Source of the DNA: Lutibacter oricola
GTDB taxonomy: Bacteria > Bacteroidota > Bacteroidia > Flavobacteriales > Flavobacteriaceae
Reading direction: 5' to 3'
DNA length: 64,000 nt
NCBI RefSeq assembly: GCF_900106565.1
Contig: NZ_FNNJ01000001.1
Coordinates: 868,001 to 932,000 of the forward strand
In this document: piece by piece, positions 1 to 64,000 of the stretch
How positions within the stretch are numbered: the stretch's first letter is position 1
Layout of the letters: each line of letters starts with the position of its first letter
Notes under the pieces: model-generated
Seen by the model: the letters and a program-made list of their open reading frames with translations, nothing else
The model's database searches: none
What the model was told of the DNA's origin: nothing
Made by a program: the position numbers and the translations under genes

Positions 1-179
1 ATGGTTTTGATGAATATAACCCATTTGAATTAAAAAGATCAGCAGGTTTAGGTTTAAGAATATTTATGCCAGCCTTTGGTTTATTAGGTATAGATTTTGC
101 TCACGGGTTTGATGCAGTGCCTGGAACTACAGAAAAATCTGGTTGGCAAACACATTTCTATATAGGGCAACAATTTTGA
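1..179 (+). CDS. bamA: BamA-like outer membrane assembly factor, C-terminal fragment
   Basis: The window opens inside a reading frame (third base onward) that stops with TGA at 177-179. About 58 residues are visible. They contain the LKRSAGLGLRIFMPAFGLLGIDF stretch (shown here in part as AGLGLRIFMPAFG) and end in YIGQQF, with a terminal aromatic residue. This fits the last beta-strands of a BamA/Omp85 barrel, which inserts beta-barrel proteins into the outer membrane. The two OmpH/Skp-like genes immediately downstream are the usual partners of bamA in Bacteroidetes, which supports the call. The N-terminal POTRA domains lie outside the window. Confidence 0.85.
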   Translation, partial: GFDEYNPFELKRSAGLGLRIFMPAFGLLGIDFAHGFDAVPGTTEKSGWQTHFYIGQQF

Positions 180-212
180 TGGAAATGAGTTATATTTGTA
201 AACAAAAATAAA

Positions 213-229
213 TTGGCACGATTTTTTCT
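213..229 (+). promoter_or_regulatory. possible sigma-54-type promoter before the first OmpH gene
   Basis: TTGGCACG followed by ATTTTTTCT closely matches the sigma-54 consensus YTGGCACGrNNNTTGCW. The only departure is T for G in the -12 GC pair. The predicted start would lie only a few bases before the ATG at 245. A TATATTTG at 191-198 could instead be a housekeeping -7 element. This is inference from motif only. Confidence 0.35.
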
Positions 230-244
230 AAATAAATAATAGTC

Positions 245-1066
245 ATGACAAAGAAAGTTCTTTTAATTACAATAGTTTTAATATTGGGGTTTGCAGTTAA
301 CGCACAAAAGGCTCAAAGAATCGGTTATATTGATATGGATTATATTTTAGAAAATATTCCAGAGTATACCGAGGCTCAAGCTAAAATTAATGCAAAAGGT
401 ATTACTTGGCAAAGCAATATTGAAAAACAACAAAAAGAAATTGATGGTTTAATTGCTGAGCTAGAAAATGAAAAAGCGTTGTTAACAAAAGATTTAATTG
501 CCGAAAAAGAAGAAGATATTCAGATTAAAGAATTAGAATTAAAAAAATTACAATCTGCATACTTTGGAACAAAAGGAGATATTTATTTTTTGAGACAACA
601 ATTAGTTCAGCCAATACAAGATTTAGTTTTTAATGCAGTACAAGATATTGCAAAAAAAAGAAAATACGATTTTGTTTTAGATAAGTCAAGCGATTTAATA
701 ATGCTTTATACTAATAAATCTTTTGATATTAGCGATTTGGTAATTAATAGTATTACTAGAGCTAAAAAAACAAATGAAATTAAAAGTAAACAAGATAAAA
801 GAAAAGCAGATATTGAAGCCAAAAAGAATAAGGTTGTAGTTCCAAATGAGGCTTTACAGAAAAAAGTTTCAGATAGAGAAGCGAAACAATTAGAGTTGAA
901 GAAAAAAATTGAAGAGAAAAAAGCAGCTCAAATTAAAAAACGTGAAGAACTTAAAAAAGCAATAGAAGCTAAAAGATTAAAACGTATAAAAGAGATTGAA
1001 GATGCTAAAGCTGCAAAGCTTAAAAGAGCTCAGGAAATAGAAGAACAAAAAAAGGAAGAACAATAA
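245..1066 (+). CDS. OmpH/Skp family periplasmic chaperone, long form
   Basis: A 273-residue secreted protein with an N-terminal signal peptide (hydrophobic LLITIVLILGFAVNAQ). The mature start RIGYIDMDYILENIPEY is typical of the OmpH/Skp family, which holds unfolded outer-membrane proteins on their way to BamA. Residues about 50-110 are strongly coiled-coil. Unlike the usual 160-180 residue Skp, it has an extra C-terminal tail (about residues 180-273) that is almost entirely charged: repeated K/E-rich heptads ending in QEIEEQKKEEQ. The tail probably extends the coiled coil. It lies 66 bp after bamA and 24 bp before a second, normal-length paralogue, so the three are likely co-transcribed. The ATG start is chosen because the signal peptide follows directly. 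Confidence 0.88.
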   Translation: MTKKVLLITIVLILGFAVNAQKAQRIGYIDMDYILENIPEYTEAQAKINAKGITWQSNIEKQQKEIDGLIAELENEKALLTKDLIAEKEEDIQIKELELKKLQSAYFGTKGDIYFLRQQLVQPIQDLVFNAVQDIAKKRKYDFVLDKSSDLIMLYTNKSFDISDLVINSITRAKKTNEIKSKQDKRKADIEAKKNKVVVPNEALQKKVSDREAKQLELKKKIEEKKAAQIKKREELKKAIEAKRLKRIKEIEDAKAAKLKRAQEIEEQKKEEQ

Positions 1067-1090
1067 TTAATTTAAATAACTAGGAAAAAA

Positions 1091-1591
1091 ATGAAAAAAT
1101 TTAGAATTTTAGTATTAATAGCAATTGTAGCATTTGGTTTTAACACACTTCAAGCTCAAACAAAAGTAGGGCATATTAGTACTGATTTATTAATAAGTTT
1201 AATGCCTGAAACTAAAGCTTTAAACGCTGAATTAGAAAAGTTAAGTAAAACTTACGAAACAGAGTTAAAAGCTGAAAATGACAAGTTAGAAGCTAAATTA
1301 AAGAGATATGATGCAGAAGCTAAATCTCAAACTGATGAAGTAAACAAGCAAAGAAGTGTTGAAGTTCAACAAGATCAACAAAAATTATATCAATCTTCTC
1401 AAATTGCTCGTGAAGATATTGGTAAAAAGCGTGATGCTAAATTAAAGCCAATTTTAGAAAAAGCTAAAAAAGCTATTGACGAAGTTGCAACAGCAAATGG
1501 TTATACTTATGTTTTAGAAGCTTCTACATTAGTAGTAGCAAAAGGAACTGATTTATTACCTTTAGTAAAAGCAAAATTAGGTATTCAATAA
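1091..1591 (+). CDS. skp: OmpH/Skp family periplasmic chaperone
   Basis: A 166-residue protein with a signal peptide (ILVLIAIVAFGFNTLQAQ). The mature start KVGHISTDLLISLMPE is followed by a long helical hairpin rich in K, E and Q (about residues 40-125) and a C-terminal strand, YTYVLEASTLVVA. This is the standard length and layout of Skp/OmpH, a trimeric tentacle-like chaperone for outer-membrane proteins in the periplasm. It follows the long paralogue by 24 bp and ends just before an intrinsic terminator, so it is the last gene of the bamA unit. A role in BamA-dependent export is inferred from family and position. Confidence 0.9.
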   Translation: MKKFRILVLIAIVAFGFNTLQAQTKVGHISTDLLISLMPETKALNAELEKLSKTYETELKAENDKLEAKLKRYDAEAKSQTDEVNKQRSVEVQQDQQKLYQSSQIAREDIGKKRDAKLKPILEKAKKAIDEVATANGYTYVLEASTLVVAKGTDLLPLVKAKLGIQ

Positions 1592-1611
1592 TACTTTAAT
1601 TATATAAAATT

Positions 1612-1637
1612 AAAATCCCGCAATAGCGGGATTTTTT
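1612..1637 (+). terminator. intrinsic terminator after skp
   Basis: AAATCCCGC (1613-1621) pairs with GCGGGATTT (1626-1634) around an AATA loop and runs into a T tract. It closes the bamA-OmpH unit and separates it from murI. Confidence 0.9.
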
Positions 1638-1666
1638 ATACATTTATATTTCAAAAAAGATTAAAA

Positions 1667-2458
1667 GTGAATAATCAACCAATAGGCTTATTTGATTCAG
1701 GTATTGGAGGAACTTCAATTTGGAGAGAAGTTGTAAAGTTGTTACCAAACGAAAAAACAATTTATTTAGCAGATAGTAAAAATGCACCTTATGGAGCTAA
1801 ATCTGAAGATGAAATTGTTGCCCTTTGTGTTAAAAATACTGAATTGCTATTAAGTAAAGGTTGTAAGCTAATAATTGTAGCCTGCAATACAGCAACTACA
1901 AATGCAATAGATTATTTACGTAAAACATATAAAGTGCCTTTTATAGGTATTGAACCAGCTATAAAACCAGCAGCATTATTTAGTAAATCAAAAGCTGTAG
2001 GAATTTTAGCAACAAAAGGAACTTTAAGTAGTAAATTATTTGAAAAAACAGCAAAAGAGTACACAAAGAATATAACAACTATTGAACAAAATGGTGAGGG
2101 TTTAGTTGCTTTAATTGAAAGCGGTAAATTGGTTTCTTTAGAAACAAAAACGCTTTTAGAAAAGTATCTAAAGCCAATGTTAAGTTTTAATATAGATCAT
2201 CTGGTTTTGGGATGTACACATTATCCTTATTTAATACCTCAAATTAGAGAAATTGTAGGTGATAATGTTAGAATTATAGATTCGGGTGAAGCAGTAGCAA
2301 AACAAACAAAAGCTATTCTTAAAAAGTTTAATATTGAAGCTGTTTCTTCCGAAGAAAATAATTTACATCAGTTTTATATTAATATAAAAAAGAATGTTCT
2401 AGAAGGTATGTTAGCTGGTATTCCAAATAATTATTTGGTTGAAGAATTGAAATTTTAG
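1667..2458 (+). CDS. murI: glutamate racemase
   Basis: MurI interconverts L- and D-glutamate in the cytoplasm and supplies D-Glu for peptidoglycan. The 263-residue protein shows the family hallmarks: N-terminal IGLFDSGIGG with the catalytic-region Asp/Ser, ADSKNAPYG, the first catalytic Cys in VACNTATT (about residue 73) and the second in LGCTHYPYL (about residue 183). The length is normal. The start is GTG at 1667; no in-frame ATG precedes IGLFDSG, so GTG is preferred. The gene lies 30 bp after the skp terminator and converges on metK, with which it shares a bidirectional terminator. Confidence 0.95.
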   Translation: MNNQPIGLFDSGIGGTSIWREVVKLLPNEKTIYLADSKNAPYGAKSEDEIVALCVKNTELLLSKGCKLIIVACNTATTNAIDYLRKTYKVPFIGIEPAIKPAALFSKSKAVGILATKGTLSSKLFEKTAKEYTKNITTIEQNGEGLVALIESGKLVSLETKTLLEKYLKPMLSFNIDHLVLGCTHYPYLIPQIREIVGDNVRIIDSGEAVAKQTKAILKKFNIEAVSSEENNLHQFYINIKKNVLEGMLAGIPNNYLVEELKF

Positions 2459-2462
2459 CATT

Positions 2463-2498
2463 AAAAAAGCCCAATTGAAATTTCAATTGGGCTTTTTT
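2463..2498. terminator. bidirectional terminator between murI and metK
   Basis: A perfect 18-bp inverted repeat (AAAAAAGCCCAATTGAAA and its complement) with A and T tracts at either end. It can terminate both converging genes. Confidence 0.92.
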
Positions 2499-2515
2499 AT
2501 TAGTTTTAATACTAT

Positions 2516-3775
2516 TTATAATTTAAAAGCTTCTTTTACTTTAGAAACATAATCTAATTTTTCCCAAGTAAATAATTCAACTTCAATTGTTTTATCTTCA
2601 TTACCATTCATATTTTTAAATGTCTTGGTAACAATTTCATTTTTACGTCCCATATGTCCATAAGCAGCACTTTCTAAGTACATTGGTTGACGTAATTTTA
2701 AACGCTCTTCAATTGCTGAAGGTCTCATATCAAATATTGAAGAAACAATTTCTGCAATTTCTCCATCGGCTAAATCCACATTAGCAGTTCCGTAAGTGTT
2801 TACATAAATCCCCATAGGTTCTACAACTCCAATAGCGTAAGAAACCTGAATTAAAATTTCATCAGCAACACCTGCAGCAACTAAATTTTTAGCAATATGA
2901 CGTGTAGCATACGCAGCACTTCTATCTACTTTACTAGGATCTTTTCCTGAAAAAGCGCCACCACCGTGAGCTCCTTTTCCTCCGTAAGTATCAACAATAA
3001 TTTTTCTTCCGGTTAAACCGGTGTCACCGTGTGGTCCACCAATTACAAATTTACCAGTTGGATTTACGTGATATACTATATTATCATTAAATAAAGCTTG
3101 AATTGAAGCTGGTAATTTAGCAATTACACGTGGAATAAGAATGTTAATAATGTCGCTTTTAATTTTAGCTAACATTTCGTCATCATTTTCTAAAAACTGA
3201 TCGTGTTGTGTAGAAACAACAATATCCTTAATTCTAAAAGGTACGTTGTCATCTGTATACTCAATAGTTACTTGGCTTTTAGAATCTGGGCGTAAATAAG
3301 TTATTTCATTATTTTCTCTTCTTAATAAAGCAAGTTCTTCTAAAATTTTATGACTTAAATCTAAAGCTAAAGGCATAAAGTTTTCGGTTTCGTTGGTTGC
3401 ATAACCAAACATCATACCTTGGTCACCAGCACCTTGTTCTTCTTTAGTGTCTCTATCAACACCTTGATTTATATCTTGAGATTGCTCGTGAATTGCAGAA
3501 AATACTCCACAAGAATTTCCATCGAACATATATTCGCTTTTTGTGTAGCCAATTTTGTTAATTACATCTCTAGCTATTTTTTGAACATCTAAATATGTTT
3601 TAGACTTCACTTCACCTGCCAATACAACTTGTCCTGTAGTTACTAGTGTTTCACAAGCAACCTTAGAATCTTTATCAAATGCTAAAAAATTATCTACTAA
3701 AGCATCTGAAATTTGATCAGAAACTTTATCTGGGTGTCCTTCAGAAACAGATTCTGATGTAAATAAATACGACAT
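2516..3775 (-). CDS. metK: S-adenosylmethionine synthetase
   Basis: MetK makes S-adenosylmethionine from methionine and ATP. The 419-residue protein starts [19 protein letters not shown], the ATP/metal-binding N-terminus of the family. It carries [12 protein letters not shown] (adenine-binding loop) and [19 protein letters not shown] (phosphate-binding P-loop-like segment), with [18 protein letters not shown] between them. All three interleaved MAT domains appear complete. The length is slightly above that of the E. coli enzyme, which is usual for Bacteroidetes. Its 5' leader holds a SAM-II-type aptamer, so the product of the enzyme probably represses its own synthesis. It is divergent from metY, so the two Met genes share one intergenic control region. 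Confidence 0.97.
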
Positions 3776-3846
3776 ATTTAATTTATTTTAATTATTACTG
3801 AAACGATAAGTTGACTGCATTGGTCGCTAAAAGAAGTAAAAAATTA

Positions 3847-3897
3847 CGCTTTAGCATTTTTTAACGAGGTTGCAATCAGTTCAAATCCTTCCTCTTA
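3847..3897 (-). promoter_or_regulatory. SAM-II riboswitch (metK leader)
   Basis: Read on the minus strand, the leader has GAGGAAG, GATTTGAAC, then TGATTGCAACCTCG, then AAAAAATGCTAAAGCG. The GAGG/CCTC pair can form the first helix, and the A-rich linker followed by ATGCTAAAG matches the SAM-II pseudoknot core as I remember it. SAM-II is known in alpha-proteobacteria and Bacteroidetes before Met genes. The aptamer begins close to the predicted transcript start and lies about 70 nt before the metK ATG. The class call rests on motif recall; a covariance-model search would settle it. Confidence 0.82.
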
Positions 3898-3910
3898 GAT
3901 TTTGAGCGTA

Positions 3911-3918
3911 CAAATTTA
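3911..3918 (-). promoter_or_regulatory. metK promoter -7 element
   Basis: TAAATTTG on the minus strand fits the Bacteroidetes TAnnTTTG element and lies about 14 nt before the SAM-II aptamer. No clear TTTG -33 element is visible upstream. Confidence 0.5.
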
Positions 3919-3968
3919 TAAATTCTATTTATATAAAAAATGTTTAATTGATTTTTTTATTGAAAATG

Positions 3969-3999
3969 TTTGGTTATTTAAATTTTGTCATTACATTTG
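3969..3999 (+). promoter_or_regulatory. promoter of the metY leader transcript
   Basis: TTTG (3969-3972), a 19-nt spacer and TACATTTG (3992-3999) are a good Bacteroidetes -33/-7 pair. Transcription would start around 4003-4006, just before the first leader peptide ATG at 4020. Confidence 0.7.
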
Positions 4000-4019
4000 T
4001 CGCAACAAAAAAAGTAAAA

Positions 4020-4088
4020 ATGAATACAATGTTTAAAAATATGCGTACTATGATGTGTAAAAATTACACCAGGAGAGCTATTGTTTAA
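4020..4088 (+). CDS. Met-rich leader peptide 1 of the metY attenuator
   Basis: A 22-codon open frame reading MNTMFKNMRTMMCKNYTRRAIV, then TAA. Five of the first 12 codons are ATG, and the run ends ATG ATG TGT (Met-Met-Cys). The frame starts about 15 nt after the predicted transcript start and is followed by an intrinsic terminator at 4111-4141. A short translated frame loaded with codons for the amino acid whose pathway gene lies downstream is the classic layout of ribosome-mediated attenuation (trp, his, thr leaders). From AGG at 4071, AGAGCT could pair, with a bulge, with AGCCTCT in the terminator arm as a weak antiterminator. No homologue is known to me, so function is inferred from layout. 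Confidence 0.7.
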   Translation: MNTMFKNMRTMMCKNYTRRAIV

Positions 4089-4110
4089 ATATTAGTAAAA
4101 TATAAAATAT

Positions 4111-4141
4111 AAAGCCTCTGAATTATCAGAGGTTTTTTTTT
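4111..4141 (+). terminator. attenuator terminator 1
   Basis: CCTCTGA (4115-4121) pairs with TCAGAGG (4126-4132) over an ATTA loop, followed by nine Ts. It lies 22 nt after the stop of leader peptide 1 and well before metY, so it must be passed for metY to be expressed from the upstream promoter. Confidence 0.88.
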
Positions 4142-4150
4142 AACAAAAAA

Positions 4151-4237
4151 ATGAAGAATTCAAGATTAAATATAATGCGTAAAACTATGTTAATGCGAAT
4201 GATGTGCATTGCAATGAGCAGGTATTACCTAAACTAA
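4151..4237 (+). CDS. Met-rich leader peptide 2 of the metY attenuator
   Basis: A 28-codon frame from ATG 4151: MKNSRLNIMRKTM, then LMRMMCIAMSRYYLN and TAA. Seven codons are ATG, most of them clustered, again with Met-Met-Cys (ATG ATG TGC at 4199-4207). Translation could also begin at the in-frame ATG 4175. The last codons (AGGTATTACC, 4220-4229) are the exact reverse complement of GGTAATACCT (4277-4286) in the loop and upper stem of the second terminator. A ribosome stalled at the Met-Met pair would leave this arm free to form an antiterminator; one reaching the stop codon would cover it. The Met-Met-Cys to AGG spacing (12 nt) is the same as in leader 1. Confidence 0.75.
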   Translation: MKNSRLNIMRKTMLMRMMCIAMSRYYLN

Positions 4238-4305
4238 ACGAACTAAAAAATCATTTTTATAGATTTAAGTCTCTTTGGTAATACCTAAACCAGAGAGACT
4301 TTTTT
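4220..4305 (+). promoter_or_regulatory. attenuator 2: antiterminator/terminator switch before metY
   Basis: Terminator form: AAGTCTCTTTGG (4267-4278) pairs with CCAGAGAGACTT (4290-4301), 12 bp with one G-U, then a T run. Antiterminator form: AGGTATTACC (4220-4229, inside leader peptide 2) pairs perfectly with GGTAATACCT (4277-4286). The two forms overlap at 4277-4278 and are topologically exclusive. The metY ATG follows 39 nt after the T run. Confidence 0.75.
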
Positions 4306-4343
4306 ATTTAAAATTAAAATCAAAAACATTAAAATATATTATT

Positions 4344-5621
4344 ATGAGTACTCAAAAAATTTCAACACAAGCTTTACACGCAGGACACGATACAAATTCA
4401 ACTTCAGGAACAAGAGCAGTTCCAATTTATCAATCTTCATCATATGTATTTAACGATACAGAGCACGCAGCAAATTTATTTTCATTGAAAGAATTAGGGT
4501 TTATTTATACTAGATTAAATAACCCAACAAATGATATTTTACAACAACGTTTAGCTGCTATTGAAGGTGGTGTTGGAGCCGTAGTTTTTGCTTCAGGAAC
4601 TTCTGCAATATCAACAGGGCTATTAACATTGTTAAAAGCTGGAGATCATATTGTGGCTTCAAGTAGTTTATATGGAGGTACATTTACGTTGTTAAGTGTT
4701 ACATTGCCAAGATTAGGTATTACAACTACGTTTGTAGACGCTTCAAATCCGGATAACTTTAAGGATGCGGTACAAGACAATACAAGAGCATTTTTTGTTG
4801 AATCTTTAGGAAATCCAAAATTAGATGTATTAGATCTAGAGGCAATTGCAGAACATTCTAAAGCGGCTAAAGTTCCTTTTATTGTAGATAATACTGTGGC
4901 AAGTCCAGCATTGTTAAATCCAATTAAACATGGGGCAAATTTAGTAATACACTCATTAACAAAATATATTGGAGGACAAGGAAATTCATTAGGTGGAGCA
5001 ATTATTGATGCTGGAACTTTTGATTGGGCAAATGGGAATTATCCTGAATTTACAGAGCCTTCAGCAGGTTACCACGGGTTAGTTTATAGCGAGGCTTTAG
5101 GAGCTGCAGCCTTTACTTTTAAATTAATATTAGAAGGTTTGCGTGATTTTGGTGGAGCATTAAGTCCATTCAATGCTTTTCAAATTATACAAGGTTTAGA
5201 AACATTACCAGTACGTATAAAACAACATAGTGCAAATGCGCTTGAATTAGCTGAGTGGTTAGAAAATAAAGAAGAAGTTGCTTGGGTAAATTATCCAGGA
5301 TTAGAAAGTAGTAAGTACAATGCATTAGCTAAAAAATATTTACCAAAAGGTCAAAGTGGATTGGTAACTTTTGGATTAAAAGGAGGTTTTGAAGCTGCAA
5401 AATCAGTTACAGATGCAACTAAAATATTTTCATTATTAGCAAATATTGGAGATACAAAATCACTAATAATTCATCCAGCAAGTACAACACATCAACAATT
5501 AACTGATGAACAACAAGAATCGAGTGGAGTAACAAAAGATTTAATAAGGCTGTCTGTAGGGCTTGAAGATATTGAAGATTTAAAAGCTGATTTAGAGGAA
5601 GCTTTTGCTTCATTAAAATAA
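4344..5621 (+). CDS. metY: O-acetylhomoserine aminocarboxypropyltransferase (sulfhydrylase)
   Basis: A PLP enzyme of the Cys/Met metabolism family that makes homocysteine directly from O-acetylhomoserine and sulfide. The 425-residue length, the N-terminal STQALHAGHD and the insertion around NGNYPEFTEPSAGYHGL identify the longer MetY/OAHS type rather than MetZ or MetB. The PLP lysine is K207 in HSLTKYIGGQGNSLGG; C-terminal IHPASTTHQQL binds substrate carboxylate in the family. The ATG at 4344 is chosen. A frame open further upstream would start with TTG inside the attenuator stem, which is unlikely. The gene follows two Met-leader attenuators and precedes a SAM-I riboswitch and the enzyme that makes its substrate. 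Confidence 0.94.
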   Translation: MSTQKISTQALHAGHDTNSTSGTRAVPIYQSSSYVFNDTEHAANLFSLKELGFIYTRLNNPTNDILQQRLAAIEGGVGAVVFASGTSAISTGLLTLLKAGDHIVASSSLYGGTFTLLSVTLPRLGITTTFVDASNPDNFKDAVQDNTRAFFVESLGNPKLDVLDLEAIAEHSKAAKVPFIVDNTVASPALLNPIKHGANLVIHSLTKYIGGQGNSLGGAIIDAGTFDWANGNYPEFTEPSAGYHGLVYSEALGAAAFTFKLILEGLRDFGGALSPFNAFQIIQGLETLPVRIKQHSANALELAEWLENKEEVAWVNYPGLESSKYNALAKKYLPKGQSGLVTFGLKGGFEAAKSVTDATKIFSLLANIGDTKSLIIHPASTTHQQLTDEQQESSGVTKDLIRLSVGLEDIEDLKADLEEAFASLK

Positions 5622-5636
5622 TTTATTTTAAAAAGT

Positions 5637-5668
5637 GTTGGTTGAGAAAAAATTAATGCGTTAATTTG
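5637..5668 (+). promoter_or_regulatory. promoter of the metX fusion leader
   Basis: GTTGG near 5637-5641 and TTAATTTG (5661-5668), separated by about 20 nt, approximate the -33/-7 pair. The same CGTTAATTTGC string precedes the second SAM-I riboswitch at 37957, which supports it as a real promoter element. Confidence 0.5.
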
Positions 5669-5697
5669 CGGTCGAGTTCATAAGCTTATTGAATATT

Positions 5698-5794
5698 GTT
5701 ATCAAGAAAGGCAGAGGGAATAGACCCTGTGAAGCCTTAGCAACCCTTTATCTTTAAAGAAGGTGCTAAATTCTACCCAATTTGGATAGATAAC
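5698..5794 (+). promoter_or_regulatory. SAM-I (S-box) riboswitch before the metX fusion
   Basis: P1 is GTTATC (5698-5703) with GATAAC (5789-5794). Inside are the S-box core blocks AAGAAAGGCAGAGGGA, CCCTGTGAAGCCTTAGCAACCC and AAGGTGCTAAATTCTACC (second block quoted as CTGTGAAGCC plus TTAGCAACCC). These match the SAM-I consensus, so expression should fall when S-adenosylmethionine is plentiful. It controls the aspartate-to-O-acetylhomoserine enzyme downstream. Confidence 0.93.
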
Positions 5795-5798
5795 TAAC

Positions 5799-5830
5799 AA
5801 AATTACAACTGTAATTTTCTGCATTTTTTT
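5799..5830 (+). terminator. candidate expression-platform terminator of the SAM-I riboswitch
   Basis: AAAATTAC (5799-5806) pairs with GTAATTTT (5811-5818) over an AACT loop, followed after five bases by seven Ts. It sits directly 3' of P1. The stem is short and AT-only, so termination strength is uncertain. Confidence 0.45.
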
Positions 5831-5881
5831 CTTAACAATAATTAATAATCAACTAAAATATAATAGTAGATATAATTATTA

Positions 5882-8800
5882 ATGAGTAATTTAAAACACA
5901 TATCGGTAACTAATTTTAAATCAGAAAAGGGTGATATTTATCCTGAATTAAAATTATCGTATCAACAATTTGGGCGAGCGTTACATTCAGCTCCAATTGT
6001 TTTAGTAAACCACGCATTAACTGGCAATAGTAATGTTGCAGGTAAAGATGGTTGGTGGAGCGATTTAGTTGGAGAAAATAAAATTATTGACACCAATACA
6101 TATACCGTTATTTCATTTAACATTCCTGGTAATGGTTTTGATGGTTTTGAAATTAAAAACTATAAAGATTTTGAAGCGCGTGACATTGCTAATATTTTTC
6201 TGTTAGGTTTAAAATTACTTAAAATTGAACAATTATTTGCTTTAGTTGGAGGTTCGTTAGGTGGTGGAATTGCTTGGGAAATGGCTGTAATTAATCCTGT
6301 AGTTACTAAACATTTAATTACTATAGCTACTGACTGGAAATCAACAGATTGGTTAATTGCTAACTGTCAAATTCAAGAGCAGTTTTTATCAAATTCTAGC
6401 AATCCAGTGCACGATGCGCGTATGCACGCAATGTTGTGCTACAGAACACCAGAATCATTTAAAGAAAGGTTTCAACGTTCAAAAAATGAGGAGCTTAAAA
6501 TATTTAATGTAGAAAGTTGGTTGTTGCATCACGGAGAAAAATTACAAGAGCGTTTTCAACTATCAGCCTATAGATTAATGAATCAGTTGTTAAAAACAAT
6601 TGATGTTACCAAAGGTAGAAGCGAAAATGTGTTAGATAGTATAAAAGCCAATATTCATATAATTGGGGTAGATTCAGATTTGTTTTTTACAGCTGAAGAG
6701 AATAAAGAAACGCATAAACAATTAGCATTAACCAACCCGAGTGTTACATATAACGAAATAAATTCGGTACATGGGCACGATGCATTTTTAATAGAATACA
6801 AACAATTAGGTAAAATAATAGAGCCAATTTTTAATCAAAGTTCTAAAAGTAATAAGATGAAAGTAGTAAAGTTTGGAGGAAAATCTTTAGCTAATGGCAA
6901 AGGTTTAGAAAGTACTATAAATATAGTAGCTAAAAAAGTAGAAAATGGAGAGCAAATTGCCTTAGTTGTTTCAGCTAGAGGAAAAACTACGGATCAATTA
7001 GAGTCTATTTTAGAAAAGGCAAAAAACAATTTACCTTATTTAGAAGAATTGCAAGAATTAAAAGAATATCAACTAAAAAATGATCCATCTTTTAATGTTG
7101 CTGAAGAGTTTAAGCTTTTAGATGAAATTTTTAAAGGAGTAAATTTATTAGGAGATTATAGTGCAAAAGTAAAAGATCAAATATTAGCGCAAGGTGAGAT
7201 TTTATCAGCCAAAGTAATTGCGGATTTGCTTAAGAAAAAAGGATTAAAAGCAAACTTTGTTGATTCTAGGCAGCTAATTAAAACCAATGATGCATTTGGA
7301 AAAGCACAACCTTTTGAAAGTGTATCTGAAGATAATGTTGTTGCTCATTTTTCTAAACAAGACACTGATGAAATTCAAGTAATTACTGGGTTTATCGCTT
7401 CAAACTTAAAAGGAGAAACAACTACGTTGGGTAGAAATGGAAGTAATTATTCAGCAGCATTAATTGCTAATTTTTTAAATGCTTCTGAGTTTCAAAACTA
7501 CACACACGTAAACGGAATTTATACTGCAAATCCAGATTTGGTCGAAAAAGCTAAAAAAATTGAACGTTTGTCGTATCAAGAAGCTAATGAAATGGCAAAT
7601 TTTGGAGCTAATATTTTGCACGCCAAAACAGTTATTCCGTTAATTCAGAAGAATATTCCACTAAGAATTTTAAATACTTTTGATAATGAGAATGAAGGAA
7701 CTTTAATTGGACCAGAAACTCAAGGTGGAGGAATTAAATCTTTATCGGTTCAAGAAGATGTTGCACTTGTTAATTTAGTTGGTAGAGGTTTATTAGGTAA
7801 AGTTGGTGTTGATGGTAGAATTTTTACAGCTTTAGGAAAAGAAAATATTAGCGTTAGTATTATTTCTCAAGGTTCTTCAGAAAGAGGAATCGGTTTTATT
7901 GTGGATGCTAAAAATGGTTACAAAGCTAAGCATGTGTTAGAAAATGAGTTTAAAAGCGATTTTCAAAGTAAAGATGTTAGCAAGGTTTATGTAACTGAAA
8001 ATGTATCGGTTATTTCAATTATTGGACAAACATTAAATACATTCCATCAACCATATAGTGCTTTAATTAAAAATAACATTACACCTGTATTGATTAATAA
8101 TACGGTTACAGGAGAAAATGTTTGTTTGGTTGTGAAACAAACAGAACTTAATAAGGCGGTAAATGTTGTTCACGGTGAAATTTTTGGAGTATCAAAAAAT
8201 ATAAATATTGCTGTTTTTGGAAAAGGTTTAGTTGGAGGAACGCTAATTGAGCAAATTTTAAAGAGTGAGCAGAATATTTTAAAACGTAAAAACATTCAAC
8301 TAAATGTTTTTGCTGTTGGTAATTCCAAAAAAGTATTGTTGAATAAAAATGGAGTTTCTTCTAGTTGGGAGAATGATTTAAATGCTAAAGGCTTTGAAAA
8401 TTATACAGTAAAAGATGTTATTGAGTATGCGGATAAAAACCATTTAGAAAATTTAATAGCAATTGATAATACTGCAAGTGCTCAATTTGTACAAAATTAT
8501 ATTGAGTTAGTTGAAAACGGTTTTGATTTAATTTCATCAAATAAAGTGGGTAATACCTTAAGTTATGATTTTTATAAAGAGTTGCGTGAAAAATTAGCAG
8601 CGCATAGAAAATCATACTTGTATGAAACTAACGTTGGTGCAGGCTTGCCTTTAATTGATACTATTAAAGTATTGCACGATTCAGGAGAAAATATTACAGG
8701 AATTAGAGGTGTATTCTCAGGTTCATTAAGTTACTTATTTAATAATTTTTCGGTTCAAGATAGACCATTTAGTGAAGTTTTAAGTGAAGCTATTGAAAAT

Positions 8801-9274
8801 GGATATACAGAACCAGATCCGCGTGAAGATTTATGTGGAAATGATGTAGGAAGAAAATTATTGATTTTAGCTCGTGAGTTAGATTTACAAAATGAATTTG
8901 AAGATGTTCAAATTGAAAATTTAATTCCAGAAGATTTACGTGAAGGTTCTGCGGAAGAGTTTTTAGGTAAGTTAGAAGAAATGAATGCACACTTTAAACA
9001 AGTAAAAGACAATCAAAAAGAAGATCACGTGTTACGTTATATAGGTGATTTATCTGGTGATTTACAACAAGACAAGGGTGTTTTAGAAGTAAAATTAGTT
9101 TCAGTTCCAAAATCAAGTGCGTTAGGACAAATACAAGGTGCAGATGCAATTTTTGAAATATTTACAGAGTCTTACGGAGAAAAACCAATTGTAATTCAAG
9201 GAGCTGGAGCAGGAGCGGCAGTAACTGCACGTGGTGTGTTTGGTGATATTTTACGTTTAGCAGATAAAAATTAA
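5882..9274 (+). CDS. trifunctional homoserine O-acetyltransferase / aspartate kinase / homoserine dehydrogenase
   Basis: One 1130-residue frame joins three methionine/threonine enzymes. Residues 1 to about 322 are a MetX-type alpha/beta hydrolase: nucleophile S125 in GGSLGGG, D266 in DSDLFF and H299 in HGHDAFL form the expected triad. A new internal start-like segment at 326 (MKVVKFGGKSLANG) begins the aspartate kinase. ACT-type regulatory repeats (ISVSIISQGSSERGIGF) fill about 620-770. Homoserine dehydrogenase follows from about 774 (NIAVFGKGLVGG; TNVGAGLPLIDT; GYTEPDPREDL). Together these convert aspartate and aspartate semialdehyde to O-acetylhomoserine, the substrate of the flanking metY and metZ, apart from the semialdehyde dehydrogenase step. 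The kinase has THVNGIYTANP at 541-551 where E. coli ThrA has TDVDGVYTCDP. A SAM-I riboswitch precedes the gene. Confidence 0.93.
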   Translation: MSNLKHISVTNFKSEKGDIYPELKLSYQQFGRALHSAPIVLVNHALTGNSNVAGKDGWWSDLVGENKIIDTNTYTVISFNIPGNGFDGFEIKNYKDFEARDIANIFLLGLKLLKIEQLFALVGGSLGGGIAWEMAVINPVVTKHLITIATDWKSTDWLIANCQIQEQFLSNSSNPVHDARMHAMLCYRTPESFKERFQRSKNEELKIFNVESWLLHHGEKLQERFQLSAYRLMNQLLKTIDVTKGRSENVLDSIKANIHIIGVDSDLFFTAEENKETHKQLALTNPSVTYNEINSVHGHDAFLIEYKQLGKIIEPIFNQSSKSNKMKVVKFGGKSLANGKGLESTINIVAKKVENGEQIALVVSARGKTTDQLESILEKAKNNLPYLEELQELKEYQLKNDPSFNVAEEFKLLDEIFKGVNLLGDYSAKVKDQILAQGEILSAKVIADLLKKKGLKANFVDSRQLIKTNDAFGKAQPFESVSEDNVVAHFSKQDTDEIQVITGFIASNLKGETTTLGRNGSNYSAALIANFLNASEFQNYTHVNGIYTANPDLVEKAKKIERLSYQEANEMANFGANILHAKTVIPLIQKNIPLRILNTFDNENEGTLIGPETQGGGIKSLSVQEDVALVNLVGRGLLGKVGVDGRIFTALGKENISVSIISQGSSERGIGFIVDAKNGYKAKHVLENEFKSDFQSKDVSKVYVTENVSVISIIGQTLNTFHQPYSALIKNNITPVLINNTVTGENVCLVVKQTELNKAVNVVHGEIFGVSKNINIAVFGKGLVGGTLIEQILKSEQNILKRKNIQLNVFAVGNSKKVLLNKNGVSSSWENDLNAKGFENYTVKDVIEYADKNHLENLIAIDNTASAQFVQNYIELVENGFDLISSNKVGNTLSYDFYKELREKLAAHRKSYLYETNVGAGLPLIDTIKVLHDSGENITGIRGVFSGSLSYLFNNFSVQDRPFSEVLSEAIENGYTEPDPREDLCGNDVGRKLLILARELDLQNEFEDVQIENLIPEDLREGSAEEFLGKLEEMNAHFKQVKDNQKEDHVLRYIGDLSGDLQQDKGVLEVKLVSVPKSSALGQIQGADAIFEIFTESYGEKPIVIQGAGAGAAVTARGVFGDILRLADKN

Positions 9275-9287
9275 ATTTAGGGGCAAC

Positions 9288-9304
9288 GAGCTGAGTCGAA
9301 GTGA
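9288..9304 (+). repeat. short dispersed motif GAGCTGAGTCGAAGTG
   Basis: Resembles TTGAGCGGAGTCGAAATC at 12607-12624. Short strings of this kind recur in flavobacterial intergenic DNA. Function unknown. Confidence 0.4.
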
Positions 9305-9322
9305 AAAAGCGAAAAGCCAAAA

Positions 9323-9412
9323 TTGCGTTAGCGATAGGAGTGACATCCTTTTTTGAAGAGTAACGTAAAAAAAGATATAACGGATAGCGCGACCTAAAAG
9401 GGAACGCCCAAA
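9323..9412 (+). repeat. 90-bp dispersed intergenic repeat, copy 1
   Basis: Begins TTGCGTTAGCGATAGGAGTG and includes CATCCTTTTTTGAAGAGTAA, GGATAGCGCGACCT and GGAACGCCC. A near-identical copy lies at 41868-41957; the two differ at only a handful of positions. Both copies sit just downstream of a methionine gene and just upstream of another. Confidence 0.9.
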
Positions 9413-9442
9413 TAATACAAATTAGTAATTAAGAATTGAAAA

Positions 9443-10612
9443 ATGTGCGATTATAATTTTGAAACAGATGCAATTAGGAACCAGTTAGAGCGTTCTCAAT
9501 TTCAAGAGCATTCTACACCAATGTATGTAACATCTAGTTTTGTGTTTGACGATGCTGAGGATATGAGAGCTTCATTTACGGAAGAAAAAATTAGAACCAT
9601 ATATTCTCGATATAGCAACCCAAATACTACAGAGTTTTTACAGAAAGTTGTAGCTATGGAAGGAGCGGAAGATGGTTTTGCTTTTGCTACTGGTATGGCG
9701 GCAATTTATTCAACTTTTGCTGCTTTGTTAGAAAGTGGGGATCATATTGTTTCGGCTCGTTCGGTTTTTGGATCAACGCATTCGTTGTTTACAAAGTATT
9801 TTCCAAAATGGAATATTACTACTTCATATTTCGATATAAATAAACCAGAAGAAATAGAGAGTTTTATTACGCCTTCAACAAAAATATTATATGCAGAAAC
9901 TCCAACAAATCCAGGTGTAGATATTTTAGATTTAGAATTGTTAGGTAAGATTGCAAAAAAGCATAATTTATTATTAATTATAGATAACTGTTTTGCAACA
10001 CCTTATATTCAACAACCAATAAAATATGGGGCGGATTTGGTAGTACATTCTGCAACCAAATTAATGGATGGTCAAGGTCGTGTGTTAGGCGGAGTTGTAG
10101 TTGGGAATACAGAATTGATTCGTGAAATTTATTTGTTTTCGCGTAATACTGGTCCGGCGTTGTCGCCTTTCAATGCTTGGGTGTTGAGTAAAAGTTTAGA
10201 AACTTTAGCAGTTAGAGTAGATAGGCATTGTGAAAATGCATTAAATCTAGCTGAGTTTTTAGAAGGGCACGAGCAAGTTTCAAAAGTAAAATATCCATTC
10301 TTAAAATCTCACCCTCAATATAAAATTGCTAAAAAGCAAATGAAATTGGGAGGTAATATTATTGCCATTGAAGTAAAAGGCGGTATAGAGTCGGGGAGGA
10401 AATTTTTGAATGCGATTAAAATGTGTTCGCTATCTGCAAACCTTGGTGATACGAGATCAATTGTTACGCATCCGGCATCTACAACGCATAGTAAACTAAG
10501 TGAAGAAGAGCGTTTAAATGTTGGAATTACTCCTGGTTTAGTGCGTATTTCTGTAGGTTTAGAGAATATATCAGACATTATTTCAGACATAAATCAGGCA
10601 TTAAATAATTAA
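9443..10612 (+). CDS. metZ: O-succinyl/O-acetylhomoserine sulfhydrylase, MetZ type
   Basis: A second PLP-dependent Cys/Met metabolism enzyme, 389 residues, without the MetY insertion. PLP lysine K206 lies in HSATKLMDGQGRVLGG; TIYSRYSNPNTTEF near residue 53 and THPASTTHSKL near the C-terminus are family signatures. MetZ enzymes make homocysteine from an activated homoserine and sulfide. Because the homoserine-activating enzyme upstream is MetX (acetyl), O-acetylhomoserine is the likely substrate here despite the family name, though this is inference. It follows the trifunctional gene by 168 bp, which contains a dispersed repeat, and precedes the sulfate operon. Cystathionine gamma-synthase is an alternative assignment. 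Confidence 0.85.
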   Translation: MCDYNFETDAIRNQLERSQFQEHSTPMYVTSSFVFDDAEDMRASFTEEKIRTIYSRYSNPNTTEFLQKVVAMEGAEDGFAFATGMAAIYSTFAALLESGDHIVSARSVFGSTHSLFTKYFPKWNITTSYFDINKPEEIESFITPSTKILYAETPTNPGVDILDLELLGKIAKKHNLLLIIDNCFATPYIQQPIKYGADLVVHSATKLMDGQGRVLGGVVVGNTELIREIYLFSRNTGPALSPFNAWVLSKSLETLAVRVDRHCENALNLAEFLEGHEQVSKVKYPFLKSHPQYKIAKKQMKLGGNIIAIEVKGGIESGRKFLNAIKMCSLSANLGDTRSIVTHPASTTHSKLSEEERLNVGITPGLVRISVGLENISDIISDINQALNN

Positions 10613-10670
10613 TTTTTTATAGGTTTTTTTAAGGAAATGTTAAAAAAATGACTTTTTATAATTTTAAAGT

Positions 10671-10709
10671 CTACCAATTTGGTAGGGTAATAAATTAAAT
10701 GTATGTTTG
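10671..10709 (+). promoter_or_regulatory. sulfate operon promoter with palindromic operator
   Basis: The -33 TTTG (10678-10681), a 20-nt spacer and TATGTTTG (10702-10709) form a clear promoter. The palindrome CTACCAATTTGGTAG (10671-10685, 7-bp arms around one base) straddles the -33 element, so a bound protein would block RNA polymerase. An Rrf2-family cysteine regulator would fit, but none is encoded in the window. Confidence 0.7.
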
Positions 10710-10742
10710 CAGCGTTAAAAAGTATAGTTTAAACTGTAAATA

Positions 10743-11009
10743 ATGATATTAGATCAAATACTTATTCCGAATAAAAGTAAGGATGAAGTTAGTGCAAAGT
10801 CTGCAAAAACTTCAGAGAAACCGATTCGTAGTGCTGTAAAGGCTATTAGTTGGAGGATAATAGGGACTTTGGACACCATGATTATCTCTTATTTTATAAC
10901 AGGAGAGTTAACAATGGCAATTTCAATAGGCTCTATTGAAGTAGTTACTAAGATGCTTCTTTATTATGGTCACGAACGTATTTGGAACCTTATTAAATGG
11001 AGGAAATAA
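10743..11009 (+). CDS. DUF2061 membrane protein
   Basis: An 88-residue protein whose C-terminal two thirds (RSAVKAISWRIIGTLDTMII through KMLLYYGHERIWNLIKW) is the DUF2061 pattern: a W-R-I-x-G-T-x-D core with two predicted membrane segments. The family has no proven biochemical role but is often found beside sulfate-assimilation genes in Bacteroidetes. Here it is the first gene of the cys operon, and its TAA stop overlaps the cysH ATG (TAATG), which implies translational coupling. A role in sulfate or sulfite handling at the membrane is a guess from position only. Confidence 0.82.
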   Translation: MILDQILIPNKSKDEVSAKSAKTSEKPIRSAVKAISWRIIGTLDTMIISYFITGELTMAISIGSIEVVTKMLLYYGHERIWNLIKWRK

Positions 11010-11626
11010 TGGAAAATTTAGATATAGAACAAATAAATAAAGATTTACAAGGTAAGTCGCCACAAGAAATTATTACTTGGGCTATTAGTGTAGCCAAAGC
11101 ACCTTTAGTTACAACAAATTTTAGACCTTATGAAGTTGCAATTTTACATGCTTGTACACAGGTTGATGATAATTTAAAAGTAATTTGGTGCGATACAGGT
11201 TATAATACACCACAAACCTATAAGCATGCAAATGAGTTAATAAACACATTGCAATTAAATGTTCATTTGTATGTACCGCAACAAACATCTTCTCATAGAG
11301 ATGCTACTATTGGTATTCCTCAAATTGAAGATCCTTTACATAAATTGTTTACAGAGCAAGTAAAGTTAGAGCCTTTTAACAGAGCAATGAGTGAGCATAA
11401 ACCAGATGTTTGGTTTACAAATTTACGTAAGGGACAAACAGCTTTTAGAGATAGTATTAGTGTAGTATCATTAAGTAAAGATGGTGTTTTAAAAGTGAGT
11501 CCTTTTTATAATTGGACTGATGAGCAATTAGATGCTTATTTAGAAGAAAATAATTTACCAAACGAATTTAAATATTTCGACCCAACAAAGGTATTGTCGA
11601 ATAGAGAATGTGGATTGCATTCATAA
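11009..11626 (+). CDS. cysH: phosphoadenylylsulfate (PAPS/APS) reductase
   Basis: CysH reduces activated sulfate to sulfite with thioredoxin or glutaredoxin as donor. The 205-residue protein has the adenosine-phosphosulfate reductase fold: TTNFRPYEVAILHACTQVDD near the N-terminus, VIWCDTGYNTPQTY, then WFTNLRKGQT, and the catalytic cysteine in RECGLHS at the very C-terminus. The paired CC...CxxC cysteines of iron-sulfur APS reductases are absent, which points to the PAPS type. However, no cysC kinase is visible in this operon, so the true substrate is open. The start at 11009 overlaps the DUF2061 stop; an ATG four codons upstream is possible. Confidence 0.9.
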   Translation: MENLDIEQINKDLQGKSPQEIITWAISVAKAPLVTTNFRPYEVAILHACTQVDDNLKVIWCDTGYNTPQTYKHANELINTLQLNVHLYVPQQTSSHRDATIGIPQIEDPLHKLFTEQVKLEPFNRAMSEHKPDVWFTNLRKGQTAFRDSISVVSLSKDGVLKVSPFYNWTDEQLDAYLEENNLPNEFKYFDPTKVLSNRECGLHS

Positions 11627-11636
11627 AAAAAGAAAG

Positions 11637-12536
11637 ATGACAGAAACAGTTCAAATAAACGCACTTGAGAACGAAGCAATTTATATTTTTAGAGAGGTTG
11701 CTGCTCAATTTGAAAAGCCAGTATTATTATTTTCTGGTGGAAAAGACTCGATTACATTGGTGAGGTTAGCTCAAAAAGCATTTCACCCTGCAAAAATTCC
11801 TTTTCCATTAATGCATATTGACACAGGTCATAACTTTCCTGAAACAATTGAATTTAGAGATAGGCTAGTTGAAGAATTAGGGTTGGAATTAATTGTACGT
11901 AACGTGCAAGATTCAATAGACCAAGGTAAAGTAAAAGAAGAAACTGGTAGATATTCAAGTAGAAATATGCTGCAAACAACTACTTTGTTAGATGCTATTG
12001 AAGAGTTTAAGTTTGACGCGTGTATAGGTGGTGCAAGAAGAGATGAAGAAAAAGCAAGAGCTAAAGAACGTATTTTCTCTGTAAGAGATGATTTTGGTCA
12101 ATGGGATGAAAGAAATCAGCGTCCTGAGTTATTCGATATGTTAAATGGTGAAATTGATTTTGGACAAAATGTACGTGTTTTTCCAATTTCTAACTGGACA
12201 GAATTAGATGTTTGGACTTATATAGAACGTGAAAATTTAGAAATTCCATCTATTTATTTTGCTCATAAACGTGAAGTGTTTTTAAGAGATGGACTTATTT
12301 GGTCTGCTTCGGAACATGTGTATAGAGATGATGATGAGGTTGTAGAAGAACGTATGGTTCGTTTTAGAACAGTAGGAGATATGAGTTGTACAGCAGCTGT
12401 AGATTCTTATGCAACTACAATTAGTAAAGTTGTTTCAGAAATTAGAGATTCTAGTATTTCAGAACGTGGAGCTAGAATTGATGATAAAAGATCTGAAGCA
12501 GCAATGGAAGAACGTAAACAACAAGGGTACTTTTAA
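11637..12536 (+). CDS. cysD: sulfate adenylyltransferase subunit 2
   Basis: CysD is the catalytic subunit of the two-subunit ATP sulfurylase, which makes APS from sulfate and ATP. The 299-residue protein has the PP-loop LLFSGGKDSITLVRLA, then HIDTGHNFPET, a GGARRDEEKARAKERIFS segment, and C-terminal SERGARIDDKRSEAAMEERK. All are typical of CysD, and the length is standard. The ATG at 11637 is chosen because the ALENEAIYIFREVA start follows and a longer frame would run back into cysH. It lies 10 bp after cysH and needs the GTPase CysN encoded 128 bp downstream. Confidence 0.96.
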   Translation: MTETVQINALENEAIYIFREVAAQFEKPVLLFSGGKDSITLVRLAQKAFHPAKIPFPLMHIDTGHNFPETIEFRDRLVEELGLELIVRNVQDSIDQGKVKEETGRYSSRNMLQTTTLLDAIEEFKFDACIGGARRDEEKARAKERIFSVRDDFGQWDERNQRPELFDMLNGEIDFGQNVRVFPISNWTELDVWTYIERENLEIPSIYFAHKREVFLRDGLIWSASEHVYRDDDEVVEERMVRFRTVGDMSCTAAVDSYATTISKVVSEIRDSSISERGARIDDKRSEAAMEERKQQGYF

Positions 12537-12604
12537 GCCGGAAGTTTATAAAGTTAAAAAGTTTTAAAGTAGAAAGTTTAAAAGGAGTTGTTAATTGAAA
12601 AGGT

Positions 12605-12624
12605 GATTGAGCGGAGTCGAAATC
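12605..12624 (+). repeat. short dispersed motif GATTGAGCGGAGTCGAAATC
   Basis: Lies in the 128-bp cysD-cysN gap, within AT-rich filler. Its ends (GATT/AATC) are inverted. A related string lies at 9288-9304. Function unknown. Confidence 0.45.
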
Positions 12625-12664
12625 AAATAACCTAACACTAGCAACTAACAACCAAAAGCAAAAA

Positions 12665-13912
12665 ATGGAAGTTTTAAAAATAGCAACAGCAGGAAGTGTA
12701 GATGATGGAAAAAGTACTTTAATTGGAAGATTATTGTATGATACAAAATCATTAACTTCAGATAAATTAGAAGCAATAGAACGTAGCAGTAAGCAAAAAG
12801 GATACGATTATTTAGATTTTTCTTTAGCTACTGATGGTTTAGTTGCAGAAAGAGAGCAAGGTATTACAATTGATGTAGCACATATATATTTTTCAACAGC
12901 TACAAAAAGTTATATTATAGCAGATACTCCAGGTCACGTAGAATATACACGTAACATGGTTACAGGTGCTTCAACATCGCAAGTAGCAATTATTTTAATT
13001 GATGCACGTCACGGAGTAATTGAACAAACTTACCGTCACTTTTTTATCAATAATTTATTGCGTGTAAAAGATGTAATAGTTGCAGTAAATAAAATGGATT
13101 TAGTTGATTTTTCTGAAGAAAGATACAATGAAATTAAAGCTGAGTTTCAACAATTAGTTGAAAAAAGTGATTATGAAGATCAAAGTATTACGTTTATTCC
13201 TGTAAGTGCTTTAAAAGGAGATAATGTAGTTGAAAAATCAGATGTAATGTCTTGGTATAGTGGAGATACATTATTAGAGCATTTAGAAAAAATTGATACA
13301 GCAGATGTTTATAATAGAGGTAAAGCTCGTTTTCCTGTTCAATATGTAATTAGACCAAAAACTGAAGAATATCACGATTACAGAGGGTATGCTGGTAAAG
13401 TTTATGGAGGTTCTATTAGTGTTGGCGATGAGGTTGTTGTATTACCTTCAGAAACAAAAACAAAAGTAAAAGAAATTTATTTTTACGATAAACAATATGA
13501 AACTGCAGCACGTAGATCTTCAGTTACATTAACATTAGAGAATGATGTAAATGTAAGTAGAGGAGATATGATTGTGAAAGCTGATGAATTGCCAAAAGTT
13601 GAAAAAAGGCTAACAGCTACAATTTCTTGGATGGATGCTAAACAATTAGTACCAGGATCTAAATACGTTTTACAACACGGTGTAAATAAAGTGTTGGCAA
13701 AAGTAAGTGCAATAAATAATAAAATTAATCCAGATTATTCAGGAATTGAAACTGATGTAGAAGGATTAAAAATGAATGATATTGCATCAGTTTCATTTCA
13801 ATTAAATAAACCAATATTTTTTGATGCTTTTAAAGAGCACAGAACAAATGGAGCATTTATTTTAATAGATCCACAAAGTAACAGCACCTCGGGTGTAGGG
13901 TTTATTGAATAG
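12665..13912 (+). CDS. cysN: sulfate adenylyltransferase subunit 1 (GTPase)
   Basis: CysN is an EF-Tu-like GTPase that drives APS formation by CysD. The 415-residue protein has G1 TAGSVDDGKSTLIGRLLYD, the switch region EREQGITIDVAHIYF, G3 ADTPGHVEYTRNM, G4 VAVNKMDLVDF and G5 PVSALKGDNV, followed by two beta-barrel domains. It is shorter than E. coli CysN (about 475) but usual for Bacteroidetes. There is no fused CysC kinase. It is separated from cysD by a small repeat-containing spacer and followed by sulfite reductase 97 bp later. Confidence 0.95.
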   Translation: MEVLKIATAGSVDDGKSTLIGRLLYDTKSLTSDKLEAIERSSKQKGYDYLDFSLATDGLVAEREQGITIDVAHIYFSTATKSYIIADTPGHVEYTRNMVTGASTSQVAIILIDARHGVIEQTYRHFFINNLLRVKDVIVAVNKMDLVDFSEERYNEIKAEFQQLVEKSDYEDQSITFIPVSALKGDNVVEKSDVMSWYSGDTLLEHLEKIDTADVYNRGKARFPVQYVIRPKTEEYHDYRGYAGKVYGGSISVGDEVVVLPSETKTKVKEIYFYDKQYETAARRSSVTLTLENDVNVSRGDMIVKADELPKVEKRLTATISWMDAKQLVPGSKYVLQHGVNKVLAKVSAINNKINPDYSGIETDVEGLKMNDIASVSFQLNKPIFFDAFKEHRTNGAFILIDPQSNSTSGVGFIE

Positions 13913-14009
13913 ATAAAGAGAAGAAAATCAATTACATATAAATTAAGTAAAGCTCATAATTCCTTATAAACTAGGGAATCTATTACTACTAACTAAAAAA
14001 TCAAATAGA

Positions 14010-16100
14010 ATGCAAAGCTTTAGAAGCGAGATCGAAAATCCGATCGTCGAGAAGGATATTATTGACTTAGAAAGAAAGATTCAACAGTTTTATAAAGGTG
14101 AAATTGACGAAGAACGTTTTAGAAGTTTACGTCTTGCAAGAGGTGTTTACGGACAACGTCAGTTTGGTGTACAAATGATTCGTATTAAATTGCCTTATGG
14201 TAAATTAACTAGCGAACAATTGCATAGAATTGCCAATGTTTCTGATGAATATTCTAGAGGAAGATTACACATTACTACACGACAAGATATTCAAATTCAC
14301 CATGTAAGTTTAGATAGAACACCTGAACTTTGGGCTGAATTAGAAAAAGATGATATTACCTTGCGTGAAGCTTGTGGTAATGCTGTTAGAAATGTAACGG
14401 CAAGTGAAACTGCAGGTATCGATAAAGATGAACCTTTTGATGTTTCGCCTTATGCACACGCTACATTCGAATTCTTTTTGCGTAACCCAATTTGTCAGGA
14501 ATTAGGACGAAAGTTTAAAATTTCATTCTCTGGAACAGATAAAGATACTGCATTAAGCTTTATGCACGATTTAGGTTTTATTGCTAAAACTAAAAATGGA
14601 GTTAGAGGTTTTAAAATAATGGTTGCAGGTGGATTAGGTTCTCAAGCTAGATTAGCCGATACATTATTTGAATTTATTGAAACTGATAAAATTATACCAG
14701 TTACTGAGGCTGTTTTACGAGTGTTTGACAGGTTTGGTGAGCGTTCTAAAAGAGCAAAAGCAAGGTTAAAATTTTTAATTAAAGATATTGGTTTTGAAGC
14801 TTTTGTAAAGTTGGTTGAAGATGAGCAAAAAGCATTATCTGTTAAAACATTCCCAATCGATACGGCAGGTTTTGATAAAGATGTAGATGTTTCTCATGTA
14901 GAAATTCCTTCTGTAGAAATTAAAGATCAGCAAGCTTTTGAAACTTGGAAAGCAATTAATGTAATTGAACAAAAGCAAGAAGGTTTAAGTGCTATTGGTG
15001 TGAAAGTTCATTTAGGTGATTTTTATACTAAAGAGGCTAGAATTTTAGCAGATTTAATTAAAAAATATGCAGGTAATGAAATTCGTTTATCGTTACGTCA
15101 AAATATTTTAATTCGTCATGTAAAAAATGAATTATTGCCATTTTTCTATGTTGAATTGCAAAAACTTGGTTTTGTTGATGTAGGTTACGAAAGTACGTTA
15201 GATATTACATCTTGTCCAGGAACAGATACTTGTAATTTAGGTATTGCAAGTAGTACTGGGGTTTCTGCAGAGTTAGAGAGAGTATTAAAAACGGAATATC
15301 CTCAGTACGCAAACAATAAAGAAATTACTATAAAAATTAGTGGTTGTATGAACTCTTGTGGGCAACATACAATGGCTCATATTGGGTTTCAAGGTATGTC
15401 AATTAAATCTGGAAACTTAGTGGCACCTGCATTGCAAGTGTTGTTAGGTGGAAGTGTTTTAGGTGATGGAGCAGGAAGAATTGCAGATAAGGTGTTAAAA
15501 ATACCTAGTAAAAGAGGACCGCAAGCATTGCGTGAAATTTTAAATGATTACCAATCTAATGTAAAAGTTGGAGAGTCATTCTTAAATTATTACGATCGTC
15601 AAGGTGAGCGTTATTTTTATACATTATTAAAACCATTAGCAGATACAACCAATTTAGAGCAAAGTGATTTTGTTGATTGGGGAGCTGATGAAGCGTATGT
15701 AAAAGCTGTTGGAGTAGGAGAATGTGCTGGTGTAGTTATCGATTTAATTGCAACATTGTTATTTGAAAGTGAAGAGAAATTAGAAAATGCTTCGGAATCA
15801 TTAAAAAAAGAGCAATATGCAGATAGTATTTATTATGCTTATTTAAGTATTGTAAATACGGCAAAGGCATTGTTAATTTCAGAAGGAAAAAAGACGAATA
15901 CACACGCCGGAATAATTTCTCAATTTGAAGAAGAATTTGCTTCAAAAATAGAATTGGATGTTCCTTTTTCAGAATTTATTTTCCAAATACAAAAGAATGA
16001 GCCAACTAAAGAGTTTGCAGAAAGCTATTTAATTGATGCACAATCTTTTTATAAAAAAGTAGATGCTTATAGAGCAAATATTGTATCAGATGAAGCTTAA
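14010..16100 (+). CDS. sulfite/nitrite reductase fused to a HEPN-like C-terminal domain
   Basis: Residues 1 to about 550 form a ferredoxin-type siroheme sulfite (or nitrite) reductase. Two ferredoxin-like half domains carry GRLHITTRQDIQIHHV and IRLSLRQNILIRHV. The siroheme-[4Fe-4S] ligands are C402 and C408 (SCPGTDTC) and C446 and C450 (GCMNSC). In this operon it should reduce sulfite to sulfide for MetY/MetZ. From about residue 575 to 690 there is an added all-helical segment (KKEQYADSIYYAYLSIVNTA, ALLISEGKKTNTHAGII) that resembles the HEPN domain of PF05168. The RNase-type R-x4-6-H motif is not evident, so a binding or oligomerising role is more likely than RNA cleavage. The stop overlaps cobA. 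Confidence 0.88.
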   Translation: MQSFRSEIENPIVEKDIIDLERKIQQFYKGEIDEERFRSLRLARGVYGQRQFGVQMIRIKLPYGKLTSEQLHRIANVSDEYSRGRLHITTRQDIQIHHVSLDRTPELWAELEKDDITLREACGNAVRNVTASETAGIDKDEPFDVSPYAHATFEFFLRNPICQELGRKFKISFSGTDKDTALSFMHDLGFIAKTKNGVRGFKIMVAGGLGSQARLADTLFEFIETDKIIPVTEAVLRVFDRFGERSKRAKARLKFLIKDIGFEAFVKLVEDEQKALSVKTFPIDTAGFDKDVDVSHVEIPSVEIKDQQAFETWKAINVIEQKQEGLSAIGVKVHLGDFYTKEARILADLIKKYAGNEIRLSLRQNILIRHVKNELLPFFYVELQKLGFVDVGYESTLDITSCPGTDTCNLGIASSTGVSAELERVLKTEYPQYANNKEITIKISGCMNSCGQHTMAHIGFQGMSIKSGNLVAPALQVLLGGSVLGDGAGRIADKVLKIPSKRGPQALREILNDYQSNVKVGESFLNYYDRQGERYFYTLLKPLADTTNLEQSDFVDWGADEAYVKAVGVGECAGVVIDLIATLLFESEEKLENASESLKKEQYADSIYYAYLSIVNTAKALLISEGKKTNTHAGIISQFEEEFASKIELDVPFSEFIFQIQKNEPTKEFAESYLIDAQSFYKKVDAYRANIVSDEA

Positions 16101-16860
16101 AAAAAAATCTAAAGTAACGTTAATCGGTGCGGGTCCTGGTGACCCGGATTTGATTACGGTTAAAGGTGTTAAGGCACTTCAAAAGGCAAAAGTTATTTTG
16201 TATGACGCGTTAATAAATAGAGAATTGTTGGAGTACGCTCCAGATGCAAAAAAAATATTTGTTGGCAAACGTAAAGGTTATCATAGGTATTCTCAAGATG
16301 AGATTAATGAACTTATTGTAAAAAATGCTTTTGAATTTGGAGATGCTGTTCGTTTAAAAGGAGGTGATCCTTTTGTGTTTGGACGAGGATCTGAAGAGGT
16401 TGATTATATAGAATCTTTTGGTATTGAAACTGAAGTTATTTCAGGTATATCATCATCTATGGCAGTTCCTGCAAGTCAAGGAATTTCGTTAACAAAACGT
16501 GGTGTTTCAGAAAGTTTTTGGGTAATTACTGGAACAACTTCAGAAAGAAAATTATCTAACGATGTTTATTTAGCAGCTCAATCTACGGCAACTATTGTTA
16601 TTTTAATGGGAATGAGTAAGCTTAGTGAAATAGTTGAAATATTTAAAAAATACAATAAAGCTGAAGTTCCTACTGCAATTATTCAGAATGGAACTACGGT
16701 AAACGAAAAGCTAGGGTTAGGAACTATAAATACAATTGAAGAAGTAGTTGAGCAAAAGCAATTATCTTCTCCTGCAATTATAGTTATTGGTGAAGTTGTT
16801 AAAGAAAGTTCGAAATTTCACTCTTTTTATCAAAATGTTCATTCTGAACTAACAAAGTAG
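16090..16860 (+). CDS. cobA: uroporphyrinogen-III C-methyltransferase, sulfite cluster copy
   Basis: A SUMT enzyme that methylates uroporphyrinogen III twice to precorrin-2, the first step to siroheme. The 256-residue protein has VTLIGAGPGDPDLITVKGVKAL, the P-loop-like SAM site, then LYDALINRELL, VRLKGGDPFVFGRGSEE and GISSSMAVPASQGISLTKRG. The ATG at 16090 is chosen. It overlaps the reductase stop by 11 bp and leaves a short KKKSKVTLIGAG lead; an upstream ATG at 16063 would lie deep inside the reductase gene. It supplies the cofactor of its neighbour. A diverged paralogue is encoded at 31656-32432 in the nitrite cluster. Confidence 0.95.
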   Translation: MKLKKKSKVTLIGAGPGDPDLITVKGVKALQKAKVILYDALINRELLEYAPDAKKIFVGKRKGYHRYSQDEINELIVKNAFEFGDAVRLKGGDPFVFGRGSEEVDYIESFGIETEVISGISSSMAVPASQGISLTKRGVSESFWVITGTTSERKLSNDVYLAAQSTATIVILMGMSKLSEIVEIFKKYNKAEVPTAIIQNGTTVNEKLGLGTINTIEEVVEQKQLSSPAIIVIGEVVKESSKFHSFYQNVHSELTK

Positions 16861-16901
16861 GTAAAGTATATTTTATTACTAATTTTACAGCCTAAAATAA
16901 A

Positions 16902-17489
16902 ATGAGTGTCATGAGTCAAAATGAGTTGTACCCAATATTTTTAAAAGTATCTCAACTAAACGTATTAATTATTGGTGGAGGAAATGTAGCATTAGAAAAA
17001 TTAACTTTTTTGTTAAAATCTAGTCCTAATGCTCAGGTTTTAGTGGTTTCAAAAGATTTTGATGAAAAATTAATTGAATTAACTGAAGAGTTTAATGTTT
17101 CAACAGTAACTGCAGCATATAGTAAATCTGCACTAAAGAATAAGCAAATTGTTATTGCAGCAACTAATAATGAGCAAGTAAATAAGCAAATTTATTTGGA
17201 TGCTAAATCTGAAAATATTTTAATTAATGTTGCCGATACACCAAAGTTGTGCGATTTTTATTTAGGTGGAATTGTTACTAAAGGAAACATTAAAATAGCT
17301 ATTTCAACAAACGGAAAATCGCCAACGTTAGCAAAACGTTTACGTCAATTTTTTGAAGAAGTTATTCCAGATAATATTGATGATTTGGCAAATAATTTAA
17401 ACGCTTTTAGAAAAACAATTAAAGGTAATTTTCAAGAAAAAGTTGATACTTTAAATGATTTAACTAAAGGAATTATTGAGAAAAAGTAA
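16902..17489 (+). CDS. precorrin-2 dehydrogenase / sirohydrochlorin ferrochelatase
   Basis: This 195-residue protein is the Met8p/CysG-N type. NAD-dependent oxidation of precorrin-2, and usually iron insertion, completes siroheme. Visible are the start LYPIFLKVSQLNVLIIGGGNVALEK with a GGGNVA dinucleotide loop, VIAATNNEQVNKQIY, and STNGKSPTLAKRLRQFFEE. It follows cobA by 41 bp and is the last gene of the sulfate operon. A second in-frame ATG three codons on (16911) is an equally good start. It converges with the minus-strand rubredoxin-fusion gene with only 17 bp between them and no obvious terminator hairpin. Confidence 0.92.
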   Translation: MSVMSQNELYPIFLKVSQLNVLIIGGGNVALEKLTFLLKSSPNAQVLVVSKDFDEKLIELTEEFNVSTVTAAYSKSALKNKQIVIAATNNEQVNKQIYLDAKSENILINVADTPKLCDFYLGGIVTKGNIKIAISTNGKSPTLAKRLRQFFEEVIPDNIDDLANNLNAFRKTIKGNFQEKVDTLNDLTKGIIEKK

Positions 17490-17506
17490 TTTTTAATATA
17501 AAGTTT

Positions 17507-18928
17507 CTAAATTTTCACAAGCTTATAAGTTTCTTTACTTGCTTCGCAAACAGAGCAGCAATAATTATCTGGTAAATCACTAAACAAGGTTCCTGGTTCT
17601 ATATTGGAAGCTTTATCTCCATAATCTTCATCATAAACAGTTAAGCATTCCGAACATTGATAGACTTCTTTTTCTAGCTTTTCATCAATGTCCATATTTT
17701 CATCTGAATTGTCATTTTCTCCAAGTTTTTCAAAATACAATTTACTTAATTCCATAAGTAAACCAGGTAATTCCATTTTATCTACATCTTGAGCGTAGGT
17801 AATATATTCCTTTGTATTTGGATTGAAGTTTTTACAATACAACACATTAAAAGTGGGGCGAACTTTGTATTGCTTAATAATAGTTGGAACTTGGTTTTTT
17901 TCAATTACTGCTGAAGTGAAATAAGTTTCGTTTTTTGAAATGTTTGAAACACTAAAATTTAAACCGTAGGTGCTAATATCATTTTGATCAAAATTTCGAA
18001 CAATAAATTTTTTTAGTTCTAAAGCCTCTTTGTTTTCAACAGGTAAATGCCAATTTAACTCTAAAGAAGAATGTCTAACATTAATACCATTTTTACCTAA
18101 AAGTTTTTCCAAGTTAAGTTTATATTTTCTGTTAATTCCTTTAATAATAAAAGACTTCCAAGGAGTAATACAAATTTTACCTACTCTACTTTCTAAGCAA
18201 AAATCGCATAGAACTTTTAAAAAGTTAATATTGTATTCGTTGTTACGCCAATATAAACCTAACCAATATTCGTTGTCTCCCATTTTGTTCATTCCTTCGT
18301 AATACGGAAACGGATGAAATGGAATTTCTAATTTTTTCTCAATAGTTCGGTTATTGGTTTCAATTTTTTCATTTATTAAATCGAATAGTAGCGAAATATC
18401 AGTAGTTTCTTCATAAAACTCTTCAATAGCTTCAGCAATTTTTGGAATGTCCCAGCTATAAACAAGAACTGGAAAATCAACTTCTTCCCAGTTAGGTAGT
18501 TTTAAGTTTAAATACCAATAATCTTCATTTTCTGAAGCAATAAAATTTACTTGTCCATTAAAAATTGGAACTAGTTGTTGTTTAGGGTCAACAATATTAA
18601 TTTTTAGGGTAGGATTAAATCTAAATTGTTCTAAAATATATAAATAAGTAGAACCTTTTAGCCAAGAAGTTGCAGGAAAAATATCTGCTGAAACATATGA
18701 CGAAGCAATGTTTTGACGATCCTGATCTAAGTTTTTTTCAATATTAATTGTTGGATATACATCTGTAATTTCTTTGTTAGTGTCTTTATAAGGGATTAAA
18801 ATATCTTGTCTAGATCCAAATTTAATGGTTGAATATCCAAGATCTTCGGCCATTTTAATAATTTGTTTTAACTCTCCAGGAGATAAAACACCACCTTTAA
18901 TAAATATTCGTTGTAGTTTACGTTCCAT
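17507..18928 (-). CDS. rubredoxin fused to sulfite-reductase-like half domains lacking cluster ligands
   Basis: This 473-residue protein ends in a rubredoxin domain (about 425-473): CSEC, then about 30 residues later CCSVC, the Cys4 iron site. The rest resembles a siroheme reductase scaffold. GGVLSPGELKQIIKMAEDLG followed by IKFGSRQDILIPY (residues about 12-50) aligns with the first ferredoxin-like half domain, and VGKICITPWKSFIIKGI with the second. The C-x5-C and C-x3-C ligands that bind siroheme and [4Fe-4S] are missing, so it is unlikely to reduce nitrite itself. It sits 9 bp after the nitrate reductase fusion, so an electron-delivery or assembly role in nitrate/nitrite reduction is inferred. 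Confidence 0.75.
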   Translation of the reverse strand: MERKLQRIFIKGGVLSPGELKQIIKMAEDLGYSTIKFGSRQDILIPYKDTNKEITDVYPTINIEKNLDQDRQNIASSYVSADIFPATSWLKGSTYLYILEQFRFNPTLKINIVDPKQQLVPIFNGQVNFIASENEDYWYLNLKLPNWEEVDFPVLVYSWDIPKIAEAIEEFYEETTDISLLFDLINEKIETNNRTIEKKLEIPFHPFPYYEGMNKMGDNEYWLGLYWRNNEYNINFLKVLCDFCLESRVGKICITPWKSFIIKGINRKYKLNLEKLLGKNGINVRHSSLELNWHLPVENKEALELKKFIVRNFDQNDISTYGLNFSVSNISKNETYFTSAVIEKNQVPTIIKQYKVRPTFNVLYCKNFNPNTKEYITYAQDVDKMELPGLLMELSKLYFEKLGENDNSDENMDIDEKLEKEVYQCSECLTVYDEDYGDKASNIEPGTLFSDLPDNYCCSVCEASKETYKLVKI

Positions 18929-18937
18929 AGTTTTGAG

Positions 18938-21900
18938 TTATTTTGTTTTTTGTAATAGTTCGCTAATTTCTGGTTTACAACTTCCACAGCCTAAACCAGC
19001 TCCAGATTTTGAGCATAATTCATTAAAATCTTTACAGCCATTATTAATTTCTTCAATTAAATTACCTTCACCAACCTGACTGCACGAGCAAATTAATTTT
19101 CCAATAACAGGTTTAGAATCATTTTTACCTCGAAGTAGTTCTGTTCTTTTTTCTGAAAGCTCTATTTTTTCTTCTATAAAACGTTTAAATTCTGCAAACT
19201 CATTTTTATCTCCCATTAAAATGGCACCGACTAACAAATCATTTTTAATAATGCATTTTTTATAAAAATGTTGATTTACATCTTTCAAAATTACTTCTTC
19301 ATAGCTAGGGTTGTTTTTGGGTGTATTTACCATTCCAATACTGCATAAATCTAAATCTTCAAATTTTAAAATATTCATTAAAACTGAGCCTTTGTATATG
19401 CTGTTTAAATCTCCTAAAATAAATTTTGCGGCTATATCTGCTTGTTGTTCTGCTGCTGAGGTTATGCCAAATAGTGAGTTTTCAAATTCAGCAATTTCTC
19501 CTAATGCAAATATTTTTGGGTCGCTTGTTTGTAAATATTGATTTACAATAACACCTCTTCGGTAATTAATATTGCAACCTTTGGCAAGTTCAATATTTGG
19601 GCGAGTTCCTATAGCATAAACGATAGCATTTGCTTGGATAATTTTACCTGTTTTTAATGAAATCGAAAGCTTGTTAGGAATTTCTTCATCTTCAAAAACC
19701 GTACTTACTTCATTATCAAAATATATTTGAATGCCTCTTTCTTGAACATTTTCAGCTAATAATGTACTTGCAATTCTATCCAATTGGCGTTCCATTAACC
19801 TTGGCGCACGTTGTATAATGGTAATGTTTATATTTTTCTTTTTTAATGAAGCTGCTAATTCTAAACCTAGCAGTCCACCACCAACTATGGCAACGTGTTG
19901 CTCGTTTTCTGGTAAACCTGTTTTTTCTAAATAGGTTTTTAAACTATCTGCGTCTTGTTTTGTTCGCATTGTAAATCTACCAGGTAAGTGCAAGTGTCCA
20001 TCTTTTGGTACAAAAGCTCTACTTCCTGTAGCCATAATAAGCGTATCGTAATTGTGTTTAATATTATTACTGTCTATTATGTATTTTTCTTTAGAATTTA
20101 CTTGCGTAATGGAAACGTTTGTATGAAGACTTAATTTAAGTTTTTCAACCTCTCCTTTTTTTAATTTTTGAAGTTGTTCCCAGCTTAAATCCTCATTAAT
20201 ATATTCAGGTAGTAAAACTCTGTTGTAAAACGGATCTTCCTCTTTAGAGAAAATTGAAATTTCATCTTCAGCATTTAATGTTCTATAAGTTTGAACAAAT
20301 CTATAAGCGGCTGCACCTGCACCAATTACACAAATTTTCTCTTTTTCTTTTTTGTGCTTGCTAACTTGCACAGCAGAGTATTTATAATCTGGCTCTTTAG
20401 AAACAGGGTCAATTAAATTATTGGTTAAGTTATTGGCTCTTCCAAAGTCATTTCCTCTAATTTTTCCCCAATGCATTGGTAAAAACACAACACCTTCTTT
20501 AATATCAAAGTTTAATTTAACCTTCACTTTTACAGTGCCTCTTTTGTTTTTAATTTCAACAATGTCACCTTCTTTAATGTTTCTTTCCATTGCGTCAATA
20601 ACATTCATTTCTAATAGAGGAGAAGGAATGTGTGTAGTTAATCTATTTACTTTACCAGTTTTGGTTCTGGTATGCCATTGATCTCTTATTCTACCAGTTG
20701 TAAGAATTAGAGGTAGCTCTTTTGAAGTTTTTTCAGATTTATTTAGAATATTAACAGGTGTGTTTATATGTGCTTTTTGGTCTGAAGTTTGAAATATTTT
20801 GTCTTCAAAGAGACGAGGTGTTCCAGGATGAGTTTCGTGAGGAACTGGCCATTGAAAACTACCTTCTTCAATTAACCTTTTGTGAGATAGCCCTGAGATA
20901 TCCATATTTGTGCCTTTGGTTAAGGCACAATGTTCATCGTAAACTTCGCTAGTATTTTCGTATTCAAATCCTTGAAAATTCATTTTTTGAGCGAATTTCC
21001 ATAAAATTTCTGCGTCAGGTAAAGCCTCTCCAGGAGCATCAATTACCTTTGGTAAATAACTAATTCTTCTTTCAGAGTTTGTCATTGTACCTTCTTTTTC
21101 TATCCAGCCAGCAGCAGGTAACAATAAATCAGCATATTTTGTGGTTTCAGAATTGTGAGAAATATCTTGAACTACCACAAAGTTCGCTTTCTCTAAAGCT
21201 CGTTCAACTTTTTTGGCATCAGGTAAGCTTACTACTGGGTTGGTACAAATAATCCAAATTGCTTTTAGTTTTCCGTTATCTAATGCATCAAACATTTCGG
21301 TGGCAGTTAAACCAGGTTTTGGAGAAATTGGTTTACTTCCCCAAAAGTTAGCGACTTCATTTCTGTCTTGTTCGTTTAATAAGTTTTTATGTGCGGCTAA
21401 TAAGTTTGCCATTCCACCAACTTCTCGACCTCCCATAGCATTTGGTTGTCCAGTTAATGAGAACGGACCTGAACCTGGTTTTCCAATATGACCGGTAATT
21501 AACGATAAGTTTATAAGCGAAACATTTTTATCAACACCAATAACGCTTTGGTTTAAGCCCATTGTCCACATATTAATAAATGCATTTGCTCTACCAATAT
21601 AATTGGCAGCTTTTTTAATGTCGCTAGCATCAACACCGCAAATTTTTGCTGCATCTCTGTATGAAGTTTTATAAACTAACTCTTTTAATTCTTCAATACC
21701 AATTGTGTTTTTTTGAACAAACTGTTTGTCAATTCTATTTTTTTCAAATAAACGTCTAGCTATGGCATTGTATAAAACAACATCTGTACCAGGATTTATT
21801 TGTAAATGTAAATCTGCAATTGAACTTGTTTGAGTTTTTCTAGGGTCAACAACAACTATTTTAACATTTGGATTTTCTTGCTTGTGCTTTTCTAATCTTC

Positions 21901-22456
21901 TAAAAAGAATAGGGTGACACCAAGCAGGGTTAGCACCTGCAATAAAAAAAGTATCAGCAAGTTCAATGTCTTCATAAGATATAGGAACCATATCATCACC
22001 TAATGATTTTTTGTAGCCAACCACGGCAGAACTCATACAAAGTCTTGAATTGGTGTCTATATTATTGGTGCCTAAAAAACCTTTAGTTAATTTGTTTACT
22101 AAGTAATACTCTTCGGTTAAGCATTGGCCAGATACGTAAAAACCTACACTGTCCGAACCGTGTTTGTCAATAATGCTTTTAAAAACTGAAGCGGCTCTTG
22201 TAAAAGCATCGTCCCAAGAAACTCTTTGCATTGGGTGGTTTTTGCTCCACCTCATTTCAGGGTATAAAATTCTGTCTGAGGTTTCTTGTGCAACATAATT
22301 AAGGTTCATTCCTTTAGAGCAAAGCATTCCTTTATTTACGGGGTAATCCGGATCTCCTTCTACGCTTATTTTTTTGTTTGAATCCTGATTAACTAGAATT
22401 CCACATCCAACTCCGCAATATGAACAAATGGTTTTATGTGCTTTTAATTTCGACAT
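18938..22456 (-). CDS. assimilatory nitrate reductase fused to FAD/BFD electron-input module
   Basis: A 1172-residue cytoplasmic protein with no signal peptide. Residues 1 to about 690 are a molybdopterin-guanine-dinucleotide reductase of the NasA/NarB type: [4Fe-4S] ligands C11, C14, C18 and C46, probable Mo ligand C140 in TNSRLCMSSAV, and ISYLPKVIDAPGEA and GRANNLTNNLIDP in the cofactor domain. From about 707 (KICVIGAGAAAYRF) a nitrite-reductase-like FAD/NAD(P)H oxidoreductase follows, with AIVGGGLLGLELA near 865. A BFD-type [2Fe-2S] domain (ICSCSQ ... GCGSC) ends the chain. One polypeptide thus joins electron entry to nitrate reduction, replacing separate NasA and NasC/B subunits. It is preceded by three TACGTA boxes and followed at 9 bp by the rubredoxin fusion. 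Confidence 0.9.
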   Translation of the reverse strand: MSKLKAHKTICSYCGVGCGILVNQDSNKKISVEGDPDYPVNKGMLCSKGMNLNYVAQETSDRILYPEMRWSKNHPMQRVSWDDAFTRAASVFKSIIDKHGSDSVGFYVSGQCLTEEYYLVNKLTKGFLGTNNIDTNSRLCMSSAVVGYKKSLGDDMVPISYEDIELADTFFIAGANPAWCHPILFRRLEKHKQENPNVKIVVVDPRKTQTSSIADLHLQINPGTDVVLYNAIARRLFEKNRIDKQFVQKNTIGIEELKELVYKTSYRDAAKICGVDASDIKKAANYIGRANAFINMWTMGLNQSVIGVDKNVSLINLSLITGHIGKPGSGPFSLTGQPNAMGGREVGGMANLLAAHKNLLNEQDRNEVANFWGSKPISPKPGLTATEMFDALDNGKLKAIWIICTNPVVSLPDAKKVERALEKANFVVVQDISHNSETTKYADLLLPAAGWIEKEGTMTNSERRISYLPKVIDAPGEALPDAEILWKFAQKMNFQGFEYENTSEVYDEHCALTKGTNMDISGLSHKRLIEEGSFQWPVPHETHPGTPRLFEDKIFQTSDQKAHINTPVNILNKSEKTSKELPLILTTGRIRDQWHTRTKTGKVNRLTTHIPSPLLEMNVIDAMERNIKEGDIVEIKNKRGTVKVKVKLNFDIKEGVVFLPMHWGKIRGNDFGRANNLTNNLIDPVSKEPDYKYSAVQVSKHKKEKEKICVIGAGAAAYRFVQTYRTLNAEDEISIFSKEEDPFYNRVLLPEYINEDLSWEQLQKLKKGEVEKLKLSLHTNVSITQVNSKEKYIIDSNNIKHNYDTLIMATGSRAFVPKDGHLHLPGRFTMRTKQDADSLKTYLEKTGLPENEQHVAIVGGGLLGLELAASLKKKNINITIIQRAPRLMERQLDRIASTLLAENVQERGIQIYFDNEVSTVFEDEEIPNKLSISLKTGKIIQANAIVYAIGTRPNIELAKGCNINYRRGVIVNQYLQTSDPKIFALGEIAEFENSLFGITSAAEQQADIAAKFILGDLNSIYKGSVLMNILKFEDLDLCSIGMVNTPKNNPSYEEVILKDVNQHFYKKCIIKNDLLVGAILMGDKNEFAEFKRFIEEKIELSEKRTELLRGKNDSKPVIGKLICSCSQVGEGNLIEEINNGCKDFNELCSKSGAGLGCGSCKPEISELLQKTK

Positions 22457-22486
22457 ACAATTAAATTTCTAAGCGTTATTATAACA

Positions 22487-22530
22487 CAAAGATATTAAAA
22501 AATACGTATATATACGTAATATAATACGTA
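22487..22530 (-). promoter_or_regulatory. nitrate reductase promoter with three TACGTA boxes
   Basis: The -7 element TATCTTTG (minus strand, 22487-22494) has TACGTA boxes upstream at 22503-22508, 22513-22518 and 22525-22530, centred near -23, -33 and -45. That is an activator- or polymerase-adjacent layout. Related boxes are found at the other nitrate-block promoters. Confidence 0.65.
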
Positions 22531-22568
22531 TTTATTTAATTGCTGAAGGAATTTTGAAGTGTTTTTAA

Positions 22569-23249
22569 TTAAACAAGGTTGTTTTTTTTGGCTTTGGTTG
22601 AAAGTTCAATTAGGTTTTTAACATTCATTTTTTTCATTAAGTTAAACCTATGCGTTTCAATAGTACGTTTGCTTTTGTTCAATTCTTCAGAAATTTCTTT
22701 ATTTGTTTTACCAGCCAGAACTAAATGAAGAATTTCAATTTCTTTTTTTGTTAAATTAAAATTGTTTTGTACAGGTGTAATTTTCTTTTCTGAAGAAGTG
22801 CTATTTTTGTTAGCGGTAGATTTTTTAAGTAAGTTGTTTACAATAATATTGCTTATATCTCCACTAAAATATTTTTCGCCATTGTAAACAGTATGAATTG
22901 CTTTTAAAACTTCTGCTTTACTAGCGTCTTTTAATAAATAACCCATTGCATTTGCTTCAATAGATTCTAAAATGTATTCTTCAGAATCATGCATAGATAA
23001 AACAATGGACTTTGTTTTAACAGTTGTTGAGTTGATTAATTTAACGGCTTCAATTCCGTTCATTTCAGGCATTCTAACATCAATTATTAAAATATCTGGT
23101 TGTAAGTTTTTAACTAGTTCTATGGCTTCTAAACCATTTGAGCCTTCACCAATAATGGTTAAATTTTCATCTTCTTCTAATAAATACTTAATACCGTCTC
23201 TTACTATTGTGTGGTCGTCAACTAAAACAATGTTTATATTTTCTTTCAA
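22569..23249 (-). CDS. NarL/LuxR-family response regulator
   Basis: A 226-residue two-component regulator. The receiver domain has acidic D11/D12, the phosphoacceptor D57 in LIIDVRMPEMNG and the conserved Lys in MGYLLKDAS. After a linker of about 25 residues comes a LuxR-type HTH: LTKKEIEILHLVLAGKTNKE with the recognition helix region SKRTIETHRFNLMKKM. NarL-type regulators bind TAC-containing heptamers, and TACGTA boxes precede this gene and the nitrate genes around it. The likely partner kinase (NarX-like) is encoded at 36095-37918, so signal and response genes bracket the locus. Its role in nitrate control is inferred from location and motif. Confidence 0.9.
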   Translation of the reverse strand: MKENINIVLVDDHTIVRDGIKYLLEEDENLTIIGEGSNGLEAIELVKNLQPDILIIDVRMPEMNGIEAVKLINSTTVKTKSIVLSMHDSEEYILESIEANAMGYLLKDASKAEVLKAIHTVYNGEKYFSGDISNIIVNNLLKKSTANKNSTSSEKKITPVQNNFNLTKKEIEILHLVLAGKTNKEISEELNKSKRTIETHRFNLMKKMNVKNLIELSTKAKKNNLV

Positions 23250-23269
23250 AGTGTCATTTTTAGGTTTAA

Positions 23270-23309
23270 CAAATGTACAGTTTAAATACGTAATTTTAAA
23301 ATATACGTA
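23270..23309 (-). promoter_or_regulatory. response regulator promoter with TACGTA boxes
   Basis: The -7 element TACATTTG (minus strand, 23270-23277) has TACGTA at 23287-23292 and 23304-23309 upstream (centres near -23 and -40). A further distal box is at 23388-23393. The layout implies autoregulation or shared control. Confidence 0.6.
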
Positions 23310-23401
23310 GAAATAAGAAAAGGGGGAGTAAGAGGTTGGTTGAAAAGTGGTGAAATTTAAGTTGACTGTGATTTTTATTTCAAAACATACGTAGAAAATG
23401 A

Positions 23402-23446
23402 AAAGGCACTATACCGAAATTAAATAATTTCAGTATAGTGCTTTTA
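23402..23446 (-). terminator. intrinsic terminator after the porin gene
   Basis: GCACTATAC with GTATAGTGC, extended by GAAATT/AATTTC around one mismatch, over a short loop. It ends the transporter operon on the minus strand. Confidence 0.85.
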
Positions 23447-23460
23447 AAATTAAGAATTTT

Positions 23461-24717
23461 TTATAAAAACTTAGGTTTGATTACTAGCATTGCCCAAGCC
23501 CAATTTTGACTTCCAGCAGCTAAAGATTCATCTAAGCCTTTTAGTTCATACATTCCGTCTGAAGCAAACATTTGTGAGTAGCCTAGTTTTAATGCGTATC
23601 CTTTAAAGGCTTTAGAGAATACCAAATCTATTTCAGTTCCTAAAGCTTTATCTCCACTTGGTAATTCTTGTTCACCAGAGAAATTTAATACTTTTACTAA
23701 TAAGCTAGACTTTTTTCCTAAGTTAAAATTTGCACTTGCATGGATATCAAATAATCCAATTGAGTTTGCGTGATTTCCTACATAAAAATAATCCATAAAT
23801 CCGTTGAATTTATGGTTGGTTCCATATAGTGGGAAGAATGCTCCAGTTTCACCAGCGTCTGCATCGTTTCCACTTATTATTTCAGATCCAACACCTAAAG
23901 TTATTTTGTCAGATGCTTTTAAAGTAAAATCTAAACTAGCTAAATAAGCTCCTTTTACATCTACTTCACCTTGTCTTTTACCTGTTTGTAAAAATAAGTT
24001 AGCAGCTGCTCCAAATTTTCCTTTTTTATAATTTAAATGAGTTCCAATTGTTTGTAAATAACTAACATCATCAGTTTCTTGAAAACCATTGTTTAAAACT
24101 AATAAGCTTCCAGAAAACGCTTCCCAATTGTTTTTTAAGTACGCATATTGCATTGTTTTATAAGAGAAAAACCCTGTTGTGTTGTAGGTGTTTCCTGAAG
24201 AAATAAAACCAGTTGGGTTGTCATAATCTTGATTGAAAGCTAAACCTAGGTCAAACATAAATTTGTCTTTTTTGTACTTTAATAAAAGAGCATCGTGGTT
24301 TCTACCTTGTTGTGCCCAGTCTAATCCTCCAAATATTCTTTGATCGTCATAAGATATTGCTTGACGTCCTAATTTAGTTGAAAAACCTTCTCCTAACTTA
24401 ATGTTTGCCCAAGCTTGAAATACAGCAAATGAATTATTTTCATCATCTGGTAAAATTTGCCTGTTTTCTCCCCAAACCATCACATCCTGTAAGCTTACAA
24501 AAAGATCGTAACCTTCGGCTTTGTATCCAAAATTTAAACGTGCTCTTGTGGATATTCCAAAACCTGGTTCTGCATCATCGGCAATTAAATTTCCAAAACC
24601 GCTTCTATATTCGGTTCTTGGTCTTAATTCTCCACTTAGAGAGAATTGAGCAGTGGCGGTTATTGTAATTAATAACAGCGCAGTTAAAAGTGTAAATTTG
24701 ATTTTCATTTTATTCAA
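23461..24717 (-). CDS. outer-membrane beta-barrel porin, alginate-export-like
   Basis: A 418-residue protein with a signal peptide (FTLLTALLLITITATAQ) and an early FSLSGELRPRTEYRSGFG. The rest is an alternating amphipathic, aromatic-rich strand pattern with the motifs LGRQAISYDDQRIFGGLDWAQQGR (in part GRQAISYDDQRIFGG) and DALLLKY, as in the alginate_exp family of 16-18-stranded porins. It ends AWAMLVIKPKFL. As the last gene of a nitrate-type ABC transporter operon, it most plausibly lets nitrate or nitrite cross the outer membrane. No substrate is proven by sequence, and alginate or other anions cannot be excluded. Confidence 0.72.
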   Translation of the reverse strand: MNKMKIKFTLLTALLLITITATAQFSLSGELRPRTEYRSGFGNLIADDAEPGFGISTRARLNFGYKAEGYDLFVSLQDVMVWGENRQILPDDENNSFAVFQAWANIKLGEGFSTKLGRQAISYDDQRIFGGLDWAQQGRNHDALLLKYKKDKFMFDLGLAFNQDYDNPTGFISSGNTYNTTGFFSYKTMQYAYLKNNWEAFSGSLLVLNNGFQETDDVSYLQTIGTHLNYKKGKFGAAANLFLQTGKRQGEVDVKGAYLASLDFTLKASDKITLGVGSEIISGNDADAGETGAFFPLYGTNHKFNGFMDYFYVGNHANSIGLFDIHASANFNLGKKSSLLVKVLNFSGEQELPSGDKALGTEIDLVFSKAFKGYALKLGYSQMFASDGMYELKGLDESLAAGSQNWAWAMLVIKPKFL

Positions 24718-24739
24718 TTTAAATAGTTAATAGTTGTGT

Positions 24740-25570
24740 TTAATGTTCTAAAAAGTCTATCAAGTGTTTTCTGTATTTGTAGTAATCATTATGTTCTATA
24801 ATGGCTTTTCTAGACCTTGGTCTTTTAAATTCAATGTCTAGAATGTCTCCAATTTTGGCTCTAGGACCGCTAGTCATCATTACCACTCTGTCTGCTAAAA
24901 ATATTGCTTCATCAACGTCATGTGTAATCATTACGGCTGTAATTTTTTCCTTATTCCAAATTTCAATTAATACATCTTGTAGTTCGCCTCTTGTAAGCGA
25001 ATCTAACATTCCAAAAGGTTCGTCTAGTAGCAGTACTTTTGGTTTTATAGCGAAAGCTCTTGCAATTCCAACACGCTGTTGCATTCCTTGAGAAAGTTCA
25101 CTTGCTTTTTTGTAAAATGAACCTTCAAGTCCAACTTTGCTTAAATAATATTTGCAAATATCCTCTCGCTGTTTCTTTTTTGCTTGTGGGAAAACTTGTC
25201 TTACGCCAAGCATTACATTTTCTAAAGTTGTTAACCAAGGCATTAAACTAGGAGATTGAAATATTACCCCTCTGTCTGGACCTGGTCCTTTTATTGGATT
25301 ACTCAATACTGAAATTCTTCCATCGGAAATTGGGTTTAAACCCGCAATCATTGAAAGCATGGTGGTTTTTCCACAGCCAGAATGACCAATTATGGTAACA
25401 AATTCTTCCTTCATTATTTGAAGATTTAAATGTTCAAGTACTACATAATCACCTTTTGGTGTTGGGTACACTTTTTTTAAATCTTGTAAATCGAGCATTA
25501 CTTTTGAAGTATATTCAATACCGTTTTCTGTAATGATATCAGGTCTTTTATTTTTTGATAGTAAGGCCAT
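24740..25570 (-). CDS. nitrate-type ABC transporter ATP-binding protein (NrtD/SsuB-like)
   Basis: A 276-residue ABC ATPase: Walker A GHSGCGKTT, Q-loop FQSPSLMPWLT, signature LSQGMQQR, Walker B VLLLDEPFGMLD and the switch His in MITHDVDEA. The PWLT and DVDEAIFLADR sequences are typical of the nitrate/sulfonate/taurine family. It is the second ATPase of the operon, so the transporter probably uses a heterodimer, as in cyanobacterial NrtCD, but without the substrate-binding domain fused to NrtC. It lies 22 bp before the porin gene. The start at 25570 precedes a 30-residue extension before the ABC core. Confidence 0.9.
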   Translation of the reverse strand: MALLSKNKRPDIITENGIEYTSKVMLDLQDLKKVYPTPKGDYVVLEHLNLQIMKEEFVTIIGHSGCGKTTMLSMIAGLNPISDGRISVLSNPIKGPGPDRGVIFQSPSLMPWLTTLENVMLGVRQVFPQAKKKQREDICKYYLSKVGLEGSFYKKASELSQGMQQRVGIARAFAIKPKVLLLDEPFGMLDSLTRGELQDVLIEIWNKEKITAVMITHDVDEAIFLADRVVMMTSGPRAKIGDILDIEFKRPRSRKAIIEHNDYYKYRKHLIDFLEH

Positions 25571-25602
25571 AGTTTTTTGTTTTTACGGGTGAATTTCTTC
25601 TG

Positions 25603-26442
25603 TTAGTCAAAGTATTTAGGTTCAAGATCTGGTAATACATATTCGGTTTCGTCTGTTGAAGTTGATCTTTCTTCTCCAATTTCCATTAAATACTCAATTA
25701 TTCCATTTCTTGTTTTTTTAAATTCAGGATCATCATTTAAAGATGTCTTATCTCTTGGTCTTTCTATGTTTATTTTAAATTCAGGACCTAATGTTGCGTT
25801 TGGACCTGGGCGTAAAGGAATAATTCTATCTGCCATATAGATTCCTTCATCAACATCATTGGTAATTAGCAATGCAGTGCGTTTATCTTTATTCCAAATG
25901 TTTAAAATTTCATCCTGTAAATTTCCTCTTGTTAGCGCATCAAGTGCTCCTAAAGGTTCATCCATAATAATCATTTCTGGATCCATTGCTAAAGCTCTTG
26001 CAATAGAAACTCTTTGACGCATTCCTCCTGATAATTCTTTTGGTCTTTTGTTAATTGCAGGAGTTAAACTCACCATTTCTATATATTCTTTTACGCGTTC
26101 ATCTCTAAATTGTTTGCTTTCTTTTGGAAAGGTTTCTTTAACTGCAACACTTATATTTTGATAAACTGTAAGCCAAGGAAGTAAAGAGTAATTTTGAAAA
26201 ATAACACCTCTTTCGTGGCTAGTGTCAACAATTGGATTCCCTTTGAATAAAACTTCACCGCTGGTTGGTTGTAATAATCCATTTATTAGGTTTACTAGAG
26301 TTGTTTTTCCACTTCCAGAAAACCCTACAATTGCTACAAACTCACCTTCTTCAATGTGAAGATTTATATTCGATAATACTTCGGTAGCGTTGGCTCCTTT
26401 TCCATATGTTTTATTTACGTTGTTTAATTCTAAATATGCCAT
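25603..26442 (-). CDS. nitrate-type ABC transporter ATP-binding protein (NrtC/D-like)
   Basis: The first of two paralogous ATPases, 279 residues: Walker [11 protein letters not shown]-loop [11 protein letters not shown], signature LSGGMRQR, Walker [13 protein letters not shown]. The usual switch-region histidine of ITHDVDE is replaced: the sequence reads [12 protein letters not shown], so this subunit may be the weaker hydrolase of a heterodimer. The ATG at 26442 ([13 protein letters not shown]) is chosen; an upstream start would overlap the permease gene. It lies 10 bp after the permease. The C-terminus (residues about 255-279) is acidic and specific to this protein. Confidence 0.9.
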
Positions 26443-26452
26443 AGTTTTCTTT

Positions 26453-27553
26453 TTACGCTCCTTCGTTTTTGTTGAAAGACACAAATTTTTGAATAGTTAA
26501 CATAATTCTATCAAGTAAGAAACCGATGATTCCAATTACAAACATTGCTACAATAATTTTTGAATTCGAATCGTTTGCTCCATTTTGAAATTCTTCCCAA
26601 ACAAATGATCCTAATCCTGGACTTTGTGCCAGTAATTCAATAGCAATTAAAACCATCCAAGCAACTGATAATGTAATTCTTAAACCAGTGAATATTAATG
26701 GTAATGATGATGGTAAAATAACTTTAAATACTTTTTGAAAAGGTCCAAGTTTTAAAACCTTGGCTACGTTTAGAATGTCTTTATCTACTGTTGAAACTCC
26801 CATTACGGTGTTTACTAATGTAGCCCACATAGAACATAAACCAACACTAATAAATGAGATTATAAATGAACTGTCGGCATCTGAATCTTTAGTTAAAGTC
26901 TTAACAATCATAAAAACTAATAATAACCAAACTACAGGTGAAACAGGCTTGAAAATTTGGATTAACCAGTTAATAGAACTTCGTAAAGTTTCGCTTAAAC
27001 CAATTACAACTCCAATAGGTACTGCAATAAAAATAGCCAATAAAAACCCAGCAAATACCGTTTTTATACTTGTAATAATTTGATCAACAAATGAAGGTCT
27101 ACCGGTGTAAACAATAGGGTCTTTTCCTTCAGCAATTCGTTTTTTATTTAAGTCTGCCGTTTTTTCTTTAAAAGCTTTTTTATCAGCACTTATAGTTTTA
27201 TGATCTTTTAATAAAGAATTAAATGATGCTTTAACTTGTGATGGTGATGGTAATGTGTTCGGCTGACAGTTAACTTCTCCAGACTCAATACATGCCGTCA
27301 TTTCATCAGCTGCTTTTTGTCCTTGATCTTTAAAAGCTTTTTCAATTCGGTATTCTGCTTCTGTGTTGTATAATGCTGTAGCTCCGCTTTGCCATAATAG
27401 AATGAAAAGCAGTGTTGAAGCTAACGGAGCCACTATTTTTTTTAGAATCTCCGTTAGGTTCTTTTTAGTTTCTTCTCCTCTTGATAAACGGATAATTGGT
27501 TCTAAAAAACCTAATCCAATAAACCGTACGATTTTTATTAATTTATCACTCAT
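26453..27553 (-). CDS. nitrate-type ABC transporter permease (NrtB-like)
   Basis: A 366-residue inner-membrane permease of the BPD_transp_1 family. The first membrane segment (about 38-60, [19 protein letters not shown]) is followed by an unusually long polar loop of about 100 residues ([11 protein letters not shown] through YTGRPS) with two cysteines, probably periplasmic. The permease core then resumes ([19 protein letters not shown]). The EAA-type contact loop to the ATPases is [19 protein letters not shown] near residue 265. Typical NrtB/SsuC proteins are about 270 residues, and the extra length is the loop. It is operonic with the binding protein upstream and two ATPases downstream. Confidence 0.9.
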
Positions 27554-27621
27554 TGTAATTTGTTTCTTGATTAATTATTTGGGTTTTAGTTCCTCCTTAT
27601 TCAAGAGGAGAAGTATTTTGG

Positions 27622-29004
27622 TTAGTCTTTATTTCCTATTTTAAAGCTGTTGATGTATCCAATTGGGTCTTTTGCATTGTATGATTTTCCATCAATAAAT
27701 TCATCAGTTACAGCTTTGTATCCGTCAGTAGTTGGAATATCAGTTGAGGGAATTTGACCTTCAGCAACTAATAAGTCTGCAGCCTTTTTCCAGATGTCAG
27801 GTCTGTAAATTTCTTTAATTTTAGAGTCGTACCATTCTGCTGATTTAGCTTCTGGGATTTGTCCCCAACGTCTCATTTGAGTTAAGAACCAAACACCATC
27901 TGAATAGAATGGGTAGGTTGCATTATATCTGTAGAAAACGTTAAAATCTGGCATTTCTCTTTTGTCTCCTTTTTCATATTCAAAAGTTCCTGTCATTGAG
28001 TTCGCTAAAACAACTTCATCGGCACCAACATATTGAGACATTGATAATATTTTTACAGCTTCAGCTCTGTTTCCCGGTGTGTCTAGCCATTTTCCAGCTC
28101 TAATAAGTGCTTTTGTAACGGCAACTGCTGTATTAGGATTTTCTTCAACAAACTTTTTAGTCATAACAAAAACTTTCTCTGGATTGTTTTTCCATATATC
28201 GTAATTTGTTACAACTGGAACACCAATTCCTTTAAATACTGCTTGTTGGTTCCAAGGTTCTCCAACGCAGTAACCATAAATTGTTCCTGCTTCTAATGTT
28301 GCTGGCATTTGTGGTGGTGGTGTTACGGAAAGTAATACTTCAGCATCAACTTGTCCTTGAATATTTTCTTTTGTGTAAATTCCTGGGTGAATACCTGCTG
28401 CTGCTAACCAATATCTTATTTCATAGTTGTGAGTTGATACTGGAAATACCATTCCCATTTTAAATGCTTTTCCTGAAGCTTTGTATCCTTCAATTACCGG
28501 TTTTAAGGCATCTGCTTTAATCGGGTGAATTGGTTTTCCTTCACCATCTACTGGAATGTTTGGTTTCATTTTGCTCCAAACATCATTAGATACAGTAATT
28601 CCATTTCCATTTAAGTCCATTGAAAATGCTGTTACTAATTCAGCTTGTCTTCCAAATCCTGCTCCAGCAGCAATTGGTTGACCTGCTAGCATATGTGATC
28701 CGTCTAATTGTCCATCAATTACTCGGTCTAAAATGTTTTTCCAGTTAGATTGTGCTTCAACAGAAACAAATAATCCTTCATCTTCAAAGAACCCTTTTTC
28801 TTTAGCAATTGCTAAAGGAGCCATATCAGTTAATTTGATAAAACCAAAGGTAAGTTGAGGTTTTTCTATATCTAACTTTTTTGTTTTGCTTTCTGTGATT
28901 GTTTTTTCTACTACTTCTTCAGTCTTTTTTTTCGTTTCTGTTCCGCAAGCTGTAATAAGAACTAATGCGAAAAGAACCAATGTTTTAAATGTTGTTGTTT
29001 TCAT
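27622..29004 (-). CDS. nitrate-type ABC transporter substrate-binding lipoprotein (NrtA/CmpA-like)
   Basis: This 460-residue protein starts with a lipoprotein signal ending LITAC, so it is acylated and membrane-anchored. The mature domain ([28 protein letters not shown]) belongs to the NrtA/CmpA/ThiY superfamily. Typical NrtA segments are visible: [46 protein letters not shown] and [27 protein letters not shown] (in part). Nitrate or nitrite is the likely ligand given the reductases around it; bicarbonate (CmpA) is the main alternative. It is first in the five-gene transporter operon and follows a TACGTA-decorated promoter. Confidence 0.92.
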
Positions 29005-29037
29005 AATGTATAGATTTAAATAGTTTTTTAATGTAAA

Positions 29038-29076
29038 TACGTAGAACTACGTAGGTTCATTGCAAATATATACGTA
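29038..29076 (-). promoter_or_regulatory. transporter operon promoter with TACGTA boxes
   Basis: TATATTTG (minus strand, 29063-29070) is a -7 element. One TACGTA abuts it upstream (29071-29076) and two lie downstream (29048-29053 and 29038-29043, 10 bp apart). The downstream pair would fall at the start of the transcript, unlike the boxes of the reductase promoters. Confidence 0.6.
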
Positions 29077-29183
29077 TGTTATGAGTTGCACTATGTAATT
29101 AAGTTGGTTTGGGTAACGTTTTAAGCAGGGTAAAAACTGCAAAAAAACATAAAAACAGATTAACAATAATAGAATCAGTATTC

Positions 29184-29223
29184 AAAAAAAATACGTAGCA
29201 CTTAAAAAGTGCTACGTATTTTA
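29184..29223 (-). terminator. terminator after narK, containing two TACGTA boxes
   Basis: AATACGTAGCACTT (29190-29203) pairs with AAGTGCTACGTATT (29207-29220) over an AAA loop and is followed on the minus strand by a long T run. TACGTA lies in both arms (29192-29197 and 29213-29218). Confidence 0.88.
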
Positions 29224-29243
29224 AAAAAGATATATTATAGTTT

Positions 29244-30659
29244 CTATTTGTCAGCTAAAGCCAGTTTTGGTTCTCTAATTTCATCTTCTTCAGTTTCTTG
29301 TTCTGTGTTGAATTTAATTGCTAATGAAATTAATGATATAGCAACAATCAATGCTCCAATAATAAAATATCCACTAGATACGGCTGCTGAGGATGCAGCA
29401 GATTGAGCTGCTTCTATGGCTTCGGCGCTTAATCCTTCGTTGGCAGCAATAGCAGCTTTTTCTGCAAATGCAGATTTTGATTTCAATAGTATGGCAGCAA
29501 AAAATGCTCCAACATTTCCTCCAGCACCTACAATTCCTGAAATAGAGCCAATTGCTTTTTTATTGATGAATGGAACTACAGAAAATGTTGCTCCTTCTGC
29601 CATTTGAACTGAAAGACTAAATGCAACTAAAAATCCTATGGCAACATATAGTGCAGACATACTTGAGAATGATGCAAGCATTAATCCTTCAACTGCGAGA
29701 ATTGCAGCTAAGAATAAAACACGTCCTCTTAATCCGAATTTTTTTCCAAATCTATCTCCAAAGAATCCACCTAATGTACGGGCAAAAATATTCATTAAAG
29801 CAAAAGATAATACAATGTTTCCTGCTGTTGCTCTTTCTAATTGGAATGTGTTTTGAAGGTAATCATCCATGGTGCCGTATACTGTTAGTTCAATTCCAAA
29901 ACAGCCTGCATATACTACAAATAAAATCCATACTCTATAATCTTTTAGTACTTCTAAAAATCCTACTTGGTCTTTTTTAGTATTTGGAAATTCACCTTTT
30001 GCTCTTAATTCTTTAAAGTTTCCGTTAAGTGTATCCTGTGTAAAGAAGTAATATACTAGTCCCATTGCGAAACATATAACTCCAGCAATTATCATAGAGT
30101 ATCTCCAAGCATCTGCTTGGTCAGCAATTCCAAAGCTAACCACTGCTGCGGCAATTATTGGCATTCCTAATCTGTTAGCTCCACCACCTAAATTTCCCCA
30201 ACCTGCGGAAGTTGCATTTGCTGTTCCTACTATGCTTGGTGAAAACATAATGGATGTATGAACTTGTGTGATTACAAAAGAAGCTCCAATAAACCCAATA
30301 AATAATCTGCAAATTAAAAATTGTAATGGTGTTTGAACAAAACCTATTGCTATTACTGGTATAGCTCCTAATACTAATAGCCAAGTATAACATAAACGTG
30401 GTCCATATTTATCGGTAAGTTTACCTATAAGTAAGCGGGCAAAAACTGTTCCTGATACGGCTAAAATAATTGAATTCCATTTTTGATCTGGAGTTAATCC
30501 TAAATCTCTAACAACATCGGGCATAAATGGTACAATTCCAAACCAAGCGAAAAAGCATAAGAAAAATGCTATTGATGTAATCCAAAAGGTTCTTGTTGCT
30601 GGATTGCTTAATTTTAATAATTCTAGTTTCGACGATTTTTTAAGTTCTGTAGTGCTCAT
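29244..30659 (-). CDS. narK: nitrate/nitrite MFS transporter, NarK type
   Basis: A 471-residue major facilitator with about 12 membrane segments: FWITSIAFFLCFFAWFGIVP first, then ILAVSGTVFARLLIGKLTDKYGPR (in part GKLTDKYGPR, the MFS loop 2-3 signature). The two nitrate-porter signatures are visible as GNLGGGANRLGMP near residue 155 and a Gly/Ala-rich SGIVGAGGNVGAFFAA near residue 370. These mark the nitrate/nitrite porter family. It therefore duplicates, at the inner membrane, the job of the ABC importer, perhaps as nitrite exchange or low-affinity uptake. It is a single-gene unit with its own TACGTA-bearing promoter and terminator. Confidence 0.93.
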   Translation of the reverse strand: MSTTELKKSSKLELLKLSNPATRTFWITSIAFFLCFFAWFGIVPFMPDVVRDLGLTPDQKWNSIILAVSGTVFARLLIGKLTDKYGPRLCYTWLLVLGAIPVIAIGFVQTPLQFLICRLFIGFIGASFVITQVHTSIMFSPSIVGTANATSAGWGNLGGGANRLGMPIIAAAVVSFGIADQADAWRYSMIIAGVICFAMGLVYYFFTQDTLNGNFKELRAKGEFPNTKKDQVGFLEVLKDYRVWILFVVYAGCFGIELTVYGTMDDYLQNTFQLERATAGNIVLSFALMNIFARTLGGFFGDRFGKKFGLRGRVLFLAAILAVEGLMLASFSSMSALYVAIGFLVAFSLSVQMAEGATFSVVPFINKKAIGSISGIVGAGGNVGAFFAAILLKSKSAFAEKAAIAANEGLSAEAIEAAQSAASSAAVSSGYFIIGALIVAISLISLAIKFNTEQETEEDEIREPKLALADK

Positions 30660-30678
30660 ATATTTAAAATTTTATAAA

Positions 30679-30715
30679 TACGTATAAATACGTAGATAAT
30701 GCAAATATATAGGTA
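30679..30715 (-). promoter_or_regulatory. narK promoter with TACGTA boxes
   Basis: TATATTTG (minus strand, 30702-30709) has an imperfect TACCTA box directly upstream and two TACGTA boxes downstream (30689-30694 and 30679-30684, 10 bp apart). The layout is nearly the same as at the transporter operon promoter at 29038-29076. Confidence 0.6.
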
Positions 30716-30823
30716 TGAGTCATTATGAAGTATGGTAAAACACTTTTTAAAACAAATTAATAAGCGTAAAAAAACCTGCGATAAAACATAGAAAAAAGGT
30801 AAAAAGCATAAAATCAATTAAAT

Positions 30824-30862
30824 AAAAAAATACGCAGAACAATTAATTGTCTACGTATTTTC
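30824..30862 (-). terminator. terminator after the FNR-like gene, containing a TACGTA box
   Basis: On the minus strand AATACGTAGACAA pairs with TTGTTCTGCGTATT (one bulge, one G-U) and runs into Ts. One arm holds TACGTA (30852-30857) and the other TACGCA. Confidence 0.75.
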
Positions 30863-30887
30863 GAAATCAACTCTAAAAAAATGGAGT

Positions 30888-31601
30888 TTAGCTATCTAAA
30901 AAGTAGTTGTGTTCTGAAATTTCTTTTCTTAATAGGTTGAGGTTTGGTATTCCAATCTTCTTTCCTTGAATAGTTAAAAGCCCTTCTTTTTTTAGTGCTG
31001 AAATTGTTCTAATTACTTGTTCATCTGTGGTACCGGCAAAATCTGCTATTTCTTTTCTTTTTAATTGTATGTTAAGAAATTCTTTGTGGTTTACACCAAA
31101 TTTACGGTGTATATATAATAAGGTGTCAACAACTTTTTCTCTTACCGTCATTTGAGCAATTGTTTTAACTTTAGATTCTGATCTATTTAGTTCTTCGGCA
31201 TAAAACTTCATAAAATCCAAGGTTAAACTAGGTATCTTATGCAGCATTTCATTTAGGGTTTCATTGGAGAAGTTACATAATATGGTGTCCTCCAGAGTAG
31301 ATGCTCCTATTGAGTAGTTTTTTTGAATCCCAAATCCTCTATGTCCAATTATTTCTCCATCTTTTACAAAGCGAAGAATTTGTTCTCTGCCATAAATTCC
31401 TGTTTTTAGAACTTTTGCCTTCCCTTTGTAAACAAAAAATAGACCATTAATAGGTGTTCCTTCTAGTATAAATTGTTGGTTTTTTTTGCAAATAATAGTG
31501 TTCTTGGCAAGCGCTAACTCTTGCATTATTTCTGATGTGATATTTTTTTTGATTAGGCAATCTGTGTTTAAACAAGAACTGCATCCAACTTGAGTTGTCA
31601 T
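30888..31601 (-). CDS. FNR-like Crp/Fnr family regulator
   Basis: A 237-residue regulator with a cyclic-nucleotide-binding-type barrel (about 35-140) and a C-terminal winged HTH (RKEIADFAGTTDEQVIRTIS, about 188-210). The N-terminal cysteines C7, C10 and C15 (GCSSCLNTDC) and a central C109 in EDTILCNFSNETL align with C20, C23, C29 and C122 of E. coli FNR, so an oxygen-labile [4Fe-4S] cluster is likely. The first to third spacing is one residue shorter than in FNR. It lies 54 bp after cobA on the same strand, so the two may be co-transcribed. It probably ties nitrite/nitrate metabolism to oxygen or NO; targets are not shown by the sequence. Confidence 0.85.
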   Translation of the reverse strand: MTTQVGCSSCLNTDCLIKKNITSEIMQELALAKNTIICKKNQQFILEGTPINGLFFVYKGKAKVLKTGIYGREQILRFVKDGEIIGHRGFGIQKNYSIGASTLEDTILCNFSNETLNEMLHKIPSLTLDFMKFYAEELNRSESKVKTIAQMTVREKVVDTLLYIHRKFGVNHKEFLNIQLKRKEIADFAGTTDEQVIRTISALKKEGLLTIQGKKIGIPNLNLLRKEISEHNYFLDS

Positions 31602-31655
31602 AATAGGTAGGATTTAATTGTTATAATTAATATAAGAGATCAATTTTTGATGTGA

Positions 31656-32432
31656 TCACATATATGAATTAAGAACTCTTTGTATTTCTTCATCTAAGTA
31701 TGAAGGGTGTTCAGCAACTACATCTCCAATAACAATAATTCCAGGAGAGGAATAATCAATTGATTCAATTGTGTTTTTGTAATTTTCTATGGTGTCAATT
31801 ACTATCGTTTCATTTGGAAGAGATCCATTTTGGATAATTGCAAACGGAGTATACTTATGTCTGTATCTTTTAATTTCTTCCATAATTAAGGAGAAATTAC
31901 GTAGTCCCATTAATATAACTAGGGTTGCCGATGATTGGGCGCCTAACTGAATGTCTTTCGAAATATTTCCATTAGACGTTGTTCCGGTAATAACCCAAAA
32001 ACTTTCATTTACAGTTCTTTTTGTAAGTGGTATCCCTTGCATTGCAGGAATTGCCAATGAACTGCTAATACCAGGGATTATTTCTGTTTGAATGTTAAAA
32101 GATTCTATGTAGTCTATTTCTTCTGAACCTCTTCCAAATACAAATGGGTCACCTCCTTTAAGTCTAACAACATGTCCAAGTTCCAAAGCTTTTGAAACTA
32201 ACAATTCGTTTATTTCATCTTGACTTAATCTGTGGTTGTTAAATCTTTTGCCTACATATATACAAGGCGTTCCTTTTTTGGTGTATTCTAAAATTTCTGG
32301 ATTTACTAAGGCGTCATATAAAATACAATCTGCCTGTTCAATAGCAGATACTCCCTTTAAAGTAATTAAATCTTTATCTCCTGGTCCAGCTCCTACTAGA
32401 GTTACTTTTGAATTGTTATTTTTTACAGACAT
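31656..32432 (-). CDS. cobA: uroporphyrinogen-III C-methyltransferase, nitrite cluster copy
   Basis: A second SUMT, 258 residues, with VTLVGAGPGDKDLITLKGVSAI, LYDALVNPEIL, VRLKGGDPFVFGRGSEE and GISSSLAIPAMQGIPLTKR. It is closely related to the copy at 16090-16860 (both also have ESFWVITGTTS) but clearly diverged. It is divergent from nirB across a TACGTA-rich 125-bp region and should supply precorrin-2 for the siroheme of NirB. The dehydrogenase/chelatase that finishes siroheme is found only beside the first copy, so the two pathways share that enzyme. Confidence 0.94.
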   Translation of the reverse strand: MSVKNNNSKVTLVGAGPGDKDLITLKGVSAIEQADCILYDALVNPEILEYTKKGTPCIYVGKRFNNHRLSQDEINELLVSKALELGHVVRLKGGDPFVFGRGSEEIDYIESFNIQTEIIPGISSSLAIPAMQGIPLTKRTVNESFWVITGTTSNGNISKDIQLGAQSSATLVILMGLRNFSLIMEEIKRYRHKYTPFAIIQNGSLPNETIVIDTIENYKNTIESIDYSSPGIIVIGDVVAEHPSYLDEEIQRVLNSYM

Positions 32433-32476
32433 AATAAGGTAAATATAAGTATGTTAATTATTATTCTTTGCGAAAA

Positions 32477-32530
32477 TACGTAAAAAAAATAAGAATACGT
32501 AGTTTAATTAAGTAAAAATACGTAGTTTTG
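32477..32530 (+). promoter_or_regulatory. nirB promoter with three TACGTA boxes
   Basis: TAGTTTTG (32523-32530) is the -7 element. TACGTA boxes lie at 32477-32482, 32496-32501 and 32519-32524; the last overlaps the -7 element. The region also serves as the upstream region of the divergent cobA. Confidence 0.65.
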
Positions 32531-32557
32531 TCGTGTATTACTTAAAATAGTAGCAAT

Positions 32558-35074
32558 ATGAAATCAATTTTAGTTGTAGGAAATGGGATGGTAGGTTATA
32601 AGTTTTGTGAGAAATTTGTAGCAAAAGAAACTTCAGAAGAATTTAAAATTACAGTTTTTGGTGAAGAACCACGACCAGCGTATGATAGAGTGCATTTAAG
32701 TGAGTTTTTTGAAAATAGTGATGCTAAGGCTTTAGAAATGGCACCTAGATCGTGGTATGAAGAACATAATATTGAGTTAATTACCAATGGAAGGGTTACG
32801 GATATTCATAGAGGTAGTAAAACAATAACAACTATTTCTGATAAAAAATATGAATATGATTATTTAGTACTAGCTACTGGGTCTTCTGCTTTTGTTCCTC
32901 CAATAAAGGGAGTTGAGAAAAAAGGGGTATTTGTATATCGTACTATTGAAGATTTGGAAGGGATGATGAGTTATGCTAATGAGCTTAAAAAGAAAAATCC
33001 AAATGCAAAGGCTGCGGTTTTAGGTGGAGGTTTATTAGGTTTAGAAGCAGGGAAAGCTGTTATGGATATGGGGTTAGAACCTCATATTGTTGAATTTGCC
33101 CCTAAGTTAATGCCAAGACAATTAGATTCAAGAAGTAGTAAGGTGCTTCAATTAAAATTAGAATCTATTGGTTTAAATATTCATTTAAGTAAAGCAACAA
33201 ATCAAATTTTAGGAGAAGATGCTATTACAGGAATGGAGTTTGGTGAAGATGATGTTTTAGATGTAGAGATGTTGGTTATTTCTGCGGGAATTAGACCAAG
33301 AGATGAGTTAGGGAATACTTGTGGGTTAGCGATGGGAACGCGCGGAGGTATTGTTGTAAATAACAAAATGCAAACTTCAGATCCTGAAATATATGCAATT
33401 GGTGAAGTAGCTTTGTATAATGAAATGATTTATGGTTTGGTTGCTCCAGGTTATGATATGGCTGGAGTTGCGGTTGAACAAATTATTGGTAATGCAGAGA
33501 TATTAATGCCAAGTGATATTGATATGTCTACCAAATTAAAATTAATTGGTGTAGATGTTGCAAGTTTTGGTGAGCCGTTTATGCCTGCATCCAAAGGACA
33601 TTCAATTATATTTGAAAATAAAACAGAGTATTTATATAAGAGAATTAATGTAAGCTTAGATGGTAAAAAGTTGCTAGGTGGAATTCTTGTAGGGGATGCT
33701 GCTGATTATAATATGTTGCATCAGGTTTATTTAAATGGAATGGCAATGCCTGAAGATCCAGCGCAGTTGATTTTACCTGCGAGTGAAGGAGGTTCTTCAT
33801 TTGGGAGTGCTTTAGACTTGCCAGATGAAGCTCAAATATGTTCTTGTGAAAATGTTAGTAAAGGTCAAATTTGTGGAGCTATTAAAGATGGTTCTTGCGA
33901 AGATTTAGCGGGTGTAATTTCATCAACTAAAGCGAGTACAAGTTGTGGAGGTTGTAAACCAATGGTTACAGATTTGGTAAACGAAACACTAAAATCTTTA
34001 GGGAAAACAGTAAAAAATGTAATCTGTGAACATTTCGAATACAGTCGTCAAGAGTTGTATGGAATAATAAAAGCTAAAAAATTAACTTCTTTTAATGAAG
34101 TATTAGACACTTGTGGTGTTGGAGATGGTTGTGAAACTTGTAAGCCTTTAGTTTCTTCTATTTTTGCTAGTTTATATAATGATACTCCAAATAAAGAAGA
34201 TGTTGCGCAAGATACAAATGATAAATTTTTAGCAAACATTCAACGAAATGGAACTTATTCTGTAGTTCCAAGAATTGCTGGTGGAGAAATTACACCAGAA
34301 AATTTAATTGTGCTTGGTAAAATTGGATCAAAATATAATTTATACACTAAAATTACGGGAGGAGCTCGTATTGATTTCTTCGGAGCAGAATTAAATGATT
34401 TACCTGCTATTTGGAAAGAACTAATTGATGCTGGTTTTGAAAGTGGTCACGCTTATGGTAAATCCTTAAGAACTGTAAAAAGTTGTGTTGGTTCTACGTG
34501 GTGTCGTTACGGATTGGATGAAAGTATTTCTTTTGCTATTGAATTAGAGAATAGGTATAAAGGCTTGCGTTCGCCACATAAAATTAAAGGTGGAGTTTCT
34601 GGTTGTATTAGAGAATGTGCTGAAGCTCGTGGAAAAGATTTTGGAGTAATAGCGGTTGAAGGTGGATGGAATTTATATGTTGGTGGAAATGGAGGTGCTA
34701 CTCCAAAACACGCTCAATTATTAGCCGAAAAAATAGACAATGAAACAGTAATAAAATATTTAGACAGGTACTTAATTTACTATATTCAAACTGCTGCTCC
34801 TTTAATGAGAACTGCTGCTTGGCTTGATAAATTAGAAGGTGGTATTGATCAATTGAAAAAAGTAGTAATTGATGATAGTTTAAATATTGCTGAAGATTTA
34901 GAAAAAGAAATGCAAAGTTTAGTAAATGCGTATGAGTGCGAGTGGAAACAAGCAGTAGAAAATGAAGAAGCGAAAAAACGTTTTACTCATTTTGTAAATT
35001 CAGAAGAAAGGGATGATAACTTAGTGTTTGTTCCGTTACGTGATCAAAAAATGCCAGAACACTGGAATAATTAA
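32558..35074 (+). CDS. nirB: NADH-dependent nitrite reductase large subunit
   Basis: NirB reduces nitrite to ammonium in the cytoplasm. The 838-residue protein has an FAD/NADH module (ILVVGNGMVGYKFCEKF at the N-terminus and AVLGGGLLGLEAGKAVMDMG near 150). Two BFD-type Cys regions follow (CSCENVSKGQIC ... SCGGCKP and, near 520, TCGVGDGCETCKP). The siroheme reductase part from about 560 has cluster ligands C643 and C649 (SCVGSTWC) and C683 and C687 (GCIREC). The length matches E. coli NirB (847). NirD is encoded 19 bp downstream. The TACGTA boxes upstream link it to the nitrate reductase and transporter genes. Confidence 0.97.
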   Translation: MKSILVVGNGMVGYKFCEKFVAKETSEEFKITVFGEEPRPAYDRVHLSEFFENSDAKALEMAPRSWYEEHNIELITNGRVTDIHRGSKTITTISDKKYEYDYLVLATGSSAFVPPIKGVEKKGVFVYRTIEDLEGMMSYANELKKKNPNAKAAVLGGGLLGLEAGKAVMDMGLEPHIVEFAPKLMPRQLDSRSSKVLQLKLESIGLNIHLSKATNQILGEDAITGMEFGEDDVLDVEMLVISAGIRPRDELGNTCGLAMGTRGGIVVNNKMQTSDPEIYAIGEVALYNEMIYGLVAPGYDMAGVAVEQIIGNAEILMPSDIDMSTKLKLIGVDVASFGEPFMPASKGHSIIFENKTEYLYKRINVSLDGKKLLGGILVGDAADYNMLHQVYLNGMAMPEDPAQLILPASEGGSSFGSALDLPDEAQICSCENVSKGQICGAIKDGSCEDLAGVISSTKASTSCGGCKPMVTDLVNETLKSLGKTVKNVICEHFEYSRQELYGIIKAKKLTSFNEVLDTCGVGDGCETCKPLVSSIFASLYNDTPNKEDVAQDTNDKFLANIQRNGTYSVVPRIAGGEITPENLIVLGKIGSKYNLYTKITGGARIDFFGAELNDLPAIWKELIDAGFESGHAYGKSLRTVKSCVGSTWCRYGLDESISFAIELENRYKGLRSPHKIKGGVSGCIRECAEARGKDFGVIAVEGGWNLYVGGNGGATPKHAQLLAEKIDNETVIKYLDRYLIYYIQTAAPLMRTAAWLDKLEGGIDQLKKVVIDDSLNIAEDLEKEMQSLVNAYECEWKQAVENEEAKKRFTHFVNSEERDDNLVFVPLRDQKMPEHWNN

Positions 35075-35093
35075 AGAATAAAAAATAGTATTT

Positions 35094-35471
35094 ATGAATT
35101 CATTACTTTCAAAGTACACATCGGTAAAAGAGGAAGAAGTAAAAGTTTGGTTTAAAGCGGCTTCAGTAGATTCATTTTCAAAAGATGGAGGTGCGTGTGT
35201 TAAATATAAAGATAAGCAAATTGCAGTTTTTAATTTCGAAAGAAAAGGAGAGTGGTATGCTTGTCAAAATGTGTGTCCGCATAAAATGGAAATGGTGTTG
35301 TCTAGAGGAATGATTGGAGACGCTAATGGTATTCCAAAAGTTGCTTGCCCAATGCATAAAAAAACATTTTCACTGGAAAATGGTGAGAATTTAAATGGTG
35401 ATTTGGATGCAATTGCAACTTATCCTGTGAAAATACAAGGCAACTTTGTGTATATCGGATTTTCTGAATAG
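35094..35471 (+). CDS. nirD: nitrite reductase small subunit, Rieske-type
   Basis: NirD is the small partner of NirB. The 125-residue protein has a Rieske fold with QNVCPHKMEMVLSRG and VACPMHKKTFSLENGENL. Both Cys-x-His (CPH) and Cys-x2-His (CPMH) are present, so it could bind a [2Fe-2S] cluster, whereas E. coli NirD lacks the ligands. This makes it more like the NasE/NirD type with a functional cluster. It lies 19 bp after nirB and 24 bp before the DUF4202 gene. The N-terminal 20 residues (SLLSKYTSVKEEEVKVWFK) precede the usual NirD start, but no better ATG is available. Confidence 0.92.
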   Translation: MNSLLSKYTSVKEEEVKVWFKAASVDSFSKDGGACVKYKDKQIAVFNFERKGEWYACQNVCPHKMEMVLSRGMIGDANGIPKVACPMHKKTFSLENGENLNGDLDAIATYPVKIQGNFVYIGFSE

Positions 35472-35495
35472 ATTTGATTTTAAATAAAATCAACT

Positions 35496-36080
35496 ATGCA
35501 GCAAGAAAAATTCAAAAAGGCAATTAAATTATTTAATGAAGCAAATTCATTAGATCCAAATATGGAAATTCATAACGATGCTGAATTTCCAAAGGAATTA
35601 TTGTACGCAGTAAGAATGACTGAAAAGTTAAATGATTTTGCTCCAAATTCTTCTGAAGCATTACAATTAGCAGTTTGTTGTCAGCATATATGTAGATGGG
35701 AAATTGCAAGAGATTCTTACGAAATGAATAGAGTTGGTTATTTAACTTGGCGAAAAGATTTAAAAGATTTTCATGCTAAAAAAGCTGCAGGAATATTAAC
35801 ATCTGTAGGTTATGAAAAGGAGCTGATAGATCAAGTTCAATTTTTATTACTGAAAAAGCAGTTAAAGAAAAATGCCGATACTCAAACATTAGAAGATGTA
35901 GTTTGTTTGGTGTTTTTAGAGTTTTACTTTTTGAAGTTTTCAAAAAAGTATTCAGAAGAAAAATTGATTGACATTGTTCAGAAAACTTGGAAAAAAATGT
36001 CAGATAAAGGACATGAAGCAGCATTAAAATTAGAATTGCCAAAACCTGCATTAGAACTTATTACAAAAGCACTTAATTAA
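35496..36080 (+). CDS. DUF4202 family protein
   Basis: A 194-residue soluble, mostly helical protein recognised as DUF4202: FKKAIKLFNEANSLDPNMEI, then ELLYAVRMTEKLNDFAP, AVCCQHICRWEIARDSY and RVGYLTWRKDLKDFHA. The conserved H/C residues (CCQHICRW) and the HD-like ...DVVCLVFLEFYF suggest a metal- or ligand-binding helical bundle, but no activity is known to me. It sits between nirD and the NarX-like kinase in one tight run (24 and 14 bp gaps). Co-occurrence with nitrite reductase suggests a helper role in nitrite assimilation, which is inference only. Confidence 0.8.
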   Translation: MQQEKFKKAIKLFNEANSLDPNMEIHNDAEFPKELLYAVRMTEKLNDFAPNSSEALQLAVCCQHICRWEIARDSYEMNRVGYLTWRKDLKDFHAKKAAGILTSVGYEKELIDQVQFLLLKKQLKKNADTQTLEDVVCLVFLEFYFLKFSKKYSEEKLIDIVQKTWKKMSDKGHEAALKLELPKPALELITKALN

Positions 36081-36094
36081 GAGTTTTACTTTTT

Positions 36095-37918
36095 ATGGGT
36101 GATAAAAACAATGGTATATCGTTAGATAATTCTACCTTTTTTAAATTTAGAAGGTTGTATATATTGGCGTTTTCCTTAATCGCCGGAATTATTATTGTTG
36201 CTCAAATACTAATTCAAAAACACTTAAACTCTCAAGTAAACGATTCACGGATTATTAATATTGCTGGTAGACAGCGAATGTTAAGTCAGAAATTAGTAAA
36301 AGAATCACTTTTTTTGTTGAATTCGAGTAGCGCAGAAAAATTAAAAAGCATTGAAGCTATTAAAAGTGATTCTGAAACTTTTTTAAATTCACATCAAAAC
36401 CTGCAAGATGAGTTTAATGAGTTGGGAGAATTAACTCAAAATAATCCAGAATTAAAAAGCTTATTTCAAAATATAGAAATTCATCATTCAAAAATTATTG
36501 AATCTTGTAATTCTATTGTTCAATTAGTTGGTAGCAACCCATCATCAACAAATGATATTTTACTTCCTTATATTCAAATTTTAAAGAATGCTGAAAAACC
36601 ATTTTTAAATAAAATGAATGAAATTGTATTTAAATTTGATGAAGTTAGTAAGCAAAAAGTAAAACAATTAAAGCGGATTGAATATATTTTATTAATTATT
36701 TCTTTACTAATCTTAGTTTTTGAAATTTTGTTTCTGTTCAAACCAATTTCAATTCATATTAAAAATGTAATTGGCGATTTAATTCAAACAAAAAAAGAAA
36801 CACAAAAAAAGGCTGAAAAAATTGAAGAACTTTATTTGGCTAAAGATGCTTCTATGCAGGAATTAAAAGGATTGAATTATGCCTTGGATAATGCCGCTTT
36901 ATTTATAAGTGTTGCTCAAGATGGATCCGTTGTTCATATAAGTAAAAAGTTTAAAAACTTATTAGGTGTTGATAATTTAAACTCTGAAAAAGGGCAATTA
37001 GAAGATGTATTATTGTTTGAAGAAAGTGAGAATCAAACTGTAGGTGAATTGTTGAAAGGAAAAAGAAGATCTATTTGGGTTGGGGAATTGCAAATAATTA
37101 CTCTTAAAGAAGAGAAATTATGGCTCGAAATGTCTGTTATTCCAATGAATCAGTTAGGAGGAAATCAACGCGCTTTAATTTTATGTACGGATATTACCAA
37201 ACGAAAAACCTCGCAAAATGAGATAAATATTTTGAATGAAGAGCGATTTGCTGAGCAAGTGAACCGTCAAAAAATACAAGCAAGTCAAATTGTTGAAGCT
37301 CAAGAAGAAGAAAGAAAGCGTATAGCAAAAGATATTCACGATGGAATAGGGCAAATGTTAACCGCATTAAAATTTAATATTGAATCTATTAATACAGAAA
37401 ATGTTGAGAATACGGCTTTAAAAGTTGATAGGTTGAAAGATTTGCTTGGAAGTTTAATAAAGGAAGTTAGAGCTGTAACGTTTAATTTAACTCCACCGGA
37501 ATTAATCGATTATGGTATTGTACCAACCATTCAAAAATTGGCTGAAAAATTAGCTGGGTTTACTGGGAAACAAATCTTTTTTGAAAACAAAACTAATTTT
37601 AAAGGCCGTTTCGATTCTTTGGTTGAAACTAATTTATATCGAGTTGTTCAAGAAGCTGTTAATAACGCGTTGAAATATGCAAATTCTAATTATATTTTAG
37701 TTTCAATTAGTCATTCAGATCAAGTTTTAAGTATTGTAATTGATGATGATGGAAAAGGATTTGATGTAGATAAATTACTTGCTGAAAAAAGTGAAGCAGG
37801 AATGGGATTATTTTTTATGAAAGAACGAATAAGTTATATAAATGGGAGAATTTTTATTAATTCTTCAAAAAATAATGGTACTCGTATCACTATTAATATA
37901 AACTTAGATAATTCTTAA
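36095..37918 (+). CDS. NarX-like sensor histidine kinase
   Basis: A 607-residue membrane kinase. Two membrane segments (about 19-38, LYILAFSLIAGIIIVAQIL, and about 193-214) flank a periplasmic helical domain starting RIINIAGRQRMLSQKLVKES. This resembles the ligand-binding P-box of NarX-type nitrate sensors and the PilJ-type N-terminal domain. A coiled coil and a PAS domain (about 255-370, NAALFISVAQDGSVVHIS) follow. The HisKA_3 box has phosphoacceptor H415 in RIAKDIHDGIGQML, and the C-terminal ATPase has NALKYANS and GMGLFFMKERI. HisKA_3 kinases pair with LuxR-type regulators; the NarL-like protein at 22569-23249 is the obvious partner. It is the last gene of the nirBD run. Confidence 0.9.
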   Translation: MGDKNNGISLDNSTFFKFRRLYILAFSLIAGIIIVAQILIQKHLNSQVNDSRIINIAGRQRMLSQKLVKESLFLLNSSSAEKLKSIEAIKSDSETFLNSHQNLQDEFNELGELTQNNPELKSLFQNIEIHHSKIIESCNSIVQLVGSNPSSTNDILLPYIQILKNAEKPFLNKMNEIVFKFDEVSKQKVKQLKRIEYILLIISLLILVFEILFLFKPISIHIKNVIGDLIQTKKETQKKAEKIEELYLAKDASMQELKGLNYALDNAALFISVAQDGSVVHISKKFKNLLGVDNLNSEKGQLEDVLLFEESENQTVGELLKGKRRSIWVGELQIITLKEEKLWLEMSVIPMNQLGGNQRALILCTDITKRKTSQNEINILNEERFAEQVNRQKIQASQIVEAQEEERKRIAKDIHDGIGQMLTALKFNIESINTENVENTALKVDRLKDLLGSLIKEVRAVTFNLTPPELIDYGIVPTIQKLAEKLAGFTGKQIFFENKTNFKGRFDSLVETNLYRVVQEAVNNALKYANSNYILVSISHSDQVLSIVIDDDGKGFDVDKLLAEKSEAGMGLFFMKERISYINGRIFINSSKNNGTRITININLDNS

Positions 37919-37933
37919 ATAAAACAATAGTTG

Positions 37934-37965
37934 TTTGTTATTCAAAAGAATATGCCGTTAATTTG
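37934..37965 (+). promoter_or_regulatory. metH leader promoter
   Basis: TTTG (37934-37937), a 20-nt spacer and TTAATTTG (37958-37965), one base from TAnnTTTG. The CGTTAATTTGC string is shared with the promoter before the first SAM-I riboswitch. Confidence 0.55.
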
Positions 37966-37991
37966 CACAAAGTTCATAAACATACTTATTA

Positions 37992-38091
37992 GTTATTAAG
38001 AAAGGCAGAGGGAATAGACCTGTTGAAGCCTTAGCAACCCTTTAAAACTAAAGAAGGTGCTACGTTCTACCATATAATTTGGACAGATAAC
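37992..38091 (+). promoter_or_regulatory. SAM-I (S-box) riboswitch before metH
   Basis: P1 is GTTATT (37992-37997) with GATAAC (38086-38091). The core blocks AAGAAAGGCAGAGGGA, GAAGCCTTAGCAACCC and AAGGTGCTACGTTCTACC are nearly identical to those at 5698-5794. The 5' P1 strand GTTATTAAG is also the exact complement of CTTAATAAC at 38100-38108, an alternative partner just before metH. Confidence 0.93.
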
Positions 38092-38136
38092 AATTACTTC
38101 TTAATAACTTCCTTGTGTTTATGCAAAATTTTAAAA

Positions 38137-39129
38137 ATGGAAGACATTCGCAACATATTAAAAAATAAAATCCTAGTGCTTGACGGCGCTATGGGAACTA
38201 TGATTCAACAGTATAAATTTACTGAAGAAGATTATAGAGGTGAAAAATTCAAAGATTTCAAAGTTTCGGTAAAAGGAAATAACGATATGCTTTCAATTAC
38301 TCAACCTGAAGCTATTAAAACAATTCACGGAAAATATTTAGAAGCAGGAGCTGATATTATTGAAACAAATACCTTTTCAAGTACTACCATTGCAATGGCT
38401 GATTATGAAATGGAAGAGTATGTGTATGAATTAAACTATGAATCCGCAAAAATAGCGAAAGAAGTGGCTGAAGAGTTTACGGCAAAAAATCCAACTAAGC
38501 CACGTTTTGTAGCAGGTTCAATTGGACCAACAAACCGTACAGCAAGTATGTCTCCAGATGTAAATGATCCTGGTTTTAGAGCGGTAACATTTGACGATTT
38601 AAGAGTTGCATACAAGCAACAAGCTGAAGCTTTAATTGATGGTGGCGTAGATGTGTTATTGGTTGAAACAGTTTTTGATACCTTAAACGCTAAGGCAGCA
38701 TTATTTGCTATTGAAGAAATTAAGGCTGAAAGAAATATTGATATTCCAGTTATGCTAAGTGGAACAATTACAGATGCCAGTGGAAGAACTTTATCAGGGC
38801 AAACAGCTGAAGCGTTTTTAATTTCAGTGTCTCATATTCCATTGTTAACAGTTGGGTTTAATTGCGCTTTGGGTGCAAAACAACTAACACCACATTTAGA
38901 AGTATTATCGCAAAAAGCTCAATTTGGTGTGTCAGCACATCCAAATGCAGGATTACCAAATGCTTTTGGAGAGTATGATGAAACTCCAGCCCAAATGGCG
39001 GATCAAATCAAAGAATATTTAGATAAAGGTTTGATAAATATAATTGGTGGTTGTTGCGGAACAACTCCTGGTCATATTAAAGCAATTGCTGAGGCTGTTG
39101 AAGGATATAAACCAAGATTGGTTGAATAA
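38137..39129 (+). CDS. metH: methionine synthase, homocysteine-binding part
   Basis: This 330-residue protein is the N-terminal homocysteine S-methyltransferase module of cobalamin-dependent methionine synthase, here a separate gene. Visible are [45 protein letters not shown], and the zinc-binding cysteines in VGFNCALGA and [11 protein letters not shown]. The ATG at 38137 is chosen ([17 protein letters not shown]); an earlier TTG frame would lie in the riboswitch's downstream region. The remaining modules are encoded 53 bp downstream, so the two chains must work together. The SAM-I riboswitch controls both. Confidence 0.95.
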
Positions 39130-39142
39130 AAGTTTTAATTTT

Positions 39143-39175
39143 ACGTCATTCTGAACTTGTTTCAGAATCTCATTC
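39143..39175 (+). repeat. short dispersed hairpin repeat in the metH gap
   Basis: ATTCTGAA (39148-39155) and TTCAGAAT (39161-39168) are inverted around CTTGT, within ACGTCATTCTGAACTTG. I recognise this string as a common flavobacterial intergenic element. It has no T run, so it is not a classic terminator. Confidence 0.55.
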
Positions 39176-39182
39176 TTATAAA

Positions 39183-41861
39183 ATGAATACAGAAAAAAAA
39201 TACCTAAAACTATCAGGTCTTGAACCGTTAATTATTACTCCGGAAAGTAATTTTATAAACGTTGGTGAACGTACCAATGTTGCTGGATCTCGTAAGTTTT
39301 TACGATTAATAAAAGAAGAAAAATTTGATGAAGCATTAGCAATTGCTCGTCATCAAGTTGAAGGTGGAGCACAAATTATCGACATAAATATGGACGATGG
39401 TTTGTTAGATGGAAAAGAAGCGATGGTTCGTTTTATGAATTTAATTGCCGCAGAGCCAGATATTGCACGAGTTCCTATAATGATTGATAGTTCTAAATGG
39501 GAAATTATTGAAGCAGGTTTGCAAGTTGCTCAAGGTAAATGCGTTGTGAATTCAATTAGTTTAAAAGAAGGTGAAGCACAGTTTATTGAGCACGCAAAGA
39601 AAATAAAAATGTATGGGGCGGCCGTTATTGTAATGGCTTTTGATGAAGTTGGACAAGCAGATAATTATGAACGAAGAATTGAAATTTCAAAACGCTCGTA
39701 TGATATTTTAGTAAATGAAGTCAACTTTCCTGCTGAAGATATTATTTTCGATTTAAATATATTTCCGGTAGCAACTGGAATGGAAGAGCATAGAAGAAAT
39801 GCCATTGATTTTATTGAAGCTACGCGTTGGGTTCGAGAAAATTTACCAAATGCAAATGTAAGTGGAGGTGTAAGTAACGTTTCGTTTTCGTTTAGAGGAA
39901 ACAATGCGGTTCGTGAAGCAATGCATTCTGTGTTTTTATATTATGCCATTAAAGCAGGTATGAATATTGGAATTGTAAATCCTGCAATGTTGGAGGTTTA
40001 TGATGATATTCCGAAAGATTTATTAGAACATGTTGAAGATGTTATTTTAGATAGAAGAGAAGATGCAACTGAACGATTATTAGATTTTGCTGAAAGTGTA
40101 GTAAGCACTTCAAAAGAGCGTAAAGTTGATTTAAGTTGGAGGGAAAAACCATTACAAGAACGTATCACACATTCTTTAGTAAAAGGATTAGATGAATTTA
40201 TTGTTGAAGATGTTGAAGCTGCACGTTTAGAAGCTGTAAAACCAATTGAAGTTATTGAAGGTAACTTAATGATTGGTATGAATGTAGTTGGAGATTTGTT
40301 TGGGTCAGGTAAAATGTTTTTACCACAGGTGGTGAAATCTGCTCGTGTAATGAAAAAAGCCGTAGCTTATTTATTGCCTTTTATTGAAGAAGATAAAGAT
40401 GGAGCTAGTCAATCGAATGGGAAAATATTATTAGCAACAGTTAAAGGTGATGTGCATGATATTGGTAAAAATATTGTAGGTGTAGTTTTAGGTTGTAATA
40501 ATTATGATATTGTAGATTTAGGAGTAATGGTTGCTCCTGAAAAAATTATTCAGGCGGCAAAAGATGAAAATGTAGATGCTATTGGTTTGAGTGGTTTAAT
40601 TACACCAAGTTTAGATGAAATGGTGTATTTGGCTAAGGAAATGGAACGTCAGAATTTTGAAGTTCCGTTATTAATTGGTGGAGCTACAACTTCAAAAGCA
40701 CACACGGCTGTAAAAATTGATCCTCAATATAAAAATGCGGTAGTTCACGTGCACGATGCTTCAAGAGCTGTAACCGTTGTGGGAGATTTATTGAACAAAA
40801 GAACCAATCAAAAATATGTTGGAGTTATTAAAGCTGATTATGTAAAGGTTCGTGAAGGTTTTGCTAACAGATCAAGTAAAAAAGAATATGTTTCTTTAGA
40901 TGAAGCTAGAAAAAATAAATTCAAAATAGATTGGGATGCGGTAACTATTACAAAACCTAATTTTGAAGGAATTCAGGTGTTTGAAGATTTTAATTTAACT
41001 AAATTAGTTGATTATATAGATTGGACTCCGTTTTTTAGAACTTGGGAATTGGCAGGTAAATATCCGGCAATTTTAAACGATAAAGTTGTAGGTGGAGAAG
41101 CAACTAAGTTGTTTTCTGATGCTAAAATAATGTTAGCTCAAATTTTAAATGAAAAATTATTGACAGCAAAAGCTGTTTTTGGAATTTTCCCTGCTAATAG
41201 TGTTAATGATGATGTAGAGATTTTTGCAGATTCTGATAGAAATAAGGTGAATACAAAGTTTGTAACCTTACGTCAACAAGCTAAAAAGAAAGAAGGAATT
41301 GCTAATATTGCATTGGCAGATTTTATTGCGCCAAAAGAAAGTGAAATTGAAGATTATGTTGGGGCATTTTGTGTTTCAACTGGTTTTGGTACTGCTGAAT
41401 TGGCTGCTGAATTTGAAAAAGATCATGACGATTATAATTCAATTATGATTAAAGCCTTAGCAGATAGATTGGCTGAAGCTTTTGCTGAATATTTACACGA
41501 AAAAGTACGTAAAGATTATTGGGGTTATGCTTCGAGTGAAGTATTGACTAATAACGAATTAATTAAAGAGGAATATAAAGGAATTCGTCCTGCTCCAGGT
41601 TATCCTGCTTGTCCAGACCATACAGAGAAATTAACAATTTGGGAATTGTTAAGTGTTAAAGAAACTATTGGGGTTGAATTAACTGATGGTTTAGCAATGT
41701 GGCCCGCAGCTTCAGTTTCGGGATATTATTTTGGTAACGAAAAATCGAAATATTTTGGTGTTGGTAAAATTACTGAAGACCAGGTTGAAGATTTTGCAGT
41801 ACGAAAAGGTATGAGTATAGAGGAAGCTAAAAAATGGCTGAATCCTAATTTAGCTGAATAA
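39183..41861 (+). CDS. metH: methionine synthase, pterin/cobalamin/reactivation part
   Basis: An 892-residue protein with the other three MetH modules: the pterin-binding domain ([32 protein letters not shown]), the cobalamin domain with the cobalt-ligating H425 in [12 protein letters not shown] and [11 protein letters not shown], and the C-terminal AdoMet reactivation domain with [17 protein letters not shown]. It accepts homocysteine bound by the upstream 330-residue protein and transfers a methyl group from methyltetrahydrofolate. The split between module 1 and modules 2-4 is common in Flavobacteriia. metF, which makes the methyl donor, follows after a dispersed repeat. Confidence 0.96.
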
Positions 41862-41867
41862 GTTGAT

Positions 41868-41957
41868 TTGCGTTAGCGATAGGAGTGGCATCCTTTTTTG
41901 AAGAGTAACGTAAAAAAAGATAAAACGGATAGCGCGACCTGAAAGGAAACGCCCAAA
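41868..41957 (+). repeat. 90-bp dispersed intergenic repeat, copy 2
   Basis: Nearly identical to 9323-9412 (TTGCGTTAGCGATAGGAGTG ... GGATAGCGCGACCT ... AACGCCC). It begins 7 bp after the metH stop and lies upstream of metF. Confidence 0.9.
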
Positions 41958-42030
41958 AAGAATAAGTTTAAAAGTTGAAAGTTTGTAAAGTTACCAATAA
42001 CTAAAAACCAACAACAAACAACTAAGAAAA

Positions 42031-42987
42031 ATGAAAGTAACAGATCATATAAAAAAAGCGAATGGTAAAACATTGTTTTCGTTTGAAATAGTACCGCCGC
42101 AAAAAGGTCAGAATATTCAGGATTTATACAATAATGTAGATCCGTTAATGGAGTTTAAACCACCTTTTATTGATGTAACAACATCGCGTGAGGAATATGT
42201 GTATATTAAGAAAGAAAACGGATTGTTGGAACAAAAAATGACTCGTATGCGCCCTGGTACTGTTGGTATTTGTGCAGCGTTAAAATATAAGTATGATGTG
42301 GATGCTATACCTCATGTATTATGCGGAGGTTTTACAAAAGAGGAGACTGAATATGTGTTAGTTGATTGCCATTATTTAGGGTTGGATAATATTATGGCGT
42401 TGCGTGGAGATGCAATGAAGCACGAGCAATATTTTATACCAACAAAAGATGGTAATAATTTTGCTTCGGATTTGGTGGGGCAAATAAAAAACTTGAACGA
42501 AGGGAAATATTTACATAATATTATTGAAACTAATAATAAACCAGATTTTTGTATTGGTGTTGCTGGGTATCCAGAAAAACATTTAGAGGCGCCAAGTATG
42601 GAAACCGATTTGCGTAGGCTAAAAGAGAAAGTAGATGCTGGTGCGGATTATGTGGTAACTCAGATGTTTTTTGATAATGAAAAATATTACAGTTTTGTTG
42701 AAAAAGCTAGAAGTATTGGTATTACAGTTCCAATAATTCCAGGTATAAAACCAATTGCGGTTAAAAGACATCAACAAATTTTGCCTCAAATATTTAGATT
42801 AGATTTGCCTGAGAATTTGATTAGTGCTATTGAAGGTTGTAAGGATAATAAACAAGTGCGACAAATTGGAATAGAGTGGGCTATTGAACAATCTAAAGAT
42901 TTAATAGCTAATGGAGCTCCTGTTGTTCATTTTTATTCAATGGGAAAATCGGATAATATAAAGGCAATTGCTAAGGCAGTTTTTTAA
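42031..42987 (+). CDS. metF: 5,10-methylenetetrahydrofolate reductase
   Basis: MetF is an FAD enzyme that makes 5-methyltetrahydrofolate, the methyl donor for MetH. The 318-residue protein has FSFEIVPPQKGQNIQDLY with the conserved Glu, FIDVTTSREEYVY, LGLDNIMALRGDA, a GVAGYPEKHLEAPSMETDL segment, and AGADYVVTQMFFDNEKYY. These are all typical of the TIM-barrel reductase. The length is normal for bacteria. It lies 169 bp after metH, with a dispersed repeat and AT-rich filler between, and probably shares the metH transcript under SAM-I control. Confidence 0.97.
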   Translation: MKVTDHIKKANGKTLFSFEIVPPQKGQNIQDLYNNVDPLMEFKPPFIDVTTSREEYVYIKKENGLLEQKMTRMRPGTVGICAALKYKYDVDAIPHVLCGGFTKEETEYVLVDCHYLGLDNIMALRGDAMKHEQYFIPTKDGNNFASDLVGQIKNLNEGKYLHNIIETNNKPDFCIGVAGYPEKHLEAPSMETDLRRLKEKVDAGADYVVTQMFFDNEKYYSFVEKARSIGITVPIIPGIKPIAVKRHQQILPQIFRLDLPENLISAIEGCKDNKQVRQIGIEWAIEQSKDLIANGAPVVHFYSMGKSDNIKAIAKAVF

Positions 42988-43070
42988 CTGTTAACAATAA
43001 GTATTTATATTGTTGATAGTTTAATAAATAAAAGTAATAAATGTTGAATTGTTTTGGATAAATATTTGTT

Positions 43071-43078
43071 TACTTTTG
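43071..43078 (+). promoter_or_regulatory. trxA promoter -7 element
   Basis: TACTTTTG fits TAnnTTTG 42 nt before the trxA ATG. The nearest TTTG upstream (43053-43056) gives only a 14-nt spacer, shorter than usual, so the -33 element is uncertain. Confidence 0.5.
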
Positions 43079-43120
43079 TACAGGTAAAATAGAAATTATT
43101 AATTAAAAGAATATAATAAT

Positions 43121-43438
43121 ATGGCATTAGAAGTAACAGATGCAACGTTTGATGAAGTAGTATTAAAATCAGATAAGCCAGTAATGGTCGATTTTTGGGC
43201 AGCTTGGTGTGGTCCTTGTAGAATGGTTGCTCCAATTATGGATCAATTAACAGGAGAGTACGAAGGAAAAGCTGTTATAGCTAAAGTTGATGTAGATGCT
43301 AACCAAGAGTTTGCAGCTAAATATGGAGTAAGAAATATTCCTACAGTTTTAGTTTTTAAAGGTGGAGAAGTTGTTGAAAAACAAGTTGGTGTTGCGCCAA
43401 AAACAACATACGCTGAAAAAATTGACGCTCACTTATAG
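43121..43438 (+). CDS. trxA: thioredoxin
   Basis: A 105-residue cytoplasmic thioredoxin with the canonical active site WCGPC (C30 and C33), the buried Asp in MVDFWAAW, the cis-proline segment RNIPTVLVF and a GGEVVEKQVG turn. It is the full-length classical type with no signal peptide. Thioredoxin is the usual electron donor for CysH-type reductases, ribonucleotide reductase and methionine sulfoxide reductase. It has its own promoter and a strong terminator, so it is a single-gene unit between metF and a DUF58 gene. Confidence 0.97.
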   Translation: MALEVTDATFDEVVLKSDKPVMVDFWAAWCGPCRMVAPIMDQLTGEYEGKAVIAKVDVDANQEFAAKYGVRNIPTVLVFKGGEVVEKQVGVAPKTTYAEKIDAHL

Positions 43439-43460
43439 TAGTTGATTTTTATAAGAAATT

Positions 43461-43498
43461 AAAGGCTTAACAATTAATTGTTAAGCCTTTTTCTTTTT
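43461..43498 (+). terminator. intrinsic terminator after trxA
   Basis: AAAGGCTTAACAATT (43461-43475) is followed by its exact complement (43476-43490) and a T-rich tract. Confidence 0.92.
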
Positions 43499-43532
43499 TA
43501 ATAGTTATATTTACAACAACTAATTTATAGTA

Positions 43533-44456
43533 ATGAGTTCGATTTCGGTAAAACATATTTCAGAATTAAATAATTTAGAATTATTAGCCAAACAGGTTGT
43601 TGAAGGTTTTATTACAGGTATGCATAAAAGTCCGTTTCACGGTTTCTCTGTTGAGTTTGCTGAACATAGGTTGTATAATAAAGGTGAAAGCACTCGGCAT
43701 ATTGATTGGAAGTTGTATGCTAAAACTAAAAAGCTTTTTGTAAAACGATATGAGGAGGAAACTAATTTGCGTTGCCATTTAATTGTTGACAATTCTGCTT
43801 CTATGCATTACCCTCAAGTTAAAAATGAGACTATAAATAACTTATCTAAAATTAGTTTTTCGGCGATAGCTGCTTCTGCTTTAATGGAAATATTAAAGAG
43901 ACAGCGCGATGCTGTTGGCTTAAGTGTTTATAGTGATAAGAATGATTATTATGCTCCTGCGAAAGGAAGTGAGCGACATAGAAGAGTGTTGTTGGCTCAA
44001 TTGGAAGGCTTGCTTAAGAAAAAATCTACGAGTACTACAAAAACTTATAGTTTGCTTCATGAAATAGCAGAGAAAGTTCATAAACGTTCTTTAATATTTT
44101 TATTTACAGATATGTTTCAGGTAGATAAAGACGAAGAAGAATTATTTGAAGCTTTAAGGCATTTAAAATATAATAAACACGAGCTAGTATTGTTTCATAC
44201 GTATGATGGAAAACGCGAATTAAATTTTGATTTTGAAGATTCTCCAAAAAAGTTTGTTGATGTTGAAAGTGGTGAAGAAATAAATTTGTTTGCATCTTCA
44301 GTTCAAAAAAAATACAAAGAAGAGGTTGAAAAATATTTTAAAGACTTGAAATTGAAATGTATGCAATACAAAATAGATTATGTTCCTGTAGATATAAATA
44401 AAGGGTTTGATCAAATACTTATATCGTATTTAGTAAGTAGAAAAAAATATTTGTAA
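43533..44456 (+). CDS. DUF58 domain protein (MoxR-associated vWA-like)
   Basis: A 307-residue protein of the DUF58 family: EFAEHRLYNKGESTRHIDWK with the conserved Y/W region, RYEEETNLRCHLIVDNSASM with a MIDAS-like DxSxS (DNSAS), and GLSVYSDKNDYYAPAKGS. A C-terminal half follows the vWA fold (LIFLFTDMFQVDKDEEELFE). DUF58 proteins commonly work with MoxR AAA+ ATPases in assembly or stress pathways. No moxR gene is adjacent here, so its partner lies elsewhere. It is transcribed alone between trxA and a tRNA array; the gap to the tRNA promoter is very short. Confidence 0.88.
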   Translation: MSSISVKHISELNNLELLAKQVVEGFITGMHKSPFHGFSVEFAEHRLYNKGESTRHIDWKLYAKTKKLFVKRYEEETNLRCHLIVDNSASMHYPQVKNETINNLSKISFSAIAASALMEILKRQRDAVGLSVYSDKNDYYAPAKGSERHRRVLLAQLEGLLKKKSTSTTKTYSLLHEIAEKVHKRSLIFLFTDMFQVDKDEEELFEALRHLKYNKHELVLFHTYDGKRELNFDFEDSPKKFVDVESGEEINLFASSVQKKYKEEVEKYFKDLKLKCMQYKIDYVPVDINKGFDQILISYLVSRKKYL

Positions 44457-44472
44457 TTTTTATTTAAAAAGC

Positions 44473-44503
44473 TTTGCAAATATAAAAAACACGCTTATAT
44501 TTG
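44473..44503 (+). promoter_or_regulatory. tRNA-Asp promoter
   Basis: TTTG (44473-44476), a 19-nt spacer and TATATTTG (44496-44503) form a consensus promoter 17 nt before the first tRNA. TATATTTG also precedes the copies at 48045, 48225 and 51749; those at 47865 and 51569 have TATATTTA. Confidence 0.8.
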
Positions 44504-44520
44504 CATCCGCTAAGAGCAAC

Positions 44521-44594
44521 GGTCTGGTAGTTCAGCTGGTTAGAATACCTGCCTGTCACGCAGGGGGTCGCGGGTTCGAGTCCCGTCCAGACCG
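44521..44594 (+). tRNA. tRNA-Asp (GTC), copy 1
   Basis: Acceptor stem GGTCTGG/CCAGACC, discriminator G, anticodon stem CCTGC/GCAGG with loop CTGTCAC (anticodon GTC), T-loop GGTTCGAGTCC. CCA is not encoded. Confidence 0.98.
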
Positions 44595-44595
44595 C

Positions 44596-44626
44596 AAAAA
44601 GCATCTCAAAATTGAGATGCTTTTTT
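44596..44626 (+). terminator. tRNA terminator
   Basis: GCATCTCAA (44601-44609) pairs with TTGAGATGC (44612-44620), followed by six Ts. A similar hairpin follows every tRNA-Asp copy. Confidence 0.9.
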
Positions 44627-44800
44627 ATTTTTATATAATTTGGATTTCATTTTTTAAAGCAGCCAATAAGATTAATAAGTTGGTCTAGTTTAACATTTGA
44701 AATTAATACTACGCCTAGGATAAAATAAGAACTTTATAACTTATGAATCCAATACTTTTTTGCGAAGTTATTGGGGTTGCTGCAGCTTGTAGTGAGGTAA

Positions 44801-47635
44801 TTATTTTTTTATAAATTTTAAGTTTTTCTGAATTCCAGATTCATGCATTATTGATATTGTATAAACTCCATTAGTTTTTGGTAGTTGGTAATTAGTTAAT
44901 TGCTTTGTTGAAGTGTTTTCTGAAACTAATAAATTTTCAGCATGAATAATTCTTCCTCGTAAATTTTTAATAAACAATCTATTATTGCCCATCATTTCTA
45001 ATGGAAATTCTATATTTAATTTTTCAGCTACAGGGTTTGGGTATAACCTTAGAGATTTAATATTTAATGTAGATTCGGTTGAATTAAACTCTTCTATATT
45101 ACTAGTTATTGAAGGTTTTGCTGATGTTGAAACACTTGGCTCTCCATAAATAAATATTTCATTTACAGCCGCATAAACATTATCATACATAGAAAAACGT
45201 AGGTATTTGGTTGTTACATCAACTTCATTAATACTCCAAGTATTATAACTATCACAAGGATCAACAAAAAGAGTTTTCCAATTAGTTCCATCACGATATT
45301 CAACAGTGAAATCATAAATATTATGCATATCATGTAAATTAATTTTTGTGATATCATAAGTCTTTCCTAAATCTAAAACTACATGGTAAGCTGTATTTTT
45401 CATTGTGTAATCTGGCTTCCAAGATTTACTTGTTGGATGTTCCGTTGATTCTGTATATAAATCTTGTTCATCAAACAAAAATAATGGTGAATTTACACTT
45501 CCACCCTCAACTAGATCAGTAACCATGCTTGAAGTTATTATTAAATGTTCTTCTCCTACGATCTCATCTAATTCATAAGCATTAAAAATTGGTGAACCGT
45601 AAATAATAATTTCATTTACTGCTGCATATGGACTATCTAACATAGCTAAACGCAAATAACGAGTTGTAATATTTACACTGTGTTTTGACCAAGTATTATA
45701 AAGGTCTAATGAATCTACAAATAATGTAGTCCAATTTAAAGGTTCTCCATATTCTACTGTAAAATCATGCACGTCGTTCATATCATGTAAGTCAATCTCA
45801 GAAATAGAATATTCTTTACCCAAATCTATAATAGCATAATATGGTGCATTTGCATTCGTATAATAAGGTTTCCAAGGGTCACTTGTTGGTTTTTCGCCAG
45901 AATCAATATCAATATCCTGTTCATCAAAAAGCAATATTGGAGAATTTACACTTCCTCCATCAACCATATCTACAACCATCTCAGAATTTATTACAATTTG
46001 ACTGTCTGCTGTTGTTTCTTTTAAATAGCCATAAATAAAAATTTCGTTTACTGCGGCATATACATTATCATACATTGAAAATCGAAGGTATCGAGTTGTA
46101 ATATCTGCTTCGTTTTTACTCCAAGTAATATAAGAATCACAAGGGTCTACAAAAAGAGTTGTCCAATTTTCATCTTGAACATATTCGACTGTAAAATTAT
46201 GAACATCATGCATATCGTGTAAATCTATTTCAGATATATAATATTCAGCACCTAAATCCACAACTACATGATACGATGAACTGTTCATTGTATATGCCGG
46301 TTTCCAAGAAGCACTGGTAGGGTGTTCGTCATTTTCAATAGAGGTATCTTGTTCATCAAATAACAATAAAGGTGAATTAACACTTCCTCCACTAACCAAA
46401 TCAGTGACCATATCACTAGTAATTATTATTTGACTAGGAGTTGATTCAATATACTCAGGGCCGCCTGGAGCACCTATGTTTTCATATTCAATTGGGTTTG
46501 CACTTGTAAGTGAATAATCATTATTATCAGGATCTGTAAATTCTATTTCTTGAATACTCTCCAATGCATTGTTTGTAACTGAAATATTCTCAGTATTACC
46601 AGATTCATTTAGAAAAAATGTAATATCTGTATCATAGATATTGTCTTTTGCAGTTATGAAATTATTTTCATTGTAATTTTTTATAACCTGGTTGCCAATT
46701 GTAGCTTTAAAATAATTTTGATTAAAAGTTATAGGAGATAAAGTATCACTTACAGTACGATCATCTATAAAAACTCCTGAGGTTGATGAAATATAGTTAT
46801 TAGTAAATATACAATCTCCTTTTCCAAACACAATTATACCATTTGAAGGTGCATTTACAAGTATATTATTGTAAGCATTTACAACACTATTATCACCTAT
46901 TTGAAGTACATTAGTATGAGCGTAAAGATTATCTAAACCAGCATTTATAAGTGTATTGTTATAAATTTCTACATCTTCAACCATGTTAGCTATTTGAATA
47001 CATTCTCTTAAAGTATTCTTTACAATATTATTGTAAATTTTAACATGTTTAAACTCCATTCCTGGAGTCTTAGTTTCTCCTAAATACATTCCTTCAGAAA
47101 CATTTTCAATAAAACAATCGTGAATTACAAGATTCTCAAATACAGGGTGTGGAGTTGGAGGATCACCACTATAATCTTTTTTAGCATAAATTCCGAAAAA
47201 TCCATCGTGATTTACTTTTATAAATTCAGCTTCACAATCTGAACTTAATTCAGTAAATGCAAGTCCACATTGATCAGCAACTAATTCAAAGCCATATTTG
47301 TAATTAGAATGACCTGCACCACTTATTTTAATGTATTTGCAGTTTTCAAAAGTTATAGCTCCCCAATTATAGCTATCAGAATCTTCAATTTTTACTTGTC
47401 CTCCTTTATTTATAATAACAATTGGACTGCCTTCATCTCCCGTTAAGGATTTAAATTTAATTGGTTTTGTTCTAGTAGAAGAAACAAAAATAGTATCACC
47501 ACCTATGGTTGCATTACCAAGCGATTCTTCATTAATTTCAAATGGATAACTATTATCTATAATGAAATTTTGATTCTGTGAATTCGCAAAAAGGAAACTG
47601 AATAGGGATAAAATAAATATGTAGCTCTTTTTCAT
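44801..47635 (-). CDS. T9SS-secreted beta-helix protein with three discoidin-like repeats, copy 1
   Basis: A 944-residue secreted protein. A signal peptide (YIFILSLFSFLFANSQ) is followed by a right-handed parallel beta-helix (about 60-390), with repeated short strands such as NVEIYNNTLINAG and FTNNYISSTSGVFI, as in pectate-lyase-like folds. Three tandem repeats of about 140 residues start near 401, 544 and 695, each opening with I-I-T/N-S-x-M-V-x-D and GGSVNSPLxLFDEQD and ending VNEIFIYG. They look like F5/8 type C (discoidin) carbohydrate-binding domains. A type IX secretion tail (about 858-944, LRLYPNPVAEKLNIEFP ... IQKNLKFIKK) ends the chain. It probably acts on or binds a polysaccharide outside the cell; no catalytic residues can be assigned. 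An identical copy lies at 48505-51339. Confidence 0.85.
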   Translation of the reverse strand: MKKSYIFILSLFSFLFANSQNQNFIIDNSYPFEINEESLGNATIGGDTIFVSSTRTKPIKFKSLTGDEGSPIVIINKGGQVKIEDSDSYNWGAITFENCKYIKISGAGHSNYKYGFELVADQCGLAFTELSSDCEAEFIKVNHDGFFGIYAKKDYSGDPPTPHPVFENLVIHDCFIENVSEGMYLGETKTPGMEFKHVKIYNNIVKNTLRECIQIANMVEDVEIYNNTLINAGLDNLYAHTNVLQIGDNSVVNAYNNILVNAPSNGIIVFGKGDCIFTNNYISSTSGVFIDDRTVSDTLSPITFNQNYFKATIGNQVIKNYNENNFITAKDNIYDTDITFFLNESGNTENISVTNNALESIQEIEFTDPDNNDYSLTSANPIEYENIGAPGGPEYIESTPSQIIITSDMVTDLVSGGSVNSPLLLFDEQDTSIENDEHPTSASWKPAYTMNSSSYHVVVDLGAEYYISEIDLHDMHDVHNFTVEYVQDENWTTLFVDPCDSYITWSKNEADITTRYLRFSMYDNVYAAVNEIFIYGYLKETTADSQIVINSEMVVDMVDGGSVNSPILLFDEQDIDIDSGEKPTSDPWKPYYTNANAPYYAIIDLGKEYSISEIDLHDMNDVHDFTVEYGEPLNWTTLFVDSLDLYNTWSKHSVNITTRYLRLAMLDSPYAAVNEIIIYGSPIFNAYELDEIVGEEHLIITSSMVTDLVEGGSVNSPLFLFDEQDLYTESTEHPTSKSWKPDYTMKNTAYHVVLDLGKTYDITKINLHDMHNIYDFTVEYRDGTNWKTLFVDPCDSYNTWSINEVDVTTKYLRFSMYDNVYAAVNEIFIYGEPSVSTSAKPSITSNIEEFNSTESTLNIKSLRLYPNPVAEKLNIEFPLEMMGNNRLFIKNLRGRIIHAENLLVSENTSTKQLTNYQLPKTNGVYTISIMHESGIQKNLKFIKK

Positions 47636-47864
47636 AATTGGGGGTTTATTATAAATATAAGAATCAGAAAGATAGTAATTTTTAATAAAAGGTTTGTGGT
47701 AATTTCACAAAAAATGTAAAGCAATATTAATAATGGTTATTTGTTTAAAGTTTGTTATACAAGTTTTTCTTAATTTTTAATATCTCAAGTTTTAGAGTAA
47801 TAGTTTAAAGTTGTTTTAAAATACTAGTGTTAATTTTATATATTTAGCATCCGCTAAGAGCAAC

Positions 47865-47938
47865 GGTCTGGTAGTTCAGCTGGTTAGAATACCTGCCTGT
47901 CACGCAGGGGGTCGCGGGTTCGAGTCCCGTCCAGACCG
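47865..47938 (+). tRNA. tRNA-Asp (GTC), copy 2
   Basis: Identical to the gene at 44521. Followed by a GCATCTCAA/TTGAGATGC hairpin with a TTTT loop. It starts a 180-bp tRNA-plus-spacer unit repeated at 48045. Confidence 0.98.
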
Positions 47939-48044
47939 CAAAAAGCATCTCAATTTTGAGATGCTTTTTTTATTTTAAATAATTTATAAAATATTTAGTG
48001 TATATGTAAATTCATTTTGTATATTTGCATTCGCTAAGAGCAAC

Positions 48045-48118
48045 GGTCTGGTAGTTCAGCTGGTTAGAATACCTGCCTGTCACGCAGGGGGTCGCGGGTT
48101 CGAGTCCCGTCCAGACCG
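48045..48118 (+). tRNA. tRNA-Asp (GTC), copy 3
   Basis: Identical sequence. TATATTTG promoter element at 48020s in the spacer; terminator hairpin follows. Confidence 0.98.
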
Positions 48119-48224
48119 CAAAAAGCATCTCAATTTTGAGATGCTTTTTTTATTTTAAATAATTTATAAAATATTTAGTGTATATGTAAATTCATTTTGT
48201 ATATTTGCATTCGCTAAGAGCAAC

Positions 48225-48298
48225 GGTCTGGTAGTTCAGCTGGTTAGAATACCTGCCTGTCACGCAGGGGGTCGCGGGTTCGAGTCCCGTCCAGACCG
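48225..48298 (+). tRNA. tRNA-Asp (GTC), copy 4 (junction copy)
   Basis: Identical sequence, but its left flank matches that of copy 3 while its right flank (CAAAATTGAG hairpin and beyond) matches that of copy 1. It therefore looks like the recombination joint of the duplication. Confidence 0.98.
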
Positions 48299-48504
48299 CA
48301 AAAAGCATCTCAAAATTGAGATGCTTTTTTATTTTTATATAATTTGGATTTCATTTTTTAAAGCAGCCAATAAGATTAATAAGTTGGTCTAGTTTAACAT
48401 TTGAAATTAATACTACGCCTAGGATAAAATAAGAACTTTATAACTTATGAATCCAATACTTTTTTGCGAAGTTATTGGGGTTGCTGCAGCTTGTAGTGAG
48501 GTAA

Positions 48505-51339
48505 TTATTTTTTTATAAATTTTAAGTTTTTCTGAATTCCAGATTCATGCATTATTGATATTGTATAAACTCCATTAGTTTTTGGTAGTTGGTAATTAGT
48601 TAATTGCTTTGTTGAAGTGTTTTCTGAAACTAATAAATTTTCAGCATGAATAATTCTTCCTCGTAAATTTTTAATAAACAATCTATTATTGCCCATCATT
48701 TCTAATGGAAATTCTATATTTAATTTTTCAGCTACAGGGTTTGGGTATAACCTTAGAGATTTAATATTTAATGTAGATTCGGTTGAATTAAACTCTTCTA
48801 TATTACTAGTTATTGAAGGTTTTGCTGATGTTGAAACACTTGGCTCTCCATAAATAAATATTTCATTTACAGCCGCATAAACATTATCATACATAGAAAA
48901 ACGTAGGTATTTGGTTGTTACATCAACTTCATTAATACTCCAAGTATTATAACTATCACAAGGATCAACAAAAAGAGTTTTCCAATTAGTTCCATCACGA
49001 TATTCAACAGTGAAATCATAAATATTATGCATATCATGTAAATTAATTTTTGTGATATCATAAGTCTTTCCTAAATCTAAAACTACATGGTAAGCTGTAT
49101 TTTTCATTGTGTAATCTGGCTTCCAAGATTTACTTGTTGGATGTTCCGTTGATTCTGTATATAAATCTTGTTCATCAAACAAAAATAATGGTGAATTTAC
49201 ACTTCCACCCTCAACTAGATCAGTAACCATGCTTGAAGTTATTATTAAATGTTCTTCTCCTACGATCTCATCTAATTCATAAGCATTAAAAATTGGTGAA
49301 CCGTAAATAATAATTTCATTTACTGCTGCATATGGACTATCTAACATAGCTAAACGCAAATAACGAGTTGTAATATTTACACTGTGTTTTGACCAAGTAT
49401 TATAAAGGTCTAATGAATCTACAAATAATGTAGTCCAATTTAAAGGTTCTCCATATTCTACTGTAAAATCATGCACGTCGTTCATATCATGTAAGTCAAT
49501 CTCAGAAATAGAATATTCTTTACCCAAATCTATAATAGCATAATATGGTGCATTTGCATTCGTATAATAAGGTTTCCAAGGGTCACTTGTTGGTTTTTCG
49601 CCAGAATCAATATCAATATCCTGTTCATCAAAAAGCAATATTGGAGAATTTACACTTCCTCCATCAACCATATCTACAACCATCTCAGAATTTATTACAA
49701 TTTGACTGTCTGCTGTTGTTTCTTTTAAATAGCCATAAATAAAAATTTCGTTTACTGCGGCATATACATTATCATACATTGAAAATCGAAGGTATCGAGT
49801 TGTAATATCTGCTTCGTTTTTACTCCAAGTAATATAAGAATCACAAGGGTCTACAAAAAGAGTTGTCCAATTTTCATCTTGAACATATTCGACTGTAAAA
49901 TTATGAACATCATGCATATCGTGTAAATCTATTTCAGATATATAATATTCAGCACCTAAATCCACAACTACATGATACGATGAACTGTTCATTGTATATG
50001 CCGGTTTCCAAGAAGCACTGGTAGGGTGTTCGTCATTTTCAATAGAGGTATCTTGTTCATCAAATAACAATAAAGGTGAATTAACACTTCCTCCACTAAC
50101 CAAATCAGTGACCATATCACTAGTAATTATTATTTGACTAGGAGTTGATTCAATATACTCAGGGCCGCCTGGAGCACCTATGTTTTCATATTCAATTGGG
50201 TTTGCACTTGTAAGTGAATAATCATTATTATCAGGATCTGTAAATTCTATTTCTTGAATACTCTCCAATGCATTGTTTGTAACTGAAATATTCTCAGTAT
50301 TACCAGATTCATTTAGAAAAAATGTAATATCTGTATCATAGATATTGTCTTTTGCAGTTATGAAATTATTTTCATTGTAATTTTTTATAACCTGGTTGCC
50401 AATTGTAGCTTTAAAATAATTTTGATTAAAAGTTATAGGAGATAAAGTATCACTTACAGTACGATCATCTATAAAAACTCCTGAGGTTGATGAAATATAG
50501 TTATTAGTAAATATACAATCTCCTTTTCCAAACACAATTATACCATTTGAAGGTGCATTTACAAGTATATTATTGTAAGCATTTACAACACTATTATCAC
50601 CTATTTGAAGTACATTAGTATGAGCGTAAAGATTATCTAAACCAGCATTTATAAGTGTATTGTTATAAATTTCTACATCTTCAACCATGTTAGCTATTTG
50701 AATACATTCTCTTAAAGTATTCTTTACAATATTATTGTAAATTTTAACATGTTTAAACTCCATTCCTGGAGTCTTAGTTTCTCCTAAATACATTCCTTCA
50801 GAAACATTTTCAATAAAACAATCGTGAATTACAAGATTCTCAAATACAGGGTGTGGAGTTGGAGGATCACCACTATAATCTTTTTTAGCATAAATTCCGA
50901 AAAATCCATCGTGATTTACTTTTATAAATTCAGCTTCACAATCTGAACTTAATTCAGTAAATGCAAGTCCACATTGATCAGCAACTAATTCAAAGCCATA
51001 TTTGTAATTAGAATGACCTGCACCACTTATTTTAATGTATTTGCAGTTTTCAAAAGTTATAGCTCCCCAATTATAGCTATCAGAATCTTCAATTTTTACT
51101 TGTCCTCCTTTATTTATAATAACAATTGGACTGCCTTCATCTCCCGTTAAGGATTTAAATTTAATTGGTTTTGTTCTAGTAGAAGAAACAAAAATAGTAT
51201 CACCACCTATGGTTGCATTACCAAGCGATTCTTCATTAATTTCAAATGGATAACTATTATCTATAATGAAATTTTGATTCTGTGAATTCGCAAAAAGGAA
51301 ACTGAATAGGGATAAAATAAATATGTAGCTCTTTTTCAT
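48505..51339 (-). CDS. T9SS-secreted beta-helix protein with three discoidin-like repeats, copy 2
   Basis: The translation is identical over all 944 residues to the gene at 44801-47635, with the same signal peptide, beta-helix, three discoidin-like repeats and type IX sorting tail. Identity extends through the flanking non-coding DNA, so this is a very recent duplication or an assembly artefact, not a diverged paralogue. Both copies retain the same upstream region, so if real both should be expressed and the dosage doubled. See the copy 1 entry for domain positions and functional limits. Confidence 0.85.
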   Translation of the reverse strand: MKKSYIFILSLFSFLFANSQNQNFIIDNSYPFEINEESLGNATIGGDTIFVSSTRTKPIKFKSLTGDEGSPIVIINKGGQVKIEDSDSYNWGAITFENCKYIKISGAGHSNYKYGFELVADQCGLAFTELSSDCEAEFIKVNHDGFFGIYAKKDYSGDPPTPHPVFENLVIHDCFIENVSEGMYLGETKTPGMEFKHVKIYNNIVKNTLRECIQIANMVEDVEIYNNTLINAGLDNLYAHTNVLQIGDNSVVNAYNNILVNAPSNGIIVFGKGDCIFTNNYISSTSGVFIDDRTVSDTLSPITFNQNYFKATIGNQVIKNYNENNFITAKDNIYDTDITFFLNESGNTENISVTNNALESIQEIEFTDPDNNDYSLTSANPIEYENIGAPGGPEYIESTPSQIIITSDMVTDLVSGGSVNSPLLLFDEQDTSIENDEHPTSASWKPAYTMNSSSYHVVVDLGAEYYISEIDLHDMHDVHNFTVEYVQDENWTTLFVDPCDSYITWSKNEADITTRYLRFSMYDNVYAAVNEIFIYGYLKETTADSQIVINSEMVVDMVDGGSVNSPILLFDEQDIDIDSGEKPTSDPWKPYYTNANAPYYAIIDLGKEYSISEIDLHDMNDVHDFTVEYGEPLNWTTLFVDSLDLYNTWSKHSVNITTRYLRLAMLDSPYAAVNEIIIYGSPIFNAYELDEIVGEEHLIITSSMVTDLVEGGSVNSPLFLFDEQDLYTESTEHPTSKSWKPDYTMKNTAYHVVLDLGKTYDITKINLHDMHNIYDFTVEYRDGTNWKTLFVDPCDSYNTWSINEVDVTTKYLRFSMYDNVYAAVNEIFIYGEPSVSTSAKPSITSNIEEFNSTESTLNIKSLRLYPNPVAEKLNIEFPLEMMGNNRLFIKNLRGRIIHAENLLVSENTSTKQLTNYQLPKTNGVYTISIMHESGIQKNLKFIKK

Positions 51340-51568
51340 AATTGGGGGTTTATTATAAATATAAGAATCAGAAAGATAGTAATTTTTAATAAAAGGTTTG
51401 TGGTAATTTCACAAAAAATGTAAAGCAATATTAATAATGGTTATTTGTTTAAAGTTTGTTATACAAGTTTTTCTTAATTTTTAATATCTCAAGTTTTAGA
51501 GTAATAGTTTAAAGTTGTTTTAAAATACTAGTGTTAATTTTATATATTTAGCATCCGCTAAGAGCAAC

Positions 51569-51642
51569 GGTCTGGTAGTTCAGCTGGTTAGAATACCTGC
51601 CTGTCACGCAGGGGGTCGCGGGTTCGAGTCCCGTCCAGACCG
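51569..51642 (+). tRNA. tRNA-Asp (GTC), copy 5
   Basis: Identical sequence; equivalent of copy 2 in the right-hand unit (offset 3704). Confidence 0.98.
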
Positions 51643-51748
51643 CAAAAAGCATCTCAATTTTGAGATGCTTTTTTTATTTTAAATAATTTATAAAATATTT
51701 AGTGTATATGTAAATTCATTTTGTATATTTGCATTCGCTAAGAGCAAC

Positions 51749-51822
51749 GGTCTGGTAGTTCAGCTGGTTAGAATACCTGCCTGTCACGCAGGGGGTCGCG
51801 GGTTCGAGTCCCGTCCAGACCG
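51749..51822 (+). tRNA. tRNA-Asp (GTC), copy 6
   Basis: Identical sequence; equivalent of copy 3. The DNA after its terminator is unique, so it is the original right end of the array. Confidence 0.98.
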
Positions 51823-51888
51823 CAAAAAGCATCTCAATTTTGAGATGCTTTTTTTTATGTATAAAATTTTGTGTTTTTGAGGGTATTG

Positions 51889-52038
51889 TTAACTGTAGTT
51901 TTGAAGAAAGTCTTCTAGCGACATTGGTTTTAATTTTCGAGACTCATAATGCGCTACATATGTTTTGTAATTTTTTAGCGCAAATTTATTTATAGCTTTG
52001 GTGGCTGTTTCTGGAATTTTTAACGTTAGGGTTTTCAT
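51889..52038 (-). CDS. hypothetical small protein (49 aa)
   Basis: A 49-codon frame, MKTLTLKIPETATKAINKFA, then KNYKTYVAHYESRKLKPMSL and EDFLQNYS, ends in TAA. The composition is protein-like: an N-terminal beta-like KTLTLKIPE, then helices. This loosely recalls ribbon-helix-helix antitoxins, but no toxin is adjacent. It fills part of the 430-bp gap between the tRNA array and the polysaccharide operon; I see nothing else firm in that gap. Whether it is translated is unproven. Confidence 0.45.
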   Translation of the reverse strand: MKTLTLKIPETATKAINKFALKNYKTYVAHYESRKLKPMSLEDFLQNYS

Positions 52039-52255
52039 AATTCTATTGGGGTTAACTATGTGGTTGATATTTAATTGGTTATATAGCTGTAAATTTACAA
52101 AACAAATTGTAAAAAAACAAATGAAGGATATTGAGGTCTTAAATGTTTTTTAGAACAAAGAATAATCAATATTAAATAGTTAAATTCGCAAGAAGCAATC
52201 AAGTTTTTTTATTAGTTTAAAAAATGTGATTTTTTAAAGGAATGTTTTTTGGGAA

Positions 52256-52263
52256 TATATTTG
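52256..52263 (+). promoter_or_regulatory. polysaccharide operon promoter -7 element
   Basis: TATATTTG 23 nt before the rfbB ATG matches TAnnTTTG exactly. A TTTG -33 element at the expected distance is not evident. Confidence 0.55.
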
Positions 52264-52286
52264 ATTAATTTAAATTTAGAATATTT

Positions 52287-53303
52287 ATGAAATCGATTTT
52301 AGTAACTGGAGGAGCTGGATTTATAGGTTCAAATTTGTTGGAGTTGTTAGTAGAAAAGTATCCAGATTATAAATTTGTATGTTTAGATTTACTGACCTAT
52401 GCAGGGAATGTAGAAAATTTAAATTCAGTTAAAAACGCTAAAAATTTTACGTTTGTAAAAGGTAGTATTTGTGATAGGAGTTTGGTCGAAAGAATATTTC
52501 AACATTATTATATAAGCGGGGTTGTGCATTTAGCTGCGGAATCTCATGTGGATAATTCAATTACAAACCCAGATATTTTTATTGAAACTAATGTAAAAGG
52601 TACTTTTACTTTATTAGATGTTGCTTATAAGTATTGGATGACTAAGCCGTTTACATTTAAACAGGGTTTTGAAGATTCTAGATTTTTACATGTGTCTACT
52701 GATGAGGTTTATGGGAGTTTGGGTGAAACAGGTTTGTTTACTGAAGAGACTCCTTATGCTCCAAATTCGCCATACAGTGCTTCAAAAGCAAGTAGTGATA
52801 TGATTGTGAGAAGTTACCATCATACTTATGGGTTGAATACAGTGATAACTAATTGTTCAAATAATTATGGGCCATTTCAACATGATGAAAAATTAATTCC
52901 AACAATAGTAAGAAAAGCTATAAAAGGTGAAAGTATACCAATTTATGGAGATGGAAGCAATGTAAGAGATTGGCTTTTTGTTATGGATCATTGTTTAGGT
53001 TTAGATAATGTATTTCATAACGGAAAGTTAGGAGAAACCTATAATATAGGAGGAGAAAATGAACATAATAATAATGATATTGTAAATTTAATTTGTGAAT
53101 TATTAGATGAGCGCTTAAATAAAAGTAACAGTTATAAAAGCCAAATAATATTTGTTGAAGATAGAGCAGGGCACGATTATAGATATGCTATAGATGCAAC
53201 AAAAATTAAATCAAAATTAAATTGGAAGCCCAATGAAAATTTTGAAACAGGAATTATAAAAACCATTGATTGGTATTTGAAAAAGTATAAAGTAGAAGAA
53301 TAA
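52287..53303 (+). CDS. rfbB: dTDP-glucose 4,6-dehydratase
   Basis: An extended SDR that converts dTDP-glucose to dTDP-4-keto-6-deoxyglucose, an entry point to deoxysugars such as rhamnose. The 338-residue protein has TGGAGFIGSNLLELL (NAD site), HLAAESHVDNSI, VSTDEVYGSLGE, catalytic Y-x3-K in SPYSASKASSD, and NCSNNYGPFQHDEKLIP, all characteristic of RfbB. No rfbA, C or D gene follows in this window, so the rest of the deoxysugar pathway lies elsewhere. It is first in the capsule/O-antigen operon, 6 bp before the next gene. Confidence 0.94.
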   Translation: MKSILVTGGAGFIGSNLLELLVEKYPDYKFVCLDLLTYAGNVENLNSVKNAKNFTFVKGSICDRSLVERIFQHYYISGVVHLAAESHVDNSITNPDIFIETNVKGTFTLLDVAYKYWMTKPFTFKQGFEDSRFLHVSTDEVYGSLGETGLFTEETPYAPNSPYSASKASSDMIVRSYHHTYGLNTVITNCSNNYGPFQHDEKLIPTIVRKAIKGESIPIYGDGSNVRDWLFVMDHCLGLDNVFHNGKLGETYNIGGENEHNNNDIVNLICELLDERLNKSNSYKSQIIFVEDRAGHDYRYAIDATKIKSKLNWKPNENFETGIIKTIDWYLKKYKVEE

Positions 53304-53309
53304 TATTAG

Positions 53310-54590
53310 ATGAAAAAAAATATTAAAGTAGCAATTATAGGTTTAGGCTATGTGGGTTTACCGTTAGCTAGATTATTTGCAACAAAATATCCAGTTGTTG
53401 GGTTTGATATTGATAAAAATAGAATTTCAGAATTAAATAAAGGGATTGATAGTACTTTAGAAATAGATGAGGAAATATTAAATGAAGTTCTTGTAAAAGA
53501 TTTGAATGATAAAGGGTTATTTCTAACTTCAGAAAAAAAAGAATTGGAGAGTTGTAATTATTTTGTAATTACTGTTCCAACTCCTGTAGATAAAAATCAT
53601 AAACCGAATCTAACACCATTAGTAAAAGCAAGCGAAACTGTTGGTAGTGTGTTAAAAATAGGAGATATTGTAATATATGAATCTACTGTTTATCCAGGAG
53701 CTACAGAAGAAGTGTGTGTGCCTATTCTAGAAAAAGAATCTGGTTTAGTTTTTAATAAAGATTTTTATGTTGGTTATTCACCAGAACGAATAAATCCTGG
53801 AGATAAGGAACATACAGTAGATAAAATATTGAAAGTAACATCTGGTTCAACTATAGAAATAGGAAAAGACGTTGATGCTTTATATGCGTCGGTTATTTCT
53901 GCAGGAACACATTTGGCACCAACAATTAAAGTTGCTGAAGCTGCTAAGGTTATAGAGAACTCGCAAAGAGATATAAATATTGCTTTTGTAAATGAGTTGG
54001 CTAAAATATTTAATAAATTAGAAATAGATACAGAAGCTGTTTTGGAGGCGGCAGGCACTAAATGGAATTTTTTACCGTTTAAGCCAGGGTTAGTTGGTGG
54101 ACATTGTATTGGTGTAGATCCATATTATTTAGCTCAAAAAGCTCAAGAAGTTGGTTATCACCCCGAAATTATTTTAGCAGGTAGAAGAATGAATGATAGT
54201 ATGGGTAATTATGTTGCTTCAGAAGTAATTAAATTATTTATAAAAAATAATATTGAAATTAAAAATGCAAGAGTACTTGTGCTAGGAATTACGTTTAAAG
54301 AAAATTGTCCAGATGTTAGAAATACAAAAGTAGTTGATGTTATTAATAATTTAAAAGATTTTGGTACTGATGTTACTGTTTTTGATCCTTGGGCAAACCC
54401 AAAAGAAGTGTTTGAAGAGTATCAAATAGAAACACATAGAAATATGCCTCAAAATAAATTTGATGGAATTGTATTGGCAGTTTCACACAAAGAATATTTA
54501 GAAATAGATTTTTCTAAATTTTTAAATAAAAGTGGTATAATTTATGATGTAAAGGGTTTTCTAAATTGTGAAGTGCAAGGAAAACTATAA
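53310..54590 (+). CDS. UDP-N-acetylhexosamine 6-dehydrogenase (TviB/WbpO-like)
   Basis: A 426-residue nucleotide-sugar dehydrogenase that oxidises C6 of a UDP-HexNAc to the uronic acid. It shows IIGLGYVGLPLARLFATKY with the NAD fold, VITVPTPVDKNHKPNL, VYPGATEEVCVPILE, YSPERINPGDKEHTV, and the catalytic Cys in LVGGHCIGVDPYYLA. The GDKEH and KPGLVGGHCIGVDPYY forms favour the TviB/WbpO (UDP-GlcNAc/GalNAc) branch over UDP-glucose dehydrogenase. A separate UDP-glucose-type enzyme lies at 56048. The WbpB-like oxidoreductase 18 bp downstream would use its product. Confidence 0.92.
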   Translation: MKKNIKVAIIGLGYVGLPLARLFATKYPVVGFDIDKNRISELNKGIDSTLEIDEEILNEVLVKDLNDKGLFLTSEKKELESCNYFVITVPTPVDKNHKPNLTPLVKASETVGSVLKIGDIVIYESTVYPGATEEVCVPILEKESGLVFNKDFYVGYSPERINPGDKEHTVDKILKVTSGSTIEIGKDVDALYASVISAGTHLAPTIKVAEAAKVIENSQRDINIAFVNELAKIFNKLEIDTEAVLEAAGTKWNFLPFKPGLVGGHCIGVDPYYLAQKAQEVGYHPEIILAGRRMNDSMGNYVASEVIKLFIKNNIEIKNARVLVLGITFKENCPDVRNTKVVDVINNLKDFGTDVTVFDPWANPKEVFEEYQIETHRNMPQNKFDGIVLAVSHKEYLEIDFSKFLNKSGIIYDVKGFLNCEVQGKL

Positions 54591-54593
54591 TAA

Positions 54594-55577
<984 letters not shown>

Positions 55578-55604
55578 TGATTACATTTGTAAAAAAATAA
55601 ATCA

Positions 55605-55994
55605 TGAAAATAGGTATTATTTTTAGTTTGTTTAATTTACTTTATATAGGGTATGTAAAAATGTTAGAAGAAGCTAAATATCAATGCAATTTTCTTATTT
55701 GTGGATTGCAAACTGATTCAATAATAATATAGTCTAGAAAAAATAGATCTGTTCTCTCTATAATTGAACGATATATTCAATTAAAAGGGTGTAGGTTTAT
55801 AGATGAAATAGTACCATTATGCAGAGTAAGGTTTGGAAAGAGTATAACGAGCGTATAAAGTTGATGAGGGTATAGTAGAAGGTGAATACAAAACCAAAGA
55901 TTTTAATGGTAGAAAATATAGTAAGAAAAAAGAAATAGAATTGTATTTTAATATTAGAAATCGCCGCTTTTCTAGTAGTGGATTAAGAAAATAA
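55605..55994 (+). pseudogene. decayed glycerol-3-phosphate-type cytidylyltransferase
   Basis: The remains of an adenylyl/cytidylyltransferase of about 130 residues (TagD/HldE-C fold). Recognisable pieces are KIGI, then after a frameshift FSLFNLLYIGYVKMLEEAKY and CNFLICGLQTD. A TAG at 55730-55732 follows, then SVLSIIERYIQLKGCRFIDE and IVP, a second frameshift near 55818, and, past further stops, GEYKTKDFNGRKYS and RRFSSSGLRK at the end. The catalytic HxGH (usually LHAGHVKM) has become YIGY, so activity was lost even apart from the frame breaks. In relatives this gene sits in capsule loci; here it is an inactive relic between WbpB-like and ugd genes. Confidence 0.88.
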
Positions 55995-56047
55995 GTACAT
56001 CAAAAGGAGAATAATAAAAAAAATAATTGTTTTTTTAGTATTAATAT

Positions 56048-57370
56048 ATGAAAATAGTAGTAGTAGGTTCAGGTTATGTAGGCTTAGTGTCGGGTACTTG
56101 TTTTTCAGAGATGGGAAATAAGGTAACATGTGTAGATATTGATATAGAGAAAGTTGAAAAACTTAAGAAAGGAATAATTCCAATTTATGAACCAGGTTTA
56201 GAGCCAATGGTTTTAAAAAATGTAAAAAATGGGAATTTAAAAATAACAACAAGCTTACCTGAAGCAATAAAAGATGCCGTAATTGTTTTTATAGCAGTAG
56301 GAACACCTATGGGACTTGATGGTTCTGCCGATTTACAATATGTGTTGTCAGTAGCTAAAGAAATTGGACAGTCTATGCAAAAAAGATTGATAATAGTAGA
56401 TAAATCTACAGTGCCAATTGGAACAGCAGATAAAGTTAAAGCAACAATTCAAGCTGAATTGGATAAAAGAAATTTAGATTTAGAGTTTGATGTAGTTTCG
56501 AATCCTGAGTTTTTAAAAGAAGGGGCTGCTATTCAGGATTTTATGAAGCCAGATAGAGTGGTGATTGGTGCAGAGAGTGATTATGCAATGGAAACTATGA
56601 GGCAATTATATGCTCCATTTTGCATGAATCACGACCGTTTTATAGGTATGGATATTAAATCTGCTGAAATGACAAAATATGCAGCAAATGCTATGCTGGC
56701 AACTAAGATTTCATTTATGAATGAAATTGCGAATATTTGTGAACGTGTTGGAGCAGATGCTAATCAGGTTAGAATAGGAATAGGTTCAGATGCAAGGATT
56801 GGATATAGTTTCATTTATCCTGGCTGTGGTTATGGAGGTTCGTGTTTTCCAAAAGATGTAAAAGCTCTTAAAAAAATAGCTGAAGAATTTAATTACGATG
56901 CAAAAGTAATTACTGCTGTTGAGGAAGTAAATGATGCTCAAAAGTTTGTAATTGCAGAAAAAGTTGTAAAGCGTTTTGGAGAAGATCTTAAAGGAAAAAC
57001 ATTTGGTTTATGGGGATTAGCATTTAAACCAGGAACAGATGATATGAGAGAAGCACCTGCAATATATGTAGTTAAAGAACTAGTAAAAAGAGGAGCAAAA
57101 ATTAAAGCTTATGATCCAAAGGCTATTGAAGAAGCAAAAGAATTTTATTTGAAAGATGTGGCTGTTGAATATGTAGATTCAAAATACAAAGCAATAGAAA
57201 ATACCGATGCTTTAATTTTATTAACAGAGTGGAAAGAGTTTCGTTCTCCTGATTTTGAAGAAATTAAAATGCAATTAAAATCTCCAATTATTTTTGATGG
57301 TAGAAATCAATATAATATTTTCAAATTAGATGAAAAAGGATTTGAATATTACCAAATTGGCAAAAAGTAA
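56048..57370 (+). CDS. ugd: UDP-glucose 6-dehydrogenase
   Basis: Oxidises UDP-glucose to UDP-glucuronic acid. The 440-residue protein has VVGSGYVGLVSGTCFSEMGN (NAD site), IAVGTPMGLDGSADLQYV, DKSTVPIGTADKV, SNPEFLKEGAAIQDFMKPDR, and the catalytic Cys in YPGCGYGGSCFPKDVKAL. The GTPM-DGSADL and GCGYGGSCFPKD forms are diagnostic for UDP-glucose dehydrogenase as opposed to the UDP-HexNAc enzyme at 53310. It follows the pseudogene and is 14 bp before the export gene. UDP-GlcA is a likely building block of the surface polymer. Confidence 0.96.
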   Translation: MKIVVVGSGYVGLVSGTCFSEMGNKVTCVDIDIEKVEKLKKGIIPIYEPGLEPMVLKNVKNGNLKITTSLPEAIKDAVIVFIAVGTPMGLDGSADLQYVLSVAKEIGQSMQKRLIIVDKSTVPIGTADKVKATIQAELDKRNLDLEFDVVSNPEFLKEGAAIQDFMKPDRVVIGAESDYAMETMRQLYAPFCMNHDRFIGMDIKSAEMTKYAANAMLATKISFMNEIANICERVGADANQVRIGIGSDARIGYSFIYPGCGYGGSCFPKDVKALKKIAEEFNYDAKVITAVEEVNDAQKFVIAEKVVKRFGEDLKGKTFGLWGLAFKPGTDDMREAPAIYVVKELVKRGAKIKAYDPKAIEEAKEFYLKDVAVEYVDSKYKAIENTDALILLTEWKEFRSPDFEEIKMQLKSPIIFDGRNQYNIFKLDEKGFEYYQIGKK

Positions 57371-57384
57371 ATAGATAAGTTTAT

Positions 57385-59796
57385 ATGAAGTATTTAAAAA
57401 GTTTAATAATTGTTGCATTTCTTTTTGTGAGTCAATTTATGATAGCGCAAGGAATTGATGCTAGTCAGTTGTCAAAAATTAATGTAGATGATTTATCGGA
57501 TGCTCAAATTGAATCTTATTGGAATAGAGCTAAAGAACAGGGTTACTCTATAAGCCAGCTTGAAGTTATTGCAGCTTCAAAAGGAATGTCTGCTACTCAA
57601 ATTTCAAAATTAAAGCAAAGAATTAATAGCTTAGGTACATCAAGTTCTATAATTCAAAACTCAAATGTATCAATTGAAACTACTGTTCCTGTATCAGATT
57701 TGGAAAAATTTGGATTAACAGGAGGAGAGGATAAAAATGTGGAAAAATCATTGCTATTTGGTTACGACTTTTTTAGCAATCCAAATATTTCATTTACACC
57801 TAATTTAAATGTTGCTACACCAGCATCTTATCAAATTGGTCCTGGAGACGAATTAATGATAGATATTTGGGGTGCTGCAGAGAATACTTATAAAAAGGTT
57901 GTAGGTAAAGACGGAGCTATTAGAATTGAAAGTATTGGTCCTGTTTATGTGAGTGGTTTATCTATAGATAAGGCAAAAGCTAAGATTACATCTTATTTAA
58001 AAAGAATTTATAGTGGTATAAGTGCTTCTAACGGAAGTTATAATAAGGTGTATGCTGAAATCTCTTTAGCAAACGTAAGAACAGTACAAGTGAACATTAT
58101 AGGTGAGGTTAAAGTGCCAGGTACTTATTCTTTAAGTGCATTGTCTTCAGTGTTAAATGCATTATATGCTGCTGGAGGTCCTACAGAAAATGGAACATTT
58201 AGAGAAATTAAAATTGTAAGAAGTGGACAAACACTTCCAAATTTTGATATTTATAAGTATTTAATTCAGGGAGATGAAGAAGGAAATGTTTTATTAAGAG
58301 ACCAAGATATTATCATTGTTCAGCCATATGTAAGTAAAATTAAGGTTGAAGGAAGTGTAAAAAGACCTGGTGTATTTGAACTGAAAAAAGGCGAAACTAT
58401 TTCGGACTTAGTAAGCTACTTTAGCGGGTTTACTTCTAATGCGTATAAAAATAGAATTATTGTTGAACGTGTTAATGGAACACAAAAAGAAATTAGTGAG
58501 GTTGTATTTAAAGAAACCCCTAATTTTTTATTGAATGATGGAGATAAAATAACTATAGGTAGAATTGTAAACAGGTTTGAAAATAGAGTAAGTATTGGAG
58601 GAGCAATTTATAGACCTGGCTATTTTGAATTAACTAAAGACTTAAAATTATCAGCCTTAATAAATAAAGCAGAGGGGGTTAAAGAGAATGCTTTTACAGG
58701 TAGAGGGATTATTTACAGAACAATAGATGATGTAAATCAAGAGATGGTGTCATTTTCAGTAAAAGATATTTTGTCTAAAGCTTCGGATTTGAATTTAAAA
58801 AGAGAGGATAGTGTGCATATATTTAAAAATGAGAATTTAAAAGAGGAATATACTTTATCAATTGATGGAGCAGTTAATAACCCTCAAACTATTCCTTTTA
58901 TTGAGAAAATGCAGATTGAAGATTTTATTGCAGTATCTGGTGGTTTTACCGAAGGTGCTGATGTAAATGTAATTGATATATCAAGAAGAATAAATGATGA
59001 TAGATTTGAAACGATTAGCAAAAATATTTCAAAATCAACTACAAAAAAATTAAATAGTAAAGATGACTTTTATTTAGAACCATTTGATAAAGTTTCTGTA
59101 AGGTATTTAAAAGGGTATACAAAACAAAGAAATGTTAGTGTAAAAGGTGAAGTTATATACCCTGGTGCATATTCAATTGGGAATAAAGATGAACGGGTAT
59201 CTGATTTACTAGAAAAAGCAGGAGGGTTATCACCTTACGCATACATAAAAGGTGCTACTTTAATTAGAAAGACAAATAAGTTAATTGAAAAAGAGCAACT
59301 AAATTTATTAAATGAAATAGGAGCTAAAGATTCATTAGTGGAACAGGAAGTACATAAAAAAGAATTAAGTATTGGTGTTGACCTGAAAGAGATAATGAAT
59401 GCTAAAGGTAAGAAATCTAAATATGATTTAATTTTAGAAGAAGGGGATGTCCTATTTATTCCAACAGAAAAACAAACTGTAGAGGTTAGAGGAGAAGTTC
59501 TAGCACCAACAATTATTCGGTTTGATAAAAAGCAATCTTTTAAAGAATATATTAATGGTTCAGGAGGTTTTTCAGAAAGTGCTAAAAAAAGTAAAACATA
59601 CGTTGTTTATGCTAATGGAGATGTGAAATCTACAAGAAATTTTTTATTTTTTAAATCGTACCCTAAAATCGAGCCAGGTGCTGTAATTTTAGTTCCACAT
59701 AAGGCAGCGAAAAGAGGGACATCTATACAAGAGATTATTGGTATTAGTACAGCATTAGGGACATTAGGTTTATTGATAAATTCATTTAACAATTAA
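57385..59796 (+). CDS. polysaccharide export outer-membrane protein with multiple SLBB domains (Wza-like)
   Basis: An 803-residue protein with a signal peptide (SLIIVAFLFVSQFMIAQG), a helical N-terminal segment, then the polysaccharide-export domain at about 145-250 (ASYQIGPGDELMIDIWGAAE) and a series of SLBB-type beta-grasp repeats. Each SLBB carries a V-x-V-x-G-x-V-x-x-P-G-x-Y/F pattern (IGEVKVPGTYSL, EGSVKRPGVFEL, GGAIYRPGYFEL, KGEVIYPGAYSI, RGEVLAPTIIRF). A C-terminal hydrophobic stretch (IIGISTALGTLGLLINSF) ends it. Wza-type proteins form the outer-membrane channel for capsule. It is twice the size of E. coli Wza, as in other Bacteroidetes, and pairs with the Wzz-like gene 9 bp downstream. 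Confidence 0.92.
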   Translation: MKYLKSLIIVAFLFVSQFMIAQGIDASQLSKINVDDLSDAQIESYWNRAKEQGYSISQLEVIAASKGMSATQISKLKQRINSLGTSSSIIQNSNVSIETTVPVSDLEKFGLTGGEDKNVEKSLLFGYDFFSNPNISFTPNLNVATPASYQIGPGDELMIDIWGAAENTYKKVVGKDGAIRIESIGPVYVSGLSIDKAKAKITSYLKRIYSGISASNGSYNKVYAEISLANVRTVQVNIIGEVKVPGTYSLSALSSVLNALYAAGGPTENGTFREIKIVRSGQTLPNFDIYKYLIQGDEEGNVLLRDQDIIIVQPYVSKIKVEGSVKRPGVFELKKGETISDLVSYFSGFTSNAYKNRIIVERVNGTQKEISEVVFKETPNFLLNDGDKITIGRIVNRFENRVSIGGAIYRPGYFELTKDLKLSALINKAEGVKENAFTGRGIIYRTIDDVNQEMVSFSVKDILSKASDLNLKREDSVHIFKNENLKEEYTLSIDGAVNNPQTIPFIEKMQIEDFIAVSGGFTEGADVNVIDISRRINDDRFETISKNISKSTTKKLNSKDDFYLEPFDKVSVRYLKGYTKQRNVSVKGEVIYPGAYSIGNKDERVSDLLEKAGGLSPYAYIKGATLIRKTNKLIEKEQLNLLNEIGAKDSLVEQEVHKKELSIGVDLKEIMNAKGKKSKYDLILEEGDVLFIPTEKQTVEVRGEVLAPTIIRFDKKQSFKEYINGSGGFSESAKKSKTYVVYANGDVKSTRNFLFFKSYPKIEPGAVILVPHKAAKRGTSIQEIIGISTALGTLGLLINSFNN

Positions 59797-59805
59797 AAGT
59801 GAAAA

Positions 59806-60918
59806 ATGAGCATTAATAATAAGGTTTTTATTGAAGAAGAGGAAATAGATGTAATAAAATGGGCTAAAAAGCTATGGGTGAATAGGAGAACTATTTACTT
59901 ATTTATTTTAGTGTTTATGTTTATTGGTTTTTTTGTAGCGATTTTTACAAAAAATGAATACACAGCAAAGACAACAATTTTACCTCAATCTGAGTCTGGA
60001 AGTACGGGTGGATTAGGAGGATTAGCAGCAATCGCTGGAGTAAAATTGTCAGGGTCATCTAATACAGATATTCCGCCATCTCTTTTTCCTAAGATTGTAA
60101 ATAGCATTGGATTTAAGAAAGAGTTATTGAAAACAGAGATAACATTTTCAGAATTAGATAAAAAGGTGAGTTTTGAGGAGTATTTTAGAGATATTTACAA
60201 GCCGAGTGTAATTTCAACTATGAAAAAATATACAATTGGCCTACCAGGTATATTAATTGGGCTTATTAAAGGTGTTAATAACGAGGAGTCGAATAATAAC
60301 CAAATAGAAAAATCAAAAGAAATTAATCTAATTCAAGTTTCTGCAGATGAGAATTCTAGGATTAAACAATTGAATAGTAGAGTATCAATGGATGTTAATA
60401 CAATTGATGGTTATATTACAATTTCTGCTGTTATGCCAGAAGCAAGGGCTTCAGCTGAATTGGTGAGTAATTTTAAGTTATTATTGCAAAAATATATTAT
60501 AGCGTTAAAAATTCAAAAATCTCAAGAAAAGTTGTTGTTTATCGAAAAACAATATAATGAAAGGGAGAAAATATTTAAAAAATCTCAAGATAAATTTGCT
60601 AGTTTTCAGGATCGAAATCAATATACAAATTCAGCTCTAGTAAGTACTAGGAAAGCGCGATTAAAATCGGAAAATGATATGGCGTATGAGATTTATCTTG
60701 AATTAGCTAAACAATTAGAAAATCAAAAAATAAAAGTTAAAGAGGATACTCCAATATTTACAGTATTAGAGGAAATAACGATTCCCTTAGAAAAGTCAAA
60801 ACCAAGAAGGGGTTTTATAGTTATAGTTTATACATTTCTGGGAGCTTTTCTTGGAGTAATATTTGTATTCTTTAAACTTTATTCACCTATTTTTAAGGAG
60901 AATTGGAGAAAATCATAA
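59806..60918 (+). CDS. chain-length determinant / Wzz-type polysaccharide co-polymerase
   Basis: A 370-residue inner-membrane protein with two membrane segments (about 32-52, IYLFILVFMFIGFFVAIF, and about 340-360, FIVIVYTFLGAFLGVIFVFF). A large periplasmic part lies between them: EYTAKTTILPQSESG near the first segment and a long coiled coil (about 225-290). The PxxP-like segment PLEKSKPRRG before the second membrane helix is typical of Wzz. There is no fused tyrosine kinase domain. It sets polymer length together with the Wza-like exporter encoded just upstream. pseB follows after 11 bp. Confidence 0.9.
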   Translation: MSINNKVFIEEEEIDVIKWAKKLWVNRRTIYLFILVFMFIGFFVAIFTKNEYTAKTTILPQSESGSTGGLGGLAAIAGVKLSGSSNTDIPPSLFPKIVNSIGFKKELLKTEITFSELDKKVSFEEYFRDIYKPSVISTMKKYTIGLPGILIGLIKGVNNEESNNNQIEKSKEINLIQVSADENSRIKQLNSRVSMDVNTIDGYITISAVMPEARASAELVSNFKLLLQKYIIALKIQKSQEKLLFIEKQYNEREKIFKKSQDKFASFQDRNQYTNSALVSTRKARLKSENDMAYEIYLELAKQLENQKIKVKEDTPIFTVLEEITIPLEKSKPRRGFIVIVYTFLGAFLGVIFVFFKLYSPIFKENWRKS

Positions 60919-60929
60919 AAAAAAGTAGT

Positions 60930-61943
60930 ATGCTGAAAAATAAATCATTATTAATTACAGGAGGAACAGGATCATTAGGAAAAGCTTTAACTAAGCACAT
61001 TTTAACTAATTATCCAGAAGTTAAAAGATTGGTAATTTTCTCAAGAGATGAGCAAAAACAGTTTCAAATGGCTCAGGAGTATTCTTCAGATAAATATCCT
61101 CAAATAAGATATTTTATTGGAGATGTTCGTGATAAAGAACGGTTAATAAGAGCCTTGCAGGGGGTAGATTACGTAATTCATGCTGCAGCTATGAAACACG
61201 TTCATATTGCTGAATATAATCCAGATGAATGTGTGAAAACCAATATTGGAGGAGCCGAAAATGTGGTGGAGGCTAGTTTGCAAACAAGCGTTGAAAGAGT
61301 TGTTGCGTTATCAACAGATAAGGCTTGTGCGCCAATAAACTTATATGGAGCCACTAAACTAACTTCTGATAAATTATTTATTGCTGCTAATAATATAAGA
61401 GGTAATAATCCAATTAAGTTTTCAGTAGTTAGATATGGAAATGTAATGGGCTCAAATGGTTCTGTAATACCATTTTTTATCGAAAAAAAGAAAAAAGAAG
61501 GAGTACTACCAATTACTGATCCAAATATGACTCGTTTTAATATTTCGCTTCAAGGTGGAGTTGATATGGTAATGCATGCATTGGAACACGCTTGGGGAGG
61601 GGAGTTATTTGTTCCTAAAATACCTTCTTATAAAATAACTGACGTAGCTGAAGCAATTGGGCCAAAATGTGAAAAACCTGTTGTTGGAATTCGTCCGGGA
61701 GAAAAAATTCATGAGGAAATGATAACACCATCAGATTCCTTTTACACCTATGATTTAGGTAAGTACTATGCAATTGTACCAACAACTCCACATTGGAATT
61801 TAGAAGAATTTATTGAAAAATTTGGAGCTGTAAAGGTAGTTAATGGTTTTAGTTATAATTCTGAAAATAATACGGAATGGGAAACTGTAGAAAGTTTGAG
61901 AGAGTTAATTAAATCACATGTAGATATCACATTTGAAGTATAA
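60930..61943 (+). CDS. pseB: UDP-N-acetylglucosamine 4,6-dehydratase (inverting)
   Basis: PseB makes the first intermediate of pseudaminic acid by dehydration with C5 inversion of UDP-GlcNAc. The 337-residue protein has KSLLITGGTGSLGKALTKHI, IFSRDEQKQFQMAQEY, AAAMKHVHIAEYNP, VALSTDKACAPINLYGATK (in part STDKACAPINLYGATK, with the catalytic Lys), and RPGEKIHEEMI, the standard PseB/FlaA1 signature set. The ATG at 60930 is chosen (MLKNKSLLITGG); a TTG nine codons upstream overlaps the wzz stop. Its stop overlaps the pseC start by one base (TAATG), implying coupling. Confidence 0.95.
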   Translation: MLKNKSLLITGGTGSLGKALTKHILTNYPEVKRLVIFSRDEQKQFQMAQEYSSDKYPQIRYFIGDVRDKERLIRALQGVDYVIHAAAMKHVHIAEYNPDECVKTNIGGAENVVEASLQTSVERVVALSTDKACAPINLYGATKLTSDKLFIAANNIRGNNPIKFSVVRYGNVMGSNGSVIPFFIEKKKKEGVLPITDPNMTRFNISLQGGVDMVMHALEHAWGGELFVPKIPSYKITDVAEAIGPKCEKPVVGIRPGEKIHEEMITPSDSFYTYDLGKYYAIVPTTPHWNLEEFIEKFGAVKVVNGFSYNSENNTEWETVESLRELIKSHVDITFEV

Positions 61944-63091
61944 TGAATATTAAAGGGATTCCATACGGTAGGCAGAATATAAGTGAAGAAGATATTGATG
62001 CTGTGGTAGAAACATTAAAGGCGGATTTTTTAACTCAAGGTCCGAAGGTTACTGAGTTTGAAGAGAAATTTGCTGAATATGTAGGTTCAAAGTATGCGCT
62101 TGCTGTTAGTAATGCAACGGCCGGTTTACATTTATCAGTACTAGCATTAGGAATTCAACCTGGAGATCGTGTAATTACAACTCCAATAACTTTTGCAGCA
62201 TCTGCAAATTGTGTTAGGTATGGAGAAGGAGAAGTGTGGTTTGCAGATATAGATCCAGAGACTTATTTGCTGTCTTATGAGAAGACAAAAGAATTGATAG
62301 AGAGTAAACCCAAAGGTTTTTTTAAAGGGATTATTCCTGTCGATTTTGCAGGACTTCCTGTAGATTTGGAAAAGTTCAAGAAATTAGCAGAGAAGCATAG
62401 TTTATGGCTTATAGAAGATGCTTGTCATGCTCCAGGAGGATATTTTATTGATTCAAATGAAAAGAAACAACACTGTGGTAATGGAAATTATGCTGATATA
62501 GGAGTTTTTTCATTTCACCCTGTTAAACATATTGCTTGTGGAGAGGGAGGAATGCTTACCACAAATTCAGAAGAGTTATATAAAAAGCTTTCTTTATTAA
62601 GGACACATGGTATTACAAAAGAAGGAATGATAGAGAACCATGGAGGGTGGTATTATGAAATGCAAGATTTGGGATATAATTATAGGTTAACAGATATTCA
62701 ATCTGCACTTGGAATTACTCAATTAGAAAAAAATTATAAAGGAGTTGAAAGAAGAAATGAAATAGCAAAAGAATATAAGAAAGCTTTTCAAGGACTGGTG
62801 AAATACCAAAAAAATCTTGAGAATAGTTATAATGCATATCATTTATTTGTAATAGAGGTAGAAGATAGATTAGGGTTGTATAATTTTTTGAGAGAGAATA
62901 AGATATATGCCCAAGTACATTACATCCCAGTGCATAAATTACCATATTACAACGAGATTGGCTACAACTCAGCTAATTTGAAAAATGCAGAAAAATATTA
63001 TTCAAGGTGTCTTAGTTTGCCTATGTACCCTACTCTTACCGAAGATGAACAAAAATATGTTATAAAAAAAGTTTTTGAATTTGCACAGTGA
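61943..63091 (+). CDS. pseC: UDP-4-amino-4,6-dideoxy-N-acetyl-beta-L-altrosamine transaminase
   Basis: PseC, the PLP aminotransferase of step 2 in pseudaminic acid synthesis. The 382-residue protein begins IPYGRQNISEEDIDAVVETL, then TQGPKVTEFEEKFAEYVG, GDRVITTPITFAASANCV, IEDACHAPGG, the PLP lysine in FSFHPVKHIACGEGGML, and LGYNYRLTDIQSALG. It directly follows pseB. The next pathway genes (PseH, PseG, PseI) are not inside the window and may lie just beyond its right edge. Its 3' end overlaps the aldo/keto reductase frame. Confidence 0.95.
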   Translation: MNIKGIPYGRQNISEEDIDAVVETLKADFLTQGPKVTEFEEKFAEYVGSKYALAVSNATAGLHLSVLALGIQPGDRVITTPITFAASANCVRYGEGEVWFADIDPETYLLSYEKTKELIESKPKGFFKGIIPVDFAGLPVDLEKFKKLAEKHSLWLIEDACHAPGGYFIDSNEKKQHCGNGNYADIGVFSFHPVKHIACGEGGMLTTNSEELYKKLSLLRTHGITKEGMIENHGGWYYEMQDLGYNYRLTDIQSALGITQLEKNYKGVERRNEIAKEYKKAFQGLVKYQKNLENSYNAYHLFVIEVEDRLGLYNFLRENKIYAQVHYIPVHKLPYYNEIGYNSANLKNAEKYYSRCLSLPMYPTLTEDEQKYVIKKVFEFAQ

Positions 63092-63965
63092 TAAAAAAAT
63101 AATACTAGGTACTGTACAGTTTGGTTTAAATTATGGAATTAATAATAAATTTGGAAAACCAAACTTCGATGTTGTAAAACATATTCTAGATACGGCATTT
63201 AAAAAAGGTATTAAATTTTTAGATACTGCAGAAGTTTATGGTGATTCACATAATGTTATTTCTAGATACCATGAGGTATCCAACAATAGATTCAAAATTA
63301 TAACTAAATATTCTGCATCTCAACTAAATTATTCAATTAATTTTTTGGATAGGATTAAAGAACTTGTTAAGTTATTTGATGTAGATTATTTATATGCTTA
63401 TTTATTTCATTCTTATGAAGAATTTAAAAAAGTGGTAGATTATAACTTAAATGGATTTGATACTATTATTAATAACCCTTTAGTTACTAAGGTTGGAGTT
63501 TCTGTATATTCTAATGAGCAATTAGAGGATGTTTTAAATTATGACTTTGTGAAAATAGTTCAGGTTCCTTATAATTTATTAGACAATGATTTCCAAAGAG
63601 GGCAAGTTTTGTCAAAACTGCATGCCAAAGGTGTTGAAATTCATACTAGATCAGTTTTTTTACAAGGATTATTTTTTAAAGATGTAAAAAGTTTAACTGG
63701 AAATTTAATTGAGTTTAAAGAGAAACTAGAGCTAATAAACTCAATAAGTGATGAAAATGAACTAAAAAAAGTAGAACTAGCGCTTAACTATCCCCTTTCT
63801 AAAAAATATATTAGTAAGGTTCTTATAGGTGTAGATAGTTTAGAGCAACTAAAAGAAAATATAAAATCAATTAATTCTAGTATTGATTTAAAAGTCTGGA
63901 AGAAAATAGATAACATAAAAATAAAAGATAATCAATTATTAAATCCATCAAAATGGGACAAGTAA
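63081..63965 (+). CDS. aldo/keto reductase family protein
   Basis: A protein of about 294 residues with the aldo/keto reductase barrel: KKIILGTVQFGLNYGINNKFG, then KFLDTAEVYGDSHNVIS (catalytic Asp and Tyr), KIITKY, and VGVSVYSNEQLEDVL. The usual catalytic H is replaced by a LYAYLFHSYEEF segment, which still offers H. Members of this subgroup often occur in nonulosonic acid or O-antigen loci next to pse/neu genes. There is no ATG: the start is TTG at 63081 (or 63075), overlapping the pseC stop. Substrate unknown; a nucleotide-sugar intermediate is plausible. Confidence 0.78.
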   Translation: MHSDKKIILGTVQFGLNYGINNKFGKPNFDVVKHILDTAFKKGIKFLDTAEVYGDSHNVISRYHEVSNNRFKIITKYSASQLNYSINFLDRIKELVKLFDVDYLYAYLFHSYEEFKKVVDYNLNGFDTIINNPLVTKVGVSVYSNEQLEDVLNYDFVKIVQVPYNLLDNDFQRGQVLSKLHAKGVEIHTRSVFLQGLFFKDVKSLTGNLIEFKEKLELINSISDENELKKVELALNYPLSKKYISKVLIGVDSLEQLKENIKSINSSIDLKVWKKIDNIKIKDNQLLNPSKWDK

Positions 63966-64000
63966 ATTTATTTGCAGACATTAAAGATAAAGTTGTGCTG
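63953..64000 (+). CDS. start of a further operon gene, possibly an SDR oxidoreductase
   Basis: An ATG at 63953 overlaps the end of the aldo/keto reductase gene and opens the frame MGQVNLFADIKDKVVL to the window edge. LF-x-DIKDKVVL resembles the lead into the V-T-G-G site of short-chain dehydrogenases, but the motif itself is cut off. The call is tentative. Confidence 0.5.
   Translation, partial: MGQVNLFADIKDKVVL

Follow-up and report, generated by a model that had tools for sequence, protein, structure and literature searches.

Two putative ribosome-mediated methionine attenuators arranged in series upstream of metY in Lutibacter and related Flavobacteriaceae

The sequence upstream of metY in the window, the whole 64-kb stretch of Lutibacter DNA analyzed here, contains two consecutive units, each made of a short Met-rich open reading frame and an intrinsic terminator. 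We propose that these units are two ribosome-mediated transcription attenuators that act in series and control metY, methionine starvation being the signal. On comparative sequence evidence, we consider this reading to be highly probable (about 0.87). A ribosome-mediated Met attenuator before metY had already been suggested in a first-pass annotation of this DNA, and that suggestion is now supported by conserved reading frames, Met codons almost confined to one frame, covarying terminator and antiterminator pairings and a fixed stall geometry.

The gene metY (4344–5621, plus strand) encodes a Cys/Met metabolism PLP enzyme (PF01053, E 6.5e-134), probably of the O-acetylhomoserine sulfhydrylase type, and is the target gene of both leaders. 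The metY proteins of eight named Lutibacter loci share 90–95% identity with it. Upstream, on the minus strand, lies metK (2516–3775), which is preceded by a SAM-II riboswitch (3841–3900, minus strand; Rfam match). On the other side, a SAM-I riboswitch (5696–5796, plus strand; Rfam match) precedes a 1130-aa ORF located 3′ of it, a fusion of a putative metX with aspartokinase and homoserine dehydrogenase (metX-thrA). SAM-II, the two Met attenuator units and SAM-I, three kinds of RNA sensor, are thus found inside 2 kb. A predicted promoter of the form TTTG-N19-TACATTTG (3969–3999, plus strand) ends 20 nt 5′ of the leader 1 ATG. Its TAnnTTTG-type element is, we assume, the Bacteroidetes promoter consensus. 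The element occurs at most 70 nt upstream in 38 of 46 unit-1 loci, 19–20 nt before the ATG in 26 of these, and the extended form TTG-N19-22-TAnnTTTG is present in 31/46.

The surrounding region (2516–17489) is a sulfur cluster with metK, metY, the fused metX ORF, metZ-like, cysH/cysD/cysN-like, sulfite-reductase-like and sirohaem genes, most of these names being putative. A Flavo-1 RNA (RF01705) is located at 9311–9398, between the metX-thrA ORF and the metZ-like gene. Ahead of the cysH operon, the palindrome CTACCAATTTGGTAG (10671–10685) lies slightly 5′ of a −7 box, TATGTTTG (10702–10709), and is a candidate operator. No Met-rich leader followed by a terminator was found in the part of the window that separates metZ from the cysH operon.

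The elements of the two units reported in the first-pass annotation could be verified. Leader ORF 1, MNTMFKNMRTMMCKNYTRRAIV (4020–4088, plus strand; 22 codons, 5 Met), and leader ORF 2, MKNSRLNIMRKTMLMRMMCIAMSRYYLN (4151–4237, plus strand; 28 codons, 7 Met), agree base for base with that description. Both contain Met-Met-Cys followed, after a 12-nt gap, by AGG. Terminator 1 (regions 3:4; 4111–4141, plus strand) consists of a hairpin at 4111–4136 (−13.5 kcal/mol) and a U-tract, and terminator 2 (4267–4305, plus strand) of a hairpin of −17.4 kcal/mol with a U-tract reaching 4305. The leader segment AGGTATTACC (4220–4229, plus strand) is, as had been claimed, the exact reverse complement of GGTAATACCT (4277–4286), which lies within terminator 2; the fold also supports AGGTATTACC as the unit-2 antiterminator arm. 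In unit 1 the corresponding arm (region 2; 4072–4079, plus strand) has its partner at 4113–4119, and is identified from a fold that is weak in this genome together with the relatives. A simple terminator scan detected terminator 1 and missed terminator 2, because the loop of the latter exceeds the length that the scan permits. A terminator resembling terminator 1 elsewhere in the genome (L002) was also considered, and was set aside as it follows a gene end.

Such units are exceptional within the window. A strict scan of both strands of the 64 kb (ORF of 12–36 codons, Met-Met, at least 3 internal Met, terminator within 110 nt) returned exactly two matches, leaders 1 and 2, and none on the minus strand. 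The 196 window ORFs of 18–32 aa have a mean of 0.69 internal Met, with ORF2 being the maximum (6); this count takes the longest ATG start per stop, so that ORF1 is hidden there within a longer ATG frame. Met accounts for 17.5–18.4% of leader codons in the alignments versus 1.9% in window ORFs of at least 200 codons.

We then examined conservation, counting distinct upstream regions after near-duplicate genus loci had been dropped. A metY orthologue is present in 30 of the 38 genus genomes sampled, the remaining 8 showing distant relatives only. Unit 2 precedes metY in 30/30 distinct Lutibacter loci and unit 1 in 29/30, the sole locus lacking the unit-1 frame being cut by a contig end. The two units are also present in both Lutimonas loci, whose second leaders are Met-poor (2 and 3 Met), and the two Flavicella loci have unit 1 only. 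Terminators kept with frames broken, the outcome named earlier as one that would speak against the attenuator, was seen in none of the 30 distinct genus loci; outside the genus, L016 keeps a terminator near the unit position with no recognizable Met leader. Excluding the start codon, ATG triplets in frames 0/+1/+2 number 122/7/0 in 33 unit-1 rows, 159/0/12 in 31 unit-2 rows and 181/5/2 in 46 diverse unit-1 rows, all rows having been selected for presence of the ORFs. L088/L007 were left out of the unit-1 rows (contig end) and L124 out of alignment A4 (truncated, near-duplicate).

The alternative RNA pairings are conserved as well. In the first alignments, of 33 unit-1 rows (Lutibacter, Lutimonas, Flavicella) and 31 unit-2 rows (Lutibacter, Lutimonas), terminator 1 is formed in 100% of cells and has 3 double-changed pairs; the values are 92.4% and 1 for antiterminator 1, 96.4% and 5 for terminator 2, and 89.2% (slid, at most 51.0%) and 4 for antiterminator 2. 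In the 46-row, many-genus unit-1 set, 99.5% of the terminator 1 cells are paired, 56 cells being changed on both sides; for the antiterminator the figures are 85.7% (slid, at most 58.8%) and 21. The number of covarying antiterminator pairs in this set is unremarkable (3 vs 2.6 in shuffles), the signal residing in the cells and the scores. The unit-1 leader arm, terminator 5′ arm and terminator 3′ arm change together (GCAGAGG/CCTCTGC/GCAGAGG, GCAGCG/CGCTGC/GCAGCG and GCAAGGG/CCCTTGC/GCAAGGG), as is required by two alternative structures that have one arm in common.

Pairing between the leader tail and the terminator 5′ arm was compared with dinucleotide-shuffled controls. In unit 1 the mean z is −2.57 (n = 46), with 34/46 tails at rank 10 of 200 or better and 12/46 falling short; in unit 2 it is −3.83 (n = 31), with 30/31 at that rank. 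Another 20 leaders of each unit, picked by eye, gave a mean z of −2.87 for unit 1 (17/20 at rank 25 of 500 or better, 3 misses) and of −2.6 for unit 2 (14/20, 6 misses). No excess pairing was found in the leader tails of L174 and L196. In the window itself unit 1 is lopsided, with an antiterminator hairpin of −7.6 kcal/mol against −13.5 for the terminator and an antiterminator duplex at rank 30 of 200 shuffles; this antiterminator being weak, the case for unit 1 rests on the relatives. The window unit-2 antiterminator reaches −15.0 versus −17.4 kcal/mol for its terminator. As this antiterminator can fold while the 3′ terminator arm is still to be transcribed, the contest would be a fair one. 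Among the results that count against the attenuator reading are the weak unit-1 antiterminator of the window, the leader tails that miss the ranks given above, the Met-poor leaders of Lutimonas and of genus g127 (see below) and a leader frame in L154 that is too short to reach the arm. Furthermore, when the window leader RNA is folded alone, the unit-2 arm also folds on itself (P unpaired 0.253).

When the 46 unit-1 rows were analyzed with RNAalifold, the program returned, unprompted, a third hairpin (1:2) within the leader that had been missed in the first-pass annotation. In the window it corresponds to GTGTAA-AAA-TTACAC (4055–4069, plus strand), and overlaps the Met-Met-Cys codons. In the 46-sequence alignment 89.0% of its cells are paired (slid, at most 63.9%) and 26 cells are changed on both sides. 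With this hairpin, unit 1 has the full 1:2, 2:3, 3:4 set of a trp-type leader. A conserved hairpin occupying the antiterminator arm was looked for in unit 2, and none was found. The unit-1 arm is less free (unpaired) behind its own upstream sequence than behind shuffled ones (0.296 vs 0.457), which is not so for the unit-2 arm (0.439 vs 0.419). The idea that there is no protector hairpin, so that missing initiation would open both units, was discarded on account of the lower freedom of the unit-1 arm and of hairpin 1:2.

At one pair of hairpin 1:2, both sides differ in 16 sequences, and the codon after Met-Met passes from TGT (Cys) to TGG (Trp).

Stall geometry is nearly fixed. The arm lies 15 nt after the second Met of Met-Met in 31/46 unit-1 rows and 18 nt after it in 11/46, and the stop codon lies 18 nt beyond the arm in 36/46. 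In unit 2 of the window, Met-Met is 18 nt from the arm (4202 to 4220). In L154 the leader frame stops before the arm. A ribosome covers approximately 12–15 nt ahead of the A site and 15 nt behind the P site. With such a footprint, the spacing observed means that a ribosome at Met-Met would leave the arm free and cover arm 1 of the hairpin, and that one at the stop codon would mask the arm.

The mechanism that we propose would be as follows. Transcription would start just 3′ of 3999, and in each unit a ribosome would translate the Met-rich leader. With abundant Met-tRNA, translation would proceed to the stop codon, where the ribosome would sit on the arm (4072–4079 in unit 1; 4220–4229 in unit 2), the terminator would form and transcription would end. 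When Met is short, the ribosome would stall at Met-Met, the free arm and the 5′ terminator half would pair and RNA polymerase would continue. In unit 1, the stalled ribosome would also cover the 5′ arm of leader hairpin 1:2, which otherwise would tie up the antiterminator arm. Readthrough would run from unit 1 through unit 2 into metY.

Taking into account the features by which attenuators are recognized, both leaders are rich in codons for the end product (5 and 7 Met), and two intrinsic terminators, conserved and covarying, stand between leader and structural gene. Antiterminator and terminator are mutually exclusive, the former overlapping the leader ORF and being weak in unit 1 of this genome; the spacing fits stalling and release for a footprint of the usual size; and a protector/pause hairpin of the trp type is present in unit 1, none conserved on the arm having been found in unit 2.

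To follow the element beyond the genus, a covariance model of unit 1 (R2) was built from 46 sequences and 397 Flavobacteriaceae genomes were scored. At E 1e-4, 84 of them have a match, 40 of these with at least 52 bits; as R2 is tuned to unit 1, as the best few candidates per genome were scored and as the samples are partial, these and the following distribution figures are lower bounds. One locus was inspected for each of the 40 genomes and the other 44 were inspected in part, weak matches not being counted as members. Thirty-nine of the 40 loci resemble the element and span 25 genera, that is, at least 25 of the 237 sampled Flavobacteriaceae genera; at the remaining one (G366, L211) the match falls on the end of an unrelated gene. 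The gene downstream of the 40 loci is metY in 31 and metX in 4, in one of these behind an OsmC-like gene. Single cases are a putative metZ-like gene, a TonB receptor (with a second leader and metY behind), a presumed transposase-like gene, a small gene and the false match. Of 20 stretches examined, 7 contain a Met-rich leader and 13 do not, these being mostly gene ends with ordinary terminators.

At E 1e-4, 56/296 genomes of the order sample have a match. Genus g127, presumably Flavobacterium, contributes 24 genomes at that threshold, 8 of them with at least two places above 54 bits, and several of its leaders have 2–3 Met (L173, L176, L177, L189, L190, L193). Outside the family the element is sparse; convincing cases are G585 and G432, before metY, and G454, where the leader is followed by a gene that we take to be DUF2061-like and by cysH, with G433 as an ambiguous case. 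In the class sample 14/395 genomes match at E 1e-5; 8 are beyond the order, and 3 of these look real, G888 and G935 before metY and G1006 with two leaders before a sulfite-reductase-type gene.

Several loci show other arrangements. In g127 locus L198 (G352; 1757–5371), as well as in L178 and L180–L185, a TonB-receptor gene follows leader unit 1, and in L198 unit 2 and metY stand behind it, as if the gene had been inserted between the units. Two further Met/Cys-rich short ORFs with terminators lie on the minus strand of L195 (4528–4767; G598) before a transporter gene, presumably of the EamA-like family. In L152 (G388), a leader-like ORF, MFTLKIIETKMMLQT, with a terminator is found 29 nt before an elongation-factor-G-like gene; this may be due to chance. 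L151 and L158, weak matches in different genera, have TTGATTAATAGCG in common ahead of the terminator, possibly an unrelated conserved RNA. A further weak match, on the minus strand of L160 (G408), is an Ile-rich ORF, MKNITIISSIISAIVIIASAEGKL (Ile at 8 of its 24 positions), followed by a terminator and by a gene (L160:2-1306) for a thiamine-diphosphate enzyme, probably of the acetolactate-synthase type. We consider it a candidate Ile attenuator, which suggests that Flavobacteriaceae probably employ this kind of control for other amino acids as well.

The first-pass annotation had also raised the possibility that Cys is sensed, and this is the alternative that best survives: the leaders would read Cys-tRNA besides Met-tRNA, forming a sulfur-amino-acid sensor opened by lack of either. 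We hold it to be a serious possibility, though not the one that we favor. Cys represents 6.9–8.5% of leader codons versus 0.83% in window ORFs of at least 200 codons; Cys-packed second leaders occur in other genera (L135, L139, L117); and targets include cysH with cysD/cysN-like genes (L207, L199), a PALP cysteine-synthase-type gene (L174) and sulfite reductase (L215). However, the Cys codon after Met-Met in unit 1 alternates with Trp under RNA pairing, its last base taking part in a compensatory change, and thus unit-1 Met-Met-Cys was rejected as a sign of Cys sensing. Moreover, the ..RYC tail in unit 2 coincides with the antiterminator arm, and counts of Cys triplets by frame are confounded by ATG. 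Cys may nevertheless be co-sensed in genera with a Cys-packed second leader or with a target in sulfate reduction (cysH or sulfite reductase).

An RNA switch that binds tRNA or a metabolite directly, the short ORFs being incidental, would fit both the strong sequence conservation of TTTGGTAATACC in terminator 2 and the SAM riboswitches nearby. We judge it very unlikely, as ATG is frame-specific and the spacing to arm and stop is conserved in units of codons. The metY leader stretch gave no Rfam match at E up to 1, positions 1–20000 of the window gave no T-box covariance-model match at E up to 1, and no SAM riboswitch model matched inside the metY leader, SAM-II and SAM-I being present only alongside. 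Met/Cys-rich peptides can bind metals, and the peptides themselves might act, for instance as metal-binding small proteins beside ordinary terminators; this is slightly harder still to credit, since the peptides diverge outside Met-Met and the RNA-paired tail and since antiterminator and terminator pairings covary. That the short ORFs are chance products of AT-rich DNA next to ordinary terminators, common as such ORFs are (196 of 18–32 aa in the window), can practically be dismissed in view of the conservation, the frame-specific ATG, the three covarying hairpins and the only two scan matches in 64 kb.

We also compared the distribution of the Met leaders with that of SAM-I. Among 80 named metY loci, a regular expression for the S-box core found it at most 450 nt upstream in 59; a leader is present in 12 and neither in 9, and leader and SAM-I core occur together before metY in 0/80. 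Rfam searches of 20 of these loci agree: SAM-I stands before metY in 12 (leaders in 0/12) and elsewhere in 8 (leaders in 4/8). In 19 leader-bearing metY loci, Rfam found no SAM-I in the interval separating the leader from metY. The two can be combined, as is shown by L119, where SAM-I lies after a leader and ahead of metX. L012, L016, L031 and L040 have neither SAM-I nor a Met leader upstream of metY, SAM-I standing after it. As SAM-I occupies the place of the leader before metY in relatives, replacement of one sensor by the other is directly testable.

A broader hypothesis would be that of a sulfur-amino-acid attenuator regulon extending across Bacteroidia, comprising metY, metX, a metZ-like gene, the cysH operon, sulfite reductase and a TonB receptor, and built on two mechanistically different leaders in series, replacing SAM-I before metY; as a whole we regard it as tentative and rather doubtful. 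Unit 1 would open only on actual stalling, through hairpin 1:2, and unit 2 also when its leader is untranslated; the pair would sense elongator Met-tRNA and leader initiation, plus Cys-tRNA in some genera. The series logic, for which the first-pass annotation had proposed a steeper or two-input response, and the differing behavior of the units when the leader is untranslated are predictions.

The metY leaders resemble the trp, his, thr, leu, ilv and phe leader attenuators in having a short leader rich in end-product codons, alternative antiterminator and terminator, and a biosynthetic target, unit 1 having in addition 1:2, 2:3 and 3:4 pairings. They differ from those leaders, known from Proteobacteria and others, in their Met control codons, in the two units in series, in lacking a conserved 1:2 in unit 2 and in belonging to Bacteroidota. 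T-boxes read tRNA charging. Met T-boxes as well as SAM-I and SAM-II likewise control Met genes through RNA but, unlike the metY leaders, bind tRNA or SAM directly. In the sections of PMC3766115 that were covered, attenuators are named for His, Leu, Thr, Trp, Ile/Val and Phe, Met being absent from these specificities, and Met T-boxes are mentioned. A study of Flavobacterium psychrophilum, of the same family as Lutibacter, reports "strong clues" that leader peptide attenuation operates upstream of amino-acid operons, the word methionine being absent from its main text (PMC9723704); some overlap with the present leaders is possible. Cys leaders have sulfur-amino-acid control codons and proposed stalling, with Cys instead of Met and in other phyla; examples are uORFC-8-2 before cysS in Rhodobacterales (PMC8632094) and leaders at cys operons of Mycobacterium, where no terminators were seen (PMC1262725), the latter source also having seen no conserved RNA structures upstream of Met operons in Actinobacteria. 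PMC2965389 and PMC7366714 provide further context. In the passages of open-access literature that were searched, we found no description of a leader-peptide attenuator with Met control codons.

The Met attenuator proposed here is doubled in series, in a phylum in which ribosome-mediated attenuation is little characterized, and its covariation spans three RNA arms. SAM-II and SAM-I share a span of 2 kb with the two Met leaders, so that a single pathway would be read via SAM as well as via the charging of Met-tRNA. The Met leaders would also offer a natural assay of transcription–translation coupling in Bacteroidota.
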